58,345 nt of DNA from an uncultured Clostridia bacterium. Its GTDB lineage: Bacteria > Bacillota > Clostridia > Lachnospirales > Lachnospiraceae. The stretch lies in contig CAOKDX010000018.1 in the NCBI GenBank assembly GCA_948467395.1, forward strand, positions 1 to 58,345. The letters run 5' to 3'. Position 1 is the first letter of the stretch; every line of letters begins with the position of its first letter. Below are positions 1 to 58,345 of this stretch, one piece after another. The translations under genes were made by a program, and so were the position numbers. The notes below the pieces were generated by a model, which saw nothing but the letters and a program-made list of their open reading frames with translations, was not told the origin of the DNA and ran no database searches.

Positions 1-51
1 CCCACCCATTCGAATTCCGCCCTCACGGGCTCCTTTCTCATGGCTGGGGCG

Positions 52-106
52 GGCCTTAAAAGCAATACATCATTATGCTGCGCATATGATGTATTGCTTT
101 TAGGCC
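52..106 (-). terminator. Long hairpin downstream of galM
   Basis: A stem of about 21 base pairs (52-73 against 86-106, with one unpaired A) closes a small inner hairpin around 75-85. It starts eight bases past the galM stop. The arms contain a run of four A and four T, so a transcript from the minus strand would end in UUUU inside the stem. There is no long U run after the stem, so this may be a bidirectional terminator or only an RNA 3' end structure. Confidence 0.6.
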
Positions 107-113
107 TCTGGTA

Positions 114-1151
114 TTATACAAATTTATATATCGTGGTGGATGTGAATTCTTCTCCGGCTTTCAATATACAAGGGGTAAATTCCGGGATATTGATTGAGTT
201 TGGAAAATACTGTGTCTCAAAGCAGACGCCGGTGCGCTTTGTATACACGTTTCCATCCTTGCCGTCTTCTTTTTCAATAAAGTTTCCCGAGTAAAGCTGC
301 ATACCAGGCAGATCGGTATAAATCTCCATAGTACGCCCTGACGTCTCCTCCGATACCTCGCCGATCTTCTCCAGGCTGCCTTCCTTTTTGTCCAGAACGA
401 AGTTATGGTCATAGCCGCCTGCCACCTTCAGTGGCTGGTAATCCTGCTCAATATCCCGGCCGATCTGTTTCTTTTCACGGAAATCCATCGGCGTACCGGT
501 GACGTCTACTATCGTCCCATTGGGAATCAGGTCATCCGTAGTTTCGGTAAAACCATTGGCTTTTATGTACAGCTCATGGTCGGTTATGGTGCCGCCGTTA
601 TGACCCTTCAGATTAAAATAGCTGTGATTGGTTGGATTACACAGGGTATCCTGATCCGATTTCATCTTGTAATCGATTTTCAATTCATCCTCATCTGTCA
701 GCGTATAAGTAACGGCAATATCCAGAGTTCCCGGGTAACCCTGCTCCATGTCCGGACTGACACGGGTAAATGTCACGCTGTTCTCCGTAGTCTCTGCCGC
801 GTACATCACCTTATGATAACCGGGCGTACCGCCGTGCAGATTATTTTTCCCGTCGTTCTTCTCCAGCTGATAGCTTTTCCCATTTAAGGTAAACGCCGCG
901 TCCCCGATGCGGTTTCCGTGACGCCCGATAAAGGATCCAAAGAAACAGCCATTTACCTCATACCCTGCCACCGTGTCAAAGCCAAGCACGATATCGTCCA
1001 TTTTTCCGTTTTTGTCCGGAACCATCAGATGGGTGATAATGGCGCCATAGTCCAGCGCAGACATACTGAGACCGTTTTTGTTGGTGACGGTATAACGGGT
1101 TACCTCTGCACCCTCTTTTGTGGTGCCGAATTTTTCTGATACAATACTCAT
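114..1151 (-). CDS. galM: Aldose 1-epimerase (galactose mutarotase)
   Basis: Interconverts the alpha and beta anomers of galactose and glucose in the cytoplasm, feeding the Leloir pathway. The 345-residue length fits the family. Family motifs are visible: NNLHGG (His106), NPTNHSYFNL (His176, the expected catalytic acid) and FETQYFPNS (Glu312, the expected catalytic base). The ATG start is preceded by AAAGGAG ten bases upstream. It is the last gene of the run that begins with relA, and no other galactose gene is near, so its place here looks like operon-tail hitchhiking. Identity is secure; the substrate preference among hexoses is inferred from the family. Confidence 0.95.
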   Translation of the reverse strand: MSIVSEKFGTTKEGAEVTRYTVTNKNGLSMSALDYGAIITHLMVPDKNGKMDDIVLGFDTVAGYEVNGCFFGSFIGRHGNRIGDAAFTLNGKSYQLEKNDGKNNLHGGTPGYHKVMYAAETTENSVTFTRVSPDMEQGYPGTLDIAVTYTLTDEDELKIDYKMKSDQDTLCNPTNHSYFNLKGHNGGTITDHELYIKANGFTETTDDLIPNGTIVDVTGTPMDFREKKQIGRDIEQDYQPLKVAGGYDHNFVLDKKEGSLEKIGEVSEETSGRTMEIYTDLPGMQLYSGNFIEKEDGKDGNVYTKRTGVCFETQYFPNSINIPEFTPCILKAGEEFTSTTIYKFV

Positions 1152-1174
1152 AGTTTTTCGTCTCCTTTATTATA

Positions 1175-1465
1175 TTATATTTTTATTGTGTTCATGTATA
1201 GAAGTACTCCGGCGGCGGCGAGCTGAAGAATCAGGATCAGCGGCATTCCGATAACAAATTTCATATGCCGCGTCTTGTGCCGGAAGGTATACATTCCCGC
1301 CAGCGACCCGATGCTGCCGCCAAAAAGTGACAGCAGGAACAACGTCTTCTCTGGTATCCGCCATGCCCTGCGCCTTGCCCTGGCTTTATCCGCTCCCATG
1401 GCCGCAAAGGCGGCCGCATTGATAAGGATAAGATAAACCGCAGCGGCGGTGAGCCGGCCTGTCAT
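1175..1465 (-). CDS. DUF1294 family small membrane protein
   Basis: A 96-residue protein with hydrophobic segments at about 5-24, 40-57 and 70-90. The central arginine-rich loop, the RIPEKTL motif and the FLLSLFGGSIGSLAGM stretch are typical of the DUF1294 family, whose function is unknown. Its ATG overlaps the aspS stop in an ATGA junction, so it is probably translationally coupled to aspS. It lies in the inner membrane by prediction. No function can be assigned from the sequence. Confidence 0.85.
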   Translation of the reverse strand: MTGRLTAAAVYLILINAAAFAAMGADKARARRRAWRIPEKTLFLLSLFGGSIGSLAGMYTFRHKTRHMKFVIGMPLILILQLAAAGVLLYMNTIKI

Positions 1466-3252
1466 TCCTCCCCGCCTTTCAGGATCCCGATGCCCAGCTC
1501 CTCCAGCTGGGACGGATCTACCGTTCCCGGCGCCTCCGTCATCAGGCAGGAGGCGTCCTTCACCTTCGGGAAGGCAATGACATCGCGGATACTGTCCTCC
1601 TTTGCCATCAGCATGATGAGCCGGTCCAGGCCGTAGGCAAGTCCGGCATGGGGCGGTACGCCGTATTTAAATGCATTTAGTAAGAATCCGAACTGGCTGT
1701 AGGCGGATTCCTTTGTAAAGCCCAGCGCCTCAAACATCTTCTCCTGAATGTCATTCTGATGGATCCGGACGGAGCCCCCGCCCAGCTCCGTGCCATTCAG
1801 CACGATATCATAGGCTCTGGCCCGCACACGGCCCGGGTCACTGTCCAAATAGGGCAGATCCTCCTCCACCGGCATGGTGAAGGGGTGGTGCATGGCCTGG
1901 TAGCGTCCCAGCTCGTCATTGTACTCCAGCAGTGGGAATTCAGTTACCCACAGGAACTGATACCTATTTTTATCCAGAAGATCCATCTGCTCCGCCAGCT
2001 CAAGACGTAGATTTCCCAGAACATCCCATACCACTTTATTTTTGTCGGCCGCAAAGAGCAGCAGATCCCCCGGCCTCCCCTCCATCTCCCGGACAAGGGC
2101 CTCCAGTTCTTCCTCTGTCATAAATTTTGCAAAGGAGGATTTATATGAGCCGTCTTCATTGATGCAGAGATAGGCCAGCCCCTTTGCGCCAAAATCTTTT
2201 GCAAAATCCACTAATTTATCTATCTTCTTCCGAGGCATGGAACCCTGCCCCTCGGCCCGGATGCCCCGGACGGAGCCGCCGTTTTCAATGGCTCCGGTAA
2301 AAACGCCGAATCCGCAGCTCCGGACAAGCTCTGTCACATCCCGCAGCTCCATGCCGAAGCGGGTGTCGGGCTTGTCAGAGCCAAATCGGTCCATCGCCTC
2401 CTGCCAGGTCAGACGGGGCAGCGGGAGTTCGATTTCCACGCCGATCAGACGGAATATCCTCTGCAGCAGCCGTTCATTGACATCCATTACATCCTCTTCG
2501 TCCACAAAGGAAAGTTCCATATCGATCTGGGTAAATTCCGGCTGCCGGTCTGCCCGCAGATCCTCATCCCGAAAGCATCTGGCAACCTGAAAATAGCGGT
2601 CATAGCCGGAGCACATCAGGAGCTGTTTAAAGAGCTGGGGACTCTGAGGCAGGGCATAGAAGCTTCCCGGATGGACACGGCTTGGCACAAGATAATCTCT
2701 CGCCCCCTCCGGGGTGCTCTTATTCAGAGCCGGCGTCTCAATCTCCAGAAATCCCTCGCCGGCAAGAAACTGTCTCACCTGGGAGGTCACCTCACTCCGG
2801 AGCATCAGATTTCTCTGCAGATCCGGGCGGCGGAGATCCAGATACCGGTATTTCAGGCGGAGATCATCCTTCGTCCGGGAGTTTTCCTCAATGGGAAACG
2901 GCGGCGTCTCCGATTCCGACAGGATCCGGATATCCCTGGCCACAATTTCAATTTCTCCCGTAGCAAGGTTTTCATTTACTGCGCCGGAGCGTGCCGCCAC
3001 CTCTCCGGTAACTGCCGCCACAAACTCGCTTCTGAGCTTCGCCGCCTTACCGAACCCCTCACTGCCCACCGAACTCTCTTCAAAGATCAGCTGGATAATA
3101 CCCGAGCGGTCCCGCAGGTCCACAAAGACGATTCCCCCTTTGTTCCGGCTCTTCTGAACCCATCCCATCACCGTCACTGTCTGTCCGATATTTTCCTTAC
3201 CCAATTCCGCGCAGCGGCATGTGCGCTTTAATCCTCTCATTGATTCAGCCAT
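1462..3252 (-). CDS. aspS: Aspartate--tRNA ligase
   Basis: Charges tRNA-Asp with aspartate in the cytoplasm. The 596-residue protein has the bacterial layout: N-terminal OB-fold anticodon domain (about 1-110, with GWVQKSRNKGGIVFVDLRDR), class II catalytic core with motif 2 (FRDEDLRADRQPEFTQID), a GAD insertion domain (about 290-420) and motif 3 near the C-terminus (GLAYGLDRL). It follows hisS by 25 bases. I see no T-box leader in front of it, so it is likely transcribed with relA, hemZ and hisS. Whether it is strictly tRNA-Asp specific or also charges tRNA-Asn is uncertain, but asnS is present in the same window, which favours the specific form. Confidence 0.97.
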   Translation of the reverse strand: MAESMRGLKRTCRCAELGKENIGQTVTVMGWVQKSRNKGGIVFVDLRDRSGIIQLIFEESSVGSEGFGKAAKLRSEFVAAVTGEVAARSGAVNENLATGEIEIVARDIRILSESETPPFPIEENSRTKDDLRLKYRYLDLRRPDLQRNLMLRSEVTSQVRQFLAGEGFLEIETPALNKSTPEGARDYLVPSRVHPGSFYALPQSPQLFKQLLMCSGYDRYFQVARCFRDEDLRADRQPEFTQIDMELSFVDEEDVMDVNERLLQRIFRLIGVEIELPLPRLTWQEAMDRFGSDKPDTRFGMELRDVTELVRSCGFGVFTGAIENGGSVRGIRAEGQGSMPRKKIDKLVDFAKDFGAKGLAYLCINEDGSYKSSFAKFMTEEELEALVREMEGRPGDLLLFAADKNKVVWDVLGNLRLELAEQMDLLDKNRYQFLWVTEFPLLEYNDELGRYQAMHHPFTMPVEEDLPYLDSDPGRVRARAYDIVLNGTELGGGSVRIHQNDIQEKMFEALGFTKESAYSQFGFLLNAFKYGVPPHAGLAYGLDRLIMLMAKEDSIRDVIAFPKVKDASCLMTEAPGTVDPSQLEELGIGILKGGEE

Positions 3253-3277
3253 TGTACTCTCCTATCCAAACAAATTG

Positions 3278-4525
3278 TTATGCGAAATATTCTTCTATCT
3301 CCTCATAGCCTTCCGCAGCCAGCTGTTCCTTCTGGAACTTCTTATTCTTCTTCATCATGCTGATATTGACCTGAACGCCCCTTCCGCGCTCCTCCTTCGC
3401 CTTTGCGATCACCTTCTGCATCCGCTCCGGCGAGGCTTTCTTATCAATCAGATACGCCTTTTTCACTGCTGCCCCCGGCACCTCATAGCCGCGCTCCATC
3501 AAAAGCATGATAATCCGCTCAAAGCCAATGGAAAATCCACAGGCACAGGTGTCATTTCCCGTAAATCTGCCGATCATTTCATCATAGCGTCCGCCGCCGC
3601 CGACGGAACCGCCAAATTCGTCCATGGCTATTTCAAAAATGGGGCCCGTATAATAAGACATCCCCCTCACCAGTGTCGGATCAAAAATAATCCGGAAATC
3701 CGCATCCCTCACCTGATCCACTGTGGAGATTATAGTGATCAGATCTTCCGCGGTTCCCTCCTCCAGAAAGTCTCCCAGGGTATCCCTGATATAATTTACG
3801 CCGTCAATATCGTTGGTCACCGTCTCAAAAAGCTCTCTGCACTTTGACACTGCCTCTGTCCCATAGCCTCCCGCAAGAAGCTCCGACTCCACGCCGTCCA
3901 TGCCAATCTTATCCATCTTGTCCAGAATAATAAAAACATCGTCGTAACTCTCCTGGGGAAAGCCGCAGAATTTCGCCATCCCTTTCAGAATCTTTCGATT
4001 GTTGATCCGTATGGTGAAATTCGAAAAATCCAGTCGGCCCAGCAGTGTCGTTGTCGCTGTGATCAGCTCGATCTCCGCCAGATAGGTGGGCTCACCAAGG
4101 ATATCAATATCACACTGCATAAACTGACGGAAACGCCCGCGCTGTGGACGGTCTGCCCGCCAGACATTTCCCATCTGCAGTGCCTTAAAGGGCGCCGGGA
4201 GTTCATTGGCATTGTTGGCATAATACCGGGAGAGCGGTACCGTCAGGTCATAACGCAGCCCGCTGTCCACCAGATCCCCTTCCTCCTTTGCCGTCTCCAG
4301 ATTCAGCTTCTGTCCGCGTTTCATTATCTTAAAGATCAGCTTTTCGTTTTCCCCGCCCTGTTTGCTGCTGAGATTGCCAATATGCTCCACACAGGGAGTC
4401 TCTATTGACTGAAAACCAAAAGTCCTGTATGTCTCCTTGATCTGGCTGATGACATAATCGCGTATCTCCATCTCCCTTGGCAGGATATCCTTCATTCCCG
4501 TCACCGGTTTCTTTTTTAAAGCCAT
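3278..4525 (-). CDS. hisS: Histidine--tRNA ligase
   Basis: Charges tRNA-His. Class II features are clear: motif 2 region (QMGNVWRADRPQRGRFRQF), the two histidine-specific motifs (LVRGMSYYTGPIFEI and GGGRYDEMIGRF) and motif 3 (GFSIGFERI). At 415 residues it is a little short: after motif 3 only about 70 residues remain, against roughly 90-100 for the usual anticodon-binding domain, so this domain is trimmed. The catalytic core is intact, which argues against the HisZ regulatory paralogue, as does the neighbourhood of hemZ and aspS. It begins one base after the hemZ stop region, indicating tight coupling. Confidence 0.95.
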   Translation of the reverse strand: MALKKKPVTGMKDILPREMEIRDYVISQIKETYRTFGFQSIETPCVEHIGNLSSKQGGENEKLIFKIMKRGQKLNLETAKEEGDLVDSGLRYDLTVPLSRYYANNANELPAPFKALQMGNVWRADRPQRGRFRQFMQCDIDILGEPTYLAEIELITATTTLLGRLDFSNFTIRINNRKILKGMAKFCGFPQESYDDVFIILDKMDKIGMDGVESELLAGGYGTEAVSKCRELFETVTNDIDGVNYIRDTLGDFLEEGTAEDLITIISTVDQVRDADFRIIFDPTLVRGMSYYTGPIFEIAMDEFGGSVGGGGRYDEMIGRFTGNDTCACGFSIGFERIIMLLMERGYEVPGAAVKKAYLIDKKASPERMQKVIAKAKEERGRGVQVNISMMKKNKKFQKEQLAAEGYEEIEEYFA

Positions 4526-4526
4526 G

Positions 4527-5969
4527 TTATTCCTCCATTCCGGAATGCATTTCGAATTCCTTTTCCTTTCTCTCTATCATCTCGTCGATTCTGGCGATAT
4601 ACTCCTCCACACTCTTGACATTCTCCACCCGTTCCATCCGGTTCTCCCCATGGACCACATGCTTTGTGGAACCGCCGCTGCCCAGTGCCACAATGGTCTC
4701 GAGCTCCTCCATAATAAATACATTATAGAGGCACTCCTTCCCCGGGCGGGCATAGGCGACATTTTCCTGATTGGTATTTCTTGTGGTGCCAGCTTTGTTT
4801 TTCTGCCGGTACATATAATACGGCTCATAGCCCTGCTGCCGCAGACAGATCTCACTGGTTTCCTGCAGCAATGGAATCAGGGCGTCCTCCGGATTCATCT
4901 CCTGCCCCTGTTCCATCTGCTCCCGGCGCATCCGGGAGGCACGCTTGATCACCAGTGTATGTACCGTGACGCTGTCGGGTGCCAGTGCCAGAACCTCCCG
5001 TAGAGTATGCCGGAAATCCTCTTCGTCCTCCTCCGGCAGACCCACGATCAGATCCATATTGATATTGTCAAATCCCGTCTCCCTGGCCAGCCGGAAGGTC
5101 TCCCTCACCTGCTCCACCGTGTGCCGCCGCCCCAGCAGATCCAGCGTATGCTGCCGCATGGTCTGGGGATTGACGGAGATCCTTGTCACCCCGGCACTCT
5201 TCAGGATCCGCAGCTTACCCTCCGTAATACTGTCGGGCCTTCCCGCCTCTACGGTAAATTCTGCCGTTCCTGCCACAGGAAGAACGTCATGAATCAGATC
5301 CATCAGACGGCTCAGACGGACTTCGTCCAGCGATGTAGGTGTCCCGCCTCCCACATAGATCGTGTGCAGCTCCCTGCCGGCAAATTTCTCCGCCGTATAC
5401 CGGAGTTCTTTCTCCAGGGCAGTCAGATAGTTGTCTGCCTGTCCCTCATAGCGCCGGTAATCATAGGAGGAAAAGGAGCAGTACTGGCAGATAGACGGGC
5501 AGAACGGGATGCCGATATAGATATTATATCCATTTTCATGATCAAAGGAGCGGGTCAGCTCATATTCCTTCTCTGCCACATCCAGGGCCAGCCGCACCCT
5601 GGATTCTGTCACAAGGTATTCCTCCCGCAGGCAGGCAGCAGCCTCCTCCCTGGTCTTTCCCTCCATCAGCATCCGCAGCGGAATCTTCGCGGGACGGATT
5701 CCCGTAAGTATCCCCCAGGGAAGAATCCGTCCGCTCTCTTCCACAAAGCGGCGGTAGACCAGCTCCTTCACCTGATTCTTCTCGTATGTCCCAGGCAGTT
5801 CGGCCCGGATCAGCTCCCTGCCATCCATTACACAGCGCAGCGGGTATCCGCCGGACCCCCGCCACTCCGTCCGCTGTGCCACCTCACACCCCTGATCGGG
5901 GAAGAAGCTGAGCGCCAGCGCTTTCAGATCGTAGGAAAACTCATTGTTCTTTATCTCAAATCGTATCAT
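4527..5969 (-). CDS. hemZ: Coproporphyrinogen dehydrogenase-like radical SAM protein HemZ
   Basis: A 480-residue member of the HemN/HemZ radical SAM group, expected to act on coproporphyrinogen III or a related tetrapyrrole without oxygen. The N-terminal 145 residues are the HemZ-specific extension. The radical SAM motif CPSICQYC gives Cys157, Cys161 and Cys164 for the [4Fe-4S] cluster, followed by GGGTPT, which binds SAM. The gene sits between the MBL hydrolase and hisS with very short gaps. Family members differ in real activity (some HemN-like proteins are haem chaperones), so the exact substrate is not proven by sequence. Confidence 0.88.
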   Translation of the reverse strand: MIRFEIKNNEFSYDLKALALSFFPDQGCEVAQRTEWRGSGGYPLRCVMDGRELIRAELPGTYEKNQVKELVYRRFVEESGRILPWGILTGIRPAKIPLRMLMEGKTREEAAACLREEYLVTESRVRLALDVAEKEYELTRSFDHENGYNIYIGIPFCPSICQYCSFSSYDYRRYEGQADNYLTALEKELRYTAEKFAGRELHTIYVGGGTPTSLDEVRLSRLMDLIHDVLPVAGTAEFTVEAGRPDSITEGKLRILKSAGVTRISVNPQTMRQHTLDLLGRRHTVEQVRETFRLARETGFDNINMDLIVGLPEEDEEDFRHTLREVLALAPDSVTVHTLVIKRASRMRREQMEQGQEMNPEDALIPLLQETSEICLRQQGYEPYYMYRQKNKAGTTRNTNQENVAYARPGKECLYNVFIMEELETIVALGSGGSTKHVVHGENRMERVENVKSVEEYIARIDEMIERKEKEFEMHSGMEE

Positions 5970-5984
5970 CCGCCCTGTCCTTCT

Positions 5985-6605
5985 CTATGCGTACGGATTA
6001 TTTGCCATCTCATAAGCCACGTCTGTCTCCGGCCCATGCCCCGGATAGATGGTCACTTCCGGCGGCAGCGCCAATACTCTGTTCCGGACGGAATCCATCA
6101 GCTCCCTGGCATTTCCCGTGGGAAAATCCGTGCGTCCCACAGACTCCATAAATATCGTGTCCCCGCTGAAGAGGATCTTATCCTCCTCCGAATAGAAGCA
6201 GCAGCTCCCCCTTGTATGACCCGGTGTGTGAATGACCCGGAAATCCATTCCGGCAATGCGCAGAACCTGTCCGTCCCGCAGCAGGTTCTCCGGTTCCAAT
6301 GCCAGGTCATATCCCATCATAGCACTGCCATTCTGCCGGGAGTCCATCATCAGTTCTCTCTCCCCCTCATAGGCATACACTTTTCCTCCCACAAGGGAAA
6401 GCAGGCCGCTGACCCCTGTAATATGGTCAAAATGCCCGTGCGTCAGAAGGATGCCCTCATTTTTGAGCCCCTTTTTCCCAATGTAAGCGGCAATCTTCTC
6501 CGCCTCCTCCCCCGGATCAATGACGACGCAGGAGGAACTCCCCTCTTTATTTACGATATAACAGTTTGTCTGTACCGGACCCACTGTGAGAATTGTTATT
6601 TCCAT
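5985..6605 (-). CDS. MBL-fold metallo-hydrolase (glyoxalase II-like)
   Basis: A 206-residue metallo-beta-lactamase fold protein. The metal motif THGHFDH gives His56, His58, Asp60 and His61; later ligands are in HTPGHTRGS and FSGDTIF, with a final PGHGPET. This is the short glyoxalase II-like type with only the catalytic domain, so it may hydrolyse a thioester such as S-lactoylglutathione-like substrates, but the substrate is not known. It lies between relA and hemZ and is likely co-transcribed with both. Confidence 0.88.
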   Translation of the reverse strand: MEITILTVGPVQTNCYIVNKEGSSSCVVIDPGEEAEKIAAYIGKKGLKNEGILLTHGHFDHITGVSGLLSLVGGKVYAYEGERELMMDSRQNGSAMMGYDLALEPENLLRDGQVLRIAGMDFRVIHTPGHTRGSCCFYSEEDKILFSGDTIFMESVGRTDFPTGNARELMDSVRNRVLALPPEVTIYPGHGPETDVAYEMANNPYA

Positions 6606-6627
6606 TTATTCTGTAATACCTCCGTTT

Positions 6628-8958
6628 CTAACCGTTTGTACTGCGGTCAATGTCGATCACGCTCTCGACGCCCTTGAGCTTCGTGATCAGGCGGTCCAGC
6701 TCCTCCGCCCCCTGGGTCTCGAACCCTATCGTCAGCGTCGCCTTCTCCTGTTTGGTCGTGCGGACATTCATGGATTTAATATCAATGCTGTTCTCGGTAA
6801 ATACCCGCGACACATCCATAAGAACGCCGCTCCGGTTATAGCAGTATATGACAATCTCAACCGGATAGACGCCCTGCCCCTCTTCTGCCTCGGAGCTCCA
6901 CTCCGCCTCGATCAGACGGTTTTTCTCAATCTCCGGCAGATGGATCATATTCACGCAGTCGGTTCGGTGGACAGAGACGCCCCTTCCCCGGGTGACGAAT
7001 CCGACGATCTCATCTCCCGGCACCGGATTACAGCAGCGTGAGAAACGAACGGCCAGATCATCCAGTCCTTCTACTATAATACCGCTCTTATGCCCCATGC
7101 CGTCACGGGAATTTCTCTGGGATGTCTCCTTGATCTTCGTGCTCTTTGCCTTCTCTATAAACTCATGCACCGGGGCATCCGAAACGATGCGGCGGTTCTT
7201 CTTTTCATAGGCATCCTGAAGCTTATTGACCACCTGCCCCTCCTTGAGACCGCCGTGGCCGATGGCGGCGCAGACCGATTCCCAGTCTCGGAATCCATAC
7301 TTGCGGATGCAGGCCTGTGTGAATTCATTTTTCAGAAGCGGCGCCAGATCAATCCCCTTATTTTTACAATAGGTGTGCAGGAGCTCCTTTCCCCTGACAA
7401 TATTATCCTCTTTGAATTCATTCCGGAACCACTGATTGATCTTGTTCCTGGCCTGAGTGCTCCGGACGACCTTCAGCCAGTCACGGCTTGGGCCCCGGCT
7501 GTTCTGGCTGGTAATGATCTCAATGCGGTCCCCGTTCTGGATCACATAATCCATCTTTACAATATTGCCGTTTACCCTGGCGCCCACCATCTTATTCCCC
7601 ACCGCACTGTGCACCGCATAGGCAAAATCAATGGGGGTGGAACCGGCAGGCAGGTTCTTTACATCACCCTCTGGCGTGAAGCAGTAGATACGATCCGAAA
7701 ACAGGTCCAGGTCACTCTTAATGACACTGAGAAATTCCTTATTGTCATCCATGTCATGCTGCCACTCCAGAATGCGGCGCAGCCACGCCATCTTCTCCTC
7801 TTCGCTCTGTGTATTTTCCGCCTCGCTGCCTCCGGTCTCTTTGTATTTCCAGTGAGCGGCAATACCGTATTCCGCCGTGCGGTGCATCTCATAGGTCCGG
7901 AGCTGTATCTCGAAGGGCTGTCCGTTTGGTCCGATGAGTGTTGTGTGAAGCGACTGATAATTATTGGGCTTCGGCATGGCGATATAATCCTTAAAGCGTC
8001 CCGGGATGGGCTTATACATCTCATGTATGATGCCCAATGCCGTATAACACTCCTGGTCGTTGGCCACAATAATGCGGATGGCAAAGAGATCGTAGATCTG
8101 ATCCAGCGTTTTTTTCTGATTCTTCATTTTCCGGTATATACTGAAAAGATGCTTGACACGCCCGTCGATGACGGCCTGGATATGATTCTCTACCAGCTTT
8201 TTGTCAACCTCTTCCATAATATCCTTCACAAAGGTTTCCTTTGTGCTCTTAATACTGTTAAACTGCTGGCTCAGCTCCTCGTACGCCTCCGGCTCAAGAT
8301 ACCGCAGGGAAAGATCATCCAGCTCCACCTTTACCTTGGATATGCCCAGCCGGTCCGCAATAGGCGCATAGATATCCATTGTCTCACGGGATTTTTCCTT
8401 CTGCTTCTCCGGTTTCATATACTGCATGGTCCGCATATTGTGAAGCCGGTCCGCCAGCTTTATAATAATGACACGGATGTCCTTCGCCATGGCGAGAAAC
8501 ATCTTTCTGAGATTCTCCGCCTGCAGCTCCAGCTTATCCGCCGAATAATTGATCTTTGTCAGCTTTGTGACGCCATCTACCAGAGCCGCCACCTCGGCAC
8601 TGAACATCTCTGTCAGATCCTCTTCGGTATATTTTGTATCCTCAACCACATCATGGAGCAGTCCCCCCACAATGGTCTCTTTGTCCATCTCCAGCTGTGC
8701 CAGTATGATTGCCACGCAGACGGGATGGATCAGATACGGTTCACCTGACTTTCTCTTCTGATCCTTATGGGCGTCCCTGGCCAGCTCATAGGCTTTCGTA
8801 ATTATATCCAGGTCACTAGAAGGATGATATTTCACAACCGTCTTCTTCAGAACCTCGAACAGCAGGTCCGGGTCCGTAAAATCCGGCGGAATCAGCTTGG
8901 TGGACAGTTCCCCGGTGTCAAAGGTCTCTATTAACCCCTGCATCTTCGTTTCTTCCAT
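6628..8958 (-). CDS. relA: Bifunctional (p)ppGpp synthase/hydrolase (RSH)
   Basis: Makes and degrades the alarmone (p)ppGpp in the stringent response. Domains in order: HD hydrolase with an intact HDVVEDT motif (about residues 45-195), synthetase (about 235-350, with RFKDYIAMPKPNNYQSLH), TGS (about 410-470), helical and zinc-finger region ending in SRCCNPVPGD, and a C-terminal ACT domain. An intact HD site plus the RFKD synthetase motif points to the bifunctional long RSH form. I chose the ATG at 8958 because GAGG lies six bases upstream; the ATG at 8964 is an alternative with poor spacing. It heads the operon that runs to galM and has its own promoter. Confidence 0.96.
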   Translation of the reverse strand: MEETKMQGLIETFDTGELSTKLIPPDFTDPDLLFEVLKKTVVKYHPSSDLDIITKAYELARDAHKDQKRKSGEPYLIHPVCVAIILAQLEMDKETIVGGLLHDVVEDTKYTEEDLTEMFSAEVAALVDGVTKLTKINYSADKLELQAENLRKMFLAMAKDIRVIIIKLADRLHNMRTMQYMKPEKQKEKSRETMDIYAPIADRLGISKVKVELDDLSLRYLEPEAYEELSQQFNSIKSTKETFVKDIMEEVDKKLVENHIQAVIDGRVKHLFSIYRKMKNQKKTLDQIYDLFAIRIIVANDQECYTALGIIHEMYKPIPGRFKDYIAMPKPNNYQSLHTTLIGPNGQPFEIQLRTYEMHRTAEYGIAAHWKYKETGGSEAENTQSEEEKMAWLRRILEWQHDMDDNKEFLSVIKSDLDLFSDRIYCFTPEGDVKNLPAGSTPIDFAYAVHSAVGNKMVGARVNGNIVKMDYVIQNGDRIEIITSQNSRGPSRDWLKVVRSTQARNKINQWFRNEFKEDNIVRGKELLHTYCKNKGIDLAPLLKNEFTQACIRKYGFRDWESVCAAIGHGGLKEGQVVNKLQDAYEKKNRRIVSDAPVHEFIEKAKSTKIKETSQRNSRDGMGHKSGIIVEGLDDLAVRFSRCCNPVPGDEIVGFVTRGRGVSVHRTDCVNMIHLPEIEKNRLIEAEWSSEAEEGQGVYPVEIVIYCYNRSGVLMDVSRVFTENSIDIKSMNVRTTKQEKATLTIGFETQGAEELDRLITKLKGVESVIDIDRSTNG

Positions 8959-8993
8959 CGTCATCCTCTCCCTTCCGCATTACTTATCTTCTT

Positions 8994-9022
8994 ATTATAA
9001 TGGTGTTGCCATAAAAATGCAA
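8994..9022 (-). promoter_or_regulatory. Promoter of the relA operon
   Basis: On the minus strand TTGCAT (9017-9022) and TATAAT (8994-8999) are separated by 17 bases, about 30 bases before the relA start. It is back to back with the plus-strand promoter of the kinase gene, so the two may influence each other. Confidence 0.6.
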
Positions 9023-9042
9023 TAAATTTATAGGTTATGTAT

Positions 9043-9072
9043 TTGACAGGAATAAATGAGAACCGTTATAAT
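9043..9072 (+). promoter_or_regulatory. Consensus sigma-A promoter of the fructosamine kinase gene
   Basis: Perfect TTGACA (9043-9048) and perfect TATAAT (9067-9072) with an 18-base spacer. The start codon follows 34 bases after the -10 box, with AGGAAGGTGAT as ribosome binding site. No operator-like inverted repeat is evident. Confidence 0.8.
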
Positions 9073-9105
9073 AATTAGTATATTTTTACAGGAAGGTGAT
9101 CTGTT

Positions 9106-10014
9106 ATGGACCTGCCAATCCCCTATTTCAACTCAATGTCAGAGGCGCTGACTACACTTTTTCATGAGAAAATAAAGATCTCAGGAACCCGGCGGATCAC
9201 CGGCGGCGATATCAATAGGGCGTATGGCCTGTCACTGTCGGATGGGACACAGCTCTTTATGAAGTCAAATACACCGGATAATATCTCATTTTTCAAAACG
9301 GAGGCCGCAGGACTCACTGCCATGGCCTCCACCGGCGCTGTCCGGACTCCCCGGCTCCTCTGTTATGGATCGGATTCAGAGGAGAACGGATTTTCCTTCT
9401 TACTGATGGACTTCCTTTCCCCAAGTAAACCGGCATCCGATTACTGGGAGGTTTTGGGAGAGGAACTGGCCGCCATGCATCAGGCAGACACGGCAGGTTT
9501 TGTATCGGAGGGCAGATATGGTTTCTTCTGCGACAATTATATCGGTTCAGGAAATCAATCCAATGTGATCCATGCAAACTGGACTGAATTTTTCCGCAGC
9601 TGCCGTCTGGAACCACAGTTCCGTCGCGCCGGCCGATATTTTAACACAGCGGAGCAGCGTGACATATCACATCTGTTGAATCATCTTGATGACCTTCTAA
9701 TCGAACCAGACCATCCATCCTTACTACACGGTGATCTGTGGTCAGGCAATGTTATAACAGGAAATGACGGCCGGGCATGGCTCATCGACCCAGCTGCCTA
9801 TGTGGGACATGCAGAAGCTGACCTGGCCATGACAGAGCTTTTCGGCGGCTTTCCCGCGGCCTTTTATGATGCCTATAAAAAAGCAGCCCCTCTGCAGCCA
9901 GGATATGATGACCGCCGGGATCTGTACAATCTGTACCATCTCCTGAATCATCTTAATCTGTTTGGGACCGCCTATCTTTCACCTGTGAAAAGAATATTGG
10001 GAAAGTATACATGA
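9106..10014 (+). CDS. Fructosamine kinase-like aminoglycoside-phosphotransferase-fold protein
   Basis: The only plus-strand gene. The 302-residue protein matches the fructosamine/ketosamine-3-kinase family: ITGGDINRAY near residue 32 (nucleotide loop), the catalytic LLHGDLWSGN (Asp210, Asn215) and the metal-binding LIDPAAYVGHAEADLAM (Asp228). Family members phosphorylate sugar-amine adducts (fructosamine, ribulosamine), which then break down, so this may be a protein or metabolite deglycation enzyme. The substrate here is inferred, not shown. It is monocistronic and converges with the gene at 10045; no obvious terminator lies in the 30-base gap. Confidence 0.88.
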   Translation: MDLPIPYFNSMSEALTTLFHEKIKISGTRRITGGDINRAYGLSLSDGTQLFMKSNTPDNISFFKTEAAGLTAMASTGAVRTPRLLCYGSDSEENGFSFLLMDFLSPSKPASDYWEVLGEELAAMHQADTAGFVSEGRYGFFCDNYIGSGNQSNVIHANWTEFFRSCRLEPQFRRAGRYFNTAEQRDISHLLNHLDDLLIEPDHPSLLHGDLWSGNVITGNDGRAWLIDPAAYVGHAEADLAMTELFGGFPAAFYDAYKKAAPLQPGYDDRRDLYNLYHLLNHLNLFGTAYLSPVKRILGKYT

Positions 10015-10044
10015 AATCAATACATACCGGCACTGCTCCTGGTA

Positions 10045-10938
10045 TCATGGAACGGTAGACAGGGAAACGGTTTTTCCATCGGAAACTGCCCGGATCGTAC
10101 CCATCTTATCCGTCCGGTACACCTGTACATCCTCATCCTCCAGCTTCGCCAGTGTCTCCACGTGGGGATGTCCATAGGAATTATCCCTGCCGCAGCTGAT
10201 CACGCCGTATACCGGATCCGCCTTGCGGAGAAAATCCAGGCTGGTAGCCGTATAACTTCCATGATGCCCCAGCTTCAGTACATCGCACTCCAGGTCGTAA
10301 CCCTCCGCAAGTATATCCTTCTCCGCCTTCTCCTCCGCATCTCCCATAAAGAGAAAACGGTTTCTGCCATAGGCAAGCTGGACGACAATAGAACTCTCAT
10401 TGGCGTCGGAATATTTTTTCACCGGCGACAGAAAACGAACCAGTACATTTCCGTCAAAGGTGTACTCCCTGCCTATCTCCGGCATACTGGCCGAAAGGTT
10501 CTTTTTCTTCCTTGAAACAGTCACCTCACGATAAGTTTTCGTGTCCTTTTCCGCCTCCGGCATATAAAGGGTTTCCACCTGAAACTCATCAATCACATTG
10601 TCCAGCCCGCCAATATGGTCGCTGTCGGGATGGGTTCCCACCAGGACATCGAGCTTTTGGATCCCCGCATCCCGGAGAAACTGTACTACCTGTTCCCCCT
10701 TTTCATTTTTTCCTGCGTCGATCAGCATATGGAAATCTCCTTTACTGATCAGCGTGGCATCCCCCTGTCCCACATCTATATAAGACACCACCAGCTCACT
10801 TCCGTCTGTTGACATGGTGCCAAGGGCGGCGCCCTGATCCAGATAATCCTTCACCGGGCGGTAAAAGAGCGCTGCGATAATGATAAGGACAGGGATCAGC
10901 AGCTGCCTCAGTACCATCCGTTTCTGTTGTTTATTCAT
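10045..10938 (-). CDS. ComEC C-terminal-like MBL-fold hydrolase, membrane anchored
   Basis: A 297-residue protein with an N-terminal signal anchor (about residues 10-26) and an extracytoplasmic metallo-beta-lactamase domain. The metal motif THPDSDH supplies His103, Asp105, Asp107 and His108; later KLGHHGSYTAT and SYGHPH fit the ComEC/Rec2 C-terminal hydrolase. The large transmembrane channel domain of ComEC is absent, so this is a stand-alone hydrolase. In ComEC the domain is thought to degrade the non-transported DNA strand; a nuclease role here is an inference. It starts nine bases after pepD ends and probably shares its transcript. Confidence 0.8.
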   Translation of the reverse strand: MNKQQKRMVLRQLLIPVLIIIAALFYRPVKDYLDQGAALGTMSTDGSELVVSYIDVGQGDATLISKGDFHMLIDAGKNEKGEQVVQFLRDAGIQKLDVLVGTHPDSDHIGGLDNVIDEFQVETLYMPEAEKDTKTYREVTVSRKKKNLSASMPEIGREYTFDGNVLVRFLSPVKKYSDANESSIVVQLAYGRNRFLFMGDAEEKAEKDILAEGYDLECDVLKLGHHGSYTATSLDFLRKADPVYGVISCGRDNSYGHPHVETLAKLEDEDVQVYRTDKMGTIRAVSDGKTVSLSTVP

Positions 10939-10947
10939 ACTCTTTCC

Positions 10948-12432
10948 TTATTTTAACCGTTTTAATACTTCCAGGGTGTATTCCCATGTGCGCCGGACAC
11001 TCTCTGCATCCATAGTCTCCTTCGGCGTATGGATATCCTTCATATCCGGTCCAAAGGATACGCAGTCCAGACCCGGCAGCTTTCCGGCAAAAAGCCCGCA
11101 CTCCAGTCCGGCATGAATCGCCTGTATCTCCGGCTTTCTTCCATACTGCTCTTCGAAAACCTGTACCATCAGGTCCCTCAGCGGGGAATCCTGCCGGTAT
11201 TCCCAGGCCGGATAATCTCCCCTGCATGCCACCGTGCCCCCAAGGATTTCCATCAGGCAGCGCATACGGCTTACCAGCTCCTGCTTCTCCGTCTCCACAC
11301 TGCTTCTGACGGCAAAGGAAAAGAGCACCTTTTCCTCGTCTGTCACCAGCTTGCCAAGATTCAGGGAAGTCTGTACGAGCCCCTCTATATCTGCGCTCAT
11401 GCGCTGTACACCGCCCGGCAGGCTGACCAGTGCAGCGATGACCTTCCCCGTCCCATCTGCCGTCATGGCAGAAACCGAAGATATCTCTCCGGCCGCCTCC
11501 AGCTCCAGCCTGACATTTGGATCCGTTCGGCTGAACTCCCTCTGGCAGATCTCCGACAACTCATCTATCTTCTCCTGCAGCTGTCTGACCTCATCCCGGG
11601 AGGAAACGCAGAGCACAAGCTCCGCCTCGGCCGCTCTCGGGATGGCATTGTCTTTCAGGCCTCCGCCGACACTTACGATGCGGAACGCCGGAGCCTTAGG
11701 AATATCTGTTCCCGTCAATCTGCCGAGTTCATACAAAGCTCTTCCCATCAGCTGATTGGCATTTGCGCGCCCCTTGTGGATCTCAACACCGGAATGGCCG
11801 CCCTGTAGTCCAGTCACCACCAGCTTGGCACAAAAGCCCTCCGTCTCCTGTCTCTCCACCGGCAGCTCCGCCACAGCCATTACGCCGCCGGCACAGCTTA
11901 CCAGCAGATATCCCTCTTCCTCCGAATCCACATTGAGCATCGTTCTGGCTCTCAGACCGGAAGCGTCAATTCCCGCTGCCCCCAGCATACCAATTTCCTC
12001 ATCCACTGTGAAAACCGCCTCCAGCGGGGGATGAGGAATGTCTGTGGAATCCAGCAGCGCCAGCATATAAGCGACTGCAATGCCGTCGTCTCCACCCAGC
12101 GTCGTCCCCTGTGCGGAGACAATCCCATCCCGGAGCTGCAGACGGATCCCTTCCTTTTCAAAATCTATATCACAGCCCTCTTCCTTTTCACAGACCATAT
12201 CAATATGTCCCTGGATCATAACCGGAGCTGCATTCTCATATCCGGGGGTCCCCTCCTTCCAGATAATCACATTATTCATGCTGTCCTGTTCTGCCCTGAG
12301 CTCATGTTCCTCTGCAAATGCCATCAGATAATCACTGATCTTCTTCGTATTAGTCGAGCCGTGGGGGATTCCGCAGATCTCCTCAAAATAGCGGAATACC
12401 GGTTTCGGCTCCAGCTCTGATAAAATCGCCAT
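10948..12432 (-). CDS. pepD: Aminoacyl-histidine dipeptidase (M20C)
   Basis: A cytoplasmic zinc dipeptidase of the PepD group, acting on dipeptides such as Xaa-His. The 494-residue protein has the M20 metal and catalytic residues: GHIDMV (His76, Asp78), GGDDG (Asp115), DEEIG (Glu145, Glu146), GLQGGHSG and a late histidine in the AIHAGLECG region. I placed the start at the ATG with GGAGG eleven bases upstream rather than the GTG at 12450. The OPT transporter and PqqD protein immediately upstream on the same strand suggest a peptide uptake and breakdown unit. Confidence 0.93.
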   Translation of the reverse strand: MAILSELEPKPVFRYFEEICGIPHGSTNTKKISDYLMAFAEEHELRAEQDSMNNVIIWKEGTPGYENAAPVMIQGHIDMVCEKEEGCDIDFEKEGIRLQLRDGIVSAQGTTLGGDDGIAVAYMLALLDSTDIPHPPLEAVFTVDEEIGMLGAAGIDASGLRARTMLNVDSEEEGYLLVSCAGGVMAVAELPVERQETEGFCAKLVVTGLQGGHSGVEIHKGRANANQLMGRALYELGRLTGTDIPKAPAFRIVSVGGGLKDNAIPRAAEAELVLCVSSRDEVRQLQEKIDELSEICQREFSRTDPNVRLELEAAGEISSVSAMTADGTGKVIAALVSLPGGVQRMSADIEGLVQTSLNLGKLVTDEEKVLFSFAVRSSVETEKQELVSRMRCLMEILGGTVACRGDYPAWEYRQDSPLRDLMVQVFEEQYGRKPEIQAIHAGLECGLFAGKLPGLDCVSFGPDMKDIHTPKETMDAESVRRTWEYTLEVLKRLK

Positions 12433-12454
12433 ACAACAAAATTCCTCCACTGAA

Positions 12455-12811
12455 TCACTTTTTCTTAATAATAAAACGGTTATTCTGCAGTGTGCCCAGG
12501 AAGGTCACCACACGATCCAGCATTCTGTCCTCCTCCTGGGGAAACTGCTCCTTCATCGCCATCACGATATCATACACGGTATTGCTGCCATCCAGGCGCT
12601 CCCACAGGGCAGAGCCATACGTGTCCAGTGAAATATGGCTCACCCTGGGTTTATGCCAGATCTTCTGGGCAATCCGGTGATGAATCCCTCTGTTTTCCAC
12701 ATCGACAACGATTTTCCCATCCCCGTTCCTGTGCCACGGCCGGTCGGGGCTGGGAAGAAATATCGTGTCCATATAATTCGGCGCAATTTTCTTTGTCCTA
12801 TGCAATGCCAT
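12455..12811 (-). CDS. PqqD-like protein coupled to the OPT transporter
   Basis: A 118-residue protein that resembles the PqqD / RiPP-recognition-element fold over about residues 45-115 (GSALWERLDGSNTVYDIV, then a helical segment with FLGTLQNNRFI). Its ATG directly follows the TAA of the OPT transporter, so it is translationally coupled to it. PqqD proteins usually bind a leader peptide for a radical SAM enzyme, but no such enzyme or precursor is nearby. Its job with a transporter and a dipeptidase is unknown; a peptide-binding adaptor is one speculation. Confidence 0.7.
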   Translation of the reverse strand: MALHRTKKIAPNYMDTIFLPSPDRPWHRNGDGKIVVDVENRGIHHRIAQKIWHKPRVSHISLDTYGSALWERLDGSNTVYDIVMAMKEQFPQEEDRMLDRVVTFLGTLQNNRFIIKKK

Positions 12812-14719
12812 TTACCTTTCCTTCGCCTTCTTTTTGTGTAATGAGAAATACACAATGGTGGCCAGCAGCAGCAGGAAGAACACGACTCCTCCTGCATTTC
12901 CAAGAGGTGTGGACAATTTAAACATATCCGCCAGTGATTTGCCGCCTCTCATAGGGATCACGGCAAAGACCGCCAGAAGAATGCCCACCAGTCCTTCGCC
13001 GGCGATGAGGCCGGAGCTGTACAGCACGCCCCTTTCCGTAATATTTTTACCCTCTTCCTCACTTCTGCCGGCTTTTTTCCGCTCAAAGAACCACCGGATC
13101 AGACCGCCGATAAAAATCGGCACAGACAGATAAATGGGAAGATATAGTCCAATGGCGATAGGAAGCACCGGCATTCCCAGCACTTCAATCACCACGGCGA
13201 TAAAGATACCGCAGAACACAAGGCCCCATGGAAGGGTGCCGCCCATAACGCCTTCCACAACAAGCTTCATCAAAGTTGCCTGCGGGGCAGGAAGCTGTGT
13301 TGTGCCATATCCCCACGCCGCGTTGAGCAGATACATTACGCCGCCGATAGCAAGGGCCGATACTACGGCGCCCACCAGTTCACCGATCTGCTGGCGCATC
13401 GGCGTAGCGCCGACGATGTAACCTGTCTTCAGATCCTGTGACGTGTCGCCCGCCATAGCTGCCACAATACAGATTACCGTACCGATGCAGATGGAGGATG
13501 CCATTCCCGCATATCCCGTCATACCCGTGGCCTTCAACAGGGCTGTGGCCAGCAAAAGGGTAGCAATGGCCATACCGGATACCGGGTTATTGGAGGATCC
13601 CACCAGTCCTACCATACGGCTTGAGACGGTGGCAAAGAAAAATCCAAAAATAACAATGATCAGCGCTCCCAGAAGACTCACTGGAACAGACGGGAGAAGC
13701 CAGATCACAAGCGCAATCAGCAGGGCACCGCCCATAACGAAGGGCAGCGGCAGATCTTTATTTGTCCGAAGCTCCGTATCATCCTTATGTCCAAAACCAC
13801 GAACCGCTTTGGAAAATGTTTTCATTATCGTTGGCAGGGATTTGACCAGACTGATAATACCGCCTGCCGCCACGGCACCCGCTCCGATATAGCGGATATA
13901 GGAGCTCCAGATGCCAGACGCCCCCAGCACAGATATGGCCTTCTCACCCGGTGCGATTACCATATCCCCGCCAAAAAGACTGATCAGGGGGATGATGACA
14001 AACCAGCCGAGAACCCCTCCGGCAAACATATAGGAGGAAATCTTTTTCCCGCATATATAGCCCACTCCGGCCAGAGCCGGAAGCACGTCTGCGCCAAAGC
14101 CGGCCCGCAGCGGTTTGATCTCCCATGCCACCTCCGACGGGAATAAACACAGGCCGTCCGCAATAAACTTATAAAGAGCAGAGATTCCCAGACCGGAAAA
14201 TACTACCTTGGACTTGTCCCCTCCGCTCTCTCCGGCAAGCAGCACCTCCGCACAGGCGGTGCCCTCCGGGAACGGCAGCACGCCATGCTCTTCTACAATA
14301 AGGGCTGTCCGCAGGGGCACCATAAAGAGGACACCCAGCAGGCCGCCGCACACGGCGATAGCCGATATTTCAAGAAAAGAAGGCGCCGATACCATCTCAC
14401 TCTCCTCTGCCCACATAAACAGGGCAGGAAGGGTAAAGATGGCTCCCGCCGCCAGGGATTCACCGGCAGACCCAATGGTCTGTACCATATTGTTTTCCAA
14501 TATATTGTCTCTTCGCAGCACAAAACGGATCAGTCCCATAGAAATCACAGCCGCCGGGATCGATGCCGACACCGTCATTCCCACGCGAAGCCCCAGATAC
14601 GCATTCGCCGCTCCAAACACCACTGCCAGTATGATACCCAGGATCAGTGATACCACTGTAAATTCTGGAACAACCTTGTCCGCAGGGATAAACGGCTTAA
14701 AATCATTTTTGTTTTCCAT
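12812..14719 (-). CDS. OPT family oligopeptide transporter
   Basis: A 635-residue polytopic membrane protein, with about 14-16 hydrophobic segments from residue 25 to the C-terminus. Sequences such as NAYLGLRVGMTVSASIPAAV and FPEGTACAEVLLAGE are typical of bacterial OPT (oligopeptide transporter) proteins, which import peptides by proton coupling. I chose the ATG at 14719, with GAGG eight bases upstream; the ATG at 14749 has no ribosome binding site. It is followed by the PqqD-like gene and pepD, which supports peptide as cargo, although some OPT proteins carry metal chelates. Confidence 0.92.
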   Translation of the reverse strand: MENKNDFKPFIPADKVVPEFTVVSLILGIILAVVFGAANAYLGLRVGMTVSASIPAAVISMGLIRFVLRRDNILENNMVQTIGSAGESLAAGAIFTLPALFMWAEESEMVSAPSFLEISAIAVCGGLLGVLFMVPLRTALIVEEHGVLPFPEGTACAEVLLAGESGGDKSKVVFSGLGISALYKFIADGLCLFPSEVAWEIKPLRAGFGADVLPALAGVGYICGKKISSYMFAGGVLGWFVIIPLISLFGGDMVIAPGEKAISVLGASGIWSSYIRYIGAGAVAAGGIISLVKSLPTIMKTFSKAVRGFGHKDDTELRTNKDLPLPFVMGGALLIALVIWLLPSVPVSLLGALIIVIFGFFFATVSSRMVGLVGSSNNPVSGMAIATLLLATALLKATGMTGYAGMASSICIGTVICIVAAMAGDTSQDLKTGYIVGATPMRQQIGELVGAVVSALAIGGVMYLLNAAWGYGTTQLPAPQATLMKLVVEGVMGGTLPWGLVFCGIFIAVVIEVLGMPVLPIAIGLYLPIYLSVPIFIGGLIRWFFERKKAGRSEEEGKNITERGVLYSSGLIAGEGLVGILLAVFAVIPMRGGKSLADMFKLSTPLGNAGGVVFFLLLLATIVYFSLHKKKAKER

Positions 14720-14761
14720 AACCTTTACCTCTCTATCGTAAAATTTCATTAACTGATATGT

Positions 14762-14790
14762 AGTATATCACAAAAGACAGGATTACAAAA
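14762..14790 (-). promoter_or_regulatory. Possible promoter of the OPT-pqqD-pepD run
   Basis: TATACT (14762-14767) is a good -10 box on the minus strand. The -35 is weak: TTTTGT at 17 bases or TTGTAA at 15 bases. The surrounding 112-base gap is AT-rich and holds nothing else I recognise. Confidence 0.4.
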
Positions 14791-14861
14791 GTAATTTTCA
14801 AACAAATCATGATTTTTAGACATATTTTTTGCTGTCACATCCCTATCGGCACGCTATCGTT

Positions 14862-15536
14862 TTAAATATCGGCAATCTGCCAGTCCACAGGTTCCACACC
14901 ATTCTGCTGAAGGAAATCATTGGTCTGACTGAAAGGCTTGCTCCCAAAAAAGCCCCGGTATGCGGAGAGCGGACTGGGATGCGGCGCTTTCAATATGAGA
15001 TGCTTCGGGTTCGTCAGCATCTTCTCCTTCGCCTGCGCCGGTTTCCCCCACAAAATAAATACCACCGGCCGGTCCTGTTCATTCACTGCCCGGATGGCTG
15101 CGTCGGTAAATTCCTCCCATCCCACATTGCGGTGGGACATGGGCTTATGCGCCTGCACAGTCAGCACCGTATTGAGCATCAGTACCCCCTGCTCCGCCCA
15201 TGAGGTCAGATATCCGTTATTCGGGATCCGGCATCCCAGATCATCGTGCAGCTCCTGATAAATATTTACCAGGGACGGAGGGATCTCCACCTGGGGTTTC
15301 ACAGAGAAACAGAGTCCATGGGCCTGTCCCTCATTGTGGTAGGGATCCTGTCCCAGTATCACGACCTTCACCTGGTTCAGCGGCGTCAGATGGAAAGCGG
15401 TGAAGATCTCATCTGATTTGGGATATACCGCCGTTTTTCCATACTGCTCCTTCACAAAAACAAATAATTTCTTATAATACTCCTTGGAAAATTCCTCCTT
15501 CAGTGCCTCTTCCCATGCTCCCGTCAGTCCTGCCAT
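14862..15536 (-). CDS. ung: Uracil-DNA glycosylase
   Basis: Removes uracil from DNA in base excision repair. The family 1 signature GQDPYHNEGQAHGLCFSV carries the catalytic Asp64, and HPSPLSAYRGFFG holds the catalytic histidine loop near the C-terminus. Length (about 224 residues) is normal. The start is uncertain: ATG at 15536 has AGGAG ten bases away, while a GTG at 15542 has it at five. It follows hisF by a short gap. Dut, which limits uracil entry into DNA, is encoded elsewhere in the window. Confidence 0.96.
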   Translation of the reverse strand: MAGLTGAWEEALKEEFSKEYYKKLFVFVKEQYGKTAVYPKSDEIFTAFHLTPLNQVKVVILGQDPYHNEGQAHGLCFSVKPQVEIPPSLVNIYQELHDDLGCRIPNNGYLTSWAEQGVLMLNTVLTVQAHKPMSHRNVGWEEFTDAAIRAVNEQDRPVVFILWGKPAQAKEKMLTNPKHLILKAPHPSPLSAYRGFFGSKPFSQTNDFLQQNGVEPVDWQIADI

Positions 15537-15576
15537 AGTCACATTCACTCCTTTTTATCATCTGGCCTCTCATCAT

Positions 15577-16338
15577 TTACAGCCGTACACTAATGCCTCT
15601 TCCTCTCAGGTACCCCTTCAGATCCAAGATCTCCAGCTCTTTGAAATGAAACAGGGATGCCGCCAGCACGGCGTCCGCCTTCCCCTCTGTCAGCGCCTCG
15701 TAAAAATGCTCCTTCGTACCGGCTCCCCCGGATGCAATGACCGGAATCCCCACATTTTCTGATATCGTTCTCGTCAATTCCACGTCATACCCGTTTTTCG
15801 TGCCGTCACAATCCATGCTGGTCAGCAGGATCTCACCGGCGCCGAGCTGCTCTGCCTGAATCGCCCACTCCACGGCATCCATCTCCATATCAACCCGGCC
15901 GCCGTTTTTATAAATCGTCCAGCCGTGGCCATCCTCTCTTCTTCTGGCATCAATGGCCACCACGACACACTGTGTGCCAAATATATCCGCCGCCTGGGAT
16001 ACCAGGGACGGATTCAATATCGCCGCCGAATTCACCGCTACCTTATCGGCACCCTCCCGAAGAATCATCCGGAAATCATCAATGGTCCGGATACCACCGC
16101 CCACAGTAAAGGGGATAAATACCGTCTCCGCCACCCTGCGCACCATATTCGTCTTAATCTCCCTGGCATCGCTGGAGGCCGTAATATCGAGAAATACCAG
16201 TTCATCGGCACCCGCCTCTCCATAGGCGGCGCCAACGGCAACGGGATCTCCTGCATCGATTAGATTTACAAAATTCACTCCCTTGACCACGCGTCCATTA
16301 TTTACATCCAGACATGGAATTATTCTTTTTGTATACAT
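15577..16338 (-). CDS. hisF: Imidazole glycerol phosphate synthase subunit HisF
   Basis: The cyclase subunit of histidine biosynthesis: uses ammonia from HisH to turn PRFAR into imidazole glycerol phosphate and AICAR. The 253-residue (beta-alpha)8 barrel shows Asp11 ([12 protein letters not shown]) and Asp130 (VVVAID), the expected catalytic pair, and the phosphate-binding VGGGIRT and ASGGAG loops. The ATG at 16338 has AGGAGGTA just upstream, which decides it over longer in-frame starts. It lies 43 bases after hisH, its partner. Confidence 0.97.
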
Positions 16339-16381
16339 TTTACCTCCTAAAACCGTCTTTGCCGGCATCAATATATTATGG

Positions 16382-16990
16382 TCACACAGCGGCAAAATTT
16401 TTTAATACCTGCAGTCCCACATCACCGCTTTTCTCCGGATGAAATTGTGTCGCAAATATATTGCCCCGCTCTGCGGCAGCATGAACTTCCACGATATAAT
16501 CCGTCACAGCAGCCACATCCTCCTGACGTGCCGCCCTCAGATAATAGGAATGCACGAAATAGAAATAGGATTCCTCTGGAATCCCCCGAAACAGCCGGGA
16601 ATCCCGATGGATCCGGATGGAGTTCCACCCCATATGGGGAATTTTAAACCCTTCTTTTTCGGGAAACCGCACAATCTCCCCCGGCAGAAGTCCCAGCCCC
16701 GGCACATCCCGCTCCGATTCATCACTCCTCTCAAAGAAGAGCTGAAGCCCAAGACATATACCCAGCACCGGAGTTCCTTTCGCCGCCTTCTCCCGCAGGA
16801 TTTCCGTAAGATGGCAGCGGTTCAGCTTTCCCATGGCGTCCTCAAAAGCGCCCACGCCGGGGACGATAATCTTATCTGCCTGCCGGATTCTGTCCGGATC
16901 TCCCGTAACAGCCGTATCCTCGCCAATATACCGCAGGGCTTTCTCCACGCTCTTAATATTTCCGGCATCATAATCCACTATTGTAATCAT
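16382..16990 (-). CDS. hisH: Imidazole glycerol phosphate synthase subunit HisH
   Basis: The glutamine amidotransferase subunit that supplies ammonia to HisF. The class I triad is complete: Cys79 in [10 protein letters not shown], with His184 and Glu186 in [10 protein letters not shown]. At 202 residues the length is usual. The ATG at 16990 has GGAGG five bases upstream and is preferred over the one at 17002. Only hisH and hisF of the pathway lie here, so the rest of the his genes must be elsewhere. Confidence 0.97.
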
Positions 16991-17013
16991 TCCAACCTCC
17001 ATCTCCGTATAAA

Positions 17014-17050
17014 TGTGTATACCGGTCTGGCATGCAGACCGGTATACACA
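17014..17050 (-). terminator. Perfect 16-bp inverted repeat before hisH
   Basis: Arms at 17014-17029 and 17035-17050 match perfectly around a 5-base loop. It lies seven bases beyond the end of the zinc-ribbon gene and 23 bases before hisH, and the minus-strand RNA would continue with UUUAU. It is most simply the terminator of the lipoprotein-cheV-zinc-ribbon run, but the U run is weak and the palindrome could also serve as a protein-binding site for hisHF. Confidence 0.55.
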
Positions 17051-17056
17051 TCACAT

Positions 17057-18796
17057 TTACCTCTCGTCCTCAGCGTTTTTTGCCTCCCAGCGGGCAATGA
17101 TCTCCTCCAGCTTCGCCGTATACTCCTCCTGGGAACGGGAACTGTTGATCTCTCTTGCCTCTGTCTCGCTTACGCCAAATTCACTAAAGAGAATACTGGT
17201 AATCTTACTTTCCAGTTCATTATACTGAGTCAGTATCTCAAATTCATCTGCCTTATTCATTCCGGCATCGTAATTGCGTATCCCTTTTACAAGGGAATCC
17301 AGTGCCTCCAGATACATCTTCATCTCATAATAATTGGTATATGAGTTCAACTGCTTCTGCAGCTTCATACAGAGACGGATTTTATCTGCAAGCTCCTGGG
17401 AAGCCTCGGATATGTTGATTCCTGAGAGCGATTCATAGGCTCCCTCATAATCACGCTTCTCAAACTGCGTCCTGGCATTGCTGAGAGAACTTCTGTAGGA
17501 TACGGTGCGGGTTCCGAAAATAACAGTAACGCATATTAAACCAAAGAAAATCATTACGATGGCAGCCCCCACCGGATTGATCTTGCCGACAACCTCCACC
17601 GCTGCCAGCTCCGCCTTCTTTTTCTTCTTCTCTTCCTTAGCCGCTGCCTTTGCAGCCGCCTGCTCTGCCTTCGCTGCTGCCTTCTTCTCCTTCGCCTCCT
17701 GTGCGGCCGCTTCCTTCGCCTCTTTATCTGCGGCGGCCTGCTTTTCCTTCTCTTCTTTTTCAGCGGCCCGGGCTTCCTCCTCTTCTTTCTCCTTTTCCCG
17801 CTCTTTGGCTTCTTCCTCGGCAGTCTGATCCGTCACCACGTTGCCAAAAATACGTTTCCAGAAGCTGTCCTTCTTTTCCTTCTTCTCCTTTTTCTTTACC
17901 GGTTCTGCCAGGGGTACCGACGAAGGTTCTTCGGAGGGTTCATCCTCTTCCTCTGATTCGCCCGCTTCTTCCGGTCCAAAATCACCTTCCAGGGCGAAGA
18001 CATCGTCCATCGTCTCCTCTTCCTGTTCTGGTTCCTCACTATTCTCGGAATAATCCACAGCAGACAATGCATCCTGAAAGATATCTTCCATAGAGGTCGT
18101 ACTTTCTTTCGCGCTGTCGGCAAAGATGTCGTCGCTCTCATCATCACTGAATAGAGAGACCTCCGGAGCGGACATATCCTGCATCACCGGCTCCACAGGC
18201 ACATCCTCCTCCGGCTGCACCGGCTCATCTGCCATCTCGGAATCTTCTGAATAATCCTTTGACAGCATCTCCAGAAGACTGTTGATCTCATCCTCTTCAC
18301 TCTGGATGGAAACCGGCTCCTCCGGAGCGTCCGGAATCTCCATTGCCGGCTCCTCCTCTATGGATGGCAGTTCTTCCATGGCCGGAAGGTCTTCTGCCAG
18401 AATGCCGCCCATATCCAGTTCCGGAATCTCCATATCTGCCGCCGGAAGATCTTCTATGGAAATACCACCCAGGTCCAGCTCCGGGACCTCTTCCTCCATC
18501 TGCGGCACTGCCTCCTCCGGCATTTCATTTAATACCAGCTCCGGCACATCTTCCGCCGGCACGTCCTCTTCCTGCGTCAGCAGATCGTCCAGAACAAATT
18601 CCGGCACATCAAATTCATCTTCCATAACCGATTCTTTTTCCAGTTCTGGTTTTTCCGGTTCATCCTCCGAAATTCCCATACTCTTCATAAGCTCATCAAG
18701 ATAGGATTCACCGGAATTGGACTCCAGACTTTTACAATCCTCACATAAGTCCTCTCCATCTGGAATTTCCTTACCACATTTTCTGCAAATCGTCAC
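17057..18796 (-). CDS. Acidic zinc-ribbon membrane protein of unknown function
   Basis: I do not recognise a named family. The 579-residue protein begins with a zinc ribbon (Cys5, Cys8, Cys18, Cys21). Residues 40-300 are very acidic and low in complexity, with short repeats built on VPEL/IPELD followed by EDLPA. A Lys/Glu/Ala-rich coiled coil covers about 325-400, one transmembrane helix lies at about 408-428, and the last 150 residues are helical and probably outside the membrane. The GTG start has GGAGG eight bases upstream. It sits directly after cheV, which suggests, without proof, a link to signalling. Confidence 0.75.
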   Translation of the reverse strand: MTICRKCGKEIPDGEDLCEDCKSLESNSGESYLDELMKSMGISEDEPEKPELEKESVMEDEFDVPEFVLDDLLTQEEDVPAEDVPELVLNEMPEEAVPQMEEEVPELDLGGISIEDLPAADMEIPELDMGGILAEDLPAMEELPSIEEEPAMEIPDAPEEPVSIQSEEDEINSLLEMLSKDYSEDSEMADEPVQPEEDVPVEPVMQDMSAPEVSLFSDDESDDIFADSAKESTTSMEDIFQDALSAVDYSENSEEPEQEEETMDDVFALEGDFGPEEAGESEEEDEPSEEPSSVPLAEPVKKKEKKEKKDSFWKRIFGNVVTDQTAEEEAKEREKEKEEEEARAAEKEEKEKQAAADKEAKEAAAQEAKEKKAAAKAEQAAAKAAAKEEKKKKKAELAAVEVVGKINPVGAAIVMIFFGLICVTVIFGTRTVSYRSSLSNARTQFEKRDYEGAYESLSGINISEASQELADKIRLCMKLQKQLNSYTNYYEMKMYLEALDSLVKGIRNYDAGMNKADEFEILTQYNELESKITSILFSEFGVSETEAREINSSRSQEEYTAKLEEIIARWEAKNAEDER

Positions 18797-18817
18797 CGGT
18801 TACACCTCCTGTAAATT

Positions 18818-19726
18818 CTATTTTAGCAATAAATCCAGCTGGGCTACCAGCCGGCCGATCTCCGGTTTGGACAGCTGTGCGTCAACGCCCAGCGCCTCTC
18901 CTTTTTTCTTCATCTCATCATTGACCAGAGAGGAGAAGATCACGACAGGCAGCCCGGTGAAACGCGGATCCGTCTTAATCTTTTTTGTCAAATGATGGCC
19001 GTCCATCTGCGGCATCTCAATATCTGTAATGACAAGGGCTACATCCTCACCAATGACACCGCCGTCATTCATCATGCGGTCCAAGGTATTCCATGCCTCC
19101 TGCCCATTCGTCGTAGGAATCAGATGTGTATATCCCGCCTTAGTGAGACATTTCTTCAGCATTTCCAGAAGCAGAGGGGAGTCCTCTGCCAGTAAGATCG
19201 GACACTCCTGACGGCTGCGCTCTCCCAGCGCCTCGATCTCCGACAATTTGAGACCCGTTTCCGGATTGATCTCTGTCACGATCTTTTCAAAATCCAGTAC
19301 GATAACTATCTTGCCGTCAATCTTAGTAATGCCTGTGGCGATCCCCTGTCCGCCATGGCTGATGGTGCTGTCCGGTTTGACAATATCTCCCCAGGACACC
19401 CTGTGAATCCCCAGTACCTCCTGCACATGAAAAGCCGTATGCAGACGGTTGAAATTCGTGATGATATACATATCCCCGGCTGTATTCTGGTTGATGGCAA
19501 TGCCCAGCGCCCTTGCCAGATTGATCACCGTAATGATCCTCTCCCTCGGCATAAATATTCCTTCTATGTACTCATGTGCATTGGGCACCATAGTCGGCGG
19601 CTGATAGGGGCAAAGTTCACTGATCTTTGCCACATTGATCCCATAGTGCTGCGAGCCGACCACAAACTCCAAAAGCTCTAACTCATTTGTTCCACTTTCC
19701 AATAAAATTCCGGTATCCTCTGCCAT
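18818..19726 (-). CDS. cheV: Chemotaxis coupling protein CheV
   Basis: A CheW domain (about residues 14-160) fused to a receiver domain (about 175-300), the CheV layout. The receiver has the acidic pair in AEDSP, phospho-acceptor Asp235 (ITDIEMPQMDG) and Lys287. CheV couples receptors to CheA and adjusts receptor signalling through phosphorylation of its receiver. The main che cluster lies 20 kb away at 39-45 kb. It lies between a lipoprotein and the acidic zinc-ribbon protein, with no terminator seen between the three. Confidence 0.93.
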   Translation of the reverse strand: MAEDTGILLESGTNELELLEFVVGSQHYGINVAKISELCPYQPPTMVPNAHEYIEGIFMPRERIITVINLARALGIAINQNTAGDMYIITNFNRLHTAFHVQEVLGIHRVSWGDIVKPDSTISHGGQGIATGITKIDGKIVIVLDFEKIVTEINPETGLKLSEIEALGERSRQECPILLAEDSPLLLEMLKKCLTKAGYTHLIPTTNGQEAWNTLDRMMNDGGVIGEDVALVITDIEMPQMDGHHLTKKIKTDPRFTGLPVVIFSSLVNDEMKKKGEALGVDAQLSKPEIGRLVAQLDLLLK

Positions 19727-19774
19727 AATTGCTGCTCCTCCTTTTTTTCCTTCTCCTTTAGTCCTTTTTCCATC

Positions 19775-20578
19775 TTATTTTAATTGAAGATCCACTGCTT
19801 TCTTTCCCTCCTGTATCCGCAGGGTAATGCCGGACGCCTGCCGTCGCTCTTTCGACATGGTATACACCAGTACGGCATCCTCCTTGCCTCCCTTGCGGAG
19901 TGTGGTATTGAGATAATTCAGCCCGGTATTCTTCAATATGCTGATACCCGGCTCGTACTCACTGCCATCCACTTTCAGCTTATAGGAAATGTTGTTTGCC
20001 CGCCTGCCAAGGCTGACTTTCTTTTTCGCACCGCTCTTATTGTGGATCTGGAAATGAACTACCAGCAATGTTTCGTCCTTGCCAGCCGTGATGGGAATGA
20101 TCCCGTCACCGCCCTTCGGGTACTTGTCGCAAAACTGATAGGATTTATATGAAAAATCTAATCCTTTTATATGAAATAGATCATTCAGTGATACCTTTTC
20201 TGTATTATCTTCCTCTACGGACTGCCCGCTGGCTGCATCCGATTCCCCCGTAGACGTATCCTGGCTGTCTGCGCCCTCTGTCCCGGGTTCCGCTGCGGGC
20301 GTCTCCGGTGCCTCCGGCGCTGGTGTCACTTCCGGAACGGCAGGCTGTGCTGTCTCACTGGGAACGGCAGAAGGCTGTGCCGTCTGGCTCTCTTCCCCAC
20401 GGCCGCTTCTGATAAGCCTTCTTTCGTACTGGTCCGAATGCCGAAGCAGCACTCCAGCCGAATACTCAGCCACAAAATCCGATTCCTTTTCCGTCAGATC
20501 CGGTATATTCATACAGCCTCCCAGAATAAATACAACAGCCAGTAAAGTGACCATCATCCATATTCTATTGTTACGCAA
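19775..20578 (-). CDS. Lipoprotein of unknown function
   Basis: A 267-residue lipoprotein precursor: hydrophobic signal peptide and lipobox LGGC with Cys22. Residues 60-130 are a Pro/Glu/Ala-rich linker of the type that spans the cell wall. The C-terminal part (about 135-267) is rich in beta strand and resembles Ig-like DUF4352-type domains found on Clostridia surface lipoproteins, with low certainty. The start is TTG, seven bases after AGGAGG; no ATG fits better. A promoter lies just upstream, and cheV follows 48 bases downstream. Confidence 0.8.
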   Translation of the reverse strand: MRNNRIWMMVTLLAVVFILGGCMNIPDLTEKESDFVAEYSAGVLLRHSDQYERRLIRSGRGEESQTAQPSAVPSETAQPAVPEVTPAPEAPETPAAEPGTEGADSQDTSTGESDAASGQSVEEDNTEKVSLNDLFHIKGLDFSYKSYQFCDKYPKGGDGIIPITAGKDETLLVVHFQIHNKSGAKKKVSLGRRANNISYKLKVDGSEYEPGISILKNTGLNYLNTTLRKGGKEDAVLVYTMSKERRQASGITLRIQEGKKAVDLQLK

Positions 20579-20618
20579 GTTTCCCCCTCCTTCTTGTCAT
20601 CAGAATACATTTATACAT

Positions 20619-20647
20619 AGTATAACACAAAAATCTCCATTCATCAA
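20619..20647 (-). promoter_or_regulatory. Promoter of the lipoprotein-cheV run
   Basis: TTGATG (20642-20647) and TATACT (20619-20624) with a 17-base spacer on the minus strand, about 40 bases before the TTG start. It lies just past the end of the histidine kinase gene. Confidence 0.6.
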
Positions 20648-20659
20648 TCAGCACTTTTA

Positions 20660-22237
20660 TTATTCCGGGTTTTTTACCGCCGGGACAGACGCAGAATGAA
20701 CGGCAATATCCAGCTCAAACCAGAACTCGACCCCGTTGTCATAATTCCTGACGCCGTATTTCTGATTGTGCGCTTCCATCACTGCCTTGACAATGGACAG
20801 ACCGATGCCATTGCCGCCGTACTCCCTTGTGTGGGCCTTATCCACCTTATAAAATTTTGTCCATATTTTGTCAATATCCTCCTCCGGAATGGGGTCTCCG
20901 GTATTGAATACGCTGACCCGGACAAGTCCATTCTCCAGCGTTGTCTTGATCTCTATCTTTTTCTCATATTTCACATGGTTCAGGGCATTGCTAACATAAT
21001 TCATCACGACCTCCTCGATCATGTACTCATCTGCCCACACCATAATGGGTTCCCCGCTGCGGCGGCAGGATAAGGACGCCTCATTCTGCTGGAACAATAT
21101 CTCCGTGGAATGAATGACATAATCCAGCACATGATTCAGATCAAAATGTTCCAGGTGGACGCTGCCGTTTCCAAATTCCAGCTGATTCAGGTTCAGCAGC
21201 TTCTTTACCATCTTATTCATCTTGTTTGCCTCATCCACGATCACTTCACAGTAAAAATCCCTGCTCTCCGGATCGTCGTGGATATTTTCCTGCAGCCCCT
21301 CCGCGTACCCCTGGATCAGTGCGATGGGAGTCTTCAGCTCGTGGGACACATTGGCGAGGAATTCCTGTCTCATCTCTTCCTGCTGGGAGCGCCGGTCGAG
21401 ATCCACCTGCAGTTCATTGTTCGCCGTCTTGAGCTCGGAGATCGTCCGCTCCAGCTCATCCGACAGCGCATTCATACTGCTGCCCAGTACGCCGATCTCA
21501 TCATCCCTCTCGTCCTCATAACGGGATGAAAAATTCAGGTTCTTCATATCCCTGGCGTGCCTGGCCAGCCTCAGAATAGGCTTTGTATACTGATTGCTGA
21601 TAAAGAGCATGATAAAAGTGCCGATAATAACAATAACGATACCCGTATGGGTGAGAAACTGGTTTGACACCTGTGCACTCTCCTGAATGCTCTGATAATT
21701 CGCACGAAGATACACCCAGTAATTCTTCGGCATCTGACCTGTCAATTCAATATAGTTGGATTCCACCCGCTGGTCATACACCTTATATACCGCATATTCC
21801 CCGGAGTTGCTCAGGAGTTCACAGTTCTCATCCAGCGGCGTCCCATAGTACATGGATTTGACATATTTTCCCACCTGCTCCCATGTAACCCTCTGAAGAC
21901 GGTCCGAATTCGCCGGATACACATAATCCAGTGTGGCGATCTCCCCGGAACCGGAATAGATCTCCACCTGCATAATATATACGCTGACATTGGAATTGCT
22001 GCTGAGAGTGTCCAGCCGGTCATACAGACGGCTGAGCTGCTCCGCCGTCTGGCTTCCCCAGTCGACGCCGTCACAGATGTCCACCGTCTGCGCATAGACC
22101 CTCTTCATCTGCGACACCTTGGTCCGCTGGTAGAAATCCGGCAGAAGAAACAGATTGGCAAGGCACATGCAGCAGATCGTAAGTATGAGCATGCCAGAAA
22201 ATATGACAATAAGCCTTGTCCTCATGGAACTTTTCAT
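20660..22237 (-). CDS. Membrane sensor histidine kinase
   Basis: A 525-residue kinase paired with the response regulator just upstream. Layout: transmembrane helix about 9-31, extracytoplasmic sensor of about 165 residues, second helix about 198-214, HAMP about 215-270, HisKA with phospho-acceptor His299 (ANVSHELKTP) and a C-terminal ATPase with the GNGIGLSIV loop. It belongs to the OmpR-type two-component kinases. The signal is unknown; the upstream membrane chaperone and small membrane protein hint at an envelope condition. The ATG has GGAGG seven bases upstream. Confidence 0.93.
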   Translation of the reverse strand: MKSSMRTRLIVIFSGMLILTICCMCLANLFLLPDFYQRTKVSQMKRVYAQTVDICDGVDWGSQTAEQLSRLYDRLDTLSSNSNVSVYIMQVEIYSGSGEIATLDYVYPANSDRLQRVTWEQVGKYVKSMYYGTPLDENCELLSNSGEYAVYKVYDQRVESNYIELTGQMPKNYWVYLRANYQSIQESAQVSNQFLTHTGIVIVIIGTFIMLFISNQYTKPILRLARHARDMKNLNFSSRYEDERDDEIGVLGSSMNALSDELERTISELKTANNELQVDLDRRSQQEEMRQEFLANVSHELKTPIALIQGYAEGLQENIHDDPESRDFYCEVIVDEANKMNKMVKKLLNLNQLEFGNGSVHLEHFDLNHVLDYVIHSTEILFQQNEASLSCRRSGEPIMVWADEYMIEEVVMNYVSNALNHVKYEKKIEIKTTLENGLVRVSVFNTGDPIPEEDIDKIWTKFYKVDKAHTREYGGNGIGLSIVKAVMEAHNQKYGVRNYDNGVEFWFELDIAVHSASVPAVKNPE

Positions 22238-22288
22238 TATGACCTCCGGTTATACATGCTGATTGCTTTGACCGATGCGGAACAACAA

Positions 22289-22960
22289 TTACACCTCGAA
22301 TTTATACCCCATTCCCCATATCGTCTTGATATAGCTCCCATACTTGCCCATTTTGCTCCGCAGCTTCTTGACATGAGTATCAATGGTCCTAGCATCGCCA
22401 AAATAATCATAATCCCATACATGATTGAGAATTTTCTCCCGGGAGAGGGCGATGTCCTTATTTTCCATAAAATAAGAGAGCAGCTCAAATTCCTTGAAGC
22501 TGAGATCGATCTTCTTTCCATCGATAAGAACCTCATGGGCCGTTCTGTTCAGAAGAATACCGCCATACTCAATATTTTCCTCCGATGCCGCATTGGATCG
22601 TCGGAGAAGCGCCTGCACTCTGGCCACAAGAATCTTGGGGCTGAAAGGCTTTGCAATATATTCGTCCACCCCCAGTTCAAACCCCCGCAGCTCATCCCTC
22701 TCATCCCCGCGGGCTGTCAGCATAATGATCGGAACCTTTGAATACTGACGGATCTCCCGGCAGGTCTGCCAGCCATCCATCTTTGGCATCATGACATCCA
22801 GAATCACCAGAACGATATCCCTGTTCTCCAGAAATATATCCACTGCCTCTTCCCCGTCAGCGGCTTCCAGTACGGTGAAATCCTGTTTGGTCAGAAAATC
22901 CCGGACCAGCTTTCTCATCCTCTGTTCATCATCTACTACCAAAATCGTATTCTCAGCCAT
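22289..22960 (-). CDS. OmpR/PhoB family response regulator
   Basis: A 223-residue DNA-binding regulator: receiver (about 1-120) with Asp10-Asp11, phospho-acceptor Asp55 (LDVMMPKMDG) and Lys104, and a winged-helix output domain (about 130-223, with GDARTIDTHVKKLRSKMG). It overlaps the end of the preceding gene by eight bases and is followed by its kinase. Targets are unknown. Confidence 0.95.
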   Translation of the reverse strand: MAENTILVVDDEQRMRKLVRDFLTKQDFTVLEAADGEEAVDIFLENRDIVLVILDVMMPKMDGWQTCREIRQYSKVPIIMLTARGDERDELRGFELGVDEYIAKPFSPKILVARVQALLRRSNAASEENIEYGGILLNRTAHEVLIDGKKIDLSFKEFELLSYFMENKDIALSREKILNHVWDYDYFGDARTIDTHVKKLRSKMGKYGSYIKTIWGMGYKFEV

Positions 22961-23510
22961 TCTGATCTGCTCCTTCCTGTCGTTCCAGCTGTTCCTGTTT
23001 TTTATGTAATTCGTTTTCCCAATCCTTGTATTTATCTATCAGTTCTTCTTCCATATTAGCTTTATAATTTGTAAAAAATGTGAAAATCGAATACTCAAAC
23101 TTAAAATTGATCACCACAAAACCCGCTAACAGTACCACCAGGGCAGCCACTGCGATCTTCAATTTCTTGTTCAGAAGCACCTGCCCCTCATATTTCTTCT
23201 TAAACCGGTCCTGCCGGACCGGAATCAACGGCACTTCGGCCGGCTCCTCCGGTTCCTTTCCCGGAATATCCACCAGATCCTCCTCCCGGGCGGCTCCTCC
23301 CCGGATTATCGTTTCCCGCAGCTCCTCCAGAAATGCATACCCCACCAACGTCTTAAAATAATTTTCTTTGATCAGTTTATTGTACAGCTTCAGCGCTTTC
23401 CCCGCATCCGACAGATCTGTCTTCGTCCGGAGCTGCCGCACGAAATCGTTTTCCCTGCGGGCGCTGCGTCTCTCTTCATCAAACTGATCCGCTGCCTCTT
23501 TCTCCGCCAT
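22953..23510 (-). CDS. Single-pass membrane protein of unknown function
   Basis: A 185-residue protein with a charged, helical N-terminal part (1-70), a proline/glutamate stretch (80-100), one transmembrane helix at about 117-136 and a highly charged helical tail. I do not recognise a family. It is wedged between the FKBP-like chaperone and the response regulator and overlaps the regulator start by eight bases, so it is probably part of the same operon and might serve as an accessory to the two-component system. Confidence 0.65.
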   Translation of the reverse strand: MAEKEAADQFDEERRSARRENDFVRQLRTKTDLSDAGKALKLYNKLIKENYFKTLVGYAFLEELRETIIRGGAAREEDLVDIPGKEPEEPAEVPLIPVRQDRFKKKYEGQVLLNKKLKIAVAALVVLLAGFVVINFKFEYSIFTFFTNYKANMEEELIDKYKDWENELHKKQEQLERQEGADQNG

Positions 23511-23539
23511 AGTTACTCAGTCCTTTCTTACCTTCCATC

Positions 23540-24652
23540 TCATATCAGCTTTGCATTGCTTCCCACGTATTCCTGCACGAAAAGAAGCATCATGTCATCT
23601 TTTGGATGGCTGCCGTAATCCTCTCTGTACTCCTGTTCCAGCTCCTTCAGTGTCTTTCCGCTGTTCTCCGGATATTCCATGCTGCTGAGAAGATATTTCT
23701 CATAGGCAGCATCATCAAAGATCAGCTGTTCCCTTGCAATAATGGTCTTGACAGCCATTCTCTCCATTACGGTCTCCTGAGCCAGCTCCGGCAGCGATTC
23801 CTCCGTCATTCCAAACCCCTGCAGCAGTTCTTCATAGGACATGCCCTGCAGCTCGGCAAATGCCTTATACTGCTCTTTCTGGCTGCCCTCTTCCTCTTCC
23901 ACCGCTCCCTCGGGATACCGCACCACCTCGCAGTTCTCCAAAACCGTACCCCAGGCAATCTCCCCGGCATACTCCGGCAGCCCATTCTGTTTCTTCAAAG
24001 TCTCCCGCACACCGGCAACGTATTTTTCCACCGTGGGATATTTGCCCTTACTGAACTTGTTGGCATAATAGTCGTCGAATCTGCCCTTTATCGTAATTTT
24101 GAAATCTACCGTCTCACCGGAAAGCTCTTCATAGGAATCATCGTAGACTACAGCTGCCGATACTTTGTCACCGGGCTCTTTTCCGATAAGGCTCTCTTCA
24201 AAGGCCTCCTCCAGGGCAAGATCTCCCACCCGCAGCACCGCATCCTCCTCCGAAAGCTCCTCGTACTCCTCTCCGTCAATATACCCTTTATAATCAACGC
24301 AGACATAATCCCCCTTACGGATCCTGCCCTTGTGATCCTTCTTCATTTTCAGAAGCTTAGGTTCCATCGCTTCCAGCACCTCGTCCTCCGTCGGCTCCGT
24401 ATCCACCTCTATCCCCTTGTAATCTCCCAGCTTCAGAGCTCCGGTACTGGCATAATCAGCTACGGCACCGTCCTTCGAAGCATCGGCGTCTGCCTTCACC
24501 GCTGCAGAGGTTGCCGTGCTCTGTTTGTTATCCACCACCCTTTTTTTTCCCTGTCTTCCAAAATAAACGCTCCCTATAATGATTCCCGCCGCAGCCGCCA
24601 TTGCCACACAGACCAGTATGACGATAAGGGCTGTTTTCTTTTTTCTGTCCAC
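23540..24652 (-). CDS. Membrane-anchored FKBP / trigger-factor-like peptidyl-prolyl isomerase
   Basis: A 370-residue protein with an N-terminal anchor (about 9-29) and a Ser/Ala/Asp-rich linker. An FKBP-type domain follows at about 115-205 (KGDYVCVDYKGYIDGEEYE), then helices resembling the trigger factor C-terminal domain. The ribosome-binding domain of trigger factor is missing and the anchor places it outside the membrane, so a folding role for exported proteins is inferred. The GTG start has AAGGAG nine bases upstream. It heads a run with a small membrane protein and a two-component system. Confidence 0.82.
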   Translation of the reverse strand: MDRKKKTALIVILVCVAMAAAAGIIIGSVYFGRQGKKRVVDNKQSTATSAAVKADADASKDGAVADYASTGALKLGDYKGIEVDTEPTEDEVLEAMEPKLLKMKKDHKGRIRKGDYVCVDYKGYIDGEEYEELSEEDAVLRVGDLALEEAFEESLIGKEPGDKVSAAVVYDDSYEELSGETVDFKITIKGRFDDYYANKFSKGKYPTVEKYVAGVRETLKKQNGLPEYAGEIAWGTVLENCEVVRYPEGAVEEEEGSQKEQYKAFAELQGMSYEELLQGFGMTEESLPELAQETVMERMAVKTIIAREQLIFDDAAYEKYLLSSMEYPENSGKTLKELEQEYREDYGSHPKDDMMLLFVQEYVGSNAKLI

Positions 24653-24679
24653 GCCAGTCAGCTCCTTTCAACCAGTAAA

Positions 24680-24748
24680 GCAGATGCCGCCCCGGCCCGC
24701 GGGCATCCGTCCCGGATGGACCGGATCCCGCAGCCGGGCAGCATCTGC
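24680..24748 (-). terminator. Large GC-rich hairpin after leuD
   Basis: Outer stem: 24680-24687 pairs with 24741-24748, then one mismatch, then 24689-24695 pairs with 24733-24739. Inside it a second small hairpin forms at 24704-24718. It begins eight bases beyond the leuD stop, as a terminator would, but the RNA continues with UUUACUGG rather than a U run. It may also act as a leader structure of the FKBP-like gene. Confidence 0.5.
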
Positions 24749-24755
24749 CCCCTAT

Positions 24756-25247
24756 TCAGTCTTCCTTATTGTTAATATAATTCATCAGGCCCTCTGCCTT
24801 AATGATGCGCTGCATAAATTCCGGAAATGCCTGACCCTGATAGGTTTCTCTTTTCGTCTTATTCGTAATCACGCCGCTGTCAAAATCAATCTCCACCTCA
24901 TCTCCCGCGTCAATCCTCTCGGAAGCCTCCCTGCACTCAATGATCGGAAGGCCGATATTAATCGCATTGCGGTAGAAAATGCGGGCAAAGGTCTCTGCGA
25001 TAACACAGCTCACGCCGGAAGCCTTAATGGCGATGGGCGCATGTTCACGGGACGAACCGCAGCCAAAATTCTTCTCAGCTACGACAATATCTCCCTTACA
25101 CACATTTTTAACGAAATCCCTGTCTATGTCCTCCATACAATGTGTGGCCAGCTCTGCCGGATCTGAGGAATTCAGATAACGGGCCGGGATAATAACATCT
25201 GTGTCCACATTGTCTCCATATTTAAATACTTTTCCTGTCGCTCTCAT
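24756..25247 (-). CDS. leuD: 3-Isopropylmalate dehydratase small subunit
   Basis: Small subunit of the leucine pathway isomerase that converts 2-isopropylmalate to 3-isopropylmalate. The 163-residue protein begins [19 protein letters not shown] and contains [11 protein letters not shown], the swivelling-domain signature. I chose the ATG at 25247, with GGAGG five bases upstream, over a TTG at 25259. It follows leuC by 16 bases. The other leucine genes (leuA, leuB) are not in the window. Confidence 0.96.
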
Positions 25248-25263
25248 AGTTTCCTCCAATCCA

Positions 25264-26529
25264 TTATAATCCCAGCTCTGCCGGTTCGGAAATCTTTCCG
25301 GTCACCGCACTGGCCGCCGCCACTGCCGGACTTGCCAGATACACTTCCGAATCCACATGTCCCATACGTCCGACGAAATTCCGGTTAGTGGTGGACACCG
25401 CCCGCTCTCCCGCTGCCAAAATGCCCATGTAACCACCCAGACACGGACCGCAGGTGGGAGTGCTGACAACAGCCCCCGCCCTCACAAAGATCTGGGTCAG
25501 CCCCTCTTCAATAGCCTGCAGATAGATCTCCTGGGTCGCGGGGATAACAATACAGCGGATTCCCTTCTTTACCTTTCTTCCCTCCAGAATCCTGGCCGCC
25601 ACTCTCATATCTTCAATCCGTCCATTGGTACAGGAGCCAATGACTACCTGATCGATGGCCACATCCCCGGATTCCCTTACCGTCTTTGTATTTTCCGGCA
25701 GATGCGGAAAGGCAACCGTAGGCTCCAATTCTCCCAGATCAATTGTAATAGTCTCATCATAAACGGCATCCTCATCCGCCTCATAAACCGTATACTCTTT
25801 CTTTGAATGCTCCTTCATATAAGCAATGGTCTTGTCATCCACCGGGAAAATACCGTTCTTTGCCCCGGCCTCAATGGCCATATTGGCAATGGTAAACCGA
25901 TCATCCATGGAAAGCTCCGCCACCCCTTCCCCTGTAAATTCCAGGGAACGGTACAGCGCCCCGTCCACTCCGATCCGGCCGATCAGATGCAGGATCACAT
26001 CCTTGCCGCTGACCCACCGGTTCATCTTTCCTGTCAGCACCACTTTTATAGCAGAGGGCACCTTGAACCATGCCTTTCCGGTGATCATGCCGGCTCCCAT
26101 ATCCGTGCTGCCCACGCCGGTGGAAAAAGCTCCCAGCGCGCCATAAGTACATGTATGGGAATCCGCCCCGATACATGTCTCTCCCGCCACAATCAGTCCC
26201 TTCTCTGGCAGAAGGGCATGCTCAATCCCCATCTCTCCCACTTCAAAATAATTCGTAATCCCCTGCTCCCTTGCGTATTCCCGGACACACCTGCAGTGCT
26301 CCGCACTCTTGATATCCTTATTGGGCGCAAAGTGATCCGGCACAAGAGCTATCTTATCCTTATCGAAAACTGTTTTTTTATTTAATTTTTCTACCTCATG
26401 GATCGCCACCGGCCCGGTTATATCATTCGCCAGAACCAGATCCAGATCCGCCTCAATCAGCTGCCCGGCTGCCACGGATTCCAGTCCGGCATGGGCCGCC
26501 AGTATTTTCTGGGTCATTGTCATTCCCAT
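25264..26529 (-). CDS. leuC: 3-Isopropylmalate dehydratase large subunit
   Basis: Large, [4Fe-4S]-bearing subunit of isopropylmalate isomerase. The 421-residue length fits the shorter clostridial/archaeal type. Cluster cysteines are visible in SCTNGR and TCGPCLGG, and [15 protein letters not shown] is the aconitase signature. The ATG at 26529 has GGAGG nine bases upstream, with two further in-frame ATGs. It is coupled with leuD and probably has its own promoter downstream of dut. Confidence 0.96.
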
Positions 26530-26565
26530 GATACGTTACCTCCATTTATTCTTGTTCACTCTATC

Positions 26566-26594
26566 ATAATAACAGAAACATTCCCTTTTGTCTA
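26566..26594 (-). promoter_or_regulatory. Probable promoter of leuCD
   Basis: TAGACA (26589-26594) overlaps the dut stop, and TATTAT (26566-26571) follows after 17 bases on the minus strand. The leuC start is about 37 bases further on. I saw no T-box or leucine leader peptide in this 62-base gap. Confidence 0.5.
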
Positions 26595-27038
26595 TTTTTT
26601 CCCTGTAGAACCGAAACCCCCGGTCCCCCGGTCTGTGCTTCCCAGCTCCTCCACTTCCTGGTATTCCCCAAAAATATATGGCGTTATGACAATCTGGGCA
26701 ATGCGTTCCCCATTGTCAATCACAATAGCCTCCGCAGAATGATTGTAAAGCGCCACCATAATCTCGCCCCGGTAGTCGGAATCAATGACACCAACCTTAT
26801 TGGCAGGCGCCAGTCCTTTCTTACAGGCAAGACCGCTTCTGGCATAAACCAGTCCCACCAGACCTTCCGGAATCTCCATGGCCAGGCCGGTACGAACGAA
26901 CTCCGTCGTTCCCGCCCCGATCCTCAGCGGCTCCTCCAGGCAGGCGTAGAGATCCGCCCCCGCCGCATAATCCGTTCCATACCGCGGAGTCCTTGCCTTA
27001 TCATCCAGTTTCTTAAAATGTATCCTCGCTCTGTCCAT
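26592..27038 (-). CDS. dut: Deoxyuridine 5'-triphosphate nucleotidohydrolase
   Basis: Hydrolyses dUTP to dUMP, keeping uracil out of DNA and giving the precursor of dTMP. The 148-residue protein shows the trimeric dUTPase motifs: AGADLYA, YARSGLACKKGL, GVIDSDYRGEI, GERIAQIV and the C-terminal GTGGFGSTG arm. The ATG at 27038 has GAGG five bases upstream. It directly follows nrdD and nrdG, forming a nucleotide-supply operon. Confidence 0.96.
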   Translation of the reverse strand: MDRARIHFKKLDDKARTPRYGTDYAAGADLYACLEEPLRIGAGTTEFVRTGLAMEIPEGLVGLVYARSGLACKKGLAPANKVGVIDSDYRGEIMVALYNHSAEAIVIDNGERIAQIVITPYIFGEYQEVEELGSTDRGTGGFGSTGKK

Positions 27039-27050
27039 ATCCACCTCATT

Positions 27051-27581
27051 CTATATCATTTCACCCTCCCAGTGAATGACCCTGCCAGTTTCCAGCGATT
27101 TCTTTACATCAATGATCCTCTGATTGTCCGAGCCACGGAAATTTACTTTTAGATTCTTCTGCTCCCGGACGAATTCCCCGTCCACCAGAATATCAATATA
27201 GGACAGAAGTTCTCTTGTAATTTCAGATTCCCTGCACATCCGTCCCACAATATCCCGGTCAAAAAGATATCCGGAATAACACCATACGTCCTTCTGCGGA
27301 TATTCTTTGCGGACTCTCCGAAGCAGGGGAAGAAGACCCTGCTGGTTTACCGGCTCCATCGGCTCTCCCCCCAGCAGTGACAGACCCGCCACATAATCCG
27401 GCCGCAGCCATTCAAGGATCTGCTCTGTCTGAGCTTCGGTAAACGGACTGCCGTACTGGAAGTCCCAGGCCTCTTTATTAAAACAATCCCGGCAGTGATG
27501 AGTGCAGCCGCTGACAAACAGCGACACGCGGACTCCGGTGCCATTGGCTACATCATACTGCTTGATATCTGCATAATTCAT
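27051..27581 (-). CDS. nrdG: Anaerobic ribonucleotide reductase activating enzyme
   Basis: Radical SAM enzyme that installs the glycyl radical on NrdD. The 176-residue protein carries CTHHCRDC (Cys26, Cys30, Cys33) for the [4Fe-4S] cluster and the GGEP motif for SAM. The ATG at 27581 has GAGG close upstream and lies 20 bases after the nrdD stop; a longer in-frame reading would run into nrdD and is not supported. Confidence 0.96.
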   Translation of the reverse strand: MNYADIKQYDVANGTGVRVSLFVSGCTHHCRDCFNKEAWDFQYGSPFTEAQTEQILEWLRPDYVAGLSLLGGEPMEPVNQQGLLPLLRRVRKEYPQKDVWCYSGYLFDRDIVGRMCRESEITRELLSYIDILVDGEFVREQKNLKVNFRGSDNQRIIDVKKSLETGRVIHWEGEMI

Positions 27582-27601
27582 TTTTTCCTCCCCGAAGGCA
27601 G

Positions 27602-29728
27602 TTACAGATGAAGAACACGGGAATTGATCTCCTTCGTCTTTCCCACATTCCAAAAATTTTCTCCCAAATAACCACAGGTCCTTCTGGTGACGTTCATTCT
27701 GTCATGATCCGTATTCCCGCAGTTTGGACACTCCCATTCCAGATTATCATTGACGATGATCTCCCCGTCAAAGCCGCATTCATGACAATAATCTGATTTT
27801 GTATTAAATTCGGCATACTGAATATGGTCATAAATATATTTTACCACTTCCTCCAGCGCCGGAAGATTGTGCTGCATATTCGGAATCTCGACATAGGAGA
27901 TGGCACCTCCCGAGGAGATCACCTGGAACTGCGCCTCGAAATCAAATTTGCTGAAGGCATCAATTTTCTCCCGTACATCCACATGATAAGAATTGGTATA
28001 ATACCCCTTATCGGTAATATCCTCGATGGAACCGAAACGCTTCTTATCGATCTCGGCAAACCGGTAACAGAGGCTCTCGGCAGGCGTGCCGTAGAGACTG
28101 AAGCTGATGCCCGTTTCCTCCCGCCACGTATCTGTGGCGCGGCGCAGGCGTTTCATCAGTGCCGCGGCAAACCGGCTGCCCTCCTCTCCGGTATGGCTTT
28201 CCCCGGTCATCAGCTTTGTCACCTCATACAGGCCGATATAACCAAGAGAGATTGTGGAATATCCGTTGTGCAGCAGCTTGTCAATCTTTTCCCCCTTATC
28301 CAGTCTCGCAATGGCCCCATACTGCCAGTGGATCGGACTGACGTCGCTGGTAACTCCCTCCAGCGCGCGGTGACGGCACATCAGCGCCTCAAAGCACAGG
28401 GAGAGCCGCTCCTCCAGTATCTGCCAGAAATACTCCATGTCCCCCTTGGCCAGTATGCCGATCTGGGGAAGATTCAGGCTGACAACTCCCTGATTAAAAC
28501 GTCCCTCGAATTTATACCTGCCGTTCTCATCCTTCCATGGAGTGAGAAAGCTTCGGCATCCCATGCAGCTGTATACATTTCCTTCGTAGTTCTCCCTCAT
28601 CTTCTTGGCGGAAATATAATCCGGGTACATCCGCTTCGCCGAGCACTGTACGGCCAGTTTTGTAATGTAATCGTATTTTCCGCCCTTGAGTGCATTGTGT
28701 TCATCCAGAACATAGATCAGCTTCGGAAATGCCGGCGTCACATAGACGCCCTTTTCATTCTTAATTCCCTCCAGACGCTGCCGCAGCACCTCTTCGATGA
28801 TCATAGCATTTTCTTTGATGTATTCGTCCTCTGCGTCCAGATTGAGAAATAATGTGACGAAAGGAGACTGGCCGTTGGTGGTCATCAGGGTATTGATCTG
28901 GTACTGGATCGTCTGGACACCAGAACGGAGCTCATCCAGCACCCGGTCCTGCACAAACTGCTCGATAATCTCAGCGTCCAGCCTGTCCCCGTACTTCTGC
29001 ATATAGTGCTCCCGATACTTGTCCGCACTGATGCGCAGATATTTCCCAAGGTGCCTGGTGTCCACAGACTGTCCGCCGTACTGGCTGCTGGCCACAGCGG
29101 ATATAATCTGGGTCACTACCGTACACGCCACCTGAAAGCTCTTGGGGCTCTCGATGAGCTTGCCGTTCATCACAGTGCCGTTCTCCAGCATGTCGCCGAT
29201 ATTGATCAGACAGCAGTTAAAGATGGGCTGGATAAAATAATCCATATCATGGAAATGGAGCACGCCCTCCTCGTGTGCCTTTGTGATCTTCTCTGGCAGC
29301 AGAACGCGCTTGGTCAGATCCTTTGAAACCTCACCGGCGATAAGATCGCGCTGGGTACTGGCGACGTAGGCATTCTTATTGGAATTCTCCTCCATCACGT
29401 CCTTATTGCTGTTCTGAATCAGGCTCATTATGGAATCATCCGTTGTGTTGGCTTTCCGGACAAGCTCTCTTGTATAGCGGTAGATAATGTATTTCTTCGA
29501 TAATATAAACTTCCCGGCCGCCATAAGCTTCTGTTCGATCAGATCCTGTATATCCTCCACCTGCATCGTATCCCGGTTCGAATTTTCAATACTCGCCACA
29601 ATGCCATCTATCAGATCATCCGAAGCCTTCTCAAAGGAATCCACCTCCGCATTCGCCTTCCGGATCGCAATCAATATCTTATTCCTGTTATATTCTACCG
29701 TTCGTCCGTCTCTCTTAATAACCCTCAC
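27602..29728 (-). CDS. nrdD: Anaerobic ribonucleoside-triphosphate reductase
   Basis: Class III reductase that makes dNTPs without oxygen. Layout: N-terminal ATP-cone (VIKRDGRTVEYNRNK), the large ten-stranded barrel, a zinc site near the C-terminus (CHECG and CPNCG) and the glycyl radical loop RTCGYLGENFW. The GTG at 29728 (708 residues) has AGGAG ten bases upstream and starts where the ATP-cone usually starts; an ATG at 29752 adds eight residues and cannot be excluded. A consensus promoter with an NrdR-like box lies just upstream. Confidence 0.95.
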   Translation of the reverse strand: MRVIKRDGRTVEYNRNKILIAIRKANAEVDSFEKASDDLIDGIVASIENSNRDTMQVEDIQDLIEQKLMAAGKFILSKKYIIYRYTRELVRKANTTDDSIMSLIQNSNKDVMEENSNKNAYVASTQRDLIAGEVSKDLTKRVLLPEKITKAHEEGVLHFHDMDYFIQPIFNCCLINIGDMLENGTVMNGKLIESPKSFQVACTVVTQIISAVASSQYGGQSVDTRHLGKYLRISADKYREHYMQKYGDRLDAEIIEQFVQDRVLDELRSGVQTIQYQINTLMTTNGQSPFVTLFLNLDAEDEYIKENAMIIEEVLRQRLEGIKNEKGVYVTPAFPKLIYVLDEHNALKGGKYDYITKLAVQCSAKRMYPDYISAKKMRENYEGNVYSCMGCRSFLTPWKDENGRYKFEGRFNQGVVSLNLPQIGILAKGDMEYFWQILEERLSLCFEALMCRHRALEGVTSDVSPIHWQYGAIARLDKGEKIDKLLHNGYSTISLGYIGLYEVTKLMTGESHTGEEGSRFAAALMKRLRRATDTWREETGISFSLYGTPAESLCYRFAEIDKKRFGSIEDITDKGYYTNSYHVDVREKIDAFSKFDFEAQFQVISSGGAISYVEIPNMQHNLPALEEVVKYIYDHIQYAEFNTKSDYCHECGFDGEIIVNDNLEWECPNCGNTDHDRMNVTRRTCGYLGENFWNVGKTKEINSRVLHL

Positions 29729-29792
29729 TTCTCCAATTCTCCTTTCTTCCATCCGCCCTCTCTGGCAGGCCGCTTTCTACACTCTGCGGTTT

Positions 29793-29821
29793 ATTATAGC
29801 ACTGCCGGTACTTCTTGTCCA
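29793..29821 (-). promoter_or_regulatory. Promoter of nrdDG-dut
   Basis: TGGACA (29816-29821) and perfect TATAAT (29793-29798) with a 17-base spacer on the minus strand, about 65 bases before the chosen nrdD start. Confidence 0.75.
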
Positions 29822-29832
29822 CTACATATTGT
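29819..29832. promoter_or_regulatory. NrdR-like box overlapping the nrdD -35 element
   Basis: The 14 bases CCACTACATATTGT match the NrdR box consensus (ACACWATATMTTGT type) at about 12 positions and overlap the -35 box. A second, weaker match (GCACTATATCTATA) lies at 29861-29874, 42 bases away. NrdR usually binds two boxes three turns apart, so the wider spacing is odd. Repression of nrdDG by NrdR is inferred. Confidence 0.55.
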
Positions 29833-29869
29833 AATTTTTCCAAAAAAAGAAGCACATCTGGCACTATAT

Positions 29870-30931
29870 CTATAACTGTTGGAGAAAGGAGCGGAAGGCT
29901 GCCGGAATGGCATAGATCCCCTTAAGCTCCGTCCGGTCCGCCCATACGGGAACACCGGCAAGCTCCTGCGGTATATTGGATCCCCGGAGAACGGCCCGAT
30001 ACCCCCTCATATGCCATTCCACATGAGAAAAGATATGTTTGCCGCTCTCCATTGGCTCCACCTTCACCGCCTCTGTCCCCGACTCCCTCAGAAATTTTTG
30101 AAGCTGCGGCAGGGTCAGATGTCCCTCCAGGGCCGGGAATTCCCACATACCGGCAAGAAGCCCTGTGTCCGGACGTCTGCGGATCAGTATCCTTCCTTCC
30201 CATTCCAGTACAAGAATCGTCCTTTTCTCAATTCTCCGCGCCTTCTTTCCCGGTTTTACCGGAAGCTCCATCTGACGTCCCGCGGCCCTGGCCTCACAAT
30301 TCCCCGCCGCCGGGCACTGGCTGCACAGAGGCATCCCATTGGGAATACACACCACCTCCCCCAGCTCCATCAGCGCCTGATTGAACTCTCCCGGCCGCTC
30401 CCTCGGGATCACCTCCATAATGGAACGCTCCATCTCCCTCCTGACTGCTGCCCTGGAAATATCATCCCCGCAGCCAAGCCAGCGCATCGTTACCCGCAGT
30501 ACATTGCCATCCACAGCCGGCGCCGGAATCCCGTAGGCGATGGAGGCGACGGCTCCCGCCGTATAGCTTCCGATGCCTGGGAGCTCCATCAGAAGTCCGT
30601 AATCCGCAGGAAGCCTTCCGTCATGGCGCTCCACAATAAGCTTTGCCGCCTTCTGGAGATTTCTGGCCCGGTTATAGTATCCCAGTCCCTCCCACAGCTT
30701 CAGAAGCTCATCCTCTGATACCCGCGCCAAGGCCTCCACATCCGGAAGTTCCCGGACAAACCTCTCATAATATGCCTTCGCCGCCTCAATCCTCGTCTGC
30801 TGCAGCATAATCTCTGAAAGCCACACATGATATGGCGTGGGATCGTCCCGCCAGGGCATGCTGCGCTTATTTTTCCCATACCATAAACAAAGGGGCTTAA
30901 CCAAAGCCCCAAGATCATATTTTCTGTTCAT
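29870..30931 (-). CDS. mutY: A/G-specific adenine glycosylase
   Basis: Removes adenine mispaired with 8-oxoguanine. The 353-residue protein has the HhH-GPD fold with catalytic Glu40 (SEIMLQQT), the hairpin LPGIGSYTAGAV and Asp141 (VDGNVLRV), the iron-sulphur loop (Cys195, Cys203, Cys206, Cys212) and a C-terminal NUDIX-like recognition domain. The first two cluster cysteines are seven residues apart rather than the usual six. It starts six bases after the sigma-like gene ends and is probably transcribed with it. Confidence 0.94.
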   Translation of the reverse strand: MNRKYDLGALVKPLCLWYGKNKRSMPWRDDPTPYHVWLSEIMLQQTRIEAAKAYYERFVRELPDVEALARVSEDELLKLWEGLGYYNRARNLQKAAKLIVERHDGRLPADYGLLMELPGIGSYTAGAVASIAYGIPAPAVDGNVLRVTMRWLGCGDDISRAAVRREMERSIMEVIPRERPGEFNQALMELGEVVCIPNGMPLCSQCPAAGNCEARAAGRQMELPVKPGKKARRIEKRTILVLEWEGRILIRRRPDTGLLAGMWEFPALEGHLTLPQLQKFLRESGTEAVKVEPMESGKHIFSHVEWHMRGYRAVLRGSNIPQELAGVPVWADRTELKGIYAIPAAFRSFLQQL

Positions 30932-30936
30932 CTCTC

Positions 30937-31698
30937 TTATTCACCCTTACCCAGTTCAATATTGTTCTGCGACAGATCCACATACATCCGGATCTCTTCA
31001 CAGTCCATATGCGTGAACTCCGACAGCTCTTCGATGGTTGCGATCCTGCCGTACTCCTCCGCCAGAATATGTGTCGCCTCCAGCAGCAGGTTGACCCTGG
31101 CCAGCACCGTACTGACCTGATCGGTAATGGACAGCTCCTGGTCTACCAGCTCGATCATCCGGCTGCGCACCGCATGATCAATGGCCTTTTTAAAATCCAC
31201 AACCTCGGTATTTCCCAGAAGCATATTGACGCAGGTGATCAGCTCCAGATTTCCCTCCTGGATCAGATCCTCCAGGGATACACCCCTTCCCCGGAATCTG
31301 CCGGCCAGCGATACTACACGGGAGAGATACGCCTCCACAACCTTCGGAACAGCCGTCTCATCCCCCCGGCGAAGCCGGACAGACAGTTCTTCCATCTCCT
31401 CCGGCGAAGGAACCGACAGAGCCCTCAGTTCTTTTTTGTAGATCTGCAGATACCGGGAATCCTCCGGCGCCGCTTTTCCCTCTTCCTCCGGCTCCCCTGC
31501 CGTCTGACCTTTGTCCTTATAACCCGGCACATGGATACGCTGTTCTGCCAGATAGGCATAGACAAGCTCCCTATGCTCTTTTCGGATTCCCAGATCACGG
31601 CAGCGGCTGGCGATCTCTTCCTTGGTCAACACACCGTCCCTGGCCCTTCCCAGTTCTGCCAGTTCCTGCATCTGGCGCATAAATTCTCTCTGATCCAC
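30937..31698 (-). CDS. Sigma-70-like protein lacking region 4
   Basis: A 253-residue protein that resembles a primary sigma factor cut short. Residues 1-60 look like region 1.1 (GVLTKEEIASRC), 82-113 like region 1.2 (YLQIYKKELRALSVPSPEE), and 115-160 like regions 2.1-2.2 (VEAYLSRVVSLAGRFRGRG, LEDLIQEGN). The 2.3-2.4 segment, which melts and reads the -10 box, is degenerate, and 192-245 resembles region 3. Nothing follows, so the -35-reading region 4 is absent. The GTG start has GGAGGG upstream. It may bind core RNA polymerase as a modulator; this is inference. Confidence 0.75.
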   Translation of the reverse strand: MDQREFMRQMQELAELGRARDGVLTKEEIASRCRDLGIRKEHRELVYAYLAEQRIHVPGYKDKGQTAGEPEEEGKAAPEDSRYLQIYKKELRALSVPSPEEMEELSVRLRRGDETAVPKVVEAYLSRVVSLAGRFRGRGVSLEDLIQEGNLELITCVNMLLGNTEVVDFKKAIDHAVRSRMIELVDQELSITDQVSTVLARVNLLLEATHILAEEYGRIATIEELSEFTHMDCEEIRMYVDLSQNNIELGKGE

Positions 31699-31713
31699 AG
31701 TCTCCCTCCATTG

Positions 31714-32892
31714 CTACCAGCCCTTTACAGCACTCTGATATATTTTGATCACATCGTCCCGCTTCAGCTTCACATAATTCCCCTCGGTCTCTCTCCCGGC
31801 CAGAAGCTTATCCGTCATCCTGCCGATATCCTCCTCCCTGGCTCCGATCTCCTCAAAGGAGGAGGGCATGCCCAGCTGCCGCAGAAAGGCTTCGAATCTC
31901 TCGATTCCCCGGAGCGCCGTCTCTTCCGGATCCCCCTCAGCCGGCGGGATGTCCCATACCCGCTCAGCAAAGAGCACCAGCTTATGCGGATTGGTTTTCA
32001 GTACATACCGCATCCAAAGCGGGGTGATCACGGCAAGGCCGGCTCCATGAGTCACATCATAGAGGGCGGAGAGCTCATGTTCGATATGATGGCTTGCCCA
32101 GTCCTGAATGCGCCCCACACCACATATATTGTTATGGGCCAGCATTCCCGCCCACATAAGATTCGCCCTGGCCTCATAATTGTCCGGCTCCGCCATCACT
32201 CTTGGCGCCTCATGGATCACGGTCTTCAGTACAGCCTCGCAGAGACGGTCCGTAATCTCTACCTCTTCCGTATTGGAAAAATACCGCTCACAGACATGGA
32301 TCATAATGTCCGTGGCACCGGCCGCCGTCTGATAGGGCGGAAGGGTACAGGTCAGCTCTGGATTCAGTATAGAAAACCTCGGTCGGAGCAGATCGCTTCT
32401 AGCCCCCTTCTTCACCTGTGCTGCCTCATCTGTGATCACCGTATTGGGGGATCCCTCGCTGCCGGCTGCCGCTATGGTGAGTATCGTGCCTATGGGAAGG
32501 GCGCGCTCTATGGTCTTCTTTCCCTGGTAGAAATCCATAAAATCCCCGCTGTATAATGTTCCCGCCGCAATGGCCTTGGCGGAATCAATGGTGCTGCCGC
32601 CGCCTGCCGCCACAATAAAATCCACCTTTTCCCTGCGGCACAATTCAATCCCCTCATAGACCAGTCCGCTCCGGGGATTCGGCTTTACGCCGCCCAGCGT
32701 CACATACGGGATCCCCGCCTGCTGCAGGCATTGTGCCACCCGGTCAAACAGGCCGCTCTTCTTTATGGATCCGCCCCCGTAATGCAGCAGGACCTTACTG
32801 CCGCCAAACCGCCGGACCAGCTCTGCCACATGAAACTCCGCTCCCCTTCCGAAATCGAAATAGGTGGGAGCATAAAAAGTAAAATTATCCAT
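31714..32892 (-). CDS. Iron-containing alcohol dehydrogenase
   Basis: A 392-residue group III alcohol dehydrogenase of the YqhD/BdhA type. It shows the nucleotide loop AGGGSTIDSAKA and the metal-binding stretch HHIEHELSALYDVTHGAG, with further ligands upstream. Such enzymes reduce aldehydes or butyraldehyde with NADPH or NADH. Exact substrate and cofactor are not readable from the sequence. It follows asnA by 13 bases and precedes the sigma-like gene by 15, so the asnS-to-mutY stretch may be one long transcript. Confidence 0.92.
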   Translation of the reverse strand: MDNFTFYAPTYFDFGRGAEFHVAELVRRFGGSKVLLHYGGGSIKKSGLFDRVAQCLQQAGIPYVTLGGVKPNPRSGLVYEGIELCRREKVDFIVAAGGGSTIDSAKAIAAGTLYSGDFMDFYQGKKTIERALPIGTILTIAAAGSEGSPNTVITDEAAQVKKGARSDLLRPRFSILNPELTCTLPPYQTAAGATDIMIHVCERYFSNTEEVEITDRLCEAVLKTVIHEAPRVMAEPDNYEARANLMWAGMLAHNNICGVGRIQDWASHHIEHELSALYDVTHGAGLAVITPLWMRYVLKTNPHKLVLFAERVWDIPPAEGDPEETALRGIERFEAFLRQLGMPSSFEEIGAREEDIGRMTDKLLAGRETEGNYVKLKRDDVIKIYQSAVKGW

Positions 32893-32905
32893 GTGTACCT
32901 CCTGT

Positions 32906-33913
32906 CTATAGCAGATTCAGTCCCTGTCTCCCCGCCTCATCCATTACCTCCTGGGGCCACAGGGAAGACTGTACCTCACCGATATGTACTTTTTTCAGGA
33001 AAAACATACAGATGCGGGACTGTCCGATGCCGCCGCCGATGGTATAGGGAAGCTTACCCTCCAGGATCTCCCTCTGGAACGGCAGCTTCTCCCTCTCTGT
33101 ACATCCTGCCTTTACAAGCTGCTCCTTCAGTGCCTTCTCGTCCACACGGATTCCCATGGAAGACAGCTCCAGTGCGATATCCAGCGGTTCATAATATACA
33201 ATGATATCCCCATTCAGCGACCAGTCGTCATAGTCCGGAGCGCGTCCGTCATGGGGCTCACCGGAAGCCAGCCTGTCGCCAATCTGCATGAGAAACATGG
33301 CGCCGTACTCCTTTGCGGCAAGATATTCCCGCTCTCTGGGCGTCTTATCCGGATAACGGTCCTCCAGCTCCTGCGTGGTGAGAAATGTGATCTCTGTCGG
33401 AAGAAATTTTTTGATATAGGAGTACTGCATCGCCATATAGTCCTCTGTCTCCTCCAGGGAGCGGTAAACCTGCTGGACAAACCTCTTCAGGGTATCCACC
33501 GTTCTCTCCTCTTTGTCAATAATGCATTCCCAGTCCCACTGATCTACAAAGACAGAATGAAGATTATCCGTATCCTCATCCCGGCGGATGGCATTCATAT
33601 CCGTATACAGCCCCTCGCCATGTCCGAAGCCATAACGCGCCAGTGCGTGGCGTTTCCACTTTGCCAGAGAATGGACGATCTCCACCTGCCTGTCATCCTG
33701 TTCCCGGATCCCAAAGCTGACCGGTCTCTCCACCCCGTTCAGATTATCATTCAGCCCAGACTCTGGCGCCACAAAGAGCGGAGCGGAGACACGGGTCAGG
33801 TTCATATTAACAGCCAGAGCTTTTTCAAAAAAATCCTTCACCTTCTTGATGGCTACCTCCGTCTCCCGGATATCCAGTGCAGATACATAGTTTTCTGGTA
33901 CTACTAAATTCAT
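32906..33913 (-). CDS. asnA: Aspartate--ammonia ligase
   Basis: Makes asparagine from aspartate and ammonia with ATP to AMP. The 335-residue length and class II synthetase-like fold fit AsnA; recognisable parts are SFGIREQDDRQVEIVHSLAK, KWKRHALARYG, and the C-terminal GGGIGQSRICMFFL. The ATG has GGAGG nearby. It lies 26 bases after asnS, so asparagine synthesis and tRNA-Asn charging are made from one transcript. Confidence 0.96.
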   Translation of the reverse strand: MNLVVPENYVSALDIRETEVAIKKVKDFFEKALAVNMNLTRVSAPLFVAPESGLNDNLNGVERPVSFGIREQDDRQVEIVHSLAKWKRHALARYGFGHGEGLYTDMNAIRRDEDTDNLHSVFVDQWDWECIIDKEERTVDTLKRFVQQVYRSLEETEDYMAMQYSYIKKFLPTEITFLTTQELEDRYPDKTPREREYLAAKEYGAMFLMQIGDRLASGEPHDGRAPDYDDWSLNGDIIVYYEPLDIALELSSMGIRVDEKALKEQLVKAGCTEREKLPFQREILEGKLPYTIGGGIGQSRICMFFLKKVHIGEVQSSLWPQEVMDEAGRQGLNLL

Positions 33914-33939
33914 AAGCTACCTCCTCATATATAAAATAT

Positions 33940-35331
33940 TTACAGTTCACAGTTATTGACTGTCCGCGGAAACGGTATGACATCACGGATGTTCTGCATT
34001 CCCGTCAGATACATAACACACCGCTCAAATCCCAATCCAAAGCCGGCATGTCTTGCCGTGCCATACTTGCGAAGATCCAGATAAAAATCATAATCATCCT
34101 TAGACAGACCGCATTCCTCCATTCTTCTCACCAGCTTATCATAGTCGTCCTCTCTCTGGCTGCCGCCGATGATCTCTCCGATGCCCGGCACAAGACAGTC
34201 CATAGCCGCCACAGTCTTTCCATCCTCGTTCATCTTCATATAGAACGCCTTGATCTCCTTCGGATAGTCGGTGACAAATACGGGACGCTTAAAAATCTCC
34301 TCTGTCAGGCATCTCTCGTGCTCGGTCTGCAGATCGGCGCCCCAGGAAACCTTGTACTCAAATTTATCGTTGTACTTTTCCAGCAGCTCAATGGCCTCTG
34401 TATATGTGACATGGGCAAAATCAGATTCCACTACATGCTGCAGCCGCCCGATCAGTCCCTTATCCACAAATTTATTAAAGAACTCCATCTCCTCCGGCGC
34501 ATTTTCCAGCACATAAGAGATTATATATTTCAACATGCCCTCCGCCAGCATCATATCATCCGTCAGATCAGCAAAGGCGATCTCCGGCTCGATCATCCAG
34601 AACTCCGCCGCATGTCTTGTAGTATTGGAGTTCTCTGCCCGGAAGGTGGGGCCAAAGGTATAGATGTTCTTAAACGCCATGGCATAGGTCTCTCCATTTA
34701 GCTGGCCGCTCACCGTGAGGCTGGTCTCCTTATTGAAGAAATCCCTGCTGTAGTCCACCGTCCCATCGGCATTCTTCGGCAGATTTTCCATATCCAGTGT
34801 TGTGACCCGGAACATCTCTCCCGCCCCCTCACAGTCGCTGCCGGTGATCAGCGGGGTATGGACATAGACAAATTCCCTCTCCTGAAAAAACTTGTGGATC
34901 GCATAGGCAATCAGGGAGCGGACACGGAACACAGCCTGAAAGGTATTGGTCCTGGGTCTCAGATGGGAGATGGTCCTGAGATATTCAAAGGAATGGCGCT
35001 TCTTCTGCAGCGGATACTCCGGTGCAGATTCTCCCTCGATCTCCACCCGGTCTGCCTGGATCTCAAAGGGCTGGGCGGCATCCGGCGTCGCCACCAGTTT
35101 TCCCGTGACAATCACGGCCGCCCCCACGTTCAGTTTGGAGATCCGGGCAAAGTTCTCCAGCCTGTCCGCGTAGACAACCTGCAGCGGTTCAAAAAAAGTT
35201 CCATCATTTACTACAAGGAAGCCAAAGGTCTTCGAATCCCTTTTGCTTCTCAGCCACCCTCCCACTGTAACTACCTCACCGATGTATTTATCTCTCTCAC
35301 GAAACAGACTCCGTATACTTGTTATCTCCAT
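33940..35331 (-). CDS. asnS: Asparagine--tRNA ligase
   Basis: Charges tRNA-Asn. The 463-residue protein has an OB-fold anticodon domain ([20 protein letters not shown]) and the class II core: [20 protein letters not shown] (motif 2) and [15 protein letters not shown] (motif 3). The ATG at 35331 has AGGAGGAG six bases upstream; longer readings run toward the tRNA gene and lack support. I searched the leader for the T-box core motif and did not find it. Confidence 0.96.
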
Positions 35332-35465
35332 AATTCTCCTCCATTGGCGCAGGGCTTCTGCGCATAATAATTTTAAGATAAAAAACCGTCGACTGAAAAC
35401 CGCGATGCTCCAGGAACCAGCAATGCCGATTCTTGCTCCGCACAAGACGGTCTTTCCTATAAGAT
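35332..35465 (-). other. Leader region of asnS, possibly structured
   Basis: This 134-base stretch lies between the tRNA terminator and asnS. A 6-bp hairpin (about 35345-35361, arms GCGCAG and CTGCGC) lies close to the ribosome binding site. Two short complementary stretches at about 35386 and 35447 could pair over a distance. I see no clear promoter and no T-box or known riboswitch motif. Confidence 0.3.
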
Positions 35466-35498
35466 AAATAAGAACCCTGTGAAACAGGGTTCTTATTT
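35466..35498 (-). terminator. Terminator after tRNA-Gly
   Basis: A perfect 14-bp stem (35466-35479 against 35485-35498) with a 5-base loop. The arms end in runs of A and T, so it could stop transcription in either direction. It begins four bases after the tRNA 3' end. Confidence 0.85.
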
Positions 35499-35501
35499 AA
35501 A

Positions 35502-35574
35502 AGCGCGAGACGGGACTCGAACCCGCGGCCCCAACCTTGGCAAGGTTGTGCTCTACCAACTGAGCCACTCGCGC
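35502..35574 (-). tRNA. tRNA-Gly (GCC)
   Basis: A full cloverleaf of 73 bases: 7-bp acceptor stem (GCGCGAG with CTCGCGC), D arm closed by GCTC/GAGC, anticodon stem CAACC/GGTTG with loop TTGCCAA (anticodon GCC), and T arm with GGTTCGAGTCC. The discriminator base is U, as usual for tRNA-Gly. CCA is not encoded. It is a single tRNA gene with its own promoter and terminator. Confidence 0.97.
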
Positions 35575-35606
35575 ATACACAATATCTTATGTTTTGCACG
35601 AGTTAA

Positions 35607-35635
35607 ATCATACCACAGACCGGGTCCTTTGTCAA
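35607..35635 (-). promoter_or_regulatory. Promoter of tRNA-Gly
   Basis: Perfect TTGACA (35630-35635) and TATGAT (35607-35612) with a 17-base spacer on the minus strand, 33 bases before the mature tRNA 5' end. Confidence 0.8.
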
Positions 35636-35702
35636 CTAAAATCCCAAACTATTTTTTCACCTATTTTTTGAACCAGCTGTTTTTTATCAGCCGGCTATTC
35701 CA

Positions 35703-38252
35703 TTACTCACCCCGGAGAAATTTCTCCAATGTCCTCATACACTCTTTGATGTCAAGAGGCTTCGTGAGATGGGCGTCCATACCGCTCTCAAAACACTGCT
35801 TCGCATCATCCGAAAACGCATCTGCCGTCATGGCGATAATGGGCAGTCCATGGTCGGGACGGTCCAGCGCGCGGATGGCCCTGGTGGCATCGTAGCCATT
35901 CATAACCGGCATCCGCACATCCATCAGCACGGCGTCATAATGCCCCGGCTCCGACGCCGCAAACATATCGACACAGACCTGACCGTTTTCGGCGCGGTCC
36001 AGAACCAGCCCCACCGATGAAAGGATCTCATTGGCAATCTCCCAGTTGATGTCGATATCCTCTGCCAGGAGAATGTGTCTGCCGTTAAAGTCAATTTCCT
36101 CCTGGGCCTTCACCGGCTCATCCTCCACCCCTTCCATATACCGTTTCAAATGCGAATAGAGCGTGGATTTAAACAACGGCTTTGAGATAAATCCCTCAAA
36201 ATGGGATTCCTGCAGCTGGTCTTCGATATCGCCCCAGTCATAGGCGGATATAAGGAAAATCGGTACGGAATTCCCAATCTTGCTGCGGATCCCCCGCATC
36301 GTCTGTACCCCGTCCATATTCGGCATCTTCCAGTCAATCAGTACGAAATGATAATCGTCCTTTGCCAGATGGTGTTCCTCAATCCTCCGGATCGCCTCCC
36401 TGCCGTCCAGTGTCCATTCCGCCTCAACGCCCAGCTCCTCCAGATTTGAGACAGCGCTTGTGCAGAGCTGTTCATTGTCGTCCACCACCAGCACCTTCCA
36501 CTGGGGAAGAACCATCTTCTCTTCCTGGTCGGCACGTCTGAGATCCACTGTAATATGAAAACAGCTTCCCTTTCCCTGTTCACTCTTTACATCAATAGAG
36601 CCGCCCATCAGGGTAATAATGCTCTTTGTAATGGAGGTCCCGAGACCGGTTCCCATAATATGCCGTACCTGCTCCGTATCCTCACGGACAAAGGAATCAA
36701 AGATCTTCTTCTGAAATTCCTCCGACATACCAATGCCCGTATCCTCCACAAGAAAATGATTGCGGACATATTCTTCCCCTTTGGGAGACGGCTCCTGATA
36801 CAGATGTACGTCAATGCGCCCTCCCTCCGGCGTAAACTTAAGCGCGTTGGACAGCAGATTCAGCAGCACCTGATTTAAGCGCACCTCATCGCAGTAGATC
36901 TTCTCTGATTCAATATTCCGGATAAAGATATCAAAAAACTGATTGCGCTCATTGATCTGGGGCCTTACGATATTCACAATATCATCCATTACTTCCCGCA
37001 GGGACATTATATTTTCACTGAGTGTCATTTTCCCGCTCTCAATCTTGGACATATCCAGTACATCGTTGATCAGTCCCAGCAGCTGCTTACTGGAAAGCTT
37101 CACCTTATGAAGGCAGTCCTCCACCCGGACATGATCCCGTGGATCCCGCAGGGCAATCTCTGTCATGCCGATTATGGCGTTCATCGGGGTACGGATGTCA
37201 TGGCTCATGCTGGAGAGAAACTCGCTCTTCGCCATATTGGCATCCATAGCCTCTTTCCGTGATTCCGCCAGCTCCTGCATCTGCCGGCGGGACAGCCGGT
37301 AGTATATGATAAAGATGATCATCATCATCAAAAGGATGACAAAAACAGACGAGATCATAATCAGCAGACGGCTGTTGTCAAGCCGGGTGACGGAAGAATC
37401 CAGACCGCTGTTAGTCATTACCGATACCAGATACCAGTCCACCCGGTCAGACACCGGAGAACAGAACAGCCGTCTCACCTTTCCGTCCACCACTACGTCC
37501 AGGGAGTAGGATTCCCTCTTTGCAATGGCTGCCTTCAGTTCCCGCACAAGTTCTTCCGGCTTCTTACCATAGGCGCCTTCCACGGTCTCCATCACCCGCT
37601 GGAAATAATTCTCCCGGAAGGCATCTCCGTTGCGGATGACAAAATTGCCCTGTCCGTCGATCACATGAGAATACATATTCGCCTTATCCTCATCGAGATA
37701 GAGGGCGCCGTTGAGATATTCCATGGACACCCCGGCGATAATGGCCTTGCTCTTTCCACCATCCTTCAGCGGATAATGCGCGGTCACACCCAGCATCAGA
37801 TATTTCTCCCCTGCCTCGTCCCTGGCCACACCAATCCCCATCATGTCTCCCTCATTGAGCTGAAGCAGGAAATTTTCATAATCCGATATATTTAATTTAT
37901 CTCCCCGAATCCTCTCCTCCTCACCGGATTCCGAATAGAGTCCCAGGTATGTAAAGCTTCTTACCTCTGCACATGTATCCAGCTCGCTCAGCATATCTTC
38001 CCCGTATACTGCAGTAGACGGCGGAATGCGTTTCACAAGTCCATCCACCTGATAGAGCCGAAGACTGGTGATAGAATTAAATTTCTGCTGAAGCTGCTGA
38101 TTCATCTCCGACATATAGACATCACTGATCTCCGTGATGGACTGCCGTGTCTGCCCGGACATAACTACCGCCAGCAGTACAAATACAACAAGACAAACCG
38201 TCACCGCCGTGACAATGCTGTAAATAAAATATTTCCTTAATTTCCTGCTCAT
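35703..38252 (-). CDS. Hybrid sensor histidine kinase with two receiver domains
   Basis: An 849-residue kinase. Transmembrane helix about 10-30, Cache-like extracytoplasmic sensor about 35-290, second helix about 297-318, HisKA with His351 (SMSHDIRTPMNAIIG), ATPase domain, receiver 1 (about 590-705, acceptor in IDWKMPNMDG) and receiver 2 (about 730-845, acceptor in MDVRMPVMNG). It has no HPt domain of its own. A separate HPt protein and a lone receiver are encoded just upstream on the same strand, so a three-gene phosphorelay is likely. The output and ligand are unknown. Confidence 0.92.
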   Translation of the reverse strand: MSRKLRKYFIYSIVTAVTVCLVVFVLLAVVMSGQTRQSITEISDVYMSEMNQQLQQKFNSITSLRLYQVDGLVKRIPPSTAVYGEDMLSELDTCAEVRSFTYLGLYSESGEEERIRGDKLNISDYENFLLQLNEGDMMGIGVARDEAGEKYLMLGVTAHYPLKDGGKSKAIIAGVSMEYLNGALYLDEDKANMYSHVIDGQGNFVIRNGDAFRENYFQRVMETVEGAYGKKPEELVRELKAAIAKRESYSLDVVVDGKVRRLFCSPVSDRVDWYLVSVMTNSGLDSSVTRLDNSRLLIMISSVFVILLMMMIIFIIYYRLSRRQMQELAESRKEAMDANMAKSEFLSSMSHDIRTPMNAIIGMTEIALRDPRDHVRVEDCLHKVKLSSKQLLGLINDVLDMSKIESGKMTLSENIMSLREVMDDIVNIVRPQINERNQFFDIFIRNIESEKIYCDEVRLNQVLLNLLSNALKFTPEGGRIDVHLYQEPSPKGEEYVRNHFLVEDTGIGMSEEFQKKIFDSFVREDTEQVRHIMGTGLGTSITKSIITLMGGSIDVKSEQGKGSCFHITVDLRRADQEEKMVLPQWKVLVVDDNEQLCTSAVSNLEELGVEAEWTLDGREAIRRIEEHHLAKDDYHFVLIDWKMPNMDGVQTMRGIRSKIGNSVPIFLISAYDWGDIEDQLQESHFEGFISKPLFKSTLYSHLKRYMEGVEDEPVKAQEEIDFNGRHILLAEDIDINWEIANEILSSVGLVLDRAENGQVCVDMFAASEPGHYDAVLMDVRMPVMNGYDATRAIRALDRPDHGLPIIAMTADAFSDDAKQCFESGMDAHLTKPLDIKECMRTLEKFLRGE

Positions 38253-38281
38253 CTTCTCTATATTCCTTTCACCATTTCACT

Positions 38282-38665
38282 TCATTCACATTTTTCAAGG
38301 GTTTCTTTCAACCTCTCTAAAATATCGTCAGCATCATAGGGTTTCTTTATAAAACCCGCAATATGATATCCCGCCGCCTTCTCAACATTCTCCTTTGTGG
38401 CCTCCGAAGTGATCATAAAAACACAGATATTGGATATCTTCTTTTCCTTTATATTCTCAAGAACGGCAAATCCGTTGAAAACAGGCATGGAGATATCAAG
38501 GAAGATCGCATCCAGCTCCTTCTTCTTCTCTGCGATCACACCGAGTGCGGCAAAACCACTATTTGCTTCTATCACATTATAGTCGCTACGCAATATATTT
38601 TTTAGAACATCTCGATCAGTATCCGAATCATCCACGATCAGTACCTTCTTGCGCATTGGTTTCAT
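38282..38665 (-). CDS. Single-domain response regulator (CheY-like)
   Basis: A 127-residue receiver with Asp12-Asp13, phospho-acceptor Asp57 (FLDISMPVFNG) and a lysine in FIKKPY. There is no output domain. It lies between the HPt gene and the double-receiver hybrid kinase, which suggests it carries phosphate within that relay or to another target. Confidence 0.92.
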   Translation of the reverse strand: MKPMRKKVLIVDDSDTDRDVLKNILRSDYNVIEANSGFAALGVIAEKKKELDAIFLDISMPVFNGFAVLENIKEKKISNICVFMITSEATKENVEKAAGYHIAGFIKKPYDADDILERLKETLEKCE

Positions 38666-38700
38666 AATACTTATCTCCTCACTTACCCAGCAATCAATGA

Positions 38701-39054
38701 TTAATTGGAATGCCTGCGGATACAGTCAATGATTTCCTCCTGTACCGGCATAATCTTCTCAAGAACCGCCTTGGCCTGCTCCGGCTGTCCTGCCCGCAGA
38801 AGCGCTACGATCTCCGTATATGCCTCATACACAGGGGTGATAGACAGATTCCCTGATGTTCCCTTGATGGCATGGGTTTTCTCAATGGCATCCGTCAGAT
38901 CATTTTCGTCGAAATCCGGCGTTACGCCGTGCGTATCCATTGTCTTCAGAAAGGAACCCAGCAGTCTCTCATAGAGCGCCTGATTGCCCCCCAGACGGTC
39001 CAGCCCCTCGTCAATATTTACCCCAAGCTCCTTTAATTCCTCAAAAAGTCCCAT
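38701..39054 (-). CDS. Stand-alone histidine phosphotransfer (HPt) protein
   Basis: A 117-residue four-helix protein with the HPt signature KTHAIKGTSGNL, phospho-acceptor His61. It likely shuttles phosphate between receivers of the neighbouring hybrid kinase and single-domain regulator. It follows the terminator after the MCP by 37 bases and has a good AAAGGAG site, but I see no clear promoter, so read-through or an overlapping promoter is needed. Confidence 0.9.
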   Translation of the reverse strand: MGLFEELKELGVNIDEGLDRLGGNQALYERLLGSFLKTMDTHGVTPDFDENDLTDAIEKTHAIKGTSGNLSITPVYEAYTEIVALLRAGQPEQAKAVLEKIMPVQEEIIDCIRRHSN

Positions 39055-39090
39055 AAAAATACATCTCCTTTCCCTTGCTCCTTTTCTACT

Positions 39091-39123
39091 AAGAAAGGCA
39101 CAGGAACAGCAATTCCTGTGCCT
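39091..39123 (-). terminator. Terminator after the MCP gene
   Basis: An 11-bp perfect stem (39096-39106 against 39113-39123), 6-base loop, followed on the minus strand by UUCUU. It begins 18 bases past the MCP stop and closes the che run. Confidence 0.75.
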
Positions 39124-39141
39124 CCTATTCCTTTTATCCCA

Positions 39142-40611
39142 TCAATACTTTCCAAAGTCATCTCCCAGGGAGATCACCTGCTCATTCATATTCGATACGG
39201 AGGAAGCTGACATGGAGGAGGAGAATCCACCCCCAGCGTTTCCTGCTCCCAGATTATAGATTGAAAGCAGTTCTCTCATCCTGGATGCCTGATTGGACAA
39301 TTCCTCGCTGGCAGACGCACACTCTTCGCTTGTTGCAGAGTTGTTCTGTACAACCTGTGATACTTGTGTGATTGCCTGTTCGATCTGAGCCACAGCCGTC
39401 GCCTGATAGTTGGAAGACTCTGCGATACCATTGATGATCACTTCGCTCTCCTGTACGACATTGGTGATCGTATCCAGCGCTTTTGCCGTATCATCCGCAA
39501 TCTTGGAGCCAGTGCTTACCTTCGTGATCGAATCCTCGATGAGCTCTGCCGTCTCAGAAGCTGCCTCCGCACTCTTGGCAGCAAGACTTCTTACCTCTTC
39601 TGCCACAACAGCAAATCCTTTTCCTGCCTCTCCAGCCCTTGCGGCCTCTACTGCTGCATTCAGGGCAAGGATATTGGTCTGGAATGCAATATCATCAATT
39701 GTCTTAATAATCTTGGAAATACTCTCGGATGCCTTATTGATATCCTGCATCGCCTCTACCATATCCTGCATCTGCCTATTACCCTGTTTTACATCACCAA
39801 TTGCCCTTACTACAAGGCTGGCAGCAGAATTCGCCTGCTCTGCATTCTGTTTTGTCTTGTCTGCAATCTCGTCGATGGATGCCGTGATTTCCTGAATCGC
39901 ACTTGCCTGTTCCGTAGATCCCTGAGCCAGTGCCTGGCTTGCACTTGCCACCTGGGAAGAACTGAGGGTTACCTGAGTACCTGCCTCGCTGATGTTGGAC
40001 AGGGCGTTGAGGTTATCATCCACCAGTTTTTTCAATGCGCCTGTCAGTACATCCTCACTGGATTTCACATTAACCTGAACCGTCAGGTTACCGTTTGACA
40101 CTTCCTTGGCAATATCTGCCTGATATTTCATATTATCGATTACCTTTGAATATTCATCTACCAGTTCGCCAAACTCATCATTATTGTATTTTTCCATCTC
40201 AACATCCACACGTCCTGCCGCAATCTCCTTAGCTGCCCGGGACAGCTGGCGGACGGACTTGCTGATGGCCTTGATCAGGCTTGTGGACAGAACAACGGTA
40301 ATAATAACGGAGATTGCCACCAGTCCAAAGCTGAAGAGATTGGAATTAGTAGCTAAACGCTCTATACTTTCCCTGCTGCTATCCTGTATGGATGAAATTT
40401 CCTTCACCAATACATCTGCCTTCTCGCTGTCTGCCCCGATGTCATCCATCGTCTGCCTTATGTCTGTAAGCTCTTGCTGCTGTGTCTCAGCCATTTTATC
40501 CCGAATATTATTGATGGAGCTTATTCCAAGCAATACATTTACGATTATAAATAAAGTGGGCACAACAAAAGCTATAATCATTTTAGTTTTCATCTTCATG
40601 TTTTTCATCAT
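39142..40611 (-). CDS. Methyl-accepting chemotaxis protein with a very short sensor
   Basis: A 489-residue receptor: transmembrane helix about 11-31, only about 60 extracytoplasmic residues, second helix about 92-112, HAMP about 113-165 and a cytoplasmic signalling rod with the conserved hairpin tip ([20 protein letters not shown]). The short sensor has no ligand-binding fold I recognise, so it may sense membrane state or act through a partner. Its ATG overlaps the cheW stop in a TAATG junction, with AGGAG seven bases upstream. Confidence 0.93.
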
Positions 40612-41162
40612 TATACCTCTCCTTCTTCAATATTTATATTCTCTGCCTGTTCGGCAAGGCTGAGATCCTCGTCATTCAGCAGCTTGTCGGGATCCAGCAG
40701 CAATTTCACTGTATCCCCTACCTTTCCGATACCATAGACATACTTGTGATGCTGTTTGTCCGAGCGCCCGATGGCCGGCGGCGGAAGAATATTCTCTTCC
40801 CTGATCTCAACTACCTCAGCAATCTGTTCTACAATTAGGCCGACTACTGTGGACTTCACGTTGATCACAATAATACAGGTCCTGTCATTGTACTCAAAGG
40901 GCTCCTGCTTGAACCGCAGCCGTACATCGATAACCGGGATCACCTTGCCTCTCAGGTTGATCAGGCCCTTGATGTAATCCTCTGTCTCCGGAATCGCTGT
41001 GATTGCCTGAAACTGGATAATCTCATTGACATACTGGATCTTCAGGCCGAAATACTCATTTCCTGATTTAAAGGTCATATATTTGCCCTTCTGGGTATCC
41101 GGCTCGCCCGATGCAGTATTCGATTCAATTACCAATCCCTTTAATTCGCTTGTTTCTTCCAT
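40611..41162 (-). CDS. cheW: Chemotaxis coupling protein CheW
   Basis: Links receptors to CheA. The CheW domain covers about residues 20-165 ([34 protein letters not shown]), followed by a short acidic tail. I used the ATG at 41162 (183 residues); a GTG at 41183 and an ATG at 41174 are less well placed. It lies between cheA and the MCP it probably serves. Confidence 0.95.
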
Positions 41163-41189
41163 GTAGATTACCATCCCTTTCACTAAATT

Positions 41190-43358
41190 TTATTCAATCA
41201 ATCCTCCTGGATCCAGTATCAGAGCGATACTGCCGTCTCCCAGCTGCGTACAGCCCGAAAGACCTTTTACTTTCTTAATATAAGGAGGTATTGTCTTTAC
41301 TACGATCTCCTGTTCTCCGATGAGTTTATCAACAAAGAGACATATCTTCTGATCCTCCACTTCAAGAATCAGCATCATACCATCCTCTACTGCCTCCTTG
41401 TATGAGGTCATTCCATACCACTCACCCAGGCGGATCACCGGGAAACAGTCGCCGCGGATCATAATGTATTCGTCCCCGTTGGGCTCGTGGATCATCATAT
41501 CCTCCCTGACGCGGACAAACTCCTTAATGACGCCGGTCTCCAGTACGAAGGATGAATTTCCGGTCTCCATCACAATCCCGTCGATGATGGCCAGCGTCAG
41601 CGGAATTTTCAGGTTCATCACGCTTCCCATCCCCGGCGCACTCTCGATATCCAGCGTGCCTCCGATGGACTGAATATTCTGGACTACCACGTCCATACCT
41701 ACGCCCCTGCCGGAATACTCCGTGATCTGCTCATTGGTAGAGAACCCGGGAAGGGTGATAAACTGGTACACCTCTTTGTCCTTATAGGCGCTGTCCGGCT
41801 TGCTGTCATCCAGCAGCCCCTGCTTTCTTGCCTTCTGGAGGATCTTCTCACGGTCGAGTCCCTTTCCATTGTCGATGACGCTGATCCACACCTTTCCGGC
41901 TTCCATTCTGGCTGCCAGCGTGACCTTGCCCTTATCCGGCTTTCCGCTGTCCAGTCTCTCTTCGTTAGTCTCAATACCGTGATCCACCGCATTTCTTACC
42001 AGATGCATCAGGGGATCCGAAATATGTTCGATGATATTCTTATCTACCTCGGTGGTCTCCCCGATCATTTCAAATTCAATATCCTTACCCAGCTTCCTCG
42101 ACACATCGAATACGATGCGGTTCATCTTCTGGAAAATATTCGTCAAAGGAACCATCCGCATAGACATAATGACGTTCTGCAGATCCGTGGAAATCTTCGA
42201 CATCTGTGCCGCCGCCTTATAAAAGCTGTCAAGGTTCAGGCCCGGCACCTTCAGATCCGGGTTCTGGAGTACAACGGATTCGGAAATCACCAGCTCTCCG
42301 ATCAGATCCATCAGCTGATCCATCTTGCTTACATTTACGCTGATAAAGGATTTTTCAGCCTTCGGCTTATCCCTCGCCAGCTTCTTCTGCTTGCCGGGCT
42401 CTTTGGATTTGATCACGTAATCGCCGGGCGCCACCTGAGGTTTCGCCGGTTTTTCCGGTTTTTCCTCTTCCTTCTTTGTCTCCCCTTCCTTTGCTTCCTG
42501 TGCTTTGGTCTCTATCTCCTCCACACTGGAATCCAGGTCGATCTGCAGCTCCTCTCCGCCGAAATCAAATCCGTGCAGGAATTCCTCTGCCTTACATTCA
42601 AAAATATCTACTCTCTCTATGGCGTAACCGACATTGATCATCTCCCGGAGTTCCTCTTCACTGCACTGTGCCTGCAGCAAAATACGGAACCCGTCTTCCA
42701 GGATCACATCCGCGCTCCCCTCGTCCGTAATAATGTCCTCCGGGGAATACAGCAGATCCTCTGCCACCTCCTTCAGTGCATATACCGTCTTATATGCGTG
42801 AATGTTGGACATCTCCGTATCCGGATAAAATGTCAGATAAATCTTATAAAACCGGCTGGCACTTGTGGCAACAGGCGCGATATAAAACTGCTTTGGCTCC
42901 TCATGTACGTTTTTCGGCACCGGCTTTTCTTTTTCTTCCCCTCCGCCGTCACTCTGAATCGCATTCAGAAATCTGTCAAGCTCCGCAATGATATCGGTAG
43001 CGTCTCCGTCCACCTCATCTCCATTGCGGATCTTATCCATTTCTCCTGTAATGAAATCCGCCACGGATAATACATGCTCCACCAGTTCAAGATGCGGAAC
43101 ATTATCCGGCCTGGATTCCCTCAGATAATAAAAGACATCCTCAAGCTTATGCGAAACAGCCGTTATGTTATCAAACATCATGATACCCGAAGATCCTTTA
43201 ATGGTATGCATCGTTCTGAATATTTCATTTATGCTGTCTTCATCAAAGCATTCCGCATCCTTCTGGTCAAGAACCATATCCTGCAGCTGCTCCAGCAGCT
43301 GTTCATTCTCGAACAGATACATATCCAGCATGCCCTCTGTGTTAAATTCCTCAGCCAT
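41190..43358 (-). CDS. cheA: Chemotaxis histidine kinase CheA
   Basis: A 722-residue kinase with all five domains: P1 HPt with His51 (TMHTIKGSSGIMMFDN), a P2 response-regulator docking domain (about 165-260), an acidic and lysine-rich linker, P3 dimerisation (VSKMDQLMDLIGELV), P4 ATPase (HLVRNAVDHGIE, VIDNGKGLD, GRGVGMDVV) and P5 CheW-like. It phosphorylates CheY and CheB. It sits in the middle of the che run. Confidence 0.97.
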   Translation of the reverse strand: MAEEFNTEGMLDMYLFENEQLLEQLQDMVLDQKDAECFDEDSINEIFRTMHTIKGSSGIMMFDNITAVSHKLEDVFYYLRESRPDNVPHLELVEHVLSVADFITGEMDKIRNGDEVDGDATDIIAELDRFLNAIQSDGGGEEKEKPVPKNVHEEPKQFYIAPVATSASRFYKIYLTFYPDTEMSNIHAYKTVYALKEVAEDLLYSPEDIITDEGSADVILEDGFRILLQAQCSEEELREMINVGYAIERVDIFECKAEEFLHGFDFGGEELQIDLDSSVEEIETKAQEAKEGETKKEEEKPEKPAKPQVAPGDYVIKSKEPGKQKKLARDKPKAEKSFISVNVSKMDQLMDLIGELVISESVVLQNPDLKVPGLNLDSFYKAAAQMSKISTDLQNVIMSMRMVPLTNIFQKMNRIVFDVSRKLGKDIEFEMIGETTEVDKNIIEHISDPLMHLVRNAVDHGIETNEERLDSGKPDKGKVTLAARMEAGKVWISVIDNGKGLDREKILQKARKQGLLDDSKPDSAYKDKEVYQFITLPGFSTNEQITEYSGRGVGMDVVVQNIQSIGGTLDIESAPGMGSVMNLKIPLTLAIIDGIVMETGNSSFVLETGVIKEFVRVREDMMIHEPNGDEYIMIRGDCFPVIRLGEWYGMTSYKEAVEDGMMLILEVEDQKICLFVDKLIGEQEIVVKTIPPYIKKVKGLSGCTQLGDGSIALILDPGGLIE

Positions 43359-43398
43359 ATTCTTCTCCTTTCCTGCATATTCTTTAAATGTTCCTTCG

Positions 43399-43791
43399 TT
43401 ATATCAGATCTAATTTCTTCAGCGCCTGTTCAAACCGGCCCTGATCAATCGGTTTACCGGAATATATGGTGCATCCCAGTTCAAATGCCATCTTGACATT
43501 TTTCTCCTCATTGAGCGCAGTGGTCATGATTACCTTCACCGCCTGGTCCTCCGGGACATTCCGTTCCTTCTCCAGGTTGCGGATCCCCACCAGTGCCTGA
43601 TATCCATCCATAACAGGCATCATGATATCAAGACAGATGAGATCATAAGGTTCACCATCTTCCAGGGCCATCATAAACGCATCCACTGCTTCCATTCCAT
43701 CCACAATAACGTCGCATTCACCATATTTGGACAGGAAATTTACCATAAACTTCCTGGTCACAAAATCGTCTTCAGCCAATAGAATCTTCAT
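43399..43791 (-). CDS. cheY: CheY-like response regulator
   Basis: A 130-residue single receiver with Asp8-Asp9, phospho-acceptor Asp55 (CLDIMMPVMDGY) and a lysine in SGKPI. Its position between cheB and cheA makes it the obvious phosphate acceptor from CheA. Whether it drives a flagellar motor cannot be told, since no motor gene is in view. Confidence 0.9.
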   Translation of the reverse strand: MKILLAEDDFVTRKFMVNFLSKYGECDVIVDGMEAVDAFMMALEDGEPYDLICLDIMMPVMDGYQALVGIRNLEKERNVPEDQAVKVIMTTALNEEKNVKMAFELGCTIYSGKPIDQGRFEQALKKLDLI

Positions 43792-43803
43792 GTTATCTCT
43801 CCT

Positions 43804-44832
43804 TTACATTTTATTTAATAATGTATATGTTCTGCCCGCGATATCAGACAACTTTTCCTGACGCTCCACCGCTCCCAGATCATATGCTACCTTAGGCATA
43901 CCATAGACGATACATGTCGATTCGTCCTGCCCGATAGTCCTGGCTCCGGCCCTTCTCATGGCCAGCAGTCCCTTTGCACCATCACCTCCCATTCCGGTTA
44001 AAATAATTCCTACTGCATCGGCACCTGCTGTCTTTGCAACGGAATCAAATAAAACATCCACTGATGGACAATGTCCGTTTACCTTCGGTCCGGGTTTAAT
44101 GTCAACGCGGTACTCCCCGCTGACCTTTACCAGCCTCATATGCCGGTCCCCTCCCGGGGCGATAAGCATGCGTCCCGGCACAACCCGATCCCCGGTCTCC
44201 GCTTCCTTCACCTGGATCCGGCAGTTGTCATTCAGCCTCTTCGCATACATCTTGGTAAACCCGGGGGGCATATGCTGCACTGCCACAATTCCCGGAATAT
44301 CCGTACCGAACTCCTTAACAACACTTAAAATCGCCTCGGTGCCGCCTGTGGAAGCACCGATCGCCACAATAAGATTATTTTTATTTACAGAAAGGTGCGA
44401 CTGTTGCTGCACCATAGCTGTTTTCCTCACATTATCAATCTGAGCCGCCGCTGCGATCTTCACCTTCACCAGAAGGTCATTTTTTACAAACTCCTCCAGC
44501 TGCGCCCGGTTTGACACGGCAGGCTTTGCCACGAAATCCACAGCCCCGGCATTCAGCGCGTCAAACACCTTGTCACTCAGAGAACTGATCACCACAGTAC
44601 GCTGCGGATACTGGGGCATCAGCTTTCGCAGAAACTCAATTCCGTTCATGCGGGGAAGCTCGATATCCAGCGTCATAACATCCGGATGGTGGGCCAGGAT
44701 GGCATCCCGGGCCGCAAAAGCGTCGCCGGCAGTAGCCACGATCTGGATCGCCGGATCCTTGCTCAGATTCTGGACCAGCATTTCCCTGAAAACGATTGAG
44801 TCATCCACAACAAGCACCTTAATTGGTCCCAT
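43804..44832 (-). CDS. cheB: Protein-glutamate methylesterase CheB
   Basis: Removes methyl groups from chemoreceptors for adaptation. The 342-residue protein has a receiver (acceptor Asp56 in TLDIELPRMNG) and a methylesterase domain with the triad Ser160 (IGASTGG), His186 (QHMPPGF) and Asp283 (GMGGDGAKG). It overlaps neither neighbour; cheR lies four bases upstream. Confidence 0.97.
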   Translation of the reverse strand: MGPIKVLVVDDSIVFREMLVQNLSKDPAIQIVATAGDAFAARDAILAHHPDVMTLDIELPRMNGIEFLRKLMPQYPQRTVVISSLSDKVFDALNAGAVDFVAKPAVSNRAQLEEFVKNDLLVKVKIAAAAQIDNVRKTAMVQQQSHLSVNKNNLIVAIGASTGGTEAILSVVKEFGTDIPGIVAVQHMPPGFTKMYAKRLNDNCRIQVKEAETGDRVVPGRMLIAPGGDRHMRLVKVSGEYRVDIKPGPKVNGHCPSVDVLFDSVAKTAGADAVGIILTGMGGDGAKGLLAMRRAGARTIGQDESTCIVYGMPKVAYDLGAVERQEKLSDIAGRTYTLLNKM

Positions 44833-44835
44833 AAA

Positions 44836-45654
44836 TCAGCCCTTCCCTTCTTTTTTTCTAAACACAGATGACTGGACAGTTTCAAACAGCCCACTGCCGC
44901 TCTCTAATGACTCCGTCAGCCCAATGATAAGATATCCCCCGGGTTCCAGGCAGTCGTAAACCTTCTGTACCAGCTCCCTCTTTGTGTCTCTATCAAAGTA
45001 TATCATAACATTGCGCAAAAATACAGCATGCATTTTTTTCCTGAAAGGAAACGGGTCCATCAGGTTAAATTTGCGGTAGATCACCTGCTGCTTCAGCTCA
45101 TCCTTCACCTGATACTGGCTTCCCCCTGCCAATGGCACAAAAAAATGTTTCTTCCAGTGCTCTGGAACATTCTTAAGCCCCTCTGCCTTGTAGACCCCCC
45201 TCATGGCCTGCTGCAGCGCTTTCGTGGAAATGTCGGTAGCAAGGACACGATAATCCCACTGGTTCCGTTCCAGTCCCAGAAAGTCCGTGATCACCATGGC
45301 AAGCATATAGGGCTCCTCTCCAGTGGACGCCGCGCCGCACCAGACCCGGATATCCTTACTGCCGCGTTCCTTCTGCCTGATCCACGGCAGTATTACATTT
45401 CTCAGGCATTCCAGATGTTCAAATTCCCTCATAAAAAAAGTATAATTGGTAGTCAGAAGATTGACCAGCATCTTTTCCTGCGCTCCCGCCTGATTGTTCA
45501 GCACCGCCTGCATAAAATCCTTAAAGCTGTTCCATCCGCCCGTCCGGATGAAGTTTTCCATCCGCCCCCTGACGATCTCTTTCTTGTCTTTCAGCTCTAT
45601 CCCATAATGTTGTTTCATATAGACCGAAATCTGCTGAAATTCTTCCTCTGTCAT
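44836..45654 (-). CDS. cheR: Chemotaxis methyltransferase CheR
   Basis: Methylates receptor glutamates using SAM. The 272-residue protein shows the helical N-terminal domain, TTNYTFFMRE, and the SAM loop VWCGAASTGEEPYMLAM. There is no TPR or other extension. Partner of CheB just downstream. Confidence 0.96.
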   Translation of the reverse strand: MTEEEFQQISVYMKQHYGIELKDKKEIVRGRMENFIRTGGWNSFKDFMQAVLNNQAGAQEKMLVNLLTTNYTFFMREFEHLECLRNVILPWIRQKERGSKDIRVWCGAASTGEEPYMLAMVITDFLGLERNQWDYRVLATDISTKALQQAMRGVYKAEGLKNVPEHWKKHFFVPLAGGSQYQVKDELKQQVIYRKFNLMDPFPFRKKMHAVFLRNVMIYFDRDTKRELVQKVYDCLEPGGYLIIGLTESLESGSGLFETVQSSVFRKKEGKG

Positions 45655-45706
45655 AATAACCCTATCCCTCCGTCAAATAAAATATTAAATAAAAATCATG
45701 AGCCAT

Positions 45707-46768
45707 TTAACATAATTGACGCGATATTTTGTCACATATCCCAAAAATATCTGCATTGAACTTCTGCCCCGCCTCCCCTCTCATTATATCCAGGGCAGCT
45801 TCTCTGCTATGGTTATCTTTCCCGGTAAGTCTGCAGTATTCCGCCATCACTGCCACAATCTGGGCTGCCAGCGGGATCTCATCCCCCGCCATCCCTGACG
45901 GATAACCGCTGCCGTCCCAGTTCTCATGATGGCACCGGGCAATATCGATGGATGTATTGATAAAATCATTATAATCGTTATTTACATAGAGGTCGCCCAA
46001 AAGCTTTGCCCCTATCGTAGTATGCTTCTGTAATGCAGCCGTCTCCTCCTGCGTGAGCGCCCCTTCCTTTCGAAGAATCTCTGCCGGGACTCCGATGTTC
46101 CCGATATCACAGAGCGGCGCCGCCAGTTCAATGGCGTCGATAAACGTATCCGAAATCTTATCCTCAAAAAGAGGGGAGAGCTGCATCCCCTGGGCAAGAA
46201 TCTGGCAGTTCCGCTTCAGGCGCCCGGTATAGCTCTCATCATAATCGGCATTCTGGGCAGCAATATGTGCCAGGGCATACAGTATATTTTTCTTTTCCTG
46301 TTCCATCTGCCGCAGCTGTTCGCTCACTGAGATCTGCAGTCTCCGGTTCATCTCCGCCAGCTTGTGCCCCGTTTCATACAGCCGCAGATGAACCCCCACC
46401 CGGGCCTGTACCAGTTCGGCGATAAAAGGCTTAGTGATATAATCGGCCCCCCCAAGCCGGAAACCCTCCACAATATCCTGGGGGTTATCGAAGGCCGATA
46501 TAAATACAATAGGAATACTCCGCGTCGCCTCTTTCGACTTCAGTCTTCTGCACAATTCATAACCGTCCATCTCCGGCATGGAAATATCTGTCAGGACAAG
46601 ATGCGGAAGCTGTTCCTTCACCAGTTCCAGCGCCTGCTTTCCGCTTTCCGCCAGAACGGGAATGCAGTTCATATTTTTTATGATTTCTTCCAGAATCAGC
46701 CGGTTCGGCTCAAGATCATCAACGATCAGAACCCTCTGACCCTCCATGCTCTTCTCTTCTTCACTCAT
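45707..46768 (-). CDS. Response regulator with a degenerate HD-GYP domain
   Basis: A 353-residue protein: receiver (acceptor Asp61 in LTDISMPEMDGYE), coiled linker and an HD-GYP-like domain. The catalytic HD pair reads Cys220-Asp221, the following lysine is Asn224, the upstream histidine of the canonical GEH motif is missing, and the late metal aspartate is Ala309. KHTTIG, CHHENWDGSGYP remain. A normal cyclic-di-GMP phosphodiesterase would need the lost residues, so this is probably not an active one. It lies between the PAS kinase and cheR. Confidence 0.88.
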   Translation of the reverse strand: MSEEEKSMEGQRVLIVDDLEPNRLILEEIIKNMNCIPVLAESGKQALELVKEQLPHLVLTDISMPEMDGYELCRRLKSKEATRSIPIVFISAFDNPQDIVEGFRLGGADYITKPFIAELVQARVGVHLRLYETGHKLAEMNRRLQISVSEQLRQMEQEKKNILYALAHIAAQNADYDESYTGRLKRNCQILAQGMQLSPLFEDKISDTFIDAIELAAPLCDIGNIGVPAEILRKEGALTQEETAALQKHTTIGAKLLGDLYVNNDYNDFINTSIDIARCHHENWDGSGYPSGMAGDEIPLAAQIVAVMAEYCRLTGKDNHSREAALDIMRGEAGQKFNADIFGICDKISRQLC

Positions 46769-46772
46769 GCCA

Positions 46773-48212
46773 TCACCCCTCTATCTGCAGGATATCATTT
46801 AATTCGGCATACTGTGCCGTTATCCTTTCATAGTTTTCCTTTTGGATCGCCATCTTCAGCCGCAGGACGATCCGCTTCACATCCGGCGGTGCCTCCAGAG
46901 TCAGCTGCCGCACGGTCTCCATAAACATCTCCGCCTTTTCCCAGTTCTCCATCTCCACACAGAGGATCAGCTTGGACAGCACCTTTTTCAGATTATCCCG
47001 ATTCTCCTGTGTGCCGTATTTCTTAATATTGTCCTCTTCCTCCTCTTCCGGGCCGTCCGGCCAGTTGTATTCTCCTGCCGCGGGCTGCGCCAGCCAGTCT
47101 CCCTGTCCCACTGGATGGTTCTCCTCTTCGCAGATGCCCACCCAGATGGAGAAGGAGAAAGTACTTCCCTTATTCTTCTCACTCTCAACCTCGATGGCGC
47201 CCCCCATCAGCTCAGCCAGCTGCTTACTGATATTCAGTCCCAGGCCGGTGCCGCCGTATTTTCTTGAAATGGATGCATCCACCTGTGAGAAGCTCTGGAA
47301 AAGCTTATCCTTATCCTCCTGATCAATGCCGATACCCGTGTCCTTCACGATAAAAAACAGTTCCATGCGGTCTTTCACCTGCGCCGTCTTCACAACCTCC
47401 ACCGTGATCTTTCCCACTGATGTGAATTTCTGTGCATTGGACAAAAGATTATTCAGGATCTGTACAATCCTCAGCTCATCCCCGATAATATGCTCCGGTA
47501 TCTGAGGGGAAACTGTCATGAAAAAGCCAAGCCCCTTTTCCGTGATCTTGTTTATATGGTTGTCTCTGACATAATCCAGCATATCGCGGAAATGGAACCG
47601 GCGGGGCTCCAAAGTGAACTTCCCTGCCTCCAGCTTTGAAAAATCCAGAATATTATTAATAATCTTATTCATATCACCGCAGCACCGTTCAATAAGCCGC
47701 AATGACTTCTCCACTCTGCCGTCAATCTCCTCATCCAGCAGCTCTTTCACATTTCCCAGTATTCCGTTTACCGGCGTCCGCAGTTCATGGGTCACATTGG
47801 CGACAAACTCCGATTTCACCTTCATCGCCTGCTGCGCTTCTTCCCTTACCTGCTCGATTTCCCTTCCCAAATGCTCTCTCTCCAGCATGTCATTCGCCAT
47901 ACATATGTATAAGCCGGAAAAATCATCCGTGACGATCTTTGCCTCTACCGGGAAACAGGTTTTATTCGTCCGGTATGCCACAAGATTATGCACCTCTGCA
48001 TCGAGCGGAAACCAGGTATCCGAACTGTTTGTACAAGCCTTAAACATATTGGGGAAAATCTCATCGATCTTCCTGCCCCTCAGTTCATCTTTCCCCCCCA
48101 GCTTCTCCCTTGCCACCGCATTGGCATAAGAAATAACCCCGGAATGGTCAAATGTGATCACAATCTCAAGGGCGTTTTCCATTGGGAAGGTCAGACTCAG
48201 ATTCTCTTCCAT
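46773..48212 (-). CDS. Cytoplasmic PAS histidine kinase
   Basis: A 479-residue kinase without transmembrane helices. PAS domain about 10-110 (FDHSGVISYANAVA), HisKA with His142 (ANVTHELRTPVNGI), ATPase domain (about 250-365) and a C-terminal tail of about 110 residues, acidic then helical. The ATG at 48212 has AGGAGG nearby. Unusually, two terminator-like hairpins lie in the gap before it. It is likely to phosphorylate one of the adjacent REC/HD proteins, which is inferred from position. Confidence 0.9.
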   Translation of the reverse strand: MEENLSLTFPMENALEIVITFDHSGVISYANAVAREKLGGKDELRGRKIDEIFPNMFKACTNSSDTWFPLDAEVHNLVAYRTNKTCFPVEAKIVTDDFSGLYICMANDMLEREHLGREIEQVREEAQQAMKVKSEFVANVTHELRTPVNGILGNVKELLDEEIDGRVEKSLRLIERCCGDMNKIINNILDFSKLEAGKFTLEPRRFHFRDMLDYVRDNHINKITEKGLGFFMTVSPQIPEHIIGDELRIVQILNNLLSNAQKFTSVGKITVEVVKTAQVKDRMELFFIVKDTGIGIDQEDKDKLFQSFSQVDASISRKYGGTGLGLNISKQLAELMGGAIEVESEKNKGSTFSFSIWVGICEEENHPVGQGDWLAQPAAGEYNWPDGPEEEEEDNIKKYGTQENRDNLKKVLSKLILCVEMENWEKAEMFMETVRQLTLEAPPDVKRIVLRLKMAIQKENYERITAQYAELNDILQIEG

Positions 48213-48230
48213 CGCAATCCCTCCTGCACC

Positions 48231-48260
48231 AAAAAAGGGCCGGCTGAGAACCGCAGCCCT
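48231..48260 (-). terminator. Terminator-like hairpin directly before the PAS kinase
   Basis: On the minus strand a short GC-rich hairpin (arms around GGGCTG and CAGCC/GGCCC) is followed by six U. It ends about 20 bases before the ATG of the PAS kinase, just ahead of its ribosome binding site, which fits either a second terminator or an attenuator. Confidence 0.55.
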
Positions 48261-48314
48261 CTGAAAGACGCCAGGCGCCTTCCACTTCATGAAACGAGAA
48301 CTTATCAAAAAGGT

Positions 48315-48350
48315 AAAAAAGGCAACAAAAAAATCTCTTTTTTTGCTGCC
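48315..48350 (-). terminator. Terminator after the REC/HD-GYP gene
   Basis: A 13-bp stem (48321-48333 against 48338-48350, one G-U pair), 4-base loop, then six U on the minus strand. It lies 18 bases past the stop of the REC/HD-GYP gene. Confidence 0.9.
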
Positions 48351-48368
48351 TGCTTTGTAAACTATGTA

Positions 48369-49451
48369 TCATTGAAATTCAAACATCTTTATCACTTCTA
48401 CAACATTGAAGAAATCCACTTTAGCAAGCCCAAAACACTCCAGCATATCCGGTGAGAACAAACCGCATTCACCGCCCATTATCATATCAAATGCGATATT
48501 ATTCGCATATACACTCTTATATACTCTCGGACTCACCAGCGCATCATAGACATCGGCAATCGCCACGACCTGCGCGCTTATAGGAATTTCTTCTCCTACC
48601 AGATGATCCGGATAACCATTCCCATCCCATCTCTCGTGATGATACCGGCAGATCTCATAACAATACTTATAAAACTCGCTGTCATGATTCCCATAAAACT
48701 TCTCCAGTATATCACAGCCAATGGTTGTATGGGTCTTCATAACCTCAAATTCCTGTGTTGTCAGGCGTCCCGGTTTCAGCAAAATAGAATCCGGAATGCC
48801 AATCTTGCCTATATCATGCAGGGCAGACGCTCTGGTAATCTCTGAAATCTGAGTATCCGTAATGCCATATTTCGGAAAATACTGCTGAAGATACTTGAGC
48901 ATGATCCTGGTAAAATATTTGATACGCCTTGTGTGCTCTCCTGTCTCGGCACTTCTGAATTCTACCACCGAACTCAGTGCGTCAATCATAAATTCATTGG
49001 TCTCGCGAATCTCCTTCTCCTGGGCCCGGATGGCTTTCTCCTGCTCCTTCAGGCGCTGTTCCATATTCCGCTTATTCTGATACAGTTCTATGATGTTCCT
49101 GCTTCTTCTCTTAACAATGCGCGGATAGAACGGTTTGTGCATTACATCCGCAACGCCGTATGTATAGGCCTTTCCCTCACTATTGCTGACGCTCTCGCCA
49201 GTAATCAGTATGACCGGGATCTTCTCGATGAGATTCTGTTCTTTCATATAATCAAGAACCTTAAATCCATCCATGACAGGCATCACAATATCCAGCAGGA
49301 TCAGGACGATATCTGTGCTGTTCTGAATCTGTGTGACTGCCTTCTGACCATCCTCCGCTTCCAGTATTTCATACTCCTCGCGGAACATCTCCGCCAGTAC
49401 GGCGCGGTTTACTTCTTCATCATCAACAATCAAAATCTGCTGCTTATTCAT
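48369..49451 (-). CDS. Response regulator with HD-GYP phosphodiesterase domain
   Basis: A 360-residue protein: receiver (acceptor Asp54 in LLDIVMPVMDG), coiled linker and a complete HD-GYP domain with His173, His212-Asp213, Lys216 (LHDIGKIGIPDSIL), His241, His271-His272, GYP at 279-281 and Asp300. HD-GYP domains usually hydrolyse cyclic-di-GMP, so this is a phosphorylation-controlled phosphodiesterase. It has its own promoter and terminator. Confidence 0.95.
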   Translation of the reverse strand: MNKQQILIVDDEEVNRAVLAEMFREEYEILEAEDGQKAVTQIQNSTDIVLILLDIVMPVMDGFKVLDYMKEQNLIEKIPVILITGESVSNSEGKAYTYGVADVMHKPFYPRIVKRRSRNIIELYQNKRNMEQRLKEQEKAIRAQEKEIRETNEFMIDALSSVVEFRSAETGEHTRRIKYFTRIMLKYLQQYFPKYGITDTQISEITRASALHDIGKIGIPDSILLKPGRLTTQEFEVMKTHTTIGCDILEKFYGNHDSEFYKYCYEICRYHHERWDGNGYPDHLVGEEIPISAQVVAIADVYDALVSPRVYKSVYANNIAFDMIMGGECGLFSPDMLECFGLAKVDFFNVVEVIKMFEFQ

Positions 49452-49494
49452 ACTCTTCCCTCATCACTTCTTCTACTGTTTATAATCTGCTATA

Positions 49495-49523
49495 AATCTA
49501 CCACTTTTTAATACAAATGTCAA
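49495..49523 (-). promoter_or_regulatory. Promoter of the REC/HD-GYP gene
   Basis: Perfect TTGACA (49518-49523) and TAGATT (49495-49500) with a 17-base spacer on the minus strand, about 43 bases before the ATG. Confidence 0.5.
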
Positions 49524-49550
49524 GCAGTGTTTTCACCCGGTATCCCCCCG

Positions 49551-51479
49551 CTAACTCAGTATCTCATTCGTCTCCTGCAGCACCTTGCGCATTTCCTCTG
49601 TCATACGGGTGACACTGGTCATATAATCCTTTATCATCAGTCCCTTGTCTGACATCTGGGTGGTATTTTCTGCCGCTCCTGCCACAGTGGCCAGCATCTC
49701 GCTTGTGGCCTCATTGAAATTCTCTACTACCCGGTTAACGTCATCAATTGCCCGGTGGATTCCCTCATCGCTGGCCTGGGCATTTCCCACCGCCGTCTTG
49801 GAGTTCTCCGACAAGGCCTGGATACTGGACGCCACAACGGCGAATCCCCTTCCTGCTTCTCCTGCCCTGGCGGCCTCAATGGAGGCGTTCAGGGAGAGGA
49901 GATTGATTTCCTCCGCAATGTTCTCTACATTGCTTGTCATTACATTGTACTGCTCCACACTGTCGTTAATATGGTCCATGGATCCGATAATGTTGGAATT
50001 CAGTTCCTGCAGCTCATTCATATGGGTGATGACATTTTCCATTTCCCTGCTGCTCTCCACCCCGGAATCCCGGATCACATCGGCATGCTCCTTCACCACG
50101 GCAATCTTTTCCGTCAGCTCTTCAAAAATACTCTGCAGCCGGTTATTCATATCGAGAACCTTCTCATTGATATCGCTCACCTTATGCCGCTCCCGGCGGA
50201 TGCAGTCCAGCATATACTGATAACAGTTCTCCTTCTCGTTGATCCCCCGGGCAAGGGCAATGGCCATCTCCCGGCAGGAGCGGTAACCGCAGGCGTGGCA
50301 GTCGAAGTTTCTGTCCTGCTCCGTAAACTTGCCGAGGGCCTCAAAGCTCTTTTCAATCTCTGTCTCGGAGATCGTGGTGACGTTCTCGTTCTTCTTTTTG
50401 TAGCCCCGCAGGAAATCCTCCAGTCTCAGTTCTTTATCAAACTGGGCAAACTGCTTATCCACACCTTTCCGGGTAGTATTTTCCTTCCGTCTCTTCCTTG
50501 CGTGCTTCTCCACATCGTACATAATATCATTCATGGCAAAGAGATGATAGTTGACACCGGTAGCCGGTCCCCCGTTGCAGCCGTTTTCACAGTTCAGAAC
50601 GTCAAACACATCCGGCATATCCTCCCTCTTCAGCTCACAATATGTATTCAGATCCTTGTACAGCTTCTCGGTTCCCTCGGAGGTGATCACCTCCATATCC
50701 GGATCATGGATCAGCAGATTGCTCATCAGTCCGCCCGGCTTCGGATAGATGGCACCCTCCATACCCTGCTGGCCGTCAAACTCAAATTCACTGTATATCT
50801 TGATTTTGGGAAGCTCTACCCCATTCTCCTTGAAATAATCCTGGAGATGCTCCATCGTGACATTATAGTCGATCACTCCCGTATCATGAAACTCGTCAAT
50901 CTTTGCAATGCACGGGGACAGCGCTGCAATCTTCCCCCGGAATCCCAGCACCTTTCTCATATAGATGGCGATACACATCATCGGGCTCTGAACCGGGGAC
51001 AGCTGCGGGATCAGCTCATGCTTGTGCTTCTCAATATAGTTCACCACCGCCGCACAGGGCTGGGAGATTACCTTGGTCCCGGGATTCTTCTTCATATATC
51101 GGATATGCGCCCAGGTACATATATCCGCCCCCAGTCCTACATCATAGATGGCTTTCACCCCCTGATTGCGCAGCCACTGCAGGGCATGGCGCCAGTTTCC
51201 GTCAAAGGCGATCTTAATGGCGGGCGCTGCGATCATGGCCACTTCTTTCCCATCCCTTAGATCCTGAAGAAACGCATCGATATCATCCCGGAAAAATCTT
51301 GCCCCATGGGTACAGGCATTGATACAGGCACCGCATTTAATACATTTCTCATCATCAATCTCAATCCTCAGCTTCTCATTCTCATCAAACCGCCCCACAT
51401 TGGCGTCCCCCACCGGACATACCCTGACACAGGCATTGCACCCAACACATTTATCTGTTCTCACATCAACAATACTCAC
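49551..51479 (-). CDS. [FeFe]-hydrogenase H-domain / chemoreceptor fusion (putative H2 or redox sensor)
   Basis: A 642-residue soluble protein with no transmembrane helix. Residues 8-60 hold two 4Fe-4S clusters (Cys11/14/17/21 and Cys46/49/52/56). Residues 75-330 are an [FeFe]-hydrogenase H-cluster domain with ligands Cys142, Cys190, Cys297 and Cys301; Lys193 is kept, but the proton-transfer cysteine is Pro141 and the following M in loop 3 is Leu295. A further Fe-S motif uses Cys394, 397, 402 and 419. Residues 430-642 are an MCP signalling rod with the tip AEEINLLSLNASIEAARAGE. It resembles sensory (HydS-type) hydrogenases but with a chemotaxis output. Confidence 0.9.
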   Translation of the reverse strand: MSIVDVRTDKCVGCNACVRVCPVGDANVGRFDENEKLRIEIDDEKCIKCGACINACTHGARFFRDDIDAFLQDLRDGKEVAMIAAPAIKIAFDGNWRHALQWLRNQGVKAIYDVGLGADICTWAHIRYMKKNPGTKVISQPCAAVVNYIEKHKHELIPQLSPVQSPMMCIAIYMRKVLGFRGKIAALSPCIAKIDEFHDTGVIDYNVTMEHLQDYFKENGVELPKIKIYSEFEFDGQQGMEGAIYPKPGGLMSNLLIHDPDMEVITSEGTEKLYKDLNTYCELKREDMPDVFDVLNCENGCNGGPATGVNYHLFAMNDIMYDVEKHARKRRKENTTRKGVDKQFAQFDKELRLEDFLRGYKKKNENVTTISETEIEKSFEALGKFTEQDRNFDCHACGYRSCREMAIALARGINEKENCYQYMLDCIRRERHKVSDINEKVLDMNNRLQSIFEELTEKIAVVKEHADVIRDSGVESSREMENVITHMNELQELNSNIIGSMDHINDSVEQYNVMTSNVENIAEEINLLSLNASIEAARAGEAGRGFAVVASSIQALSENSKTAVGNAQASDEGIHRAIDDVNRVVENFNEATSEMLATVAGAAENTTQMSDKGLMIKDYMTSVTRMTEEMRKVLQETNEILS

Positions 51480-51551
51480 AATCCCTTCCTCCTTTTGTCT
51501 GTCTCTCCCCTCTGCCTTCCCATGCTGTCACGTTCTTTCTTATTATATAAA

Positions 51552-51580
51552 ATTATAAAATACCGAATGGCTGGTGTCAA
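51552..51580 (-). promoter_or_regulatory. Consensus promoter of the H-domain chemoreceptor
   Basis: Perfect TTGACA (51575-51580) and perfect TATAAT (51552-51557) with a 17-base spacer on the minus strand, about 73 bases before the start codon. It is one of the strongest promoters in the window. Confidence 0.85.
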
Positions 51581-51626
51581 CCGCCATTTTCCCTCCACAG
51601 CACCGGAACCTCCCTCCGTGCAGGCG

Positions 51627-54600
51627 TCAGGACAGGAACTGTTTCAGCACGGATATAAACACATCCATGTCAAGCGGCTTGGCTATATGGGCGTTCATGC
51701 CATTTTTCAGCGCCGCCTCCTTATCCTCTTCCAGGGCATTTGCCGTCATGGCAATGATCGGCAGGTCCCGGACATCCTTCCTTGGCAGATTCCGGATGGT
51801 CCGGGTCGCCTCATATCCGTTCATAATCGGCATCTGGACATCCATCAGTATCGCATCATAATAATTCTCCTCCGACGCCGTCACCATAGATACCGCATCC
51901 GTTCCGTCTGGCGCCGACTCTACAACAAAGCCCGCCTCTGTCAGAATCACTTCTGCAATCTCACGGTTCAGTTCGATATCCTCCACCAGAAGAATGCGCT
52001 TGCCACTGAAATCCGCCAGAGTCCATGCGTCCGCTTTCTTATCCTCTTTATCCACAAGATTGTTGGCGGCAAGCAGTGCCGATTTCAAATCCGACATAAA
52101 GAGAGGCTTGGCGCAGAATGCCGTGATCCCGGCCTCCTTTGCCTCTTCCTCAATATCCGACCAGTCATAGGCGGTGAGGATAATGATGGGAGCCTCATCC
52201 CCCACCACCTTGCGGATCCTCCTTGCCGTATCTACCCCGCTGGTCTCCGGCATCTGCCAGTCAATAATATAGGTGTGATAGGAATCCCCTTCCTCATAGG
52301 CACTTTTTGCCCGGTACACCGCCTCTCTTCCGGAAGTCGTCCACTCCGAACGGAGTCCGATATGCTTTAGCATCTTGCTCACACTGTCACAGGTATTGAA
52401 ATCATCATCCACCACCAGCGCCCGCAATCCCTGGAGTTCCCGGATCTGCTCCGCATTCTTCTCCACATCCTGCAGCTTCAGTGTAAATTCCACGGTAAAT
52501 GTACTCCCTTTGCCTACCTCACTCTCCACCGTGATGGTGCCGTTCATCATCTCAATGATATTTTTCGTGATCGCCATGCCCAGCCCCGTGCCCTCGATGC
52601 CGGAACGGGTGGCCGTATTTTCCCGCTCGAATGGTTCGAATATGTGATCCACAAAATCCTTCGACATGCCGATACCGTTGTCTTTAATAATGAAAATATA
52701 ATCGCCATATCCGTGGCGGAATGTAGTCTTCTGCATGATGCGGAAGGAGATAGTCCCCCCCGCCGGCGTATATTTCACCGCATTGCTCAGAAGATTAATA
52801 AATACCTGGTTGATCTTCAGGGCATCCGCGATGACGTCCTCATTGGCCACCTCAAAGGTGTCTATAAACAATTCCAGCTGCTTTGCCTTTACCTGGGGCT
52901 GAATGATATTGACCAGATTATGCATCAGCTCCGATATATTGCACTCCTGTTCCTTGATCTGCACCTTGCCGCTCTCGATCCGGCTCATGTCAAGAATATC
53001 ATTGATCAGGCTCAGCAGATGGTTACTGGAGGACAGCACCTTCTGCAGGCAGTCCCGCACCTGGTCCTTATTATCAATATGGCTGACAGCAATGGTAGCA
53101 AATCCGATAATGGCGTTCATCGGGGTCCGGATATCATGGGACATATTGGACAAAAAGGTCGTCTTTGCCCGGTTTGCATGCTGCGCCTGCATCAGCGCAT
53201 CCTGCAGCGCCTGAGTCTGCTCCCTCTGCTTCTGCACCTGGTCGGTAATATCCCGGGACACCACCATCACCATAATATCATCCGTGTCGTTATCCTTCGT
53301 CATCACAAATGACTGCCGGACACACATCTGCTTCTCCGGATTCTCCCATGCCCAGTAATCCACGGTAACCTCCGCGTCCCCCTCTTCAAACCGCTCCCGC
53401 AGGGAATCCGTATTGACTACAGAGCCGTAATCCTCCATGGATTCCTCCAGCACATGCTGTTTCCACTGCTCAAAGCATTCCGAGGCACGGCACGGCGCCT
53501 GCAGTCCGACTCTCTCAAGAAGTGAGACCTCCTGTCCGTCAGATATGCGGGTGACGTCCTGATCGATCCTGTCCTGGGTCAGGTTAAATTCAAAGGTGCA
53601 GAAAGAATTGGATGTAATGGCGATACGGTACTGCCTTTCCTTGCGGTCCGCCAGAGACATTTCTTCCTTGATGCGCATCTCTTTTTTCTTCACCTCAGTA
53701 ATATTCTGACGGATAAAGAGAACCTTGCTGACTCTGCCCTCTTTCCTTTCCAGGCAGATAATGTTCATATGCTCCCACTCCTCACGGCCATCCCGCAGCA
53801 CATGACATTCCAGAAGCCGGTCATTCTGCTCTTTCATGGAAGCAGCAATGGCATCCAGACCGATCTCTCCGGCAAATTCCTCCCTTTCACTCTCCTCGAT
53901 CATCAGGGAACAGAGGTGCCTGAACAGCTCCTCATAGCTTCCGCTCACCGGAATCCCGCTGTTCTCCGGCCTGGTCCCCATCAGATACTGGTAGGTGCCA
54001 TTTTCCAGATCCACCATGGTATAACGGGTAAAGAGGGTATTGACGCCATGGATGACATAGCCCATCTCCCGGTTCTCCCTCTCCAGCAGCTTCTTTTTCC
54101 TGCCAGCCCGCACCACAAGGGTGATAATATAGATTACAAACAGCAGGATCAGCATAAATTCCAGCTGGATTCCCACAAGATTTTCGTCCCGTATCATCTT
54201 CTGGGTCACATTCTTCGGGAAGGTCTGCACCAGAACGAAATCGTTTCTAGGCAGATAGATAACACAGATATTATCCGTACCGCAGTCCGGGGCACAGATA
54301 AAAGCTCCCTCACCCTGTCTCTCAAATATCTTTTCCGCCTCATCCGCCGTATCCCTATCGATCACCCCGGAACCAGTCAGCAAATTCAGCAGCTTTTCGT
54401 TGTACTCCCTGTCATCCGAACCGGCTACCACCCTGCCCTCTGGTGTGCACAGATATACCTCTGCCTTTTCGCCAAAATAAGAGGTAGCCAGCATATCCTG
54501 CAGATATTCCTCTGCCAGATAAGCTCCCCGGAGCACTCCGATGATCTCGCCCTTATACCTCACGGGGGCATAGAAGTTCACCATCGTTTCGTCAAAGAAA

Positions 54601-55019
54601 TGTGAATCAAATACAACGGAAATCCCGTCCTCTCCCCTCATGCCATTGTTGTAGAAATCCCGGTCACGCACATCCGCTGTCCGCCCGTCCGCAGCATGGT
54701 CCCTGCCTTCTGCATCCGTATATATCAGCGCGTCAAAAAGCGTGTTCTCCTCCATTTCCTGCAGCATCTCCGACGTGATCACCGGCTCAGTCAGACCCTC
54801 GCCCACAAAATATGAATGCACATTGATGCGGTTCAGGGCATCGCTCAGCTCCTCGTCCAGCTGTCCCGCCTTCAGGCGGGCCGAGTCCGCCGCATAATTC
54901 TTGTTGCGCTCCTCCATGCGCACGCTGTTTTGTGATGTATACCAGGCAAAGAGGGCGATAATCGCCGCCAAAAGGATCACTACATAAAGGATTTCCTGTA
55001 TCGATTTCTTTCTTTTCAT
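51627..55019 (-). CDS. Large hybrid sensor kinase with Cache, PAS and two receiver domains
   Basis: An 1130-residue kinase. Transmembrane helix about 10-27, Cache-like sensor about 30-280, second helix about 286-304, a PAS-rich region (about 320-610), HisKA (NMSHDIRTPMNAIIGF, histidine near 640), ATPase, receiver 1 (IDWQMPETSG) and receiver 2 at the end (MDVQMPIMNG). It has the same kinase-receiver-receiver order as the 35703-38252 kinase, so the two look paralogous. It has no HPt; the HPt protein at 38701 could serve both. It lies 45 bases after the glycolytic terminator. Confidence 0.92.
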   Translation of the reverse strand: MKRKKSIQEILYVVILLAAIIALFAWYTSQNSVRMEERNKNYAADSARLKAGQLDEELSDALNRINVHSYFVGEGLTEPVITSEMLQEMEENTLFDALIYTDAEGRDHAADGRTADVRDRDFYNNGMRGEDGISVVFDSHFFDETMVNFYAPVRYKGEIIGVLRGAYLAEEYLQDMLATSYFGEKAEVYLCTPEGRVVAGSDDREYNEKLLNLLTGSGVIDRDTADEAEKIFERQGEGAFICAPDCGTDNICVIYLPRNDFVLVQTFPKNVTQKMIRDENLVGIQLEFMLILLFVIYIITLVVRAGRKKKLLERENREMGYVIHGVNTLFTRYTMVDLENGTYQYLMGTRPENSGIPVSGSYEELFRHLCSLMIEESEREEFAGEIGLDAIAASMKEQNDRLLECHVLRDGREEWEHMNIICLERKEGRVSKVLFIRQNITEVKKKEMRIKEEMSLADRKERQYRIAITSNSFCTFEFNLTQDRIDQDVTRISDGQEVSLLERVGLQAPCRASECFEQWKQHVLEESMEDYGSVVNTDSLRERFEEGDAEVTVDYWAWENPEKQMCVRQSFVMTKDNDTDDIMVMVVSRDITDQVQKQREQTQALQDALMQAQHANRAKTTFLSNMSHDIRTPMNAIIGFATIAVSHIDNKDQVRDCLQKVLSSSNHLLSLINDILDMSRIESGKVQIKEQECNISELMHNLVNIIQPQVKAKQLELFIDTFEVANEDVIADALKINQVFINLLSNAVKYTPAGGTISFRIMQKTTFRHGYGDYIFIIKDNGIGMSKDFVDHIFEPFERENTATRSGIEGTGLGMAITKNIIEMMNGTITVESEVGKGSTFTVEFTLKLQDVEKNAEQIRELQGLRALVVDDDFNTCDSVSKMLKHIGLRSEWTTSGREAVYRAKSAYEEGDSYHTYIIDWQMPETSGVDTARRIRKVVGDEAPIIILTAYDWSDIEEEAKEAGITAFCAKPLFMSDLKSALLAANNLVDKEDKKADAWTLADFSGKRILLVEDIELNREIAEVILTEAGFVVESAPDGTDAVSMVTASEENYYDAILMDVQMPIMNGYEATRTIRNLPRKDVRDLPIIAMTANALEEDKEAALKNGMNAHIAKPLDMDVFISVLKQFLS

Positions 55020-55054
55020 AAACTACTCCTCCAGAATGTACCAGTTCAGGGATG

Positions 55055-55107
55055 AAAAAAGAACAGGCGCTACAATCTGGCTTATATCGCTTGTAAACCG
55101 CCTGTCC
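55055..55107 (-). terminator. Terminator of the gap-pgk-tpiA run
   Basis: A 9-bp outer stem (55061-55069 against 55099-55107, one G-U pair) and a 4-bp inner stem, followed on the minus strand by UUUUUU (55055-55060). It begins 15 bases past the tpiA stop. Confidence 0.85.
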
Positions 55108-55121
55108 TCCCTACTTAGAAA

Positions 55122-55868
55122 TTATGCGTTTACGATCTTTCCGAAATCCGGTTTCAAAGACGCTCCGCCAATCAGTCCCCCGTCTATATCCGGTTTGGCA
55201 AGAAGCTCCGCCGCATTGCCGGCATTCATGGAACCGCCGTACTGGATGCGGACCGCCTCTGCTGTCGCCGCGTCATACACCTCGCCGATCACCTGACGGA
55301 TCGCTGCACAGACCTCCTGCGCCTGGTCCGCTGTGGCCGTCTCGCCGGTCCCGATAGCCCAGATAGGCTCATAGGCGATCACTGCCCGCTTCGCCTGATC
55401 TGCCGTTACATTCTGAAAGGCGATCTTGATCTGCATACGGATCCAGTCCACATAGATTCCCTGTTTTCTCTGGGTCAGCGTCTCACCGCAGCAGATAATG
55501 GGAGTGATATTATGTTCAAAGGCTTTCCGCACCTTCTTATTCACAGTCTCATCTGTCTCGGCAAAGTACTCTCTTCTCTCCGAGTGGCCGATGATCACAT
55601 ATTTTACCCCGGCATCCACCAGCATATTGGGAGAGATCTCGCCGGTATAGGCGCCGCTCTCTTCAAAGTAAAGATTCTCCGCTCCGATATTTACATTGCT
55701 CCCCTTTACCGCCTCTACTGCGGGAACAATATCGACAGCCGGCACACAGAATACCACATCTACATCATCATTTTTCACCAGTGGCAGCAGCTCGTCAATC
55801 AGGGCCTTCGCCTCACTGGGAGTCTTATTCATTTTCCAGTTGCCCGCAATAATCCTTCTTCTGGACAT
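55122..55868 (-). CDS. tpiA: Triose-phosphate isomerase
   Basis: Interconverts dihydroxyacetone phosphate and glyceraldehyde 3-phosphate. The 248-residue protein has the N-terminal [15 protein letters not shown] with the catalytic histidine, [11 protein letters not shown] with the catalytic glutamate, and the phosphate loop GGSMN. GGAGGG lies before the ATG. It follows pgk after a gap with repeats. Confidence 0.98.
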
Positions 55869-55910
55869 ATAAATCCCTCCATACTCTCAATTTATAAGCT
55901 TGACTTTTTT

Positions 55911-55936
55911 TGACTAGTTATTTATCATTTGCTGCG
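55911..55936. repeat. 26-bp direct repeat, downstream copy of the pgk tail
   Basis: Identical over 26 bases to 55971-55996, exactly 60 bases apart. Similarity continues a little further with small differences. The sequence covers the last codons and stop of pgk, so this copy is a duplicate outside the gene. Confidence 0.9.
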
Positions 55937-55944
55937 AACTACAA

Positions 55945-56005
55945 AGGTGTAGCCGCAGCCATATTTTTTCTGACTAGTTATTTATCATTTGCTGCGGCTA
56001 CACCT
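55945..56005 (-). repeat. 15-bp inverted repeat at the pgk 3' end
   Basis: 55945-55959 is the exact reverse complement of 55991-56005, which lies in the last codons of pgk. The middle arm (55946-55959) can instead pair with the other side (about 55931-55943), giving two competing hairpins. Neither is followed by a U run on the minus strand. Confidence 0.75.
55971..55996. repeat. 26-bp direct repeat, copy within the pgk tail
   Basis: The copy that includes the pgk stop codon and last few codons (AANDK stop). See the partner at 55911-55936. Confidence 0.9.
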
Positions 56006-57174
56006 GGGAGGTCTTTTCCTTCCAGGAATTCCAGGGATGCGCCGCCGCCCGTGGAAATATGGGTCATTTTATCCCCAAAACCAAGCTGGTTCACTGCCGC
56101 TGCGCTGTCGCCGCCTCCGATAATGGTAGTAGCGCCGTCCAGCTCTGCCATCGCTTTCGCCACCTCAATGGTTCCCTTGGCGAAATTCGGCATCTCAAAG
56201 CATCCCATCGGTCCGTTCCAGACAACCGTCTTTGCACCCTTAATGGCGTCTGCAAATAATTTAGAGGTTTCCGGTCCGATATCAAGTCCCTCCATATCGG
56301 CAGGAATCTCCCCGCGCCCTGCCGTTTTATAATTGGCGTCATTGGAAAAATCATCTGCCACTACAGTATCAATCGGGATCAACAGCTTCACGCCCTTCTC
56401 CTCCGCCTTCTTCTCCATGTCAAGGGCATACTGTTTGTAGTCCTCCTCAAGAAGGGATTTTCCCACCTCTTCTCCGTGTGCCGCCATAAATGTATATGCC
56501 ATTCCTCCTCCGATGATCAGCGTATCCACCTTGTCAAGAAGGTTATTGATCACGGATATTTTGGATGAAACCTTTGCCCCGCCAAGGATAGCCACAAAGG
56601 GCCGTTCCGGATTATTTACCGCATTTCCGAGGAAGTCAATCTCTTTCTGCATCAGATAGCCTACTACAGCGGTATCTACATACTGGGTTACTCCCACATT
56701 GGAGCAGTGTGCCCGGTGCGCAGTTCCGAAAGCATCGTTGACAAACACATCAGCCAGAGAAGCAAGATCCTTAGAGAACGCCTCTTCATTCTTGGTCTCC
56801 TCTTTGCGGTAACGCGTATTCTCGAGAAGAACAACCTCGCCATCCTTCATGGCCTCTACGGCTGCTCTTGCATTGTCGCCAACGACGCTGGCATCTGGCG
56901 CAAATTTCACGTCCTGTCCAAGAAGCTCCGTGAGACGGGCTGCCACTGGTGCCAGGGAGAGCTCTGGTTTCGGTTCCCCCTTCGGCTTGCCCAGGTGAGA
57001 GCACAAAATTACTTTGCCGCCATCGGCAATAAGCTTCTTGATCGTCGGCAGGGCTGCCACAAGACGGTTCTCATCCGTAATCTTACCATCCTGCAGCGGC
57101 ACGTTGAAATCACAGCGGACAAGAACCCGCTGTCCTTTTACATTGATATCATCAACAGATTTTTTATTCAGCAT
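55978..57174 (-). CDS. pgk: Phosphoglycerate kinase
   Basis: Transfers phosphate from 1,3-bisphosphoglycerate to ADP. The 398-residue protein starts [20 protein letters not shown] and shows [20 protein letters not shown] and the C-terminal nucleotide loop GGGDSAAAV. The ATG at 57174 has GAGGG five bases upstream; longer in-frame readings lack a better site. It lies between gap and tpiA. The 3' end is partly duplicated downstream. Confidence 0.98.
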
Positions 57175-57341
57175 ATTTACCCTCATTTCTGCAAGGTGAA
57201 CCTCATTCACCTCTGCTATTTTTTTGCGCATAATGCAATGTTTGTGCCGCAGCGCAGACACAAACCTGCGGTAACAACAAAGAGTCCGGCCCTGACGACC
57301 GGACCCCTTTTAGGATCATTGCAATATCTTGTCCTGCAGAC
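57175..57341 (-). other. Structured gap-pgk intergenic region
   Basis: Beyond the hairpin after gap (57283-57305), two overlapping inverted repeats can form: GTTTGTG (57240-57246) with CACAAAC (57259-57265), or CCGCAG (57247-57252) with CTGCGG (57266-57271). Closer to pgk a 7-bp hairpin AGGTGAA/TTCACCT lies around 57193-57212. No clear promoter is visible. Confidence 0.45.
57283..57305 (-). terminator. Hairpin after gap
   Basis: A 7-bp stem (57283-57289 against 57299-57305, one G-U pair) with a 9-base loop, followed on the minus strand by CUUUGUUGUU. A weak or partial terminator that could lower pgk-tpiA transcription relative to gap. Confidence 0.5.
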
Positions 57342-58345
57342 TTATGCCAGCTCGCTGAAGTACTTGATCGTACGAACCATCTGGCTTGTATAAGAATTCT
57401 CATTGTCATACCAGGATACAACTTGAACCTCATACAGATCATCGGATACTTTGGAAACCATAGTCTGTGTAGCGTCAAACAGAGAGCCAAATCTCATTCC
57501 GACAATATCGGAAGATACGATCTCGTCCTCATTGTATCCGAAGGATTCATTTGCAGCAGCCTTCATGGCAGCATTGATTCCCTCAACTGTCACATCACTC
57601 TTCTTAACAACTGCTGTCAGAATCGTGGTGGAACCAGTAGGAGTAGGTACACGCTGTGCAGAACCGATGAGTTTGCCATTCAGCTCCGGAATTACAAGAC
57701 CGATTGCTTTAGCAGCTCCAGTGCTGTTCGGAACAATATTGACTGCAGCAGCACGGGATCTTCTCAGATCGCCTTTTCTCTGCGGTCCGTCCAGAGTCAT
57801 CTGGTCACCGGTATAAGCATGGATCGTAACCATAATACCAGACTGAACTTCTGCATACTTATTCAGGGCGTCTGCCATAGGAGCAAGGCAGTTTGTCGTA
57901 CAGGAAGCTGCTGAAATAATGGTATCCTCTGCTTTCAGTGTCTCATGATTGGTGTTATATACGATAGTAGGAAGGTCATTTCCTGCCGGAGCGGAGATAA
58001 CAACCTTTCTTGCACCTGCATTGATATGAGCCTGTGCCTTATCCTTGGAGGTATAGAAGCCGGAGCACTCAAGAACTACGTCTACGCCAAGCTCACCCCA
58101 CGGGCAGTTATTAGCATCCGGGAAAGCATAGATTTTAATCTCTTTTCCGTCTACTGTGATGGAATCATCGCTGGCAGATACGGAATCTGCTTTCTCATAT
58201 TTACCCTGGGAAGAATCATACTTAAGAAGATGCGCAAGCATCTTAGGGCTTGTCAGATCGTTGATCGCTACTACCTCATAACCTTCTGCACCAAACATCT
58301 GTCTGAATGCAAGACGTCCAATACGTCCAAAACCATTAATCGCTA
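57342..58345 (-). CDS. gap: Glyceraldehyde-3-phosphate dehydrogenase (5' end outside the window)
   Basis: Oxidises glyceraldehyde 3-phosphate to 1,3-bisphosphoglycerate with NAD. The reading frame runs to the window edge and opens with [20 protein letters not shown], so only a few N-terminal residues are missing. The catalytic cysteine is in [13 protein letters not shown], with the usual [13 protein letters not shown] and [14 protein letters not shown]-type loop (here [14 protein letters not shown]). The internal ATG at 58298 is not the true start. Confidence 0.98.

Follow-up and report, generated by a model that had tools for sequence, protein, structure and literature searches.

A probable soluble chemoreceptor with an [FeFe]-hydrogenase H-domain in an uncultured Lachnospiraceae bacterium: a putative cytoplasmic sensor of H2 or redox state

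The 58,345-nucleotide stretch of DNA analysed here (the window) encodes a protein in which two ferredoxin motifs, an [FeFe]-hydrogenase H-domain, a further Fe-S module and the signalling rod of a methyl-accepting chemotaxis protein (MCP) lie on a single chain with no membrane segment. A chemoreceptor role is likely, and on balance we favour reading the protein as a cytoplasmic H2 or redox chemoreceptor that controls how active the flagellar kinase CheA is. A diiron site would then be assembled in the receptor and H2 would be its ligand. The H-domain would sense H2 itself or the redox balance between H2 and ferredoxin; from there the signal would travel by way of the C-terminal [4Fe-4S] module into the MCP rod, which would in turn tune the kinase activity of CheA. 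The gene, its expression signals and its domains were placed as follows:

49551–51479, minus strand: H-domain chemoreceptor gene, 642 amino acids, GTG start
51488–51493, minus strand: AGGAGG ribosome-binding site, 8 bases 5' of the GTG
51552–51580, minus strand: sigma-70-type promoter, TTGACA-17-TATAAT, 12/12 match, ending 72 bases before the GTG
51300–51458, minus strand: two [4Fe-4S] ferredoxin motifs, residues 8–60 (C11, C14, C17, C21, C46, C49, C52, C56)
50565–51248, minus strand: H-domain (Fe_hyd_lg_C), residues 78–305, Pfam score 90 bits against a cut-off of 22.1
50223–50306, minus strand: C-terminal CX2CX4CX16C cluster (C394, C397, C402, C419)
49563–50000, minus strand: MCP signalling hairpin (MCPsignal, PF00015), residues 494–639, 78.8 bits against a cut-off of 34.6

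An earlier note on this DNA had proposed a single soluble frame joining two ferredoxin clusters, an H-domain, an Fe-S motif and an MCP rod, and this was borne out by Pfam, by hydropathy and by the relatives of the protein. Pfam placed the ferredoxin motifs within residues 7–60 and matched the CX2CX4CX16C cluster to FeS (PF04060; residues 392–419, 25.6 bits versus a cut-off of 23). No membrane segment was detected in the receptor, whose maximum Kyte-Doolittle mean over 19-residue stretches was 1.08; a membrane MCP in the same window reached 2.73 for comparison. Relatives were divided by identity into a window type (13 genomes including the host, the others at 42–66% identity) and a type 2 (mostly 34–40%). 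An alignment (A2) was made of 50 window-type sequences, namely that of the window and those of 49 of the 80 named loci. Both Fe_hyd_lg_C and MCPsignal were matched in all 50 members, and PF04060 in 48. Because every member shares the H-domain and the MCP signalling domain, the fusion is no chance or assembly join. No substitution occurred at any of the eight cysteines of the ferredoxin motifs, the four of the H-cluster (C142, C190, C297 and C301 in the receptor) or the four of the FeS module (n = 50). The predicted ligands of both ferredoxin clusters, of the cubane of the H-cluster and of the C-terminal cluster, four [4Fe-4S] sites in all, are conserved without exception in A2. Two further cysteines, C121 and C169, were also invariant in these 50 sequences, and C121 is often threonine in type-2 receptors.

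The H-domain was recognised as a hydrogenase fold. No solved MCP structure appeared among the 50 structure matches listed for the receptor, because the hydrogenase part occupies the list. In the structure model the rod was poorly predicted, with most blocks below 60 pLDDT and two segments below 50. The signalling tip of the MCP hairpin was identified in the translation, and is conserved as in signalling receptors.

The consensus promoter that the earlier note had assigned to the gene was confirmed as a perfect match with a 17-base spacer; no perfect TTGACA/TATAAT site occurred in 60 first-order-Markov copies of the window. In the window itself a second such site, with a spacer of 18, lies on the plus strand at 9043, and there are no others.

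We examined the draft genome of the host (2.99 Mb, 97.7% complete), in which the window is contig C18, for hydrogenases, maturases and chemotaxis genes. Absence of hydE, hydF and hydG had been set beforehand as a refutation; on checking, all three were present in this genome (G000), each above its cut-off. A second, weaker HydG match on contig C7 proved to be ThiH (TIGR02351, 500 bits against a cut-off of 380). Since the maturases are present, H2 is plausible as the signal for the host genome. Four H-domain proteins were found, one passing the group A cut-off, one passing that for group B, one group B-like but below its cut-off, and the receptor. FliG was present, as were two CheA genes: the window holds one of them, and the other lies some 24 kb away from fliG. 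In all, 23 MCP domains scored above cut-off, the receptor included.

The catalytic surroundings of the H-domain differ from those of a group A enzyme. By motif alignment to CpI, the proton-relay cysteine C299 corresponds to P141 in the receptor, M353 to S188 and M497 to L295, while K358 is kept as K193; by manual count, E279 aligns to H125, E282 to Y128 and S319 to S161. The serine alone is therefore retained from the group A proton path C299/E279/S319/E282, and because this path is broken the receptor is probably slow in H2 turnover. The position of S188 held serine in 29 of 30 family sequences and threonine in the remaining one, so that all 30 have a hydroxyl residue there, as group D (M2e) does. 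For the TamHydS proton path (E252/E289/S249/D265), E289 was the sole position placed; it corresponds to E196, which was kept in 30/30. C169 aligns to the cluster-lining SP segment and, speculatively, could act as a replacement thiol. The receptor fell well below the curated cut-offs for groups A and B (TIGR04105, 134.9 versus 450 bits; TIGR02512, 92.6 versus 405.95 bits), which the host's own hydrogenases L001 and L002 do pass. No PAS domain was matched after the FeS module at E 0.001, and MCPsignal stands there instead.

Receptor matches at E 1e-60 or better were found in 63 of 299 family genomes. In 57 of these the best match reached residue 590 or beyond, into the MCP rod, and these 57 are the receptor genomes referred to below; the remaining six do not reach it. 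The 57 include six whose best match carries one or two in-frame stops (G031, which is locus L019, and G080, G101, G122, G200 and G255), possibly from decay or from assembly errors. Names placed in Lachnospiraceae were carried by 65 of the 80 named loci. Class-wide, 19 of 391 genomes matched at E 1e-60; 12 of the 19 lay outside the family, and 10 of those 12 had at least one match running into the MCP rod.

Near-obligate co-occurrence with flagella and CheA was observed within the family. FliG was present in 56/57 receptor genomes versus 99/242 others, and CheA in 56/57 versus 98/242 (Fisher p near 1e-17 for these co-occurrences, uncorrected for kinship). The sole FliG-less receptor genome, G174, is 76% complete. 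The co-occurrence supports a role in chemotaxis; it is expected of any chemoreceptor and is silent on H2. Given the hydrogenase-like sensor part, swimming cells may steer by H2 or by redox state.

HydG was the one maturase surveyed across the 299 family genomes, at a threshold of E 1e-120. It was detected in 132, comprising 27 of the 57 receptor genomes and 105 of the 242 others (p = 0.66); it was detected in 19 of the 40 receptor genomes whose completeness is 95% or more, and in 7 of the 13 window-type genomes. Because HydG accompanies the receptor only at this background rate, a mature H-cluster cannot be assumed family-wide, and the pattern speaks against plain H2 sensing as the role of the family as a whole. 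It also keeps in play a receptor that needs no maturases, in which a [4Fe-4S] cluster held by the four cysteines would report its reduction state (or O2, NO or CO), and not H2, with no diiron site. We consider this alternative possible, if on the unlikely side. It gains from the proline at the proton-relay position and from one genome that is 100% complete (G233), in which HydG was not found and a stop-free type-2 receptor was the only H-domain protein found. Against it stand the HydE, HydF and HydG of the host genome, and the residues lining the diiron site, which are invariant to the same degree whether HydG was found (15 sequences) or not (15 sequences). The survey is itself doubtful as evidence of absence: 94 of 191 genomes with a strong H-domain match (E 1e-80 or better) were likewise without HydG at E 1e-120, so we rejected non-detection as proof that the gene is missing. 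The explanation would be uneven maturation across the family or a clade that the search overlooks. No HydG was found within nine stretches around hydrogenase genes, and the stretch around the HydG of genome G108 did contain it; this result covers the stretches themselves and speaks neither for nor against HydG in the rest of those genomes.

The MCP rod of the receptor is short. Its arm from tip to C-terminus measures 108 residues, versus at least 129 in 17 other MCPs of the genome (17 of the 20 MCP loci fetched). The methylation consensus occurred in 0/50 window-type rods, in 11/17 type-2 rods and in 15/19 other MCPs of the genome (19 of the 20 fetched). With a rod lacking this consensus, the window type probably signals without methylation-based adaptation. 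A bolder reading holds that the H-domain has been uncoupled from H2 chemistry: flagellates without HydG would keep the pocket and the cysteines with a [4Fe-4S] cluster only, and the protein would guide swimming by sensing redox state or a gas, with methylation-based adaptation absent from the window type. We hold this to be doubtful.

The genes surrounding the receptor raise a further alternative. All lie on the same strand:

39142–45654, minus strand: che cluster downstream of the receptor (membrane MCP, CheW, CheA, CheY-like, CheB, CheR)
45707–49451, minus strand: response regulator-HD, histidine kinase and response regulator-HD genes, between the receptor and the che cluster
51627–58298, minus strand: dCache hybrid kinase, then tpiA, pgk and gap (the trio named from translation), upstream of the receptor

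From this arrangement, the receptor could serve the neighbouring che cluster as a non-flagellar system, in which the HD-type response regulators would alter c-di-GMP or the expression of genes in place of swimming. The receptor does lie upstream of the two response regulator-HD genes, the kinase and cheR-cheB-cheY-cheA-cheW, and a second CheA is commoner with it (26 of 56 receptor genomes versus 12 of 98 other CheA-bearing genomes). Elsewhere, che genes adjoined the receptor in only one of the 80 named loci, L035, when the window's CheA, CheW, CheB and CheR were used as queries at E 1e-10, a count in which some flanks are short because no more than 40 of the 80 loci are at least 18 kb long; at E 1e-5 one locus was added, L086, with a weak 34% CheB match. 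L035 (titled Eubacteriaceae bacterium) is the named record nearest to the receptor, with 97% protein identity and the same set of flanking genes, and the che neighbourhood is therefore local to the host species and its nearest relative. We accordingly rejected it as a functional linkage. The earlier note had placed the receptor in a cheR/cheB/cheA/cheW cluster, which is right for the window, where the cluster lies downstream on the same strand, and among the named loci extends to L035 only. Moreover, the CheA complement across the 57 receptor genomes was one in 30, two in 25, three in one and none in one, and 6 of the 13 window-type genomes had one only; the receptor also has its own promoter. 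We judge a non-flagellar role improbable.

Several other features of these loci were recorded. The gap-pgk-tpiA genes precede the receptor in L035, L037, L038 and L040, and follow it in L108. By eye, the response regulator-HD protein encoded at 45707–46768 (minus strand) reads LCDIG where that at 48369–49451 reads LHDIG; its HD site looks degenerate, with the GYP part kept. A type-2 receptor stands in tandem immediately upstream of the window type in L038 (7982–9892 and 10001–11926) and L040 (7984–9909 and 10001–11926), and L056 and L083 have a type-2 copy about 5 kb upstream of the receptor. The gene layout of the receptor locus in L044 (titled Muribaculaceae) is nearly the same as in L043 (titled Blautia), and the label or bin of L044 is probably wrong.

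A last alternative makes the protein a catalytic hydrogenase that is held in receptor arrays by its MCP rod, which would act as a localising tail. This would suit its complete ferredoxin relay and H-cluster cysteines, but is very improbable given that the group A proton path is mostly lost (C299, E279 and E282 replaced by P, H and Y), that the host already has group A and group B enzymes and a third, group B-like one below cut-off, and that the MCP tip shows the conservation seen in signalling receptors.

A tree of H-domains (47 rows) suggested that the same sensory core has been joined to different outputs. In L158, L164 and L165 the ferredoxin and H-domain core is followed by a histidine kinase output (HisKA, HATPase_c), accompanied in two cases by PAS and GAF. 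These three rows fall among the MCP-fused rows: L164 pairs with L149, which comes from the genome that carries L164 (100/92), and L158 and L165 sit beside the MCP-fused L157 (98/88). On the 47-row tree, the H-domain has thus changed output more than once. L160 has the same core with PAS and a sigma-54 activator, on a long branch outside all of these rows; alone among the sensory rows of the tree, it shares with TmHydS a glycine at M353 and an alanine at C299.

In the gut, H2 serves as a central currency. Should H2 prove to be the ligand, gut Clostridia would have in this protein a hydrogenotaxis receptor; if it is not, the hydrogenase fold would have been reused as a redox receptor. Because sensor and output lie on one soluble chain and CheA phosphorylation is easy to assay, the sensory hypothesis is directly testable. 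The interpretation first put forward for this gene is supported in part: its fusion and promoter stand, and the host has the maturases. It is narrowed by the earlier naming of the kind, by the rarity of che genes next to the receptor elsewhere and by the background rate of HydG across the family.

Proposals of this sort have a history. Ballor, Paulsen and Leadbetter reportedly proposed in 2012 that H-domain sensor/transducer proteins of termite-gut treponemes act in phosphorelay, methylation and possibly chemotaxis. Those treponemes belong to a different phylum from the receptor host. Methanococcus maripaludis is an archaeon. Its chemotaxis toward H2 has been observed, with no receptor named in the accessible part of the source (PMC4266047, citing Brileya 2013). 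Group C hydrogenase genes turned up in a gut survey of 2025, which states, in the portion available, that sensory hydrogenases have yet to be characterised (PMC12578642); the sources, as far as their available text goes, still term sensory [FeFe]-hydrogenases putative.

HydDB lists [FeFe] group C2 as 'Chemotactic (putative)' with the role 'Undetermined', and proposes putative H2 sensing via methyl-accepting chemotaxis proteins (PMC5037454, available text). Our receptor was likened to C2 by the description of this proposed role. A later study of acetogen genomes checked its group C2 calls and then discarded them (PMC9431212, available text). By the HydDB listing, the idea of an H-domain chemoreceptor has been in print since 2016; the earlier note had presented a chemotaxis output as going beyond the known PAS-type HydS proteins, and the MCP fusion is real whereas its kind had already been named. 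Our literature search, with most subscription journals outside its coverage, found no published test of an H-domain chemoreceptor.

The closest comparisons are with two sensory enzymes, as described in the available portions of the sources. TamHydS, a putative sensor of group D (M2e), has two N-terminal clusters, an H-domain and CX2CX4CX16C (PMC8163306), with serine and leucine at M353 and M497 (PMC8163306) and, like TmHydS, alanine at C299 (PMC10407848). TmHydS, of group C (M2f), has a PAS domain, with alanine, glycine and serine at C299, M353 and M497 (PMC8163306, PMC10055695, PMC10407848). A CX2CX4CX16C cluster after the H-domain is a trait of sensory groups C and D that the receptor shares. 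The receptor resembles TamHydS in its two N-terminal clusters, H-domain and CX2CX4CX16C, and in the replacement of M353 by S and M497 by L; it differs in having proline at C299 and a fused MCP rod, whereas TamHydS has alanine there and no PAS domain, and the portions of the sources available describe no signalling domain fused to it. Like TmHydS, it has a ferredoxin, H-domain and FeS core followed by a signalling domain; unlike TmHydS, that domain is MCP in place of PAS, and the three residues are P, S and L in place of A, G and S. With S and L shared with TamHydS and the proline found in neither enzyme, the receptor agrees with group D at M353 and M497 and departs from both enzymes at C299.
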